A stretch of 36,471 bases of DNA, taken from Clostridia bacterium. GTDB lineage: Bacteria > Bacillota > Clostridia > Oscillospirales > Acutalibacteraceae. Every line of letters begins with the position of its first letter. Positions within the stretch are counted from its first letter, which is position 1. The position numbers and the translations under genes were made by a program. The notes under the pieces are model-generated. The model did not search any database. It saw only the letters and a list, made by a program, of their open reading frames with translations, and was not told the DNA's origin. The DNA is taken from the NCBI GenBank assembly GCA_017942105.1, contig JAGAVE010000036.1:1-36471 (forward strand), written 5' to 3'. Positions 1-36,471 of the stretch are shown piece by piece.

Positions 1-2229
1 CTTACGGAAAGCTCAACGGGAACTAAAACATATCTTGGAAAGAAATATTCTAAGAATCTTAACTCAAATGCTACGGGTTACCTCGGAGAATTTCCGTGTC
101 CTCCGGCTGTTAACGGCGGCCAGTTTGACGCTCTTGTTGAAAGAGGAGATGTTCTTGGCGTTGTTACGGGACACGACCATTCAAACTCTTTCCACGGAAA
201 ATATAATGGTATCGGTTTCCTTCAAATGCCGGGTATAACCTTTGAATCTTACGGCGACAGTAAATGCCGAGGCTACGGCGTTATTGAGCTTGACGACAGG
301 GACACTTCAACTTATTCAACTCATACTGTTACATACATTGATTCGTGGAACGGTGCTGCTGCAAACAGCACTTGGGAAAAATCTGAATATTATGGCGGAT
401 CCGAGGACAATGTCTATATTTCATCGATTAATATCTCTGCCGCTGTTTCAGCATCAACGGCTAAAAACTCGCTGACTAGCGGCGGTTATACCCTTATTGA
501 TAAAGACCTGAACGCAGATTCAGGAGGTAATTATATCTATATGGGTTATAAAACCACTACCGACCCGACAAAAGCACTCAGAGACATAAGGTTCTATGTC
601 GCGGATGCGGCGGAGTCGCGAAGTACGGCGACTGTTACAGTAAACGGTCAAAAATGCACCTATACGAGAATAACGGATATTGATCTTAATAAAGGTGCAG
701 GCGGCCATTATATCTATGCTTACACGACCAATGATGAGAATGCAGGACCGCCGATAAAGGCGATAAGCTTCGGAAGCTCTGCTACTCCGACTGATTACAA
801 GGTTGCAACAACTCTTGGCTCGCCGTACAGGGTGGCTGATCTTAATGCAGATGCAGGCGGAGAATATATTTACTGCTATCTTTCTACAGTTGAACCTCTT
901 GATGTTTCTGCCCTGAAGCAGAAAAAGCAGGAAGCGCAGAATATTCTGGATGCCGGTGATTATTATCCGGACTCAGGAAAGGTTCTTGAAAGCGCAATGG
1001 CTTCTGTGGACAGCCTTTTCGTTGACCTTGAAGACGGCGTGACTGCGAACAATCAGGATTATATTCAATATCTATGCGATCAGATTGATTTGGGACTGAC
1101 GAATATCCTGTTTCAGGTTAAGTTTGTTAACTATGACGGAAGCCTTATAGAATCCGTCTATGTTCCATACGGTTCATCCGCGAAATGCGAAAAAATTCCT
1201 GCAAAAGCTTCCGATGAACAGTACCACTATAATTTTATCGGTTGGGATAGTGATACAACGAGCGTTAAAAACGGCACTGTTGTAACGGCACTTTTTGAGC
1301 CTGAGCATTATCATTCTTCTGAAATTCACGCAACCTGCACCGAAGCAGAGGTGTGCAGATTTTGCGGAGAAGTTATGGCTGAACCGACCGGTCACGGTAA
1401 AACCGAGCTGAAAAATCAAAAAGCAGTGTCCTGCACAAGCGACGGCTACACGGGAGATTCCTGCTGTATAGATTGCGGTCAGGTTTTGTCTCACGGTGAA
1501 ACGATTAAGTCATCCGGACACAGCTACGGTGATTGGGTTTACTATATTATGCCGACGGTAACGCAAACGGGTAAGGACAGAGCAACCTGCTCAGTCTGCA
1601 AAACGAGCGTATACCGAGATTCTCCGAAGGCAACAACTGCAACTGTAAACGATGAGTTTATATATGGCTTTACTGCAAATCTTTCGAAAGACAGCGTGAA
1701 GAGCTACTTTAATCTTACTTATCTTTCTGTTACGCCGACTGCATCGGAAAACGGAGTTATGGGTACAGGTTCCCAGATTGCCGTCAAGCAGAAAAATGTT
1801 ACGACCAATTATACAGTGGTTATCTTCGGTGATGTCAACGGTGACGGCTGGTATGACGGTCAGGATTCGATGATTGTTTCCTGCCTTGCAAATGGTATGC
1901 TTACCCCGGAGGATGTGACTGCGGCTGAATATATGGCAGCAGACTGTAACCACGACGGAGTGGTGGACGAAGCGGACACAACGCTTCTGGCTGAAGCGGG
2001 TCTTATACTTTCTTCTGTTGATCAGTCAAAACCTGAAGCGTTCGAAGCTTCTGCAGTTTACACAGAATACATTGAATTGATCGATCAGTCTCCGGAAGCG
2101 GAGGATTCTGAAAAGCAAGAGGCTGAGGATCAGCCGGAAGATAGCTTTGATGTTCTTGGTGAGATTTTTGCTCTGTTAAAGCGTATAATTGAGCTGATTC
2201 TTTCATATATTCCTGTTTTTCTTAAATAA
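1..2229 (+). CDS. Secreted multidomain metallophosphoesterase, 3' part (dockerin-bearing)
   Basis: The reading frame is open from the first base, so the 5' part lies outside the window and 742 residues are visible. Residues 1-90 are the end of a calcineurin-like/purple-acid-phosphatase-like domain, with the metal-binding GHDH at 57-60. Next come three copies of a DLNxxAGGxYIY motif (about 165-300) resembling MABP beta-prism repeats, a Lys/Ala-rich helical FIVAR-like segment (300-365), an InlB/Flg_new-type beta repeat (371-434), a Cys-rich segment with CxxC pairs and Gly-His motifs (438-540), and a dockerin-like pair of calcium loops (DVNGDG and DCNHDG, about 611-670). A hydrophobic stretch closes the protein (about 720-742). 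Such architecture indicates an extracellular or surface protein. The phosphoester substrate cannot be told from sequence. A cohesin partner would be expected elsewhere in the genome, but none is in this window. Confidence 0.8.
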   Translation, partial: LTESSTGTKTYLGKKYSKNLNSNATGYLGEFPCPPAVNGGQFDALVERGDVLGVVTGHDHSNSFHGKYNGIGFLQMPGITFESYGDSKCRGYGVIELDDRDTSTYSTHTVTYIDSWNGAAANSTWEKSEYYGGSEDNVYISSINISAAVSASTAKNSLTSGGYTLIDKDLNADSGGNYIYMGYKTTTDPTKALRDIRFYVADAAESRSTATVTVNGQKCTYTRITDIDLNKGAGGHYIYAYTTNDENAGPPIKAISFGSSATPTDYKVATTLGSPYRVADLNADAGGEYIYCYLSTVEPLDVSALKQKKQEAQNILDAGDYYPDSGKVLESAMASVDSLFVDLEDGVTANNQDYIQYLCDQIDLGLTNILFQVKFVNYDGSLIESVYVPYGSSAKCEKIPAKASDEQYHYNFIGWDSDTTSVKNGTVVTALFEPEHYHSSEIHATCTEAEVCRFCGEVMAEPTGHGKTELKNQKAVSCTSDGYTGDSCCIDCGQVLSHGETIKSSGHSYGDWVYYIMPTVTQTGKDRATCSVCKTSVYRDSPKATTATVNDEFIYGFTANLSKDSVKSYFNLTYLSVTPTASENGVMGTGSQIAVKQKNVTTNYTVVIFGDVNGDGWYDGQDSMIVSCLANGMLTPEDVTAAEYMAADCNHDGVVDEADTTLLAEAGLILSSVDQSKPEAFEASAVYTEYIELIDQSPEAEDSEKQEAEDQPEDSFDVLGEIFALLKRIIELILSYIPVFLK
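490..900 (+). repeat. Three in-protein DLNxxAGGxYIY repeats (MABP-like)
   Basis: Within the phosphoesterase gene the protein motif recurs three times: DLNADSGGNYIY, DLNKGAGGHYIY and DLNADAGGEYIY, spaced about 50-60 residues apart and each followed by a short Tyr/Thr strand. A similar DLNxGAGGxxIYLxY signature marks the eukaryotic MABP beta-prism domain, a three-fold repeat fold linked to membrane binding. The assignment rests on motif resemblance from memory, not on a profile search. Confidence 0.55.
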
Positions 2230-2234
2230 AATCA

Positions 2235-2266
2235 CCCTGCATTTCTGTTGAAATGCAGGGCTTTTT
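2235..2266. terminator. Bidirectional intrinsic terminator (phosphoesterase / araD)
   Basis: A perfect 10-bp stem (2235-2244 with 2251-2260, 6-nt loop) is followed by CTTTTT on the plus strand and by a T-rich run on the minus strand. It lies between the convergent phosphoesterase and araD genes and can serve both. Confidence 0.85.
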
Positions 2267-2270
2267 GCGT

Positions 2271-2966
2271 TTATTTGTCTTGTCCGTAATAGGCGTTTTT
2301 GCCGTGTTTTCTTAAAAAATGTTTATCAAGAAGCTCTTGCTGCATCGGTCGGATGTCGGGGTTGAGAATCTCCGTTTGCAATGCCATAAAGGCAAGCTCT
2401 TCAAGAACAACAGCATTATGAACCGCGTTTTCAGGATCAGTGCCCCAGGAGAACGGGCCGTGGCTGTTAACGAGAACAGCGGGAACGGTGTTTTCATCAA
2501 GGCCTTTGAAAGTTTCGATTATAACATTTCCTGTTTCTTTTTCGTATTCGCCTGCAATTTCTTCCGGAGTCATCTTTCTTGTGCAGGGGATTTCACCGTA
2601 GAAATAGTCGCCGTGAGTTGTGCCGTAGGCGGGAATTCCGCGTCCGGCCTGAGCGAATGATGTTGCCTGCCGCGAATGGGTGTGAACGATACCTCCGATT
2701 TCGGGAAATGCGTTGTAAAGAGCAACATGCGTTGCCGTGTCAGAAGAAGGCTTCCATTTTCCCTCAACCTTTTCTCCGGTTTTCAAGGATACAACAACCA
2801 TATCCTCGGCCGTCATATTGTCGTATTCAACGCCGCTCGGCTTGATTACCATAAGACCTGATTCGCGGTCAACCCCCGAAACATTGCCCCATGTGAATGT
2901 GACGAGACCGTATTTCGGCAATTCAAGATTAGCTTTACAAACAAGCTCTTTTAATGCTTCTAACAT
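2271..2966 (-). CDS. araD: L-ribulose-5-phosphate 4-epimerase
   Basis: This 231-residue class II aldolase-fold protein converts L-ribulose 5-phosphate to D-xylulose 5-phosphate, the last step of bacterial L-arabinose catabolism in the cytoplasm. The zinc ligands are visible as HTH at 95-97 and a third His at 169. Catalytic Asp120 and a C-terminal Tyr (226/227) sit where the E. coli enzyme has Asp120 and Tyr229. Length matches the family. It is the last gene of araB-araA-araD. Its start lies 7 nt after the araA stop, and its ribosome binding site AAGGTGA overlaps that stop codon, which suggests translational coupling. A terminator follows directly. Confidence 0.96.
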
Positions 2967-2973
2967 AAATAAT

Positions 2974-4440
2974 TCACCTTAACTTCCAAGCAAGGTCGTT
3001 GAGGAAAAGCTCTTTTTCGAGAGCGTCAACGCTTGTGTCCTTTGTGATGTGAACAAACTCGATATCCATCATTCTTGCCCAGTCTTTCATTTGTTCTGCG
3101 GAAACATCATATGAAAGAACAGTATGATGAGCGCCGCCTGCCGTTATCCAGCATTCAACACCTGTTGTAAGGTCAGGCATAGCTCTCCACATAACTCTTG
3201 CAACGGGAAGGTTGGGCATAGGCATAATCGGTTTTACGCATACGATATCCTGGCAGATAAGGCGAAGTCTTCCGCCCATATCTACGAGAGAAACAACGAT
3301 CGCATCGCCCTCTTTTCCTTCGAAAACGAGACGGGCAGGATCTTTTTCATTCATACCTATTCCAAGGTGATGCGTTTCAATACGAGGTCTGTCTGCCGCA
3401 AGGCTGGGGCAGACTTCAAGCATATGAGCGCCAAGGCTGTATTCCTGACCTTCGGCAAGGTGATATGTATAGTCTTCCATAAAAGCGGAAGAGCCGTTTC
3501 CGTTTTCGCCCATAGCCTTCATAATTGCGGTCAGTGCGGAAACCTTCCAGTCGCCCTCGCCGCCATAGCCGTAGCCCTGTGCCATAAGATGCTGAGATGC
3601 AAGACCCGGGAGTTGTTCCATACCGTAAAGGTCCTGGAATGTGTTCGAAAACGCAAGGCAACCCTCGCTGTCCATCATTTTCTTGATTGCGATTTCTTCC
3701 TTAGCCTGATAGCGGATTGCGTCTGTATTATCAGTCGCAATATCATATTTTGATTTATAAATTTCAACAAGGCTGTCAATTTCCGCCTCGGTGACGGCGC
3801 TCATCTCTTTTACAAGGTCGCCGACAGCCCAGGTGTTAACCTGCCAGCCGAGCTTTGTCTGAACTTCGACCTTGTCGCCTTCGGTTACTGCAACCTCGCG
3901 CATATTGTCGCCAAAGCGCATAACCTTCATATTCTTGCTGACATGTACGCCGACTGCGGCTTTCATCCAGTCCGCGATTTTTTTGTGAACCTTTTCGTCC
4001 TTCCAATAGCCTGCGATAACTTTTCTGGGCATCCTGAGTCTTGCGGCAATAAAGCCGTGCTCTCGGTCGCCGTGAGCAGCCTGGTTGAGGTTCATAAAGT
4101 CCATATCAATTTCATCGTTGGGGATTTCACGGTTATACTGCGTTGCGAAGTGGCAATAAGGCTTCTGCAAAGAAGCAAGGCCGTTTATCCACATTTTGCT
4201 CGGTGAAAAAGTATGGCACCAGGTGATGATACCGCAACACTTATCGTTATAATTTGCTTCTTTTACGATGTCTGTGATTTCTTTATTTGTTTTCGCGGTA
4301 ACTTTATATATGAGAGGGAAGGGAAGAACCTTGCTCAGCTCTTCTGCCATTTCCTTTGCTCTTTTTTCAACTGTTTCAAGCACCTCAGGACCGTAGAGAA
4401 ACTGAGAGCCGACAACGAACCAAAATTCATAATTTTTCAT
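2974..4440 (-). CDS. araA: L-arabinose isomerase
   Basis: The protein interconverts L-arabinose and L-ribulose, the entry reaction of the pathway, using a divalent metal. It has 488 residues, close to the usual ~500. The active-site positions are visible: Glu295 in GYGGEGDW, Glu322 in FMEDYTYH, His339 in [10 protein letters not shown] and a His in GGAHHT near 437, matching E. coli Glu306, Glu333, His350 and His450. The reading frame is open further upstream, but the start at 4440 (MKNYEFWF) is chosen because family homology begins there and GGAGG lies 7 nt before it; upstream codons belong to araB. The gap to araB is 13 nt, so one transcript is expected. Confidence 0.97.
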
Positions 4441-4453
4441 ATGAAGCCTCCGA

Positions 4454-6016
4454 TTAAAGAGTGTCAATAGCGGCCTGCTCAACGGGCAGACCTGCCATAA
4501 AGCGATCAAGATATGCTTTAAAGCCGACAACATCTGCAGTCTGGGGTTCAAGCTTTGTGCCGGGAGCGTCTGCAAAGATGCTTTCATTCAGGAAATCTTC
4601 AAGAGCTTTTTCGTTGTTTTTAAGATAAGCCGCAAGAACAGCAATACCGTAAGGGCCGCCTTCACCTGCAGTTTCCATTACCCATACAGGAGAATTTGTT
4701 GCCGCAGCGAGATATTTCTGACCGACAACGGGAGTCTTGAAAAGACCGCCGTGACCCATAAGTCTGTCAATTGCAACCTTCTCCTTGTCGAGGATAACCA
4801 TGCCTGCGGCGAGAGATGCAAGGGTAGAGTAAAGATGTGCTTTGAGGAAATTTGCAAGGGTGAAGGGCTTGTCATGGCTTCTTACGATAACCGGTCTGCC
4901 CTCAAGGAAGCCTGTTACGGGTTCACCTGAGAGGTAGTTGTAAACCGTTACACCGCCGCAATCGGGATCGCCTTCAAGGCTCTTTTCGTAAAGCTTTGTG
5001 AAGAGCTCGCCCATATCAACATCCTGCCCCATAAGACCGAGAGTGTCTTTAAAAAGATTTACCCAAGCGTTCATATCAGATGTGCAGTTGTTGCAATGCA
5101 CCATAGCAACGGGCTTGCCTGACGGTGTTGTAACCATATCGATTTCAGGATAAACCTTTGAGAGCATTTTCTCAAGAACAACCATAGAGAAGATGGATGT
5201 GCCTGCCGAAACATTACCGCTTCTTGCGGCAACGGCATTTGTTGCAACCATACCCGTACCTGCATCGCCTTCAGGAGGACACATCGGGATGCCTGCTTCA
5301 AGGTCTCCTTCGTCATCAAGAAGCTTTGCGCCTGAGAAGCTGAGTGTACCTGCACTTGCGCCTGCAGGAAGAACCTTGGGAAGGATTTCTTTGATATCCC
5401 AGGGGTACTCCTTTGTAAGCTCAGCAAATTTTTCAATCATTTTTGCGTCGTAATCGATTGTTTCCGAGTCTATAGGGAACATACCTGATGCTTCGCCGAC
5501 GCCCATAACATTCTCACCGCTGAGGCGGTAATGAACATAGCCTGCAAGAGTTGTAATCATATCTATATCCTTGACATGCTCCTCACCGTTGAGAATTGCC
5601 TGACGAAGATGCGAAATGCTCCAACGCTGAGGAACATTGAAACCGAAAAGCTCAGTGAGCTCATCCGCTGCCTCTGCAGTTGTTGTGTTTCTCCAGGTTC
5701 TGAATTCAGCGAGCTGATTTCCTTCCTTGTCGAAGGGAAGGTAGCCGTGCATCATACCCGAGATACCCATTGCGTCAAATCTTCTGAGAGTGATGCCGTA
5801 TTGCTCGTAGACATTTTTCTTCAGGTCGGCGTAGCAGCTCTTAAGCCCTGCCCATACATCGTCCATAGAGTATGTCCAGTAGCCGTTTTTGTATTCGTTT
5901 TCCCAAGTGTGGCTTCCGGATGCGAGAGGTTTATAATCGCTTCCGAGAAGGACTGCCTTGATTCTTGTTGAGCCAAGCTCAATGCCAAGATATGTTTTGT
6001 TGAATTTTTCTGACAA
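4454..6016 (-). CDS. araB: FGGY-family ribulokinase
   Basis: This is an FGGY-family sugar kinase of 520 residues that should phosphorylate L-ribulose with ATP, between AraA and AraD. The N-terminal phosphate loop LGIELGSTRIKAVLLG and the GISGMMHGY motif are visible, and the order kinase-isomerase-epimerase supports ribulokinase over other FGGY kinases. The start is a TTG at 6014-6016. The frame stays open to 6088, but a TATAAT box at 6047-6052 lies inside that extension, which makes the upstream ATGs unlikely, and GGTGA precedes the TTG. The gene heads the operon and is divergent from the GH43 gene. No arabinose regulator gene is in the window. Confidence 0.93.
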   Translation of the reverse strand: MSEKFNKTYLGIELGSTRIKAVLLGSDYKPLASGSHTWENEYKNGYWTYSMDDVWAGLKSCYADLKKNVYEQYGITLRRFDAMGISGMMHGYLPFDKEGNQLAEFRTWRNTTTAEAADELTELFGFNVPQRWSISHLRQAILNGEEHVKDIDMITTLAGYVHYRLSGENVMGVGEASGMFPIDSETIDYDAKMIEKFAELTKEYPWDIKEILPKVLPAGASAGTLSFSGAKLLDDEGDLEAGIPMCPPEGDAGTGMVATNAVAARSGNVSAGTSIFSMVVLEKMLSKVYPEIDMVTTPSGKPVAMVHCNNCTSDMNAWVNLFKDTLGLMGQDVDMGELFTKLYEKSLEGDPDCGGVTVYNYLSGEPVTGFLEGRPVIVRSHDKPFTLANFLKAHLYSTLASLAAGMVILDKEKVAIDRLMGHGGLFKTPVVGQKYLAAATNSPVWVMETAGEGGPYGIAVLAAYLKNNEKALEDFLNESIFADAPGTKLEPQTADVVGFKAYLDRFMAGLPVEQAAIDTL

Positions 6017-6046
6017 AAAAATCACCACTTTACAAATTGATACTTC

Positions 6047-6075
6047 ATTATAACACATATCTGCGTTATTTTCCA
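6047..6075 (-). promoter_or_regulatory. Promoter of araBAD operon
   Basis: The minus strand has a perfect TATAAT (6047-6052) with a weak -35 (TGGAAA, 6070-6075, 17-bp spacer). The expected transcript would start about 24 nt before the TTG of araB. A weak -35 fits a regulated promoter. Confidence 0.65.
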
Positions 6076-6111
6076 CAATTTTATACAATGCTTTTCATAA
6101 ATTTTAATTAA

Positions 6112-6140
6112 TTGAAATAATTTTGCCGCGATGGTATACT
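6112..6140 (+). promoter_or_regulatory. Promoter of GH43 gene
   Basis: TTGAAA (6112-6117) and TATACT (6135-6140) are separated by 17 bp, about 26 nt upstream of the start codon. It is divergent from the araBAD promoter with about 36 bp between the two -35 regions, so one bound regulator could control both. Confidence 0.75.
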
Positions 6141-6165
6141 GAAATTAAGAGAGGAGAGGTCGTTA

Positions 6166-7017
6166 ATGAAAAAAAGCGATATCAATATAAGAGATCCGTT
6201 TGTTCTCGCTGAAGACGGAAAATTTTATATGTACGGTACAAGAGCCGAGAATTTCGGCTGTAAAGTAGAAGGCTTTGATGTCTATATATCAGACGATCTT
6301 GAAAACTGGAGCAATCCTGTTGAATGCTTCGATTCAACAAAGTATGACCTTAACAACGAGGTTAACTGGGCGCCTGAGGTGCACAAATATAACGGAAAGT
6401 ATTATATGTTTGCAACCTTCACGATGGATAACGGTAACAGGGGTACGGCTGTTCTTGTTTCTGACTCTCCCGAAGGGCCTTTTGTGCCGCACAGCGATGG
6501 CGCGGTAACACCGAAGGATTGGATGAGCCTTGATGGAACGCTTTATGTAAGTAAGGAAAATAAACCCTATATTGTTTTCTGCCACGAGCATGTTCAGATT
6601 TTTGACGGAACTATATGCTACGCTGAGCTAACGCAGGATTTAAAAGCGATAAAGGGCGAAATCAGAACTCTTTTCTCTGCATCAGAGCCATCGTGGGCGG
6701 ATGACTTTGAAGAGGGAAAACACTTTATAACTGACGGCCCGTTTCTTTTCAGAACAAAGAGCGGTGAGCTTCTTATGCTCTGGTCAACCTTTATAAAGGG
6801 TAATTACAGTGAATGTCTTGTGAGATTCAAAGACGGGGAGCTGAACGGCAATTTTGAGCACCTTGAGCCTCTTATCAAGGATGACGGCGGTCACGGTATG
6901 ATTTTCACCGCAGGCGACGATTTGTACCTTACTTATCACACACCGAACAGAACTCTTTTTGAAAGACCGGATTTCAAAAAGCTAAGGGATACCGGCAGAA
7001 GTATTGAACTTTTATAG
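6166..7017 (+). CDS. GH43-like five-bladed propeller glycosidase (arabinan/xylan side-chain type)
   Basis: A 283-residue single-domain protein of the GH43 (clan GH-F) fold. These enzymes are mostly alpha-L-arabinofuranosidases, arabinanases or beta-xylosidases. The catalytic base position is Asp10 in INIRDPF, and Asp123 in MSLDGTLY is a good pKa-modulator candidate. The general-acid position reads TDGPFLF (Asp190) instead of the usual Glu of the EGP motif. There is no signal peptide, so it should act in the cytoplasm on imported oligosaccharides. AGGAG lies upstream of the ATG at 6166. Divergence from araBAD makes arabinose release the most likely role, but substrate cannot be fixed from sequence. 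Confidence 0.85.
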   Translation: MKKSDINIRDPFVLAEDGKFYMYGTRAENFGCKVEGFDVYISDDLENWSNPVECFDSTKYDLNNEVNWAPEVHKYNGKYYMFATFTMDNGNRGTAVLVSDSPEGPFVPHSDGAVTPKDWMSLDGTLYVSKENKPYIVFCHEHVQIFDGTICYAELTQDLKAIKGEIRTLFSASEPSWADDFEEGKHFITDGPFLFRTKSGELLMLWSTFIKGNYSECLVRFKDGELNGNFEHLEPLIKDDGGHGMIFTAGDDLYLTYHTPNRTLFERPDFKKLRDTGRSIELL

Positions 7018-7061
7018 TAGTGATAATAAACAAATCGACAAGCTCGTTTTAGTGCTTAATG

Positions 7062-7103
7062 GCATATTTTGGTTTTGTTGTTGTTATCAAAACCGAAATA
7101 TGC
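7062..7103. promoter_or_regulatory. Long inverted repeat abutting the MFS promoter (operator candidate)
   Basis: Arms 7062-7077 and 7088-7103 are 16 nt each and complementary except for one position that would be G-U in RNA; a 10-nt spacer separates them. The right arm ends exactly at the -10 box of the MFS gene and the -35 box falls in the spacer. No T-run follows, so it does not look like a terminator of the GH43 gene. Confidence 0.6.
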
Positions 7104-7109
7104 TATAAT
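7081..7109 (+). promoter_or_regulatory. Promoter of MFS-LRR operon
   Basis: TTGTTA (7081-7086) and a perfect TATAAT (7104-7109) are 17 bp apart. They are embedded in the inverted repeat at 7062-7103, so the site is likely regulated. Confidence 0.7.
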
Positions 7110-7137
7110 TAAATATCATTTTTAAGGGGGTATGTTC

Positions 7138-8925
7138 GTGAGTGAAAAGTCCGGAGCTTTTGGCAAGGTCAAGGATTTTATGACCGAGGTCAAAACACAT
7201 TGGAACACTCCGAAAGAAGGAAATTATGTTCCGTACAAAGAGTATAAGGATATCTTTATTGCAGTAGGCAGCAACTATGCCGGTTCAAAAATGCTTGAAT
7301 ACATTTCATTCGGCGTAGGATGCTTCCTCATAATGCACCATTATGAGCTTCCTTATCTCACCTATGCAATTATCAGCCTTATCAATATGCCGCTGAATTA
7401 TATCGGCTCTCTTATCTCGTGGTATGTAAGTGATAACCTTGGCTTTCTTCCGAAGAAATCTGAACGCAAGGTCTATGCGACTTATTTTGCGTTTGCAATA
7501 GCGGGTCTGACACTGCTTTTCTGGGATCCGGTAACGTGTATGGATATCAACAGCTCGTTCGTCAGATTTTTTAATACCCTTAACGGTATGAGTGCAACGG
7601 CGTTCTTTAAGATTGTAGGAACACATCTTCTTTATACGGGATGGACGGGCGCAAGAAACATTTTCTGGCGTAAGAAGCTTATTCCGAAATTCGGAAGATA
7701 TAAGTATTCTCTTTACTGTGACTTTGTTCCGAAATCTGTAATGGTTATTCTTATCGGTTGGCTTCCTCTTTATAATATTCCCGATATGGCGACCAGAGTG
7801 TGGGCCGCAAACCTGCTGTTTGCTTGTTATAATGTTTTTGGCTTTGCTAACAATCTTGAAACTTGTACAAAGTCTATCAGCCCGAACACGAGAGAAAGAA
7901 TTCTCGTAAGAACATATCCTATCAAGCTTTCTCATCTTTTCCATTCAATCATAGCTATCATTATTCCCGTAATCATCGGAGCGTTGAAGGATGAATGGGC
8001 GGATATCAATGTTTTCCGTTTTGTTATTCCCGGAATGTTTATTACATTTGCAACTCTTACGATGTTTTTTGCAGGACGGGTTCAGGAGAGAATTCCTCAG
8101 CCGCCTATAGAGAAGAAGGTTCAGATCAGCTTCTGGGACGGTATGTTCGGTGTTCTTCGCAATAAGTATCTCTGGATAAACACCCTTGTCGGTCTTCTTG
8201 ACTCGCTTGGAAACGGTATGCTGGCGTTTACGACGGTTCTTTATCTGTATACCTTCCGCCTCAGCGGTTTGCCGTATAGTCTCATCGTGGCGCTTGTTTC
8301 CTTCGCGGGTACTCCTCCGGATTTCTTTACACCGTACTTCATAAAGAGATTCAGCTACAAGCAGATAATGATTTTCTATCAGCTTTCAAGAGCTCTCGGA
8401 TATACGGCGATTGCTTTAGCTTTGAATTTCTTCGGAGATAACCTTGTTCTTTGCGGAACGATTTGTGTTGTTGTTCTTATATTTATGGAGGCAACCAGCA
8501 CCGTTCCGAAGTCAGCGGCACATGATATGAATGTTCGAATTACGGACTATCAGATGTATCTTTCGGGTGAACGCCTTGAAAATTATTCGGGTGTTTACAG
8601 TAATGCAGGTATCTTCAGTTGGTTTACAGGACCTATAACATCTTTCGTTGGCCTTATTATTCCGCTCATTCTTCTTACGGCAGGATTTAACGGTAACTGG
8701 GATGTTTTGTTTATCGATTCGGCAAGATTCAGTATCATTATCGTTCCGCTGATTATCGAAATCGTAGGATATTTCCTTATGACAATTCCGTTTATGTTCT
8801 GGGACTATGACAGCTCCAAGCAAGAGCAGGTTATGCAGGTTCTTCAGCGCAGAGCAGAGGTAACAGAAGGCTTAGCAAAAAAAGAAGAGCAAGCGGTAAC
8901 GGTAAACGCCGGAAAGGGGGATTGA
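7138..8925 (+). CDS. MFS-type sugar transporter
   Basis: An integral membrane protein of 595 residues with many hydrophobic segments and the general look of the major facilitator superfamily, possibly near the glycoside/pentoside/hexuronide cation symporters. It is longer than the usual ~450 residues because of a ~45-residue hydrophilic N-terminus and a charged C-terminal tail. The start is taken as GTG at 7138: AAGGGGG ends at 7130, giving a 7-nt spacing, whereas the ATG at 7132 would be 1 nt from it. It is translationally coupled to the LRR gene (1-nt gap). Location between GH43 and GH30 suggests uptake of pentose or galactan oligosaccharides; the cargo is inferred. Confidence 0.8.
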   Translation: MSEKSGAFGKVKDFMTEVKTHWNTPKEGNYVPYKEYKDIFIAVGSNYAGSKMLEYISFGVGCFLIMHHYELPYLTYAIISLINMPLNYIGSLISWYVSDNLGFLPKKSERKVYATYFAFAIAGLTLLFWDPVTCMDINSSFVRFFNTLNGMSATAFFKIVGTHLLYTGWTGARNIFWRKKLIPKFGRYKYSLYCDFVPKSVMVILIGWLPLYNIPDMATRVWAANLLFACYNVFGFANNLETCTKSISPNTRERILVRTYPIKLSHLFHSIIAIIIPVIIGALKDEWADINVFRFVIPGMFITFATLTMFFAGRVQERIPQPPIEKKVQISFWDGMFGVLRNKYLWINTLVGLLDSLGNGMLAFTTVLYLYTFRLSGLPYSLIVALVSFAGTPPDFFTPYFIKRFSYKQIMIFYQLSRALGYTAIALALNFFGDNLVLCGTICVVVLIFMEATSTVPKSAAHDMNVRITDYQMYLSGERLENYSGVYSNAGIFSWFTGPITSFVGLIIPLILLTAGFNGNWDVLFIDSARFSIIIVPLIIEIVGYFLMTIPFMFWDYDSSKQEQVMQVLQRRAEVTEGLAKKEEQAVTVNAGKGD

Positions 8926-8926
8926 C

Positions 8927-10138
8927 ATGAAAAAGACTAAAAAAGAGAAAAAGACTGCCAATCCTGAACAGAAAGTAATTCTTAATATTCCCGATGAAGA
9001 GGTATGGGACTATAAAATTGAAGGGCTTGCCGCACCGATGATAGGTAAAACCTATAAAAATTACAATTTGAAAAAGGTTCTTCTTGCAGTTGCGGTTGTG
9101 TTGGTCATATCTTTATCCTTCCTTTTCAGTGTTCTTACGCTGACGAAGGACACCTTTGAATACGAGGCTCTTTCAGACGGTACTTATAAGCTCACTCAGT
9201 TTAGCAATACGGGTAACATTAAAGAGCTTGATATTGATTTTGTTTCAGAGGTTGAGAAGGAGACGGTTCTTGAAGACGGTAGTGTTGAGGTCACTTTTTC
9301 AAAGGATGAGACCAAACCGGTTACTTCAATTCGTGAGTATGCTTTCAACTGCGATGAAAAGATTGAAGTTATTAACATCGGTGCTAAAGTAAAGGAAATT
9401 GATGCGAAATCGTTCTATTCCTGCTGGGCGCTTCAAAGAATTGAGGTCGATGAAGATAACCCGTATTTCTGCGATGTTGACGGCGTTCTTTACACTAAGG
9501 ATATGAAAACCCTTATTTGCTATCCTATCAATTATGATTGGTATCTGGCTCAGGAAAACGGCTTTGAAAAGGAGCTCTGGCCGGGTGATGAAGGATATGA
9601 TGAATACAAGAAAGCCAATATGACGATAGTTATTCCGTCAACGGTTGAGCATATCGGTGACCTTGCACTCAACTACAACGCACTTTCAGATATTTATCTT
9701 CCCGAAGGACTTAAAACTATCGGAAATCTCGCATTCTTTGAATCAACTCTTACTGAAAATATATACAGCTATAAGGGCGAAAGCGGGCAGATAATCGGAG
9801 CTGATAAGATAAGCTTTGCCGATGAGGATATTTATCTTTCACTCCCCGAGGGTCTTGAATCAATCGGCACAGATGCCTTTAACTATAATCGCGCACTCAG
9901 CTATATGTATGTTCCCTCGAGTGTCAAATTTATCGGTCATCATGCATTCTGGGATACAGTCTATAAAGAAGACGGAGATCTTAAGGGTGTAGCTTATATC
10001 GATGTTGCGGCTGATGAATCGACCTTTACGGGAAATGTTGAGCTCGGTACCGACTGGTTACCGCATTATGATAACGGACTTTTCCCCAAGAAGATTGATG
10101 TTAACTACGGTGCAACGAGAAAAGTAATTGAAAAATAA
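8927..10138 (+). CDS. Membrane-anchored BspA-type leucine-rich-repeat protein
   Basis: A 403-residue protein with a charged cytoplasmic N-terminus (1-48, many Lys/Glu), one membrane span at about 51-71, and an external region with BspA-type LRR_5 repeats from about 108 to 360. Repeat hallmarks include IPSTVEHIGDLAL, LPEGLKTIGNLAF, LPEGLESIGTDAF and VPSSVKFIGHHAF. The ATG at 8927 follows the MFS stop by 1 nt, with AAAGGGGG inside the end of the MFS gene, so the two proteins are probably made together. LRR_5 domains often bind surfaces, glycans or proteins; here it could be an accessory or substrate-capture partner of the transporter. That role is inferred from gene coupling only. Confidence 0.8.
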   Translation: MKKTKKEKKTANPEQKVILNIPDEEVWDYKIEGLAAPMIGKTYKNYNLKKVLLAVAVVLVISLSFLFSVLTLTKDTFEYEALSDGTYKLTQFSNTGNIKELDIDFVSEVEKETVLEDGSVEVTFSKDETKPVTSIREYAFNCDEKIEVINIGAKVKEIDAKSFYSCWALQRIEVDEDNPYFCDVDGVLYTKDMKTLICYPINYDWYLAQENGFEKELWPGDEGYDEYKKANMTIVIPSTVEHIGDLALNYNALSDIYLPEGLKTIGNLAFFESTLTENIYSYKGESGQIIGADKISFADEDIYLSLPEGLESIGTDAFNYNRALSYMYVPSSVKFIGHHAFWDTVYKEDGDLKGVAYIDVAADESTFTGNVELGTDWLPHYDNGLFPKKIDVNYGATRKVIEK

Positions 10139-10142
10139 AATC

Positions 10143-10180
10143 AGCAGAGAGAATGTTTGTTTTTCCTCTCTGCTTTCTTT
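10143..10180. terminator. Bidirectional intrinsic terminator (LRR gene / GH30)
   Basis: A 9-bp stem (10143-10151 with 10166-10174) is followed by TTCTTTT on plus and by T-rich sequence on minus. It separates two convergent genes. Confidence 0.75.
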
Positions 10181-10183
10181 TGG

Positions 10184-11605
10184 TTATTTTATTGTAATTG
10201 TCATAATGCTCTTTTCAGGAATTGTCACTCTTTTTTCGAAGTCTCCCTCATAAATCTTTTCACAGTTATGGGTTGCATCCGTAAGGTATATTTCGGCATC
10301 TCCGATTATACCTCCGATATTAAGCTTTTCTTCGCCATCGGGGTTGACGATTACGATGACGGTTTCGTTTTCTTCACCGATAAAGGCGACGGTACGCATA
10401 TTTGTTTTGTTTTTCATTATATCGAATATCCGTACTCTCGTCATACCGGGTTTAATAAATGATGTGAAATGCTTGAATGCGTAATATCTGTTGTATTCAA
10501 TAAGCTCTCCTTCGGCTGTTCTGTCAAGAAGTCCGTCTCCGTTGACTGCTGTCCAGCTTTGCCACGAAACGGCATTCATAAGATTAAGGTCGTCTGCAAT
10601 GACGGTTGCCATCCTTATTCCGCTGTCAATGGTTGTGCTGTCTATCTGCAAAGGAAGCTCGCACCATTCGCTCATTTCGTATTTTTTATCAGGATATTCT
10701 TCCTTGAATTTCTTGCCGACTGCGGTTTTTTCCTCTAGTGCATCGGGATTGTCCATCCAGTAGGAATGCCCGCTGTAAGTGTCGCAGAAATCATTGAGAA
10801 TTTCACTTTCAAAGAACTTTTCAACATACGCGTAATATCCCCAGCTCATCTGTCCGTTTTCAGGACCGCTGAGCTTATATGGTGAATTGCGCTTCTGCAT
10901 TTCTGTTGCAAAAAGCTCAAGGAGCTTTACTGCTTCATCAGGCTCATAGTGGCATCCCTCTTGGCCTACCCAATCGGGACTGCCCCAGGACCATTGAGGC
11001 TCATTGATGGGGGAGATTGCGTAAATGGGATAACCCTGAGCAACAAACCAATCGGCAATTGTCAGAAGATAATCAACAAACGCCTGATAGTTTTCTTCAG
11101 GAAGATTAGAGGAGTATTCTTCAAGTCCGCCCGAAGCGTGTCCGCTTTTAGTCATTGAAAAGTGAGGACTGTTACAAAACAGGATGATTTTTTCTGCGCC
11201 GTATTCAATCGCATAGTCGAGCATACGGCGTGCATTCGCGTCCCTTGTGAAGTCGTAGATATATTCGCCCGTTTTTTCGTCGAGGACATAAAAGCTTTCC
11301 GTTCGCCTTGATGTGTCCCATATTCTGCAGTCAGGGTTATCGGCCTCACCTCCGCCGATGTTATAACGGAAAATTTTCAGTCCGAGACCCTCATCTTCAC
11401 TGTAAAGCTTTTTGGCGATTTCGCGCGCCATTGCATCGTCTTCAATTGTCTGAGCCCACCAGCATGAGCTTGTGCCGAATTCTTCAAAAGTCTGATATTT
11501 TTTAGTCTTGTCAATCACGATCGCGTGCCTCCCGAAAAGTCCCGAAACTGGTAGTAAGCAAAACTGGATAATCGCAAGAAGTATTGCTATGATTTTTGTA
11601 AACAC
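10184..11605 (-). CDS. Secreted GH30-family glycosidase (endo-beta-1,6-galactanase-like)
   Basis: A secreted (beta/alpha)8 glycosidase with a C-terminal beta domain. Residues below are numbered from the upstream ATG at 11614: signal peptide or anchor about 4-28, FGTSSCWWAQ near 46-55, acid/base Glu205 in ISPINEPQ, nucleophile Glu316 in YEMSEW. The WWAQ segment resembles the GH30 subfamily of endo-beta-1,6-galactanases, so arabinogalactan is a plausible substrate; this is family-level inference. The start is placed at GTG 11605 (473 residues), because GAGGAGG touches the ATG at 11614 with no spacing but stands 9 nt before the GTG. The gene is monocistronic and divergent from GH3. Confidence 0.85.
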   Translation of the reverse strand: MFTKIIAILLAIIQFCLLPVSGLFGRHAIVIDKTKKYQTFEEFGTSSCWWAQTIEDDAMAREIAKKLYSEDEGLGLKIFRYNIGGGEADNPDCRIWDTSRRTESFYVLDEKTGEYIYDFTRDANARRMLDYAIEYGAEKIILFCNSPHFSMTKSGHASGGLEEYSSNLPEENYQAFVDYLLTIADWFVAQGYPIYAISPINEPQWSWGSPDWVGQEGCHYEPDEAVKLLELFATEMQKRNSPYKLSGPENGQMSWGYYAYVEKFFESEILNDFCDTYSGHSYWMDNPDALEEKTAVGKKFKEEYPDKKYEMSEWCELPLQIDSTTIDSGIRMATVIADDLNLMNAVSWQSWTAVNGDGLLDRTAEGELIEYNRYYAFKHFTSFIKPGMTRVRIFDIMKNKTNMRTVAFIGEENETVIVIVNPDGEEKLNIGGIIGDAEIYLTDATHNCEKIYEGDFEKRVTIPEKSIMTITIK

Positions 11606-11630
11606 AGATATCATCCTCCTCTATGCCTTG

Positions 11631-11659
11631 ATTATATCATTCTTTTTCATAAAAATAAA
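11631..11659 (-). promoter_or_regulatory. Promoter of GH30 gene
   Basis: The minus strand has TATAAT (11631-11636) with a poor -35 (TTTATT, 11654-11659, 17-bp spacer). The start site would be about 20 nt before the GTG start. Confidence 0.5.
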
Positions 11660-11690
11660 TAAAAAAATTTAACAATATCGCGGTGATTGC

Positions 11691-11720
11691 TTGACGCTTG
11701 TTCGTTTTGGGGTATATAAT
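11691..11720 (+). promoter_or_regulatory. Promoter of GH3 gene
   Basis: TTGACG (11691-11696) and TATAAT (11715-11720) with an 18-bp spacer, 31 nt upstream of the ATG; AAGGACGGA precedes the start. Confidence 0.75.
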
Positions 11721-11751
11721 ACTTTAAACTGTTAATAAGGACGGATTTGCT

Positions 11752-14109
11752 ATGGAAAAATATTCAAGATTCAGATACCAGCCATGTATTCCTCTCGGCG
11801 AGGACGGAAGATGCGTAACGGCTTCCAAAAAGCACATCGCTCTTTCAAGAAGAGCCGCAGGCGAGGGCATGGTGCTTTTAAAGAATGAAGACTATGCGTT
11901 ACCCCTTGCTAAGGGTGAAAAAATTGCTCTTTTCGGCAAGGCTACGATTGAATACATAAAAGGCGGCGGCGGAAGCGGTGATGTCCATTGCCCGTATATC
12001 CGCAATATCTATGACGGCTTCGCATCCAAGGGTGTAGGAATTTATATGCCGCTCGTTGATTTCTACAGAGATTATGTTGAGAGAGAAAGCGTAAATATTC
12101 CCACTCAGGATCAGATCAATGCAACATGGGATATCGTAAACGCAATGGAATTCTGCACAAAGCGTGACGATATGACTTATGATACCTTTGCGAGTATGCA
12201 TGTTAAAGAGCCGGCGGTGCCCGATGAGCTTATAAAATCTGCTTCTGAATGGGCAGATACAGCAATAATAACTCTCAGCCGTTTTTCGGCAGAGGGCGTT
12301 GACCGCAGACCTATCCCTGGAGACTATTATCTTTCCGATATTGAAAAAGAGCTTATTGATAAAGCAGGTGAACTGTTTAAAAAGGTTGTAATTGTTATCA
12401 ATTCCGGTGCGGTTATCGACTGTGAATATTTTGCAGAGAATGATGATGTTCAGGCTGTTCTTTTCGGCTGGCAGGGCGGTATGGAAGGCGGTTCCGCTGT
12501 TGCTGATATTATCTGCGGCGATGTCAATCCTTCGGGTAAGCTTGTTGATACAATTGCCAAATCATATGACTGCTATCCTTGCAAGGATGATTTTTGGGAG
12601 TGCTTTGATCATCTTGATTATACAGATGATATTTATGTCGGATACCGTTATTTTGAAACGATGTCTCCCGAGTGCGTAAGATATCCTTTCGGCTTTGGTC
12701 TTTCGTATACGGAATTCAGGATGGGTCATCCTATGGTATGCGAGAATGATGATAAAATTATTGCAGCTATAGAAGTTAAGAATGACGGCAATGTTGCAGG
12801 TAAAGAGGTAATTCAGCTTTATTACAGTGCTCCCCAGGGTGAACTCGGCAAGCCTGCCAAGGAGCTTGCGGCGTTTAAAAAGACTAAGCTTCTTCAGCCG
12901 GGCGAAAAAGAAATGATTATGCTTTCGTTCGATGTTGAAGATATGGCAAGCTTTGACGACCTCGGCAAGGTGGGCGTTTCGGCCTATGTCCTTGAAGAGG
13001 GTGAGTATGAGTTTTATATCGGCACATCCGTAAGAGACGCGAACAAGGCTGATTTTGTTTATACTGTTGAAGATTCATATATTACGGATCAGCTTGACAG
13101 TTGGTGCAAGCCCTTTAAGCTCAGCAAGCGTATGCTTGCGGACGGCAGCTTCGAGGAGCTTCCGATGGGTGAAGAGGATTATTATTACGGTGAAAATAAG
13201 CCTACGGGCGCAACAGCTCCCGAAAAAGAGGTTAAGTTTGACCTTGTAGGCGAAGAAATTTCAATGGATGAGTTCGTAGCTCAGTTCACTCTTGAAGAGC
13301 TTATGGATTTCGTTGGCGGTCAGGCACCGACGGGCGTTGCGAATACAGGTTGCTTCGGTGGCCTTAAGAGGCTTTCTGTGCCCGCAGTTGCAACTGCTGA
13401 CGGCCCTGCAGGTCTTCGTCTTGATGTTGAAACGGGTATACCGACAACTGCATGGCCGTGTGCGACACTGCTTGCTTGTTGCTGGGATCCTGAACTCGTA
13501 TATGAGGTTGGAGCTGCAGGTGGCGCAGAGGTAAGGGAGAATAACCTCGGAATCTGGCTGACTCCGGCTCTCAACATTCACAGAGATCCGCTTTGCGGCA
13601 GAAATTTTGAGTATTATTCAGAAGATCCGCTCGTAGCAGGAAAGAATGCTGCAGCGGCAACGAGAGGTATTCAGTCGCAAAAGGTTGCTGTTTCGGTTAA
13701 GCATTTTGCTTGTAACAGCAAAGAGGCAAACCGAATGGGTTGCGATTCGAGAATTTCTGAAAGAGCTTTGCGTGAGATTTATCTCAAAGGCTTCGAAATC
13801 TGCGTAAAAGAGGGCGATCCTTGGACGGTGATGTCATCATACAATCTCATCAACGGTCAGCATACATCGGAAAGCTATGAGCTTCTTACTGAAATCCTTC
13901 GTAACGAATGGGGATTCAAGGGTATGGTAACAACTGACTGGGGTGTAAAAAATGATCCCGTTAAGGAAGTAAAGGCAGGCAATGATATGAAGATGCACTG
14001 CGGATATCCTGAAGACCTTAAAAAGGGTATCGAGGACGGAAGAATTACAAGAGCTGACCTTGAACTCTGCGTCAAGAGAATCCTTACAATGTTTACAAAA
14101 CTCGCTTAA
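11752..14109 (+). CDS. GH3 glycosidase with permuted domain order
   Basis: A 785-residue cytoplasmic GH3 enzyme (beta-glucosidase/xylosidase type) without a signal peptide. The domain order is reversed from most GH3 proteins. The (alpha/beta)6 sandwich domain comes first (GEGMVLLKNE near 38), then a fibronectin-III-like domain (about 320-440), and the TIM-barrel domain is last (about 500-785). The nucleophile is Asp729 in MVTTDWG, and the substrate-binding KHFACN and DGPAGLRLD motifs are present. This permutation is known from Ruminococcus albus and other gut clostridia. It probably hydrolyses imported oligosaccharides. Specificity (glucose, xylose, arabinose, galactose) cannot be read from sequence. 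It has its own promoter and terminator. Confidence 0.92.
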   Translation: MEKYSRFRYQPCIPLGEDGRCVTASKKHIALSRRAAGEGMVLLKNEDYALPLAKGEKIALFGKATIEYIKGGGGSGDVHCPYIRNIYDGFASKGVGIYMPLVDFYRDYVERESVNIPTQDQINATWDIVNAMEFCTKRDDMTYDTFASMHVKEPAVPDELIKSASEWADTAIITLSRFSAEGVDRRPIPGDYYLSDIEKELIDKAGELFKKVVIVINSGAVIDCEYFAENDDVQAVLFGWQGGMEGGSAVADIICGDVNPSGKLVDTIAKSYDCYPCKDDFWECFDHLDYTDDIYVGYRYFETMSPECVRYPFGFGLSYTEFRMGHPMVCENDDKIIAAIEVKNDGNVAGKEVIQLYYSAPQGELGKPAKELAAFKKTKLLQPGEKEMIMLSFDVEDMASFDDLGKVGVSAYVLEEGEYEFYIGTSVRDANKADFVYTVEDSYITDQLDSWCKPFKLSKRMLADGSFEELPMGEEDYYYGENKPTGATAPEKEVKFDLVGEEISMDEFVAQFTLEELMDFVGGQAPTGVANTGCFGGLKRLSVPAVATADGPAGLRLDVETGIPTTAWPCATLLACCWDPELVYEVGAAGGAEVRENNLGIWLTPALNIHRDPLCGRNFEYYSEDPLVAGKNAAAATRGIQSQKVAVSVKHFACNSKEANRMGCDSRISERALREIYLKGFEICVKEGDPWTVMSSYNLINGQHTSESYELLTEILRNEWGFKGMVTTDWGVKNDPVKEVKAGNDMKMHCGYPEDLKKGIEDGRITRADLELCVKRILTMFTKLA

Positions 14110-14115
14110 CTTATC

Positions 14116-14146
14116 AGACTGTCCTTTTCAGGGCAGTCTTTTTTTT
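14116..14146 (+). terminator. Intrinsic terminator after GH3 gene
   Basis: A 9-bp stem with one G-U pair (14116-14124 with 14131-14139) is followed by eight T. The csoR -35 box begins 3 nt after the T-run. Confidence 0.9.
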
Positions 14147-14148
14147 AC

Positions 14149-14177
14149 TTGACAAATACCCTAGCGGGGTATATAAT
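14149..14177 (+). promoter_or_regulatory. Promoter of csoR-copA with embedded CsoR operator
   Basis: A consensus TTGACA (14149-14154) and TATAAT (14172-14177) are 17 bp apart. The spacer contains the inverted repeat TACCC-N5-GGGTA (14157-14171), the known CsoR operator form. Apo-CsoR bound here would block RNA polymerase and Cu(I) would release it. Confidence 0.9.
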
Positions 14178-14199
14178 TGCATTAAAGGATGTGATTGAT

Positions 14200-14499
14200 A
14201 TGGAAAAAAACTGTTGTTCAAATAAGACTAAGGAGCGTTCAGCTCAGGAATATAAAAAGCTTGTAAACAGGCTCAGCAGAATTGAAGGGCAGATAAGAGG
14301 TATTAAAGGAATGGTGGAGAATGATGCCTATTGCACAGATATTCTGATTCAGGTCTCGGCTGTCAATGCCGCTCTTAATGCTTTTAATAAAGAGCTTCTT
14401 GCTTCGCATATAAAATCCTGTGTTGCTGAAGATATAAGAAACGGTAAAGATGAAACGGTGGACGAGCTTGTTACGGTTTTGCAAAAGCTTATGAAATAA
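14200..14499 (+). CDS. csoR: Copper-sensing repressor CsoR
   Basis: A 99-residue all-helical CsoR/RcnR-family repressor. It carries the complete Cu(I) ligand set C-x24-H-x3-C (Cys of AYCTDIL, then His and Cys of ASHIKSC), which separates copper sensors from nickel or sulfide sensors of the same family. The DNA-contact helix RLSRIEGQIRGI is typical. The start at 14200 follows AAAGGATG; an upstream in-frame ATG at 14149 overlaps the -35 box and is rejected. The protein should repress its own operon through the TACCC/GGGTA site. The N-terminus has an extra CC pair (MEKNCC) of unknown meaning. copA starts 11 nt after its stop. Confidence 0.95.
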   Translation: MEKNCCSNKTKERSAQEYKKLVNRLSRIEGQIRGIKGMVENDAYCTDILIQVSAVNAALNAFNKELLASHIKSCVAEDIRNGKDETVDELVTVLQKLMK

Positions 14500-14510
14500 G
14501 GAGTGGTGCT

Positions 14511-17006
14511 ATGCAAAAGTTCAAAGTGACCGGTATGACCTGCGCGGCGTGCAGTGCAAGAGTTGAAAAAGCGGTCAGCGCTGTTAACGGAGTTTCCTCG
14601 TGCTCCGTTAATCTTCTTACAAATTCAATGGGCGTTGAAGGAAACGCTAAGGCTGAAGAAATCATATCTGCGGTTGAAAAAGCAGGATATAAAGCCTTCA
14701 CTGAAGGAGATAATGTAAAACAAAAAAAGACGGATTCTTTTGAGGACACTGAAACACCAAAGCTTTTCAAAAGATTTATAGCTTCTCTCGGCTTTCTTTT
14801 GGTTCTTATGTATGTCTCGATGGGTCATACGATGTTTAATCTTCCGCTTCCGGTGAAGCTTGAAAATAATCATATCGCAATAGGAATTATCCAACTTCTT
14901 CTTTCTCTTGCGGTAATGGTTATCAATCAGCGCTTTTTTATTTCAGGCGTAAAGGGTGCGCTGAACAAATCTCCTAATATGGATACGCTTGTCTCTCTCG
15001 GCTCAGCGGCGTCGTTTGCGTACAGCGTTTATGCTCTTTTTGCAATGACGCAGGCTCAGCTTGACGGAAATATCCAGGCGGTTCCGGGATATATGCACGA
15101 GTTTTATTTTGAATCAGCGGCAATGATTCTTGTGCTGATAACCGTCGGCAAAATGCTTGAATCCCGTTCGAAGGGAAAAACGACGGATGCGCTCAAAGCT
15201 CTTATGAGCCTTGCACCTGAAACTGCATTGATTCTGAAAGACGGCATTGAGACGCAGATTGAGATATCGCAGGTTAAAAAGGGAGATGTTTTTGTCCTGA
15301 AGCCCGGCAGTGCGGTTCCCGTTGACGGAATTATAATTGAAGGCTCAGGAGCAATTGATGAATCGGCGCTTACGGGTGAAAGCATTCCCGCTGATAAATG
15401 TGTCGGTGACTCTGTTTCAGCAGGTACTTACAATAAATCGGGATATATGCTTTGCGAAGCGCAGAAGATAGGAGAAGACACTGCACTTTCAAAGATAATA
15501 GATATGGTCAGCGATGCAGCGGCAACGAAAGCTCCCGTAGCTAAAATTGCCGATAAGGTTTCGGGTGTCTTTGTGCCCGTGGTTATTCTTATTGCTTTGG
15601 TAGCGTTTGTTGTATGGTTATTGTGCGGACAGACAGTCGGCTTCGCTCTCGCAAGAGCGATATCGGTTCTCGTTATAAGCTGTCCTTGCGCGCTCGGTCT
15701 TGCAACACCCGTTGCGATAATGGTTGCGAACGGGGTCGGCGCAAAAAACGGTATTCTTTTTAAGACTGCTGTCTCTCTTGAAGAAGCAGGAAAGGTGAGT
15801 ACAGTCGTTCTTGATAAGACGGGAACCATAACTCTCGGGATGCCTGAGGTAACGGATATTATTCCTTGCGAGTCTATGACGCAGACAGAGCTTCTTAATT
15901 TTGCTTTTTCTCTTGAAAAGAAAAGTGAGCATCCTCTGGCTCAGGCAATTGTCAGAAAAGCCGAGCAAGAAAAGCTTGAAGCATATGAAACCGAAGATTT
16001 CAAGGCGTGCGTCGGTAGCGGAATTGAAGGTGTGATTAACGGTGCGAAGGCTGTGGCAGGCAATCTCAGATTTGTTGAGAAAGTAACCACTGTTCCGCTA
16101 ACTATGAAAAATAAAGCGGATGAGCTTTCAAAGCAAGGGAAGACACCGTTATGGTTCGTTAAGAACGGTGAGATTGCAGGTATAATAGCAGTTGCGGATG
16201 TTATAAAGCCTGAAAGTCCGAAGGCTGTCAGTGAATTGCAGGGAATGGGTATTCGTGTCGTTATGCTTACGGGGGATAATGAAAATACGGCAAAAGCAAT
16301 CGGCGGGCAGGTTGGTGTGGATGATGTTATCGCAGGCGTTATGCCGGACGGCAAAGCTAAGGTCATAAGAGACCTGCAGAAAAACGGTAAGGTTGCGATG
16401 GTTGGTGACGGTATCAATGATTCGCCTGCGCTGACCTGCGCGGATACTGGAATTGCAATTGGCGCAGGTACCGATGTCGCAATCGATTCGGCAGACATCG
16501 TGCTAATGAAAAGCAAGCTGACAGATGTTCCTGCCGCAATCAGGCTGAGCAGAGCGGCGTTTAAAAATATTAAAGAAAATCTCTTTTGGGCATTTATCTA
16601 TAATATTGTCGGAATTCCTCTTGCAGCAGGCGCGTGGATTCCTGTGTTAGGATTGCAGCTCAACCCGATGTTCGGCGCGGCAGCAATGAGTCTTTCAAGC
16701 TTCTGTGTAGTTATGAACGCCCTGAGGTTGAATCTGTTTAAAATCTATAACCCGAACAGGGATAAAAAAATAAAGCAAAAAACAGTAAAGGAGAATAAGA
16801 TTATGGAAAAAACAGTTAAAATTGAAGGTATGATGTGTCCTCATTGCGAGGCGAGAGTTAAAAATTGCTTTGAAGCAATGGATGAGGTTGATTCTGCTCT
16901 CGTCAGCCATGAAAGCGGAACGGCAGTGCTTACTCTCAATGCGGAGCTTTCCGATGAAAAAATCAAGACTGTTATTGAAGCCCAGGGCTATAAAATTGTC
17001 GGTTAA
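14511..17006 (+). CDS. copA: Cu(I)-exporting P1B-type ATPase with C-terminal CopZ-like domain
   Basis: An 831-residue heavy-metal P-type ATPase that should pump Cu(I) out of the cytoplasm. From the N-terminus: heavy-metal-associated (HMA) domain with GMTCAAC (8-14), membrane helices from about 88, actuator motif TGES (288-291), the Cu(I)-type CPC (391-393), phosphorylated Asp435 in DKTGT, SEHP (472-475), GDGIND (632-637), and the final membrane pair. A Lys-rich linker (about 750-764) then leads to a second HMA domain with MCPHC (765-831). In most relatives that last domain is a separate chaperone, CopZ. AAGGAG precedes the ATG. It is co-transcribed with csoR. Confidence 0.95.
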   Translation: MQKFKVTGMTCAACSARVEKAVSAVNGVSSCSVNLLTNSMGVEGNAKAEEIISAVEKAGYKAFTEGDNVKQKKTDSFEDTETPKLFKRFIASLGFLLVLMYVSMGHTMFNLPLPVKLENNHIAIGIIQLLLSLAVMVINQRFFISGVKGALNKSPNMDTLVSLGSAASFAYSVYALFAMTQAQLDGNIQAVPGYMHEFYFESAAMILVLITVGKMLESRSKGKTTDALKALMSLAPETALILKDGIETQIEISQVKKGDVFVLKPGSAVPVDGIIIEGSGAIDESALTGESIPADKCVGDSVSAGTYNKSGYMLCEAQKIGEDTALSKIIDMVSDAAATKAPVAKIADKVSGVFVPVVILIALVAFVVWLLCGQTVGFALARAISVLVISCPCALGLATPVAIMVANGVGAKNGILFKTAVSLEEAGKVSTVVLDKTGTITLGMPEVTDIIPCESMTQTELLNFAFSLEKKSEHPLAQAIVRKAEQEKLEAYETEDFKACVGSGIEGVINGAKAVAGNLRFVEKVTTVPLTMKNKADELSKQGKTPLWFVKNGEIAGIIAVADVIKPESPKAVSELQGMGIRVVMLTGDNENTAKAIGGQVGVDDVIAGVMPDGKAKVIRDLQKNGKVAMVGDGINDSPALTCADTGIAIGAGTDVAIDSADIVLMKSKLTDVPAAIRLSRAAFKNIKENLFWAFIYNIVGIPLAAGAWIPVLGLQLNPMFGAAAMSLSSFCVVMNALRLNLFKIYNPNRDKKIKQKTVKENKIMEKTVKIEGMMCPHCEARVKNCFEAMDEVDSALVSHESGTAVLTLNAELSDEKIKTVIEAQGYKIVG
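16787..17006 (+). other. Internal ribosome binding site and in-frame ATG: possible separate CopZ
   Basis: Inside copA, AAAGGAG (16787-16793) stands 9 nt before an in-frame ATG at 16803. Initiation there would make a 67-residue protein, MEKTVKIEGMMCPHC onward, the size and motif of a CopZ copper chaperone. The signal is as good as those of real genes in this window. Whether it is used cannot be seen from sequence; it may be a relic of a former separate copZ gene whose stop was lost upstream. Confidence 0.5.
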
Positions 17007-17056
17007 GCAACAGTTTTGAAAATTGTGAAGAACTTTTTTCTAAATTCCGAAATGTA

Positions 17057-17085
17057 TTGTTTAAAATCAAAAAGTGTGGTATAAT
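17057..17085 (+). promoter_or_regulatory. Promoter of condensation-fold gene
   Basis: TTGTTT (17057-17062) and TATAAT (17080-17085) are 17 bp apart; a perfect AGGAGG (17108-17113) precedes the ATG at 17123. Confidence 0.7.
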
Positions 17086-17122
17086 CACATTGGAATGAAT
17101 TAAAAATAGGAGGTATTCGCCT

Positions 17123-18412
17123 ATGGCGCAGAGAGTAAAAGCTGAAATGTGGGATAAGCTTCATTACCTTTTCAGGACATATAATGACAGGGTAGTCCAT
17201 GTTGAGTTGCATTATGATTTTGAGCTTGATGCCGAAATCATAAAAAAGTTCGTTTCAAATCTTTTTGAGAAGGCACCGGTTCTTCATTCGTCATTTGTCA
17301 ATAACTATATAAGACCTTATTGGAGGGTCAATCCGTACAAGGTTGAAGATGCCTTGACAATAAAACATATCTCGGAATCTCAGGTTGATGCTGAGGTGGA
17401 TGCTTTCCTTATGCAGGAGGTCAATCCGGGAGATAAAACTCAGTTTCGTGTAGGAATTTTCTATTATGAGGGCAAAACTGCATTCTGTTTTGTTTCAAAC
17501 CATATGTGCTTTGACGGCGGTGATACAAAATATGTAATCGCCAAGCTTTGTCAGTCATATAATGAGTTCGCTGAAACGGGAAAAATGACCAATGACATCC
17601 GTGTAGGTTCAAGATCGCACAAGATGATTTACCGTGATCTTTCTGAAGAGGACAGAAAAGCGGCAAAGAAGCTTATCAGAAACCCGTCCGTTAAGGATCC
17701 GCATAAGTTCCCGTTGTCAGAAAGCAGACCCGATGACAAATCCTTTATGGCAAGACATACGCTTGACAGGGATGTGTTTAAAAACATTAAGCTTCTCGCA
17801 AAGAAAAACGGATATACCCTCAATGATGTGCTTATGGCTGCATACTTTGAAAGTGTATACAGACTCGCTGAGTTTGATAAGTCGGACAGTCTTGTTATCG
17901 CAGGAGCGATTGACCTCAGAATGTACATCAAGGATATGACAGGTGTCGGACTTACTAACCATACAGCGTGGATGCAGTGCCGTATACCTCATCTTGGCAA
18001 GGATATTTTTGAAACGCTCAAGCTCGTATCAGAAAGCATAAACGGATTCAAGCAGGATAAGTTTATGGGAATGTACGGACTTCCTCTTCTTAATTTCGGC
18101 TATACCTTGCCTCATGCAATAGGCGAGCTTGCAGTTAAGATAGGCTATGCAAATCCCCATCTTGCTATGAGTAATATCGGCTTTATCGACCCGGTTGCTA
18201 CAACTATCTGCGGCCGTGAACCGATTAAGGGATTTATGAGCGGTGCGGTTAAGTTTAAACCGTTTGTTCTTCTTTCAGTTATAACATACAAAGAGGATTG
18301 TATCCTTGGTATGGGAGTAAGAGGTAACGAAAAGGACAGAGAAATCGTAAATAAGTTCTATTCGATTTATGATGAATGCCTGAATGAGTTTATTGAAGGC
18401 TGGAAAGAATAA
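17123..18412 (+). CDS. Standalone condensation/acyltransferase-fold protein
   Basis: A 429-residue cytoplasmic protein of the CoA-dependent acyltransferase superfamily (condensation domains, alcohol acetyltransferases, PapA/WES-type enzymes). The active-site motif reads NHMCFDGG (His127, Asp131, Gly132), a form of HHxxxDG in which the second, catalytic His is kept. There are no carrier-protein, adenylation or other synthetase domains in or near the gene, so it is not part of a visible peptide-synthetase cluster. It probably transfers an acyl group to an alcohol or amine acceptor, but neither substrate can be named. It is monocistronic with its own promoter and terminator. Confidence 0.7.
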   Translation: MAQRVKAEMWDKLHYLFRTYNDRVVHVELHYDFELDAEIIKKFVSNLFEKAPVLHSSFVNNYIRPYWRVNPYKVEDALTIKHISESQVDAEVDAFLMQEVNPGDKTQFRVGIFYYEGKTAFCFVSNHMCFDGGDTKYVIAKLCQSYNEFAETGKMTNDIRVGSRSHKMIYRDLSEEDRKAAKKLIRNPSVKDPHKFPLSESRPDDKSFMARHTLDRDVFKNIKLLAKKNGYTLNDVLMAAYFESVYRLAEFDKSDSLVIAGAIDLRMYIKDMTGVGLTNHTAWMQCRIPHLGKDIFETLKLVSESINGFKQDKFMGMYGLPLLNFGYTLPHAIGELAVKIGYANPHLAMSNIGFIDPVATTICGREPIKGFMSGAVKFKPFVLLSVITYKEDCILGMGVRGNEKDREIVNKFYSIYDECLNEFIEGWKE

Positions 18413-18419
18413 TTATGTA

Positions 18420-18449
18420 ACGGCATTGAGTTTTCTCAGTGCCGTTTTT
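18420..18449 (+). terminator. Intrinsic terminator after condensation-fold gene
   Basis: An 11-bp stem with one G-U pair (18420-18430 with 18435-18445), TTTT loop, followed by TTTT. Confidence 0.85.
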
Positions 18450-18489
18450 AATGCAGCGCTGTCGGTAACGGCATAGATTATTAAAGTTA

Positions 18490-18518
18490 TTGACAAATCC
18501 ATCAGTGTGGTATATACT
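18490..18518 (+). promoter_or_regulatory. Promoter of yebC
   Basis: A consensus TTGACA (18490-18495) and TATACT (18513-18518) with a 17-bp spacer, 35 nt before the ATG. Confidence 0.8.
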
Positions 18519-18553
18519 TTTAAAGTTGAAATTTTTTTGAAAATGGTGATAAT

Positions 18554-19285
18554 ATGTCAGGACATTCAAAATGGAGTACCATTAAGCGTAAAAAGGAAAA
18601 GACAGACGGCGCAAGAGCAAAGGTGTTTACAAAGATCGGTCGTGAAATCGCAGTTGCTGTTAAAAACGGCGGACCCGACCCCTCTGTAAATACAAAGCTT
18701 AAGGATGTTATCGCAAAGGCTAAGTCAAACAATGTTCCCAACGATAATATCGAAAGAATTATTAAAAAAGCTGCAGGCGAAGGTAATTCAGACAACTACG
18801 AAGAGATTATGTACGAAGGCTACGGCCCGTCAGGCATTGCAGTTATCGTTGAAACTCTTACTGATAACCGTAACCGTACAGCAGGCGATGTCCGTCATTA
18901 TTTTGATAAGTACGGCGGAAATATGGGTCAGAGTGGTTGCGTTTCGTTTATGTTCAGCCGTTGCGGTGTTATTATGATAGAGGCTGAGGATGTTGACGAA
19001 GAGAAGCTTATGGAAGATGCTCTTGAGTCAGGCGCAACGGACTTTATTACGGATGAAGAAGGCGTTTTTGAAATCCGTACAGAGCCGAACGATCTCGGCG
19101 CAGTCCGTGATGAACTTGAAGCAAAGGGTTATTCATTCCTCCAGGCAGAGGTTGAGTATGTTCCCAGCACTTATACAAAGCTTACAAACGAAGACGATAT
19201 AACCAATATGACCAAGATGCTCGATATGTTTGAGGACAATGATGATGTTCAGAATGTATGGCATAACTGGGAAATGGAAGACTGA
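18554..19285 (+). CDS. yebC: YebC/PmpR-family regulator
   Basis: A 243-residue member of the widely conserved YebC/PmpR (TACO1-like) family, identified by the N-terminal signature [14 protein letters not shown] and full-length similarity, including the acidic middle and C-terminal domains. Members were described as DNA-binding regulators and more recently linked to translation of proline-rich stretches; the role in this organism is not shown by sequence. Length is normal. GGTGAT precedes the ATG. It is monocistronic between two clear terminators; its usual ruvC neighbour is not in this window. Confidence 0.95.
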
Positions 19286-19294
19286 TTAAAAGTT

Positions 19295-19336
19295 AAATCC
19301 GCAGTAAGGTTGATGTACTTACTGCGGATTTTTTTA
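19295..19336. terminator. Bidirectional intrinsic terminator (yebC / pnuC)
   Basis: A perfect 14-bp stem (19295-19308 with 19318-19331) is followed by T-rich sequence on both strands. It serves the convergent yebC and pnuC genes. Confidence 0.9.
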
Positions 19337-20017
19337 TTTGCTTTGTCTTATTTCCATCTTTTTCCAGCATATGAAGCCGTACATATCGTTTACGAAGAAA
19401 ACAATGAAGCATACAGCCATAGGTGCATAGGTAATATTTTCAAGCGAAGCCAGCATCCATAGCAGAATCAAAACAAGGTCATTGATTGCATACCCCAGAG
19501 CAAAATAGGGACTGCGAAAAGCGGTGAGGGAAGCGGCAATGTAGCTTGTAAGAACTGAAACTGTACTGGGGATGAGGTTTGCTGTGTTTAAATACTTGAG
19601 AATAAAATAGAAGATTAAAGTTACTATTACGGATGAGATCGCAATAAATATAATCTTTTTTGAATTTAACTTGCTGACCTCGACCTCATTTGTTTTCTTA
19701 TAAGGATGACGAATCCAGGAAACAAGAGATATCACCGCCATGGGAAGCGTCATTCCTGCATAAGTGAGCAACTCACCGTAATAGCCGAAACCGTAGGAAA
19801 TCATAGCATAAATTACGCTGAAAATAATCATAAGCACCTGACCGGCAACAAAACCTTTCGCAAGCAGAATAAGAGAGGTTACTCCTATAAGCGATGCAGA
19901 AATACTGATGATGTCAGTACCTGAAAATAAAGATGAAACCAAAATGACCGAAACTGAAGAAAGCCACAGAATACGCTCAAATTTTGTAAGCGCTTTGAAA
20001 GAATTGATAATATTCAT
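19334..20017 (-). CDS. pnuC: PnuC-family nicotinamide riboside (vitamin) transporter
   Basis: A 227-residue membrane protein with about seven hydrophobic helices. The PnuC-like segments are ISYGFGYYGELLTYAGM in the middle and YAINDLVLILLW plus FVNDMYGFICWKKM near the end. PnuC proteins move nicotinamide riboside by facilitated diffusion; close relatives carry thiamine or riboflavin, so the vitamin is not certain. The start at 20017 (MNIINSF) follows AAAAGGAG; the frame is open further upstream but that part lies inside the structured leader. The gene is monocistronic and preceded by a ~120-nt leader with three hairpins, suggesting control by attenuation. Confidence 0.85.
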   Translation of the reverse strand: MNIINSFKALTKFERILWLSSVSVILVSSLFSGTDIISISASLIGVTSLILLAKGFVAGQVLMIIFSVIYAMISYGFGYYGELLTYAGMTLPMAVISLVSWIRHPYKKTNEVEVSKLNSKKIIFIAISSVIVTLIFYFILKYLNTANLIPSTVSVLTSYIAASLTAFRSPYFALGYAINDLVLILLWMLASLENITYAPMAVCFIVFFVNDMYGFICWKKMEIRQSK

Positions 20018-20041
20018 TTTTTCTCCTTTTAGTTGTTTTAT

Positions 20042-20123
20042 AAAAATAAAAACACCCGTGCACATCTTCAAAGACCTAACGATGTGCTAACGGATGCGAA
20101 GCATCACACTACCCGGTGGCAGT
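20042..20123 (-). promoter_or_regulatory. Structured 5' leader of pnuC (riboswitch/attenuator candidate, class not recognised)
   Basis: On the minus strand the leader can fold into three consecutive hairpins: H1 (20123-20108, 6 bp, ACCG loop), H2 (20105-20093, 5 bp, TTC loop) and H3 (20093-20056: CCGT plus GCACATC pairing with GATGTGC plus ACGG, 14-nt loop). H3 is followed by GTGTTTTTATTTTT, as in an intrinsic terminator. H1 and the end of H3 also offer an alternative CACC/GGTG pairing. I do not recognise TPP, FMN, preQ1 or THF consensus elements. Confidence 0.6.
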
Positions 20124-20144
20124 AAATATTTTATTAACAATCGT

Positions 20145-20172
20145 ATTATAACACGGCATTTTAAAAATGCAA
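20145..20172 (-). promoter_or_regulatory. Promoter of pnuC
   Basis: On the minus strand, TTGCAT (20167-20172) and TATAAT (20145-20150) have a 16-bp spacer. The predicted start near 20137 gives a ~120-nt leader before the ATG. Confidence 0.7.
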
Positions 20173-20185
20173 CAGTTTTCTGATG

Positions 20186-20214
20186 TTGATTTTAATTTTT
20201 AAAATTGTTATAAT
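20186..20214 (+). promoter_or_regulatory. Promoter of small LRR-like gene
   Basis: TTGATT (20186-20191) and TATAAT (20209-20214) with a 17-bp spacer, divergent from the pnuC promoter. Confidence 0.65.
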
Positions 20215-20286
20215 GATGCAGTAACAGATTGGTGCAAACGATATTAACTTGCTGCTGAAACAAGAATTTGATTAAGGAGCTGTTAT

Positions 20287-20946
20287 ATGGATAATAAGTG
20301 TTTATATATTTTTAATACGGAATGGTTTGAGCATACCGCACTGAAAAATCCGATCTGCACTTCTGACCATGCTTTGGAAGAAAGTTTTCCGGAGTTTTAT
20401 TCGCTGAACTATGATGTGAGGATATTAGCTGTAAAAGAATCAACAGCAGAAGAAAAATCGTTTCCGTTTTATAATGATTACTATGAACGTTACGGTGTTA
20501 GATCTCTTTCTTTTTTTGACGAAGCATTTGAATTCGAGCCCAAGAAATACATTTTTTTGAACGGATTTAATCAACAACAGTTTATGCGTATTGCACCTAA
20601 AATCAAAGATACTGCTGAGGTGATATACTTCTTTAAATGTCCGAAAATTAAAGATCTTTCCGTATTATCAAATTTTATAAACCTGAAATGTGTGCATATG
20701 TTTTGGAATAATTCTTTGGAAAGCTTGTGGGAAATGAGAGGTAACAAGCATTTAAAAGTTATTTCTTTTCAAGCAATATCAAAGTTGAAGAATATTGAAG
20801 CATTGAGGGATTCTTCTGTTGAGTATATCCACCTCGATAGTTCTGATAATAACGGCAACAGAAAACCTGCACTTTTTGATCCAATCGTTTTTGAACAAAT
20901 GCAACATCTCAAATACCTATCTCTCGGATATAAAAATTCCTTATAA
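20287..20946 (+). CDS. Hypothetical protein with leucine-rich-repeat-like C-terminal half
   Basis: A 219-residue cytoplasmic protein with no signal peptide or membrane span. Residues about 105-215 show irregular leucine-rich-repeat spacing (IKDLSVLSNFINLKCVHMF, LESLWEMRGNKHLKVISF, LKNIEALRDSSVEYIHL), ending in a HLKYLSLGY repeat. The N-terminal half (many Phe, Tyr and Glu) is not recognised. It is AT-rich and uses less regular codons than its neighbours, which could reflect recent acquisition, but the evidence is weak. TAAGGAG precedes the ATG and it has its own promoter. The abrupt end after a repeat leaves open that it is a shortened relative of a longer protein. Confidence 0.65.
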   Translation: MDNKCLYIFNTEWFEHTALKNPICTSDHALEESFPEFYSLNYDVRILAVKESTAEEKSFPFYNDYYERYGVRSLSFFDEAFEFEPKKYIFLNGFNQQQFMRIAPKIKDTAEVIYFFKCPKIKDLSVLSNFINLKCVHMFWNNSLESLWEMRGNKHLKVISFQAISKLKNIEALRDSSVEYIHLDSSDNNGNRKPALFDPIVFEQMQHLKYLSLGYKNSL

Positions 20947-20958
20947 ATTGCAAGAATA

Positions 20959-20989
20959 ATCCCTGGCAGACGAAAAATCTGTCAGGGAT
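20959..20989 (+). terminator. Hairpin after LRR-like gene (weak terminator)
   Basis: A 12-bp stem with one G-U pair (20959-20970 with 20978-20989) and a CGAAAAA loop; only a poor T-run follows. Confidence 0.55.
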
Positions 20990-21010
20990 ATTGATTTATC
21001 ATTATTTCAG

Positions 21011-21035
21011 CGGGCGATTCGTGAATCGCTCCTCC
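21011..21035. repeat. REP-like palindrome
   Basis: A near-perfect palindrome, GGGCGATTCGTGAATCGCTCC, of the intergenic type I recall in gut clostridial genomes. Only one copy is seen in the window, so repeat status rests on recollection of similar elements. Confidence 0.45.
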
Positions 21036-21087
21036 GATTTAATTTTATATTGACATCTGTTGTAATTGTTATTTTTATTCAAAATTT

Positions 21088-21801
21088 TCAGGCATTAACT
21101 TTATCGGGAACTATATCTTCGTTGATGTAATCTTCAATTATTTTTCCATCGCTGATGCGGATAACTCTGTGAGCCTTCTGTGCGATTTTATCATCGTGCG
21201 TGATGAGGATGATCGTTCGTCCTTCAGCCCAGAGCTCGTTGATGATTCGCATAACCTCTTTACCTGAACCTGAGTCGAGGTTACCTGTTGGCTCGTCGGC
21301 AAGGATGACGGGAGGTTTTGCTGCAACAGCACGGGCGATTGCAACTCGCTGCTGCTGGCCGCCTGACATTTCGCTGGGCAGATGATTCATTCTTTTATCA
21401 AGTCCTACACGCTTAAGAGCTTCTGTTGAAAGCTTTTCTCTTTCCTCTGCTTTCATTCCTCTGTAAATCAAGGGAAGCTCAACATTACCCTTGGCTGTAA
21501 GGCTGGGGATGAGGTTGAAACCCTGAAAAATAAACCCGATTTCTTTGTTGCGGATGGTGCTGAGCTCATCATCGTCCATATCATTTATATCTTTGCCGTC
21601 GAGGATATATGTTCCGCTTGAAACGACATCAAGAAGGCCGAGCATATTCATGAGCGTTGATTTGCCTGAGCCTGATTGACCGACGATTGCAACATACTCG
21701 CCTCTGTCGATGCAAAGGTCAACTCCGTCAAGCGCTCTTACCTCGTTTTCACCGGGGTTATATATTTTATATGCGTTTTTTAGCTCAATAAGATGTGACA
21801 T
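21088..21801 (-). CDS. ABC transporter ATP-binding protein (MacB/LolD type)
   Basis: A 237-residue ATPase with every functional motif: Walker [10 protein letters not shown] (41-49), Q-loop Gln93, signature MSGGQQQR (145-152), Walker B VILADE (165-170), D-loop and His202. It belongs to the MacB/LolD/FtsE-like group that powers FtsX-type permeases for lipoprotein release, peptide export or antimicrobial resistance. No permease or membrane-fusion gene lies on either side: the gene downstream is a convergent LRR-like gene and ktrB is divergent. It therefore looks like an orphan ATPase that must pair with a permease encoded elsewhere, or the remnant of a split operon. AGGGAGA precedes the ATG. Confidence 0.88.
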
Positions 21802-21830
21802 AAATTTATCTCCCTGAAAAAGTATACTTC

Positions 21831-21859
21831 ATAATAACACGAATATTCCGTAAAATCAA
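21831..21859 (-). promoter_or_regulatory. Promoter of ABC ATPase gene
   Basis: On the minus strand, TTGATT (21854-21859) and TATTAT (21831-21836) with a 17-bp spacer. Confidence 0.6.
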
Positions 21860-21909
21860 TTAGAATAATCAGTGCCGTTGTTAATTTTTTGTTAATTTTA
21901 GAAAACATA

Positions 21910-21923
21910 TGTCATGAATGACA
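21910..21923. promoter_or_regulatory. Small perfect inverted repeat upstream of ktrB
   Basis: TGTCAT-GA-ATGACA is a 6-bp perfect dyad in the gap between the divergent ABC and ktrB genes. It could bind a dimeric regulator, but a dyad this short may be chance. Confidence 0.25.
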
Positions 21924-21956
21924 AGAACGAAAAAGAAAATTCGTATTTTTGATATG

Positions 21957-21984
21957 TTGATTTTAGTTAATAATCTGCTATAAT
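21957..21984 (+). promoter_or_regulatory. Promoter of ktrB-ktrA-esterase operon
   Basis: TTGATT (21957-21962) and TATAAT (21979-21984) with a 16-bp spacer, about 30 nt upstream of the ATG. No c-di-AMP riboswitch fits in so short a leader. Confidence 0.7.
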
Positions 21985-22014
21985 GAAAGCAATACAAACA
22001 AAGCAGGTAGTTTT

Positions 22015-23358
22015 ATGTTTCAAAAAATAAAAAAACGAGTTTCGAGAATACAAATAATCGCAGGTGGATTTTTTGCGGTAATTCTGATAGGTTCAGTGTT
22101 GCTTATGTTGCCTTTTGCGTCTCGTGACGGTCAGACAACGAATTATGTTGATGCGCTGTTTACCGCTACCAGTGCAACCTGCGTTACCGGTCTTGTACCG
22201 TTTGACACATATACTCATTGGTCGGTATTCGGTCAGATTGTGATTCTTCTTATGATTCAGATTGGCGGAATAGGCTTTATGACTGTTATTACTATGGCAA
22301 CCCTGTTTATGCGCCATAAAATCGGCCTACAGAACAGAATGCTTATTATGGAATCGGCAGGAACGATAACTCTTTCGGGTATAAGCAATCTTGTTAAAAG
22401 AATTATCGGAGGAACAGCCGTTATTGAGTTGATAGGTGCCGCGCTTCTTGCTACGCAGTTTATACCCGAGTTCGGTGTACTCAGGGGGATTTATTACTCT
22501 GTTTTTCATTCGATTTCAGCATTTTGCAATGCCGGTTTTGATCTTATGGGTTATACTGAACCCGGGGCATCTATGATGGTTTTTAATGATAATGCTGTTG
22601 TCTTGCTTACTCTTTCACTTTTGATAATTATCGGCGGTATTGGCTTTTTTGTCTGGGAGGACATTATCGTCTGCAAGGCTAATTTCAAAAATTATAAAAT
22701 ACACACAAAGCTTGTTTTGGTTGTAAGTGCGGTTCTTACCGTTGTATCGTTTTTGCTGTTTTTCTTTTTTGAATATGACGGTGCATTTAAAAATATGAGT
22801 ATTTCAGATAAGCTTTTAAATGCGTTTTTTCAGTCAGTAACCCCGAGAACGGCAGGGTTCGCTTCAATAGATATGTCAACGCTATCTGAACCGGGCAGTA
22901 TTGTTACGATTGTTCTGATGTTTATCGGCGGCAGTCCGGGTTCAACGGCAGGCGGCGTTAAGACTACGACGATTGCGGTTATTCTTCTTTCTACGATAGC
23001 GTATCTTCAGGAGGATAATAATGTAACAGTGTTTAAAAAGCGTATTGAGGATAAAATGGTAAGGCGTGCAAGCTCAATTGCATTTATATATTTCTCAATG
23101 ATTTTCGCTTCCGCTCTTGCTTTGAGCTGGATCGAACCCATTGGGATAAGAGAAGTTCTTTTTGAGGTCGTTTCCGCTGTTGCGACGGTCGGACTTTCAA
23201 TGAATGTTACGGCGACGCTTTCATCTGCATCAAAGGTGATCCTGATAGTTCTGATGTACGCAGGCAGAATCGGTGCACTGTCTTTCATAATGCTTTTGAC
23301 GAAGAGAAACAAAACCGCAATTCTTAAACGGCCTACGGGCAAAATTATGATAGGTTAA
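22015..23358 (+). CDS. ktrB: TrkH/KtrB-family potassium channel subunit
   Basis: A 447-residue membrane protein that forms the potassium (or sodium-coupled potassium) pathway of a Ktr/Trk system. The four pore loops of the family are visible: TSATCVTGL near 50, FCNAGFDL near 171, VTPRTAGFAS near 275 and AVATVGLSM near 390, each with the selectivity glycine. A Gly-rich GGSPGSTAGGVKT segment lies in the gating region. Length is normal for KtrB. It is followed after 9 nt by its RCK regulatory subunit, so the pair should assemble at the membrane. Confidence 0.94.
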   Translation: MFQKIKKRVSRIQIIAGGFFAVILIGSVLLMLPFASRDGQTTNYVDALFTATSATCVTGLVPFDTYTHWSVFGQIVILLMIQIGGIGFMTVITMATLFMRHKIGLQNRMLIMESAGTITLSGISNLVKRIIGGTAVIELIGAALLATQFIPEFGVLRGIYYSVFHSISAFCNAGFDLMGYTEPGASMMVFNDNAVVLLTLSLLIIIGGIGFFVWEDIIVCKANFKNYKIHTKLVLVVSAVLTVVSFLLFFFFEYDGAFKNMSISDKLLNAFFQSVTPRTAGFASIDMSTLSEPGSIVTIVLMFIGGSPGSTAGGVKTTTIAVILLSTIAYLQEDNNVTVFKKRIEDKMVRRASSIAFIYFSMIFASALALSWIEPIGIREVLFEVVSAVATVGLSMNVTATLSSASKVILIVLMYAGRIGALSFIMLLTKRNKTAILKRPTGKIMIG

Positions 23359-23367
23359 GGTGAGATT

Positions 23368-24018
23368 ATGAAATCAATTTTGGTTATAGGTATGGGCAGA
23401 CTCGGCAGACATCTCGCGACGAAAATGCTTGAACTCGGAAACGAGGTTATGGTAATCGATAAGGACCCTGATGTTATCGAAAGTCTTTCGCAGGCGCATA
23501 GCGATGCAAATATCGGCGATTGTACTAATGAAAATGTAATAATGGCGCTCGGTGTGGAGAGCTTTGATATCTGTTTTGTAACGATTGATTCTGATTTTCA
23601 ATCGTCTCTCGTTGTAACATCTTTGCTTAAAACTCACGGTGCTCAGATGATTGTGTCAACTGCCAAAAGGGATATCCAGGCTGATTTGCTTAAGAAAATC
23701 GGCGCTGACGAGGTCGTTTATCCTGAACGCGAAATTGCAGAGAAGCTCGCTGTCAGATATAATTCAAGCAATATTTTTGATTTTATTAAGCTTACTCCTG
23801 AGTATGCAATTTATGAAATACCTACTCCTGAAGTTTGGACGGGTAAAACTATTGCAAGCCTTGGCGTAAGGCAGCATTATAAGGTGAATATAATAGCAAT
23901 TAAAAAAGGAAACAATCTTAATACAATGCCCGGGCCCGATTATGTATTTAAATCAGATGACCACATCATTGTAATCGGCAGGGCAGGAGATGTGTTCCGA
24001 CTTTCTTCAGAAAAATGA
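23368..24018 (+). CDS. ktrA: KtrA/TrkA-family RCK regulatory subunit
   Basis: A 216-residue cytoplasmic ring-forming regulator of KtrB. The RCK_N Rossmann domain has GMGRLG (8-13) and an acidic residue at the end of strand 2 (VIDKDPD), where the nucleotide (ATP/ADP or NAD) binds. An RCK_C domain (about 135-216) follows, the usual site of c-di-AMP binding in Firmicutes. Both length and order fit a single-RCK KtrA. It is in one operon with ktrB (9-nt gap) and with the esterase gene behind it (9-nt gap). Confidence 0.94.
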   Translation: MKSILVIGMGRLGRHLATKMLELGNEVMVIDKDPDVIESLSQAHSDANIGDCTNENVIMALGVESFDICFVTIDSDFQSSLVVTSLLKTHGAQMIVSTAKRDIQADLLKKIGADEVVYPEREIAEKLAVRYNSSNIFDFIKLTPEYAIYEIPTPEVWTGKTIASLGVRQHYKVNIIAIKKGNNLNTMPGPDYVFKSDDHIIVIGRAGDVFRLSSEK

Positions 24019-24027
24019 GGTGGGATT

Positions 24028-25128
24028 ATGACAGTAAAAGAACGCCTGAAGGCTCTTAATGTTCCTTCAGTGCTTGAAGTTACGGGTAACCGTGTTGAAA
24101 CAGCCGAAGAATGGGAAAAGATAAGACCTCTCGTCAGAGAAATGATGTATAAATGCGAATACGGTTATATCCCCGAAAAGCCCGAGAAGGTAACTTTTGA
24201 AATCAAGGAGACGGATGAAAGGTTCTGCGCAGGAAAGTCAACTCGTCTGGATATTGAATTAACATCCGTGATAAACGGTGAAGAGTTCACTTTCCCGTTT
24301 ACATATGTCTATCCTTCAAAGGTTCAGGGGAAAGTTAAAGCCTTTGTCTGCATAAATTTCCGCCCCGATGTGCCGGATAAGTATATCCCGACTGAGGAGA
24401 TTATTGATAACGGCTTTGCAATTGCGTCTTTTTGCTATCAGGATGTAACGAGCGATGACGGCGATTTTACAAACGGTCTCGCGGGCATTATCTATAAAGA
24501 TAAGGAAAGAACGCTTTATTCTCCGGGAAAAATCGCTATGTGGGCGTGGGCAGCGATGAGAGTTATGGATTTCCTTGAAACCCGAGAAGAGGTTGACATT
24601 GATTGCGTAACGGTCTGCGGACATTCAAGGCTCGGAAAGACAGCACTTCTTACCGGTATTTCGGACGAACGATTTGCCTGCGTCCATTCCAACTGTGCAG
24701 GATGTAGCGGTGACTCTATCAACAGAGGCAAGCAGGAAGGAACGGAAAAGATAGGCGATATCATCCGTAACTTCGAATTCTGGTTCTGCGAGAATTATAA
24801 GAATTATATCGGCAAGGATGACGAAACTGAGTTTGAACAGCACTTTATGCACGCTCTGATTGCACCCAGACCTGTACATATCGGCTCAGCTCAGGAGGAT
24901 AAATGGGCAGGTCCTGAGCTTCAGTTTTTATGCTGTGCTGCCGCATCTGAAGTCTATGAGCTTTACGGCAAAAAGGGCTTTGTATATGAGGAAGAGGACT
25001 ACCTCAACTGCGGTAAAATGTTAAATGACGGAAGTATCGGTCTGTACTTCCGCCACGGTAGACATTATTTTGCCCGTGATGACTGGCACGGACTTATTGA
25101 TTTTATCAATAAACACTTTCAGAATTGA
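24028..25128 (+). CDS. CE15-like glucuronoyl esterase (alpha/beta hydrolase)
   Basis: A 366-residue alpha/beta hydrolase resembling bacterial CE15 enzymes, which split ester bonds between glucuronoxylan and lignin or other glucuronate esters. The nucleophile elbow is CGHSRLGKTA (Ser200), the stretch SAQEDKWAGPEL (287-298) matches the conserved family segment before the third catalytic element, and His346 in GRHYF, followed by a DDW, is the likely catalytic His. No signal peptide is present, so it should act in the cytoplasm, unlike most characterised members. It starts 9 nt after ktrA, an unexpected operon partner. Its last 23 bp overlap the end of the convergent asparaginase-family gene. Confidence 0.8.
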   Translation: MTVKERLKALNVPSVLEVTGNRVETAEEWEKIRPLVREMMYKCEYGYIPEKPEKVTFEIKETDERFCAGKSTRLDIELTSVINGEEFTFPFTYVYPSKVQGKVKAFVCINFRPDVPDKYIPTEEIIDNGFAIASFCYQDVTSDDGDFTNGLAGIIYKDKERTLYSPGKIAMWAWAAMRVMDFLETREEVDIDCVTVCGHSRLGKTALLTGISDERFACVHSNCAGCSGDSINRGKQEGTEKIGDIIRNFEFWFCENYKNYIGKDDETEFEQHFMHALIAPRPVHIGSAQEDKWAGPELQFLCCAAASEVYELYGKKGFVYEEEDYLNCGKMLNDGSIGLYFRHGRHYFARDDWHGLIDFINKHFQN

Positions 25129-26113
25129 TATCTGTATTTAAAAATTCATAAAGTCCATTTTCTTTAAGGCTGAGAGAACAGCCGATGACTGCTTTTGCAT
25201 ATGCTGTTTCGTTCGTCAGTCCGTCAACAGTAATGGCACCGTTTTTGAGTGCAGTTGCCGTTGTTTCGTAAGAAAAAGAGGATTTACTGCAAGGTGTAAG
25301 TATAAGGCTTACACCTTCTTTTTTGCACTTTTTTGCAAACTCTGCGAATGAATTGTTATCACCGTCAACACAAACGGTTTGCGAATGATATGTGGTGTGA
25401 ACAACGGCAGAAACATTCTCAGTGTTAATGCTGTTATAATCTAATCCTACATACGGATTAATAATTAAAACATTTTTATCAAGTTTCTGTATTTCATTCA
25501 GAAGATTGTTGTGCGTTTCAAATGCAATGCTTTCTTTGCAGGCTTCTTCAATGTTTTCAACAGCAATCATATCTTTACTGAAAAAGTCATTGCTGTAATT
25601 TCCGCATTGAAGCAGGTGAGCGCCGTAATGAAGATAGGTCTTTCCGTCAGAGTTTTCATAAACGGCATAAACATTTGGCTTTAACCCGTTCATAATAAGC
25701 TCAACAGCAGTTCTGAAGTTGATATTTGCATTAGTGCCTTTTGTATCAATCGGCGAATGGCTCGAAACAAGGCAGACGGGCAGATTCTTTTCGCTCATAA
25801 CAAGGGACAGCAGAGATGCCGTATAAGCGAGAGTGTCCGTCCCGTGAAGAATGATGATACCGTTATATTTTTCGCTTTCGGTCGCCCTTAATTCATCAAG
25901 AAGAATGTCCCAACGGTCAATTGTCATATTTTCGCTGAGGATATCAAGAGGCATCCTTGTTTCAAATTGAACGGAATTGAAAGGGGAGTCACTTTGCCTG
26001 AAATTATTGATTATTTTAAGCTCTGCGCTTTTTGCGTCTGATTCGCGTCTGCCGTCAGAGTTTTCTGATGAACATATCGTTCCACCCGTAAGAATTAAAA
26101 GTATTTTTTTCAT
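25106..26113 (-). CDS. Asparaginase-family protein (type I-like), possibly altered active site
   Basis: A 335-residue cytoplasmic protein of the L-asparaginase/glutaminase family. The first catalytic Thr is in LTGGTI (Thr12), and Thr92-Asp93 sit in HGTDTLAY. In the usual enzymes a Lys completes a Thr-Asp-Lys triad. Aligning by eye, that position here falls at about Gln169 (HLLQCGNYS) and no Lys is close, so activity may be weak or changed. AAAGGATA precedes the ATG. The gene is divergent from the T-box operon and overlaps the esterase gene tail-to-tail by 23 bp. Relatives include the archaeal GatD amidase subunit of GatDE. Deamidation of asparagine or another amide is the default guess. Confidence 0.78.
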   Translation of the reverse strand: MKKILLILTGGTICSSENSDGRRESDAKSAELKIINNFRQSDSPFNSVQFETRMPLDILSENMTIDRWDILLDELRATESEKYNGIIILHGTDTLAYTASLLSLVMSEKNLPVCLVSSHSPIDTKGTNANINFRTAVELIMNGLKPNVYAVYENSDGKTYLHYGAHLLQCGNYSNDFFSKDMIAVENIEEACKESIAFETHNNLLNEIQKLDKNVLIINPYVGLDYNSINTENVSAVVHTTYHSQTVCVDGDNNSFAEFAKKCKKEGVSLILTPCSKSSFSYETTATALKNGAITVDGLTNETAYAKAVIGCSLSLKENGLYEFLNTDINSESVY

Positions 26114-26145
26114 AGCCGTATCCTTTAAAAATTAGTTCTGTTATA

Positions 26146-26173
26146 ATTATACCACCTGTGACGATAAAATCAA
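26146..26173 (-). promoter_or_regulatory. Promoter of asparaginase-family gene
   Basis: On the minus strand, TTGATT (26168-26173) and TATAAT (26146-26151) with a 16-bp spacer, divergent from the T-box promoter about 80 bp away. Confidence 0.65.
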
Positions 26174-26253
26174 TTGCTTTGATGTTAATGTCAAAATTTG
26201 AATATTTCACCAAATAAGGCATATACTTTTTATTGAAACTTCTGAAAAATTTA

Positions 26254-26281
26254 TTGACATTTGATTTTATTGTGATATAAT
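26254..26281 (+). promoter_or_regulatory. Promoter of the T-box transamidation operon
   Basis: A consensus TTGACA (26254-26259) and TATAAT (26276-26281) with a 16-bp spacer; transcription should start near 26288. Confidence 0.85.
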
Positions 26282-26287
26282 TTCTGT

Positions 26288-26535
26288 GTTAAAAGGTGAA
26301 AATTCTTTTGACCTGCGAAGACCCGTCTTAAACGGAAAGTCTGAAAGAGAGAGCGCGTCATTGGCTGAAAGCGCGCTTAAGATGAGTAGTAAGCACGGCA
26401 ACACTTCGTCTGAGAAACAGTTTAATATAAAAGAGCGGATACTCTACCAAAGTATCAATACGGGTGGCACCGCGGGTTATTTCATTTACTCGTCCCGGGA
26501 ATTATATTCTTATAATTCCCGGGGCTTTTTATTTT
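26288..26535 (+). promoter_or_regulatory. T-box riboswitch (tRNA-sensing leader) for aspS-gatC/gatA/gatB
   Basis: The leader contains the hallmark T-box sequence GGGTGGCACCGCGG (26462-26475). Before it lies stem III (26438-26443 with 26451-26456), and after it a strong terminator. A stem I-like domain has base pairing GCGAAG/CTTCGT, the AGAGAG element and a distal hairpin of complementary GCGCG/CGCGC arms. Uncharged cognate tRNA would pair with the T-box and allow read-through. On the 3' side of stem I the unpaired CAACA (26399-26403) is the best specifier candidate: it reads AAC (Asn), overlapping CAA (Gln). A GAT (Asp) also lies upstream at 26381, so the codon is tentative. The open frame crossing this leader is not a gene. 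Confidence 0.93.
26494..26535 (+). terminator. Regulated terminator of the T-box leader
   Basis: A perfect 13-bp stem (26494-26506 with 26511-26523) is followed by CTTTTTATTTT. It forms when the antiterminator with the T-box is not stabilised by uncharged tRNA. Confidence 0.92.
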
Positions 26536-26563
26536 ACAAAAATCTATCAGGAGGTAGATAACA

Positions 26564-28666
26564 ATGTATAGAACTCATCTCTGCAACGAAATAAGAGAGA
26601 AACACATCGGCGAGGTTGTCGAACTCGCAGGTTGGGTTGATGTTGTCCGTGACCACGGCGGCGTTCTCTTTGTTGACTTGCGCGACTACACAGGAATTAC
26701 ACAGGTTGTTGTTCACGACGAAAATCTTCTTAAGGGCGTCAGCAAGGAAACCGTTATTTCCGTTAAGGGTACGGTTACCAAGCGTGATGAAAGCACTGTT
26801 AACCCGAAGATTGATACAGGTCTTGTTGAACTCGTTGCCGACACTCTTCAGGTTCTCGGCGTATGCAGCCGTGACCTTCCCTTTGAAATCGGCTCAAACG
26901 ATACTAATGAAAACATCCGTCTTAAGCACAGATTCCTCGACCTGAGAAATCCTGCGCTTCATAAGAATATCGTTCTTCGTTCAAATGTTATCCGCCATAT
27001 GAGAAAGCTTATGGAGGAAAAGGGCTTCCTTGAAATGCAGACGCCTATTCTTACAGCTTCATCTCCCGAGGGCGCAAGAGACTTCCTTGTTCCGAGCCGT
27101 AAGCATCCGGGCAAGTTCTATGCTCTTCCTCAGGCTCCTCAGCAATTCAAGCAGCTCCTTATGGTTTCAGGCTTTGACCGTTATTTCCAGATTGCTCCCT
27201 GCTTCCGTGATGAGGACGCCCGTGCTGACCGTTCACCGGGTGAATTCTATCAGCTCGACTTTGAAATGGCTTTCTCAACTCAGGAAGAGGTTCTCAAGGT
27301 CTGTGAGGATGTTGTAAGCGATGTTTTCCGCACATTCTCAGATAAGAAAATTACAGATACACCGTTCAGATGCATTCCTTACAGAGAGGCAATGGCAAAG
27401 TACGGTTCAGATAAACCCGACCTTCGCAACCCGCTTATTATCTGCGATCTTACGGATATGTTCAAGAGAGTTAAGTTCAAGCCTTTTATGAACAAGCAGG
27501 TAAGAGGTATCGTTGCTCCTTGTAAGAATGAAAGATGGTTCTTCGACAAATCTCTTGCATTCGCTCAGAAGCAGGCAAAGATGGCAGGTCTTGCTCATAT
27601 CACTCTTCTTGATGCTGAAAACTACGGCTTCAAGGATGATCCTATCAGCAAGGTTATGACAAAGGAAGAGATGAAAGAAATCGTCGAGCTTACGGGCGTT
27701 AAGGAAGGAGAGACAATCTTCTTCATCTGCGATAATTCTTCAGATATTGCAGATAAGAACGCAGGCGTTGTACGCACATGGCTCGGTAATGAGCTCGAGC
27801 TTATCAAGAATGATCGCTTTGAGTTCTGCTTCGTTGTTGACTTTCCGATGTATGAGCGCGACGAAACAACAGATAAGATTATCTTCACTCATAACCCGTT
27901 CTCAATGCCTCAGGGTGGTCTCGAAGCTCTCGAAACAATGGAGCCGACTGAAATCCTTGCATATCAGTACGACCTCGTATGTAACGGCATTGAGCTTGCA
28001 TCAGGTGCTGTGCGTAACCATAGCCCTGAGATTATGAGAAAGGCTTTTGAAATCGCAGGTTATCCGGAGGAAGAGCTTGAAAAACGCTTCAGCGCTCTTT
28101 ACAACGCATTCCAGTTCGGTGCACCTCCGCACGCAGGTATGGCCCCCGGTGTTGACCGTATCATTATGCTTCTTGCAGATACTGAAACCATCCGTGATGT
28201 TATCGCATTCCCGCTTGACGGTCAGGCTCAGGATCAGATGCTTGGCGCACCCAGTGAAGTTACAGAGCTTCAGCTTTACGAAGCTAATGTCAGCATCCGC
28301 GGCAGAGGCGGCTCAGAGACGCTCGGTTCAGATTTTTCTGACGGTTCAGCTCCTGTAGCAAAGTCTGCAAAGGCAGAAGCTAAGGCTGTTAAGGATAAGC
28401 TTGCAAGTCTTGAGTCTGTAAATGAGCTCAGCTTCAGCGATGATGAAAAGAAAAAGATGAACAGGATTTTTGAGATGATGTCCAAAAATGAGGTCAATCT
28501 CGGAAATACTGATACAGAAGATGTTGAACCTATGGTATATGTTATGCCGATGACCAACATTATCCGTGAAGATAAGAGAAATCAGCCGTTCGAACGCAAA
28601 GATCTTCTTGCAGGTGCTCCGCAGAGCACTGAGGATAGCTGGCAGGTTCCCAGACTTGTAAAGTGA
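26564..28666 (+). CDS. aspS: Aspartyl-tRNA synthetase fused to GatC
   Basis: A 700-residue protein in one open frame. Residues 1-585 are a complete bacterial-type AspRS: anticodon-binding OB domain, class II motif 2 (FRDEDARADRSPGEFYQLD), the bacterial GAD-type insertion (about 290-400) and motif 3 (GMAPGVDRIIML). A linker rich in Ser, Ala and Lys (about 586-604) leads to residues 605-700, which read as GatC: SFSDDEKKKM, then TEDVEPMVYVMPMTNIIRED and a final DLLAGAP...VPRLV. GatC is the small subunit holding GatA and GatB together. His31 (RDHGG) matches the residue linked to non-discriminating AspRS, which also charges tRNA-Asn. The enzyme should make Asp-tRNA-Asn and present it to the amidotransferase. 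AGGAGG precedes the ATG. Confidence 0.93.
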   Translation: MYRTHLCNEIREKHIGEVVELAGWVDVVRDHGGVLFVDLRDYTGITQVVVHDENLLKGVSKETVISVKGTVTKRDESTVNPKIDTGLVELVADTLQVLGVCSRDLPFEIGSNDTNENIRLKHRFLDLRNPALHKNIVLRSNVIRHMRKLMEEKGFLEMQTPILTASSPEGARDFLVPSRKHPGKFYALPQAPQQFKQLLMVSGFDRYFQIAPCFRDEDARADRSPGEFYQLDFEMAFSTQEEVLKVCEDVVSDVFRTFSDKKITDTPFRCIPYREAMAKYGSDKPDLRNPLIICDLTDMFKRVKFKPFMNKQVRGIVAPCKNERWFFDKSLAFAQKQAKMAGLAHITLLDAENYGFKDDPISKVMTKEEMKEIVELTGVKEGETIFFICDNSSDIADKNAGVVRTWLGNELELIKNDRFEFCFVVDFPMYERDETTDKIIFTHNPFSMPQGGLEALETMEPTEILAYQYDLVCNGIELASGAVRNHSPEIMRKAFEIAGYPEEELEKRFSALYNAFQFGAPPHAGMAPGVDRIIMLLADTETIRDVIAFPLDGQAQDQMLGAPSEVTELQLYEANVSIRGRGGSETLGSDFSDGSAPVAKSAKAEAKAVKDKLASLESVNELSFSDDEKKKMNRIFEMMSKNEVNLGNTDTEDVEPMVYVMPMTNIIREDKRNQPFERKDLLAGAPQSTEDSWQVPRLVK

Positions 28667-28676
28667 GGTGTTAAAA

Positions 28677-29864
28677 GTGGGATACTATATTAACGAAATC
28701 AAATCAACAGGAAATATCGCTGTTGACGATACAATCCTTATTAAAGGAACTCCTGCAACTGCAGGCTCTAAGATGCTTGAAAATTTCAACCCGCTTTTCA
28801 GCGCCGATGTGGTTGAAAGACTTGAAAAGTCCGGATATGAGATTTCAGGTAAAACAAATGTTGGTGAATTCGGCCTTGACCTTATGGGTGAAACCTCGTA
28901 TTTCGGTGCAACCGAGGTTGACGGTAAGCTCGCAGGTGCGGCTGCAACACTCGTTAAAAACGGCGATATAAAGGCAGCGCTTAATGTTGACCTTAACGGC
29001 GCACCCAGACGCGCGGCTGCTGTAGCCGGTGTTGATTTTATCAAGCCGACATACGGTACAGTTTCCCGTTACGGTGTGATCGCTGCTGCTTGCTCAGGTG
29101 AGCAGATCGGCGTAACAGCAAAAGATGCTGAATCTGTAAAGGAAATCCTTTCAGTTATTGCAGGTCACGATTCAAAGGATGGCACAAGTCTTCCTGCAGA
29201 GAAGTATGACTATGAAGATGTTGCTGTTTCAAGAATGAAGGTCGCTATTGTTAAGGAGCTTTATGACCTTGCATCCGATGAGGTAAAAGCGAATATTGAT
29301 AAGTATTCAGAGTCTCTTAAAGCTCTCGGCGTAACGGTCGAATCAGTTTCTCTTGATTGCGTAAAAGAGGCTCAGACAGCTTGGCAGATTCTTATGTCGG
29401 CGGAGACTACTAACAACCTTTCCCGTTTTGACGGTGTAAAGTACGGTTACCGTACTGCAGACTACAAGAATATCGATGAGCTTTATGTTAAGAGCCGTAC
29501 AGAAGCTTTTTGCTTCCTTACAAAGGCTACAATTATCTACGGTTCAGATGTTCTTGCGAAAGGTAAGTATGAATCCTGCTATGACAAGTCGCTTCGCATC
29601 CGCCGTGTTGTTGCAACAAAGGTTAAGGAGATTTTTGCTTCTTACGATGCAATTCTTGCTCCTGCTTGTGCAAATGCTGAGTATAAAGCATACGATATTA
29701 TCGATTCATTCGAAAAGGTATTTGAGGAGAGCGTATTTACAGCCGTTCCTAGCATCACAGGCTCACCTGCGATGGTAACAAAGGGAGTTCAGCTTATCGC
29801 TGACACATATAAGGACAATGTTCTTCTGAGCATTGCAAAAAGCGTTGAAGGATTGGAGGCATAA
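28677..29864 (+). CDS. gatA: GatA-like subunit lacking catalytic serines (pseudo-amidase)
   Basis: A 395-residue GatA homologue, about 90 shorter than normal. The N-terminal ~60-70 residues of GatA are missing, so homology begins at TILIKGTPATAGSKML. Lys23 of the Ser-cisSer-Lys triad is kept. The GGSSGGS segment with the cis-Ser reads DGKLAGA (82-88), and the nucleophile motif SDTGGSIRQPA reads VDLNGAPRRAA with Ala109 in place of Ser. The rest (KPTYGTVSRYG, NLSRFDGVKYGYR) is well conserved, so it is not a decaying pseudogene. It should fold and bind GatB/GatC but not hydrolyse glutamine. The start is GTG 28677, 6 nt after GAGGTG; another GTG at 28668 overlaps that site. Confidence 0.9.
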   Translation: MGYYINEIKSTGNIAVDDTILIKGTPATAGSKMLENFNPLFSADVVERLEKSGYEISGKTNVGEFGLDLMGETSYFGATEVDGKLAGAAATLVKNGDIKAALNVDLNGAPRRAAAVAGVDFIKPTYGTVSRYGVIAAACSGEQIGVTAKDAESVKEILSVIAGHDSKDGTSLPAEKYDYEDVAVSRMKVAIVKELYDLASDEVKANIDKYSESLKALGVTVESVSLDCVKEAQTAWQILMSAETTNNLSRFDGVKYGYRTADYKNIDELYVKSRTEAFCFLTKATIIYGSDVLAKGKYESCYDKSLRIRRVVATKVKEIFASYDAILAPACANAEYKAYDIIDSFEKVFEESVFTAVPSITGSPAMVTKGVQLIADTYKDNVLLSIAKSVEGLEA

Positions 29865-29867
29865 ACG

Positions 29868-31277
29868 ATGAAATACGAACTTGTTATAGGTCTTGAAACT
29901 CACGTTGAGCTTTCAACAGATTCAAAGCTTTTCTGCTCCTGCGGTGGTCATTCAAGCCCGAAGGAGCCCAATGATTGTGTTTGTCCTGCTTGCTGCGGTA
30001 TGCCGGGTATGCTTCCTGTTACCAACAAGCACGCAATCGAGCTTGCAGTAAAAGCAGGTTTTATGCTTAACTGCAAGATTAATCAGTATACAACTTTTGA
30101 TAAAAAGAGCTATTATTATCCCGACCTTCCCGCATCTTATCAGACTACACAGTGGTTTAATCCCATCTGCGTTGACGGTAGTGTGGAGATCGGTGAAAGA
30201 ACGATCGGCATCAAGCAGATTCATCTTGAAGAGGACGCAGGTAAGCTCGTTCACGATGATGCAACAAACACATCTTTTGTTGACTACAACAGAACAAGCG
30301 TTCCTCTTATAGAAATCGTAAGCCGTCCTGATTTCCGTTCATCAGATGAAGTTATTGCTTATCTTAAAAAGCTTAAGTCAAGCCTTCAGTTTGCAGGTAT
30401 TTCCGAGTGTGAAGAGGGCGCAATGAGATGTGATGTTAACATTTCTGTCCGTCCCGAGGGTTCAGAAGAATTCGGCGTTCGTGCTGAAATTAAGAACATG
30501 AGCTCACTCTCTGAAATAAAGGATGCAATCGAATTTGAAAAGGTTCGTCATGTTGATGCTCTTGAGCGCCATACAGAAATCCTTCAGCAGGAAACACGCC
30601 GTTGGGATGATGTCAAGAGACGCACATTCCCGATGCGTAACAAGGAAACAGCGGCAGACTACCGCTATTTCCCGGATCCGAATCTTATGCCTATCGTGAT
30701 TGATGATGAGTGGCTTGAAGCAATCCGCGCAAGTATGCCTGCAACAGCAGAGGAGCAGAGTCTCCGTTATACCGAGATGGGTATTCCTGAGAAGGAAGCA
30801 ATGGTACTCGCATCAGACAGAAAGCTTTCCGATACATTCGACGCAGTTGTTGCCCTCGGTAGAGCTCCGAAGTCGGTTGCAAGCTGGATTCTTACAGAAT
30901 GTATGGGTAATATGAAGCGTCTTGAGCTTGATGAGCTTAAAATTGATTCTGCTAAGCTTTCAAGAATTATTGAGCTTGTTGATACAAACGAAATCACTCG
31001 TCCTGCAGGAAAGAAGGTTCTTTCAGCAGTGTTTGAAAGCGATGTTGATGTTGATAAGTACTGCGAAGAAAACGGACTCAATGTCAAGGTTGATGAAGGA
31101 TTTATCCTCACGACAGTTCAGCGCGTTGTTGCTGAGAACCCCGATGCTGTTGCTAACTACAAGAGCGGTAAAACAAAGGCTATGCAGGCTCTCTTCGGTC
31201 TTATTATGAGAGAGCTCAAGGGAACGGGCGATCCCGTTGTTATCCGTGATCTTCTCCAGAAAGAACTCGATAAATAA
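29868..31277 (+). CDS. gatB: Asp-tRNA(Asn)/Glu-tRNA(Gln) amidotransferase subunit B
   Basis: A 469-residue GatB of normal length. It phosphorylates the side chain of Asp on tRNA-Asn (or Glu on tRNA-Gln) and swaps the phosphate for ammonia. Visible family blocks are VIGLETHVEL at the start, the Cys-rich zinc segment (C-C...CPACCG, about 23-45), YYYPDLPASYQ, the magnesium/ATP block IHLEEDAGKLVHD, RCDVNISVRP and EIKNMSS. The C-terminal helical and YqeY-like tRNA-binding tail ends in RDLLQKELDK. No catalytic block looks damaged, in contrast to the GatA-like partner. It starts 4 nt after the gatA stop with GGAGG upstream and is followed by a terminator, closing the operon. Confidence 0.96.
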   Translation: MKYELVIGLETHVELSTDSKLFCSCGGHSSPKEPNDCVCPACCGMPGMLPVTNKHAIELAVKAGFMLNCKINQYTTFDKKSYYYPDLPASYQTTQWFNPICVDGSVEIGERTIGIKQIHLEEDAGKLVHDDATNTSFVDYNRTSVPLIEIVSRPDFRSSDEVIAYLKKLKSSLQFAGISECEEGAMRCDVNISVRPEGSEEFGVRAEIKNMSSLSEIKDAIEFEKVRHVDALERHTEILQQETRRWDDVKRRTFPMRNKETAADYRYFPDPNLMPIVIDDEWLEAIRASMPATAEEQSLRYTEMGIPEKEAMVLASDRKLSDTFDAVVALGRAPKSVASWILTECMGNMKRLELDELKIDSAKLSRIIELVDTNEITRPAGKKVLSAVFESDVDVDKYCEENGLNVKVDEGFILTTVQRVVAENPDAVANYKSGKTKAMQALFGLIMRELKGTGDPVVIRDLLQKELDK

Positions 31278-31281
31278 ATTT

Positions 31282-31313
31282 AAAGGAAGTCGTTTTCAGC
31301 GGCTTCCTTTTTT
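31282..31313 (+). terminator. Intrinsic terminator of the transamidation operon
   Basis: An 11-bp stem with one G-U pair (31282-31292 with 31300-31310) ends in a T-run. Confidence 0.88.
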
Positions 31314-31314
31314 G

Positions 31315-31342
31315 TTGACAAACAGAAGTTATATGTTAAAAT
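31315..31342 (+). promoter_or_regulatory. Promoter of sialidase-like operon
   Basis: TTGACA (31315-31320) and TAAAAT (31337-31342) with a 16-bp spacer. It begins 2 nt after the preceding terminator. Confidence 0.6.
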
Positions 31343-31377
31343 TTATACTATAGTCAGATTAATAAAGGAGAAGGAAA

Positions 31378-32460
31378 ATGGAAAAAATCGGCAGGGAAGT
31401 GCTTTTCCTTGAAGCAAAGGGCTGTGTCCCTCGTAATGGTGAAGGTTCATTTATTCGCCTTAATGACGGCAGGGTAATGTTTGGTTATACTGAATTTGTC
31501 GGCAATGATTGGAACGACGATGCAACTGCAAATATTTCGGTAATATACTCCTGTGATGAAGGTGAAAACTGGTCAAAACCTGAAATCCTTTTCAGAAAAC
31601 CCGAAGATTCGTGGAATATTATGAGCTTCTCGTTTCTCAGAATGGGAAACGGCGATATTGGTGCGTTTTATATCGTGAAAAATGCCGACCGTACAGATAA
31701 AATCGTGCTTACGCGTTCTTCGGACGAAGGTAAAACCTGGTCGGAACCGATCAATTGTCTTGATTGCCTCGAAAAAACAGATTATTATGTAATCAATAAT
31801 GATAGGGTAGTCAGATTGAAAAGCGGCAGAATAATTCTACCGACTGCAAGGCATACGGTGATTGATGCTCCTCGCGATTTTATGCCGGGTGTAACATGCT
31901 TCTTTTATTCTGATGATGACGGATATACATGGAATAAGTCTGATGATGAATTGATCTGTCCGTTTGCGTCCAATCCCGACGGATATGAAGAGCCGGGGAT
32001 TTATGAAAAAACCGACGGTACACTCTGGTGCTATATCAGAACAAGTCTTGGATTTCAGTTTGAATGTTTTTCAAAGGATGACGGCATAACCTGGACAACG
32101 CCCGAACCGAATCTTTTCTTCTCATCGGCGTGTTCCCCTATGCATATTAAAGATTGCGGTGAATTTACCGTCGCTGTGTTTAATCCCATTCCCGAGCATC
32201 TTCTCAGGGAGGATTATGAGCCGTGGGGCAGAACACCTTATGTGATTGCTGTCAGTACGGATATGGGAGACACCTTTAAAAAAGAGAATGTTTTCTATCT
32301 TGAAGATGACCGAAAGAATGGATATTGCTATCCTGCGGTAATCGAATGTGAAGACGGTTTTCTCGTTGCATACTATCATTCAAACGGTACGGATGTCTGC
32401 CTTAACAGTATGCGTATAACTAAAATAAAGTATGAAGAAATAAAAAAATATCTGTCATAA
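31378..32460 (+). CDS. Sialidase-fold (Asp-box propeller) protein, intracellular
   Basis: A 360-residue six-bladed propeller protein of the sialidase superfamily. Four clear Asp-boxes (S/T-x-D-x-G-x-T-W) lie at about 58-65, 114-121, 178-185 and 232-239, with a fifth weaker one (STDMGDTF) near 295. No signal peptide is present, so it would work in the cytoplasm, unusual for a true sialidase. Asp-box proteins of this kind in gut clostridia are commonly annotated exo-sialidase, but the catalytic Tyr/Glu pair and Arg triad cannot be confirmed by eye, so the substrate is open. AAAGGAGAAGG precedes the ATG. It is the first of three co-directional genes with a Nudix and a GH63-type gene. Confidence 0.75.
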   Translation: MEKIGREVLFLEAKGCVPRNGEGSFIRLNDGRVMFGYTEFVGNDWNDDATANISVIYSCDEGENWSKPEILFRKPEDSWNIMSFSFLRMGNGDIGAFYIVKNADRTDKIVLTRSSDEGKTWSEPINCLDCLEKTDYYVINNDRVVRLKSGRIILPTARHTVIDAPRDFMPGVTCFFYSDDDGYTWNKSDDELICPFASNPDGYEEPGIYEKTDGTLWCYIRTSLGFQFECFSKDDGITWTTPEPNLFFSSACSPMHIKDCGEFTVAVFNPIPEHLLREDYEPWGRTPYVIAVSTDMGDTFKKENVFYLEDDRKNGYCYPAVIECEDGFLVAYYHSNGTDVCLNSMRITKIKYEEIKKYLS

Positions 32461-32483
32461 AACAAATTAAGGAACTTGATTTT

Positions 32484-32981
32484 ATGAATGGATTCGAAAC
32501 TATAAACCAATATGCAGAAACATATTTCGACCCTCCCGAAAGAGTGCGTATCGCAGGCAGGGGAATCGTTGTAAGAGACGGAAAAATCCTGCTTTCTCAC
32601 GAACTGAATACGGGCGTATATATGTCACCGGGCGGCGGACTTGAAGAGGGTGAGAGCCTTGAAGAATGCTGTGCCCGTGAGCTGATGGAGGAAACGGGAT
32701 ATGAGGTTAAACCGTTGTTTCAATTTCTCAGAATTAATGAATTTTCATTTGAAACGGAATATGTCAGCAACTATTTTATCTGTGAAGTAACGGGTGAAGG
32801 TAAGCAAACCTTGACCAAAATCGAGATTGAACACGGCATCGTACCCGAATGGGTAAAGATTGAAGATGCCCTCGCGATTTTCGGTACATATAACGAAAAA
32901 GCTCCCGATGTACGCAGTCTTTATATCCGCGAGCTTACAACAATCAATAAGTATCTTGAAATTGAAAAACTGTTTGTATGA
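32484..32981 (+). CDS. Nudix hydrolase
   Basis: A 165-residue Nudix-fold pyrophosphohydrolase. The Nudix box G-x5-E-x7-REUxEExGU is complete: Gly51, Glu57, then Arg65-Glu66-Leu67-x-Glu69-Glu70-x-Gly72-Tyr73, which provides the magnesium site. These enzymes split nucleoside diphosphates linked to another group (nucleotide sugars, ADP-ribose, oxidised nucleotides); this sequence does not allow a choice. AAGGA precedes the ATG by about 11 nt. It lies 23 nt after the sialidase-like gene and 31 nt before the GH63-like gene, so co-transcription is likely. Confidence 0.9.
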   Translation: MNGFETINQYAETYFDPPERVRIAGRGIVVRDGKILLSHELNTGVYMSPGGGLEEGESLEECCARELMEETGYEVKPLFQFLRINEFSFETEYVSNYFICEVTGEGKQTLTKIEIEHGIVPEWVKIEDALAIFGTYNEKAPDVRSLYIRELTTINKYLEIEKLFV

Positions 32982-33012
32982 CAGAATTACCATGGTATAA
33001 GGAGTGTTTTAG

Positions 33013-34539
33013 TTGATTCCCTTTAAGCAGAACAATGAAATTACATATGATGATAAAGAATTGATGGAAGAAAATACTTTCGTCGGAGCGCAGATGGAAG
33101 ATAGCGAGCTTCCGAGTTTTGAAGCTGTTAAAAGCAATCTACCTCAGCCTGTATGGGCTGATCACGAAGACTATATTGACTGTTATTGGAAAGCATGGGA
33201 AATTGCTTTTTCAAACCTTCGTAAACCCAAAGAAGACACAGGATTTGTCTCAAATTATATTGATGCGGCATTTAACGGATGTATATTTATGTGGGACTCA
33301 GCATTTATGCTGATGTTTGGTAAATACGCAGACAGAATTTTTAAATTTCAGAAAACTCTTGATAATTTCTATTCTCATCAGCATGCCGACGGCTTTATCT
33401 GCCGTCAGATTGAAGAAGAATCAGGCTGTGATATTTTTGCCCGTCACGACCCGTCTTCAACCGGTCCGGAGGTGTTGGCTTGGTGTGAGTGGGACTATTT
33501 TCTTAATTTCGGCGATAAGGAACGCCTTGCTCGTGTATATCCCTGCCTGGTAGCTTATCATCAGTGGATGCAGGAGCATTTCACTTGGCGAGACGGCACA
33601 TATTTTTCTTCAGGATATGGTTGCGGTATGGATAATTGTCCTCGTCTTGATGAAAAGTACCATGTTTGTTACAGTCACGGCCATATGGTTTGGGTTGATG
33701 CGTGTATGCAGGAGCTTAATGCTTGCAATATACTTATAAAAATGTCAGAAATTCTCGGCAGAAAAGAGTTCATCCCGGAGCTTGCTGCTGAGCGCGACAA
33801 GCTTTTTAAAGTAATCAATGAAAAGCTTTGGGATGAAAAAACAAAGTTTTATTATGACCTCAGGGATGATGATACCTTTAACGGTGTTAAACATATAGGC
33901 GCATTCTGGTCGCTTCTTGCAAAGTGTGTTCCTGAGGACAGAAAGGATGATTTTATAGCTCATCTCGACAATGAGCAGGAGTTCAAAACCGTTCACCGCG
34001 TTCCTACTCTTTCGAGGGATCACGAGGAATATAATCCTGCAGGCGGATATTGGTGCGGTTCGGTCTGGTCTCCGACAAATTATATGGTTCTCAAAGGTCT
34101 TGATGAGTATGAAAGATACAGTCTTTCATATGAAATTGCAAAATCGCACCTTGATGCAGTTGTTAGTGTTTTTAAAAACAGGGGAACGCTTTTTGAAAAT
34201 TATGCTCCCGAGCTTGTTGATGATATGTTTGAAAAGGGAAGCTCATCAATGGCTGATTTTGTCGGTTGGACGGGACTTTCGCCAATCTCAATAATGTTCG
34301 AATATGTTTTTGGCATCAAGCCCGATGCAGCTGAAAACAAAATTACCTGGCATATAAATCTTCTTGAAAAACACGGCGTTGAAAAATATCCGTTCGGCAT
34401 AAACGGTGAGCTGACTTTGCTTTGTGAAGCACGCAGTTCAGAGGAAGAACAACCTCAGATAACGGTTGAGTCAAATGTTCCCGTGGAGATTGAAATAATC
34501 TGGAATAATGAGCAAAGCAGAGAAATCATTTCGGTTTAA
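33013..34539 (+). CDS. GH63/MGH1-type (alpha/alpha)6 glycosidase
   Basis: A 508-residue (alpha/alpha)6-barrel glycosidase of the GH63/GH37/mannosylglycerate-hydrolase type. Family segments include FMWDSAFMLM (92-101), the GYGCGMDNCPR loop (201-211; Asp207 is a general-acid candidate as in MDNSPR of relatives) and YWCGSVWSPTNYMVLKGL, with the typical last-helix block MADFVGWTGLSP. There is no signal peptide, so it works inside the cell. GH63-type enzymes cleave alpha-glucosides or mannosyl-/glucosylglycerate; the substrate is not determined. The start is TTG at 33013, with AAGGAG 8 nt upstream and no better ATG. It is the last gene of the sialidase-Nudix group. Confidence 0.82.
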   Translation: MIPFKQNNEITYDDKELMEENTFVGAQMEDSELPSFEAVKSNLPQPVWADHEDYIDCYWKAWEIAFSNLRKPKEDTGFVSNYIDAAFNGCIFMWDSAFMLMFGKYADRIFKFQKTLDNFYSHQHADGFICRQIEEESGCDIFARHDPSSTGPEVLAWCEWDYFLNFGDKERLARVYPCLVAYHQWMQEHFTWRDGTYFSSGYGCGMDNCPRLDEKYHVCYSHGHMVWVDACMQELNACNILIKMSEILGRKEFIPELAAERDKLFKVINEKLWDEKTKFYYDLRDDDTFNGVKHIGAFWSLLAKCVPEDRKDDFIAHLDNEQEFKTVHRVPTLSRDHEEYNPAGGYWCGSVWSPTNYMVLKGLDEYERYSLSYEIAKSHLDAVVSVFKNRGTLFENYAPELVDDMFEKGSSSMADFVGWTGLSPISIMFEYVFGIKPDAAENKITWHINLLEKHGVEKYPFGINGELTLLCEARSSEEEQPQITVESNVPVEIEIIWNNEQSREIISV

Positions 34540-34725
34540 AGCACAATTTTCCGAAAAGCAGATGTTTTTCAACATTCACACCTCAAATTTTGCAGTGTAT
34601 TATGTTGTGTGAATAGGATAAAATGTGGTCGAAAAGAAACTCCCGAAGGTGATGTTATGTAACACTTTCGGGAATTCTTTGTTTATTGCATTTTGATTTG
34701 ATGTAAGTTACTTGTCAAGTAACAA
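34540..34725. terminator. Intergenic gap with bidirectional hairpin (stem 34641-34673)
   Basis: The gap between the GH63-like and NERD genes is convergent. A stem of about 10 bp (TCCCGAAGGTG with CACTTTCGGGA, 34641-34673), with further pairing of TGTTA/TAACA in the loop, is followed by TTCTTT on plus and GTTTCTTTTC on minus. I see nothing else in this gap. Confidence 0.7.
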
Positions 34726-36015
34726 TTATTTCGAGTATAATTCTATTTCTAATTTATCTTTTACGGTTGTTCTGCTTGCATCTAATTTAAAAAGCTCAAC
34801 ATTTGTAATTTTAATATATAAAATATCGTTTGTGTTAGAAATGCCGTAAAATTGTGCTTTTGCCAAATCGCCATAATCACGGATACCCTTTCCGATTCTA
34901 TTGCTGTGTCGATTATATTGTAAATGTTCTCCAAAAACATTATACTCAATAACTTTACCGAAATTTGTCATTACAATATATTTGGAATCTTCGGTAAGTG
35001 CTATTCCGTATGTATCATTAGTCATAGTGATTCGTGCTGTGAATGTTACGGCGTTATCAGTTAGGGGTATCAGCGAAACATTTGAAATGTCAACATAAGA
35101 GTTTAATGCATCTATATATTTATCACCTATTTCATCGATATGTAGAAAGTTTTGCTTGAATTCAGCAAGTTCGCTATTATTCTTTTGAATAACTCTGGAG
35201 CAACATAAAACCGATATGAAAACACAAAGAATTGCTACTACAATATTTAGAATTATAACTGTAATCTTTGTTTTCTTTAGTTTTATCTTTTCTTTATTTA
35301 GTTTTTCTGTGTTAGCAATCAACTTGTTTTTTTCGTTTTCAACCTCTACCTTTTTTTCTTCGAGTTTTGAGATAATAGGTTGCACCCAAGAAAAGAAATC
35401 TGCTTCTGTTCCATCAATCGATATCTGCTCTTTAATTTGTGAAAAAGCAGATAGTTTTTTAAAGGAATCATCAATATCAGACATAGAGTATTTATTTGTG
35501 CTTTTTTTGAATCTATATTCAAGAGTACTGATAATATTTCTTAATTCACAAATATCAATTTCTTTATCCGAGTTTGTTACACGGATGTCGCAGTCGTGAT
35601 TCGTAAAAACAATACAGGAGTATATCGGCATTTCAGGGAATAGCTTTTTCAAAGCCTGAATATGATACTTGTTTTGTTCTATGGGGTTTTTAAAGGTATT
35701 GTTTTTTGCAGTCCTGAAATATTGTGTCCAAGTTGCATCAGTATTTTTGCCATAGATTGTTCCTTTATAGTGCTTTATTTCAAAAACATATAAACCGGTT
35801 TCGTGAATTAGAACAAGGTCAATTTCAGTTGTTTTTGAATTATCAATAGGCACATTCAAATTCATCAAGATTTTTCCGTTGCCTATTATTGATTTATATA
35901 ATTCGCAAAAAAGCAAGTATTCGCCATAATAACCTTTGCCACGTTCATCCCAAATTTGCTTTTGCTGTTCAATATCTACATTTGTTAATTGAGTATATAC
36001 ATCTTTAATATCCAT
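34726..36015 (-). CDS. Membrane-anchored NERD-domain nuclease-like protein
   Basis: A 429-residue protein. Residues about 25-140 form a NERD (nuclease-related) domain with the restriction-endonuclease-like core GE (31-32), TEIDLVL (Asp66) and FEIKHYKG (Glu79, Lys81). A Lys/Glu coiled coil follows (about 214-250), then one membrane span (251-272), and a C-terminal ~155-residue domain of unknown type. Topology with a cytoplasmic nuclease-like head and an external or periplasm-side tail is likely. NERD proteins are poorly characterised; DNA or plasmid handling and defence have been suggested from context. The gene is AT-rich relative to its neighbours. AAGGAG precedes the ATG. Confidence 0.8.
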   Translation of the reverse strand: MDIKDVYTQLTNVDIEQQKQIWDERGKGYYGEYLLFCELYKSIIGNGKILMNLNVPIDNSKTTEIDLVLIHETGLYVFEIKHYKGTIYGKNTDATWTQYFRTAKNNTFKNPIEQNKYHIQALKKLFPEMPIYSCIVFTNHDCDIRVTNSDKEIDICELRNIISTLEYRFKKSTNKYSMSDIDDSFKKLSAFSQIKEQISIDGTEADFFSWVQPIISKLEEKKVEVENEKNKLIANTEKLNKEKIKLKKTKITVIILNIVVAILCVFISVLCCSRVIQKNNSELAEFKQNFLHIDEIGDKYIDALNSYVDISNVSLIPLTDNAVTFTARITMTNDTYGIALTEDSKYIVMTNFGKVIEYNVFGEHLQYNRHSNRIGKGIRDYGDLAKAQFYGISNTNDILYIKITNVELFKLDASRTTVKDKLEIELYSK

Positions 36016-36044
36016 TTAGAAATCTCCTTATAGCTTATGAATGG

Positions 36045-36073
36045 ATTATACCACATTCTTCTAAACAGTACAA
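36045..36073 (-). promoter_or_regulatory. Promoter of NERD gene
   Basis: On the minus strand, TTGTAC (36068-36073) and TATAAT (36045-36050) with a 17-bp spacer, about 30 nt before the ATG. Confidence 0.7.
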
Positions 36074-36100
36074 CTGCATATTAATTATGCGCCTCAGTAG

Positions 36101-36149
36101 ACAAACAAAACACCGATGAAGAATCAAACGATTTCTCATCGGTGTTTTG
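36101..36149 (-). terminator. Intrinsic terminator of manganese catalase gene
   Basis: A 14-bp perfect outer stem (36106-36119 with 36136-36149) with extra pairing inside; on the minus strand it is followed by TTTGTCT. It lies just past the catalase stop codon. Confidence 0.85.
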
Positions 36150-36152
36150 CTA

Positions 36153-36471
36153 TCACTTAAAAGAAACCGGCTTTGTATCACCTGTCGCAAATGCGTTGGG
36201 ACCGGGATCAGACATGGAAAAATACATCTTTGCAGCCTTGGTCGTGCCGAAATCGCGGTTAGAGCCGGAGTTCTGCACCTTGTTAAAGGCATCTCGGAAC
36301 ATCTGGTTGTGGGCTTCCTCTCGGTTCAAAAGAAAATCAATGGTCTCACGCACCTTCTTGTCATCAATCTGACGGTAAAGGTATTCGTAAACCACCTTCG
36401 CGCGCTGTTCGGATGCGATGTTGCTGAGCAGGTCGGCGCACAGGTCACCCGTAACCGTCACATAATCACCC
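36153..36471 (-). CDS. Manganese catalase family protein, 3' part
   Basis: The frame is open to the right edge, so only the C-terminal ~106 residues are visible. The helix TGDLCADLLSNIASEQRAKVVYEYLYRQ and the following NREEAHNQMFRDAFNKVQ, which carries the Glu and His ligands of the di-manganese site, identify a non-haem manganese catalase (CotJC/YjqC-like), which breaks down hydrogen peroxide. In spore-forming clostridia members are cytoplasmic or spore-coat proteins. The tail after the last helix (about 35 residues, Ser/Asp/Gly-rich) is of the type seen in the longer clostridial members. The true start lies outside the window. Confidence 0.9.
   Translation of the reverse strand, partial: GDYVTVTGDLCADLLSNIASEQRAKVVYEYLYRQIDDKKVRETIDFLLNREEAHNQMFRDAFNKVQNSGSNRDFGTTKAAKMYFSMSDPGPNAFATGDTKPVSFK

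Follow-up and report, generated by a model that had tools for sequence, protein, structure and literature searches.

The gat locus

The window (the whole stretch of DNA analysed, 36,471 nucleotides) contains an operon in which a GatA homologue, hereafter GatA*, lies between an aspS-gatC fusion and gatB, together with a divergent gene for an asparaginase-fold protein (Table 1). GatA* combines amidase-signature homology (179 bits to the Pfam Amidase profile PF01425) with this gat operon context. Its best named model is TIGR00132 (GatA), at 259.3 bits, short of the curated cut-off of 481.1. The gene begins with a GTG immediately 3' of the aspS-gatC stop codon; the earlier note placed the start, and counted residues, from a second in-frame GTG at 28677. 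Only two further codons are open 5' of the start (open frame of 400 aa), which leaves no room in this frame for a concealed N-terminal part.

Table 1. Features of the locus, with positions in the window.
Feature	Position	Strand	Basis
Linked asparaginase-fold protein, 335 aa, divergent from the operon	25106..26113	-	PF00710 profile, linkage, alignment
aspS2-gatC fusion: second AspRS with GAD domain, C-terminal GatC (residues ~611-700), His31	26564..28666	+	profiles, alignment
gatA*, GatA homologue of 398 aa without triad, Gln-binding residues and ~64 N-terminal residues	28668..29864	+	profiles, alignments
GatA* Asp20, at the catalytic Lys place	28725..28727	+	alignment, codon read
GatA* Leu88, at the cis-Ser place	28929..28931	+	alignment, codon read
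GatA* Ala112, at the nucleophilic Ser place	29001..29003	+	alignment, codon read
gatB, 469 aa, kinase/transamidase site residues conserved	29868..31277	+	profiles, alignment

Loss of the glutaminase site

The solved GatAs 2df4, 3h0l and 3al0, which we take to be those of S. aureus, A. aeolicus and T. maritima, align with GatA* only from its residue 17-18 onward, and about the first 64 residues are therefore absent, within the 60-70 given by the earlier note. Two loops are absent as well. The 31 open GatA* frames encode 390-421 aa, against a median of 489 for canonical GatAs.

The main alignment sets 31 GatA* proteins against 51 canonical GatAs; L042, in which the gatA* frame is broken, was left out, and had entered earlier GatA* alignments as the first piece of its frame. 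The window copies L001-L003 and identical proteins were removed from one of these earlier alignments and from the GatB comparison. The catalytic Lys, present in 51/51 canonical proteins, is Asp or Glu in 31/31 GatA*, and the equally invariant cis-Ser (51/51) is Leu or Ile in all 31. At the place of the nucleophile, Ser in 51/51 canonical sequences, 26 of the 31 GatA* have Ala, Thr, Val or Phe; the other five have a Ser without the Lys and the cis-Ser. The intact Lys/cis-Ser/Ser triad occurs in 51/51 canonical proteins and 0/31 GatA*. The earlier note had both amidase serines missing, and the alignment bears this out with Leu88 and Ala112 (its Ala109). A catalytic Ser elsewhere in the protein was also considered, and alignments with the 51 canonical and the solved GatAs, the S. 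aureus and T. maritima proteins among them, gave no displaced Ser and no shifted triad.

Losses beyond those in the earlier note concern the catalytic Lys and the glutamine-binding residues. The latter are E330, R334 and D418 in yeast GatFAB (PMC4027206). In the window protein the three places are occupied by Leu284, Thr288 and Ser355. The Glu place is E in 51/51 canonical GatAs and L in 31/31 GatA*; the Arg place is R in 51/51 and T, V, A or N in 31/31; the Asp place is D in 49/51 and S, N, G or L in 31/31. Recurrence of the same changes in 31 proteins excludes chance, and on these alignments GatA* almost certainly has no glutaminase activity.

The remainder of the protein is far less altered: of 94 canonical-invariant positions 50 are kept, 11 are kept in part and 33, the catalytic ones included, are lost, in keeping with the earlier view that non-catalytic blocks are conserved. 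A further 20 positions are fixed in GatA* yet foreign to canonical GatA, many of them around the old pocket. They include Asp20, Asp71 (31/31) and Glu145, for which reason the former glutaminase pocket has probably turned acidic. Such a cluster could also belong to an active site of a new kind, centred for instance on Asp20, Asp71, Glu145 and Arg115, that hydrolyses another amide. This is very improbable: no Ser, Cys or Thr is among the 20 residues, the five proteins with a Ser at the nucleophile place are without the Lys and cis-Ser, and one relative (G041, below) dispenses with the serine region altogether.

Selection, distribution and further dead GatAs

Loss of catalytic residues and of an N-terminus might equally mark a decaying pseudogene, or a sequencing or assembly error; the frame in L042 is broken, and three relatives of greater divergence are truncated further. 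Against this, dN/dS of gatA* is 0.06-0.13 over 11 pairs (0.01-0.12 for gatB), and 31 open frames of 390-421 aa come from genomes of 11 families (f1, f11, f12 and f24; f29, f39, f42, f43, f52, f68 and f75, for the genomes with handles). In a tree of 29 GatA* and 29 other sequences, a single branch with support of 100/100 sets all GatA* apart. Decay or error is ruled out by the dN/dS values, this branch and the 31-sequence alignment, and the description of GatA* as a maintained pseudo-amidase holds, the 50 of 94 retained invariant positions included.

Fifteen of 60 relatives carry a GatA*, at least 46% identical to the protein of the window. A draw across the class (390 genomes besides that of the window, 391 in all) added 12, and five more named contigs (L036, L037, L039, L040 and L042) bring the total to 32 genomes, in 31 of which the frame is readable. 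The class-wide scan was run at E <= 1e-95, a threshold that shorter dead GatAs, for example those of G030 and G041 below, would escape. The genomes compared are MAGs of 65-99% completeness; of the MAGs to which the ten named GatA* contigs belong, seven are labelled Clostridia, two Oscillospiraceae and one Eggerthellaceae. The GatA* of the Eggerthellaceae-labelled contig, L040, is 47% identical, and reflects either transfer to Actinomycetota or mis-binning. On another contig (L039:6995-12809) gatA*-gatB is followed by a canonical gatA-gatB.

Weaker GatA matches among the 60 relatives comprise one canonical protein (G038, 409 aa) and three further dead GatAs. That of G041 (L208:9859-10764) has 302 aa and lies in an aspS-gatC-gatA-gatB operon; Asp takes the place of its Lys, and the segment that would hold the two serines is gone. 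In G030 (L209:5771-6718) the gene order is identical and the protein has 316 aa, with Glu for Lys, no cis-Ser stretch and Asn at the nucleophile place. The aspS adjoining both of these genes encodes RDHGG, a motif discussed below. The 412-aa protein of G037 (L210:8338-9573) has Glu for Lys, Leu for the cis-Ser and a Ser at the nucleophile place, and carries an N-terminal extension of ~80 residues that is GatC-like by eye, with no Pfam match. No gatB was found within the 18.5 kb fetched around it; canonical GatA and GatB are encoded elsewhere in that genome. In a tree with 17 canonical GatAs all 34 dead GatAs fall on one side of a 100/100 branch, on which G030, G041 and G037 are long branches. 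The blocks they retain are non-catalytic ones (GSKxL, KPTYGTVSRxG, NxSRxDGxxFGxR in two of three), as would be expected of a scaffold.

AspRS2-GatC, GatB and a probable route to Asn-tRNA

The AspRS linked to GatA* is mostly fused to GatC and comes in addition to a housekeeping AspRS (a fragment in G008). A His at position 31 is a mark of non-discriminating bacterial AspRS, and work on P. aeruginosa AspRS reportedly uses this type of anticodon-binding domain as its criterion. AspRSs linked to dead GatAs read RDHGG in 23/23 genomes read, the His being His31 of the window protein, against RDLG or RNLG in 27 housekeeping AspRSs of the same and related genomes, with Leu at that place. Judged by this residue, AspRS2 of the window is most likely non-discriminating and would make Asp-tRNA(Asn). 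AspRS-GatC fusions beside canonical GatA (G005:C6 = L174:6437-8518, L070 and L071) read RDMGG, and with Met31 represent a third type of AspRS.

The window GatB matches GatB_N (PF02934) and YqeY (PF02637). In an alignment of 20 GatBs from GatA* loci, drawn from outside the 12 genomes of the class scan, 74 of 84 canonical-invariant positions are kept in at least 80% of sequences, and E10, H12, E121, E122 and E149 are present in 20/20. ATP and Mg have been placed on GatB residues of this kind in GatFAB (PMC4027206). The U1-A72 pair required by bacterial GatCAB (PMC4206432) is present in the single tRNA(Asn) that could be read, on the GatA* contig L195 of genome G156.

Which other routes to Asn-tRNA are available in these genomes? 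That of the window (79.7% complete) encodes GlnRS, and no AsnRS, AsnA or second amidase was detected in it. The earlier note had suggested a second, active GatA as one source of ammonia; the single Amidase-family (PF01425) gene of this 79.7% complete genome is gatA* itself, which lends that suggestion no support. Among the 15 GatA* relatives GlnRS is present in 14, and AsnRS in four (G005, G008, G012 and G031) and not found in 11; it also occurs in G041. Canonical GatA is present in four (G005, G018, G031 and G046); three of these have the complete triad, and the copy in G046, which is partial, has both Ser. AsnA was found in one (G002). Genes resembling AsnB exceed the cut-off in seven, including the window's, and in many GatA*-free genomes, and are therefore uninformative. 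AsnRS and canonical GatA are both missing from nine of the 15, that of the window among them. Free asparagine has no direct way onto tRNA when AsnRS is absent, so that in these nine the GatA* gene set is the only visible route.

Four genomes of the same genus (G001, G007, G015 and G016) have AsnRS adjoining AsnA and no gat genes, and GatA* therefore seems to stand in place of AsnA and AsnRS, as in tRNA-dependent asparagine synthesis. In four further genus-mates (G003, G006, G010 and G013), only 61-79% complete, neither AsnRS nor gat genes were found, and they carry no weight either way. The AsnA of G002 (G002:C20:10890-11567) occurs without a detected AsnRS, and runs against the rule that prokaryotes with AsnA possess AsnRS (PMC4206432); this may be an effect of binning or completeness.

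The operon might instead encode a regulatory or editing assembly that amidates no tRNA, the enzymes for Asn-tRNA having been missed in incomplete genomes. The MAGs are indeed incomplete, some GatA* genomes have AsnRS, and in 9 of the 27 GatA* genomes with handles an AlaX-type editing gene comes next. This explanation is nevertheless improbable, given the conserved GatB site and His31 AspRS, and it is very unlikely that AsnRS was missed by chance in all nine genomes (68-88% complete). To go by these conserved features, the operon most likely makes Asn-tRNA.

A candidate asparaginase-fold partner

If GatA* makes no ammonia, where does GatB obtain it? The ASPARAGINASE-fold partner at 25106-26113 scores 103.4 bits against TIGR00519 (L-asparaginase type I; cut-off 260.5) and 89.5 bits against TIGR02153 (GatD; cut-off 324), and reaches neither cut-off. 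Proteins of this linked type adjoin the operon in 13 of the 27 GatA* genomes with handles: directly 3' of gatB in nine (G027, G059, G047, G238, G111, G419, G156, G415 and G332) and divergent upstream in four (G000, G009, G014 and G217). In five (G011, G002, G187, G330 and G194) they are encoded elsewhere. The linked type was not found in the other nine (G004, G005, G008, G012, G018, G031, G046, G314 and G347), which rules out a partner in every GatA* genome. Of these, G004 is 68% complete, G005, G018, G031 and G046 have canonical GatA, and in G008 and G012 the partner and canonical GatA are both missing. The flanks of the five other named GatA* loci (L036, L037, L039, L040 and L042) lack it too, and the whole 19.7-kb contig of G041, with the shortest dead GatA, carries no asparaginase-fold gene.

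Co-occurrence with GatA* is specific all the same. In a profile scan of 391 genomes the linked type scored 342-535 bits in 11/13 GatA* genomes and at most 210 in the 378 others (0/378; Fisher 1e-19); with the eight genomes used to build the profile removed, the figures are 3/5 against 0/378 (Fisher 1e-6). No homologue was found in 36 canonical gat loci when up to 7 kb on either side was included. Among GatA* relatives, 8/11 without canonical GatA have the linked type against 0/4 with it (p 0.026); a split by AsnRS gives identical numbers, so the two causes are inseparable. In a tree a branch with support of 100/98 separates the linked proteins from six unlinked homologues, a result to be read with caution as the branches are long.

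Searched against PDB sequences, the linked-type profile ranks the GatDs 1zq1 and 2d6f third and fourth. The catalytic residues of GatD we take to be Thr101, Thr177, Asp178 and Lys254, with matching places in the partner presumably having the same roles. The linked type keeps Thr12, Thr92 and Asp93, along with the GGT and HGTD motifs. At the Lys254 place, 15/15 linked proteins have Gln169, so the partner's own canonical triad is incomplete, and the view of it as an ordinary active asparaginase is weakened. Cys14, His162, Cys170, His239, His243, Ser244 and Cys248 are present in 15/15.

Distant asparaginase-fold genes occur without GatA*: one in G024, a genome outside the 391-genome draw, is unlinked and scores 253 bits, and the base function of the family may accordingly be something else. 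In this wider family (G026, G024, G029, G018, G019 and G033; L143-L150) Glu, Gln or Pro stands where the Lys would be, and 6/6 have His239/His243; its annotation as asparaginase is doubtful. An asparaginase of another type (L209:2373-3446) lies 0.3 kb upstream of aspS-gatC-gatA-gatB in G030, which is outside the clade, on the same strand and alongside the 316-aa dead GatA; none of its Thr, Thr, Asp and Lys is replaced, and it has a C-terminal domain.

Possible sources of ammonia for GatB

The literature assigns GatA two tasks, the release of ammonia from glutamine and its channelling to GatB (PMC4206432; PMC6523644; PMC4027206). The loss of the whole GatA active site under continued selection, often beside an asparaginase-like protein, probably points to a new source of ammonia. 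The uncoupling of glutaminase from ammonia use has a precedent in yeast GatFAB: when the extension of GatF that lies at the glutaminase site was shortened, transamidation with Gln fell and that with NH4Cl rose (PMC4027206).

The reading preferred here, to which we give a probability of roughly 0.45, is that GatA* would be a subunit without catalytic role in an amidotransferase dedicated to Asp-tRNA(Asn) that receives ammonia in trans, most likely via the asparaginase-fold partner where one is present. AspRS2, tethered by its own GatC domain, would make Asp-tRNA(Asn), and the covalently attached GatC would hand it to GatB, which would phosphorylate the Asp side chain and then add ammonia. GatA* would hold GatB and GatC together and form the upper end of the ammonia tunnel while making no ammonia. 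The ammonia would most likely come from, or pass through, the asparaginase-fold protein where it exists, much as archaeal GatD feeds GatE; where the partner is absent, free ammonium would enter the remodelled acidic pocket. Formation of the complex, Asn-tRNA as its product, and the in trans delivery and source of ammonia are what we infer from gene content, conservation and linkage.

Free ammonium of the gut remains a strong rival as sole donor. GatA* would then be an open funnel, and the asparaginase-fold protein would salvage or sense asparagine that cannot be charged without AsnRS. This is a real possibility, if not the favoured one. It accounts for the GatA* genomes that yielded no protein of the linked type, and for the near mutual exclusion of AsnA, the ammonia-dependent synthetase, and the GatA* operon: among 29 genomes searched, AsnA occurs in five GatA*-free genomes, all with AsnRS, and in one GatA* genome (G002). 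The change of Lys to Asp/Glu (31/31), together with the new Asp71, would acidify the former pocket. Asparaginase-fold genes of any type occur in 13/19 genomes without AsnRS against 1/10 with it, and also alongside canonical GatCAB (G019, G024, G026 and G029). What it leaves unexplained is a special type, marked by Cys14, His162, Gln169 and Cys170 in 15/15, that is found only with GatA* and often next behind gatB. The partner is regarded as the best candidate for the ammonia supplier, and from its linkage it might quite possibly supply or gate ammonia, at odds somewhat short of even.

Relation to known systems

Two AspRSs in one genome, AspRS-GatC fusion and tRNA-dependent asparagine synthesis are known kinds. 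The window locus resembles bacterial GatCAB (TIGR00132, PF01425) in its aspS-gatC-gatA-gatB order, amidase family, conserved GatB kinase/transamidase and presence of GatC, and differs in a GatA* without triad, Gln-binding Glu/Arg/Asp and ~64 N-terminal residues (259 vs 481 bits). With the second AspRS beside a discriminating one, and the use of an amidotransferase for asparagine, it recalls the systems of Deinococcus and Thermus (PMC4206432; PMC6523644). Unlike theirs, as those sources present them, the second AspRS here is of the bacterial GAD type and mostly GatC-fused, and GatA is a pseudo-amidase. AspRS-GatC fusions of the PRK12820 model (NF009460) have the identical domain order, although the window fusion scores 440 bits against 1379, and those beside canonical GatA (L070, L071 and G005) have Met31 in contrast to its His31.

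Archaeal GatDE offers the closest parallel to the partner, with an ammonia-side candidate of the asparaginase family, GGT and HGTD motifs and a profile that finds 1zq1 and 2d6f. The differences are that the present system is bacterial, has GatB in place of GatE and retains GatA* and GatC; that the partner matches GatD models only from position 63 and has Gln at the Lys254 place; and that the substrate here would be Asp-tRNA(Asn), if the partner acts at all. A bolder version of the preferred reading, which is rather doubtful, is that AspRS-GatC, GatA* and GatB, with a re-tooled asparaginase-fold subunit feeding the acidic GatA* funnel, may form a third amidotransferase architecture. Ammonia would in that case come from an amide other than or besides glutamine, such as asparagine, and the system would be an independent bacterial counterpart of GatD-GatE.

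A search of the literature open without subscription gave no report of a glutaminase-dead GatA or of an asparaginase partner of GatB. A gatA kept under selection after loss of the entire glutaminase separates the scaffold and tunnel role of GatA from its catalysis, and a lineage in which GatA* is seemingly the only route to Asn-tRNA makes the question of the ammonia channel directly testable. Should the partner prove to be the supplier, bacteria would have re-invented the logic of archaeal GatD. The data also suggest that the automatic names GatA and asparaginase are misleading for a whole group of gut Clostridia.

Other neighbours

When 26 neighbourhoods were clustered, no other widely recurrent gene was found beside the gat genes; 12 later GatA* neighbourhoods were searched for named queries alone. 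The AlaX-type tRNA-editing gene mentioned above lies next behind gatB or behind the asparaginase-fold gene (L171:2160-3317, L190:12746-13909, L192:8254-9408, L198:13150-14310 and L166:12666-13820; also in L159, L160, L163 and L191), and is absent from all 36 canonical gat loci. Both of the two, out of nine, that were scanned with profiles contain tRNA_SAD and DHHA1. Its product might clear unamidated Asp-tRNA(Asn). Elsewhere in the window, positions 2271-14109 hold an unrelated cluster for arabinose/arabinoside utilisation, whose ORFs, judged by eye, include an isomerase, a kinase, an epimerase-like protein, a transporter and a glycosidase.
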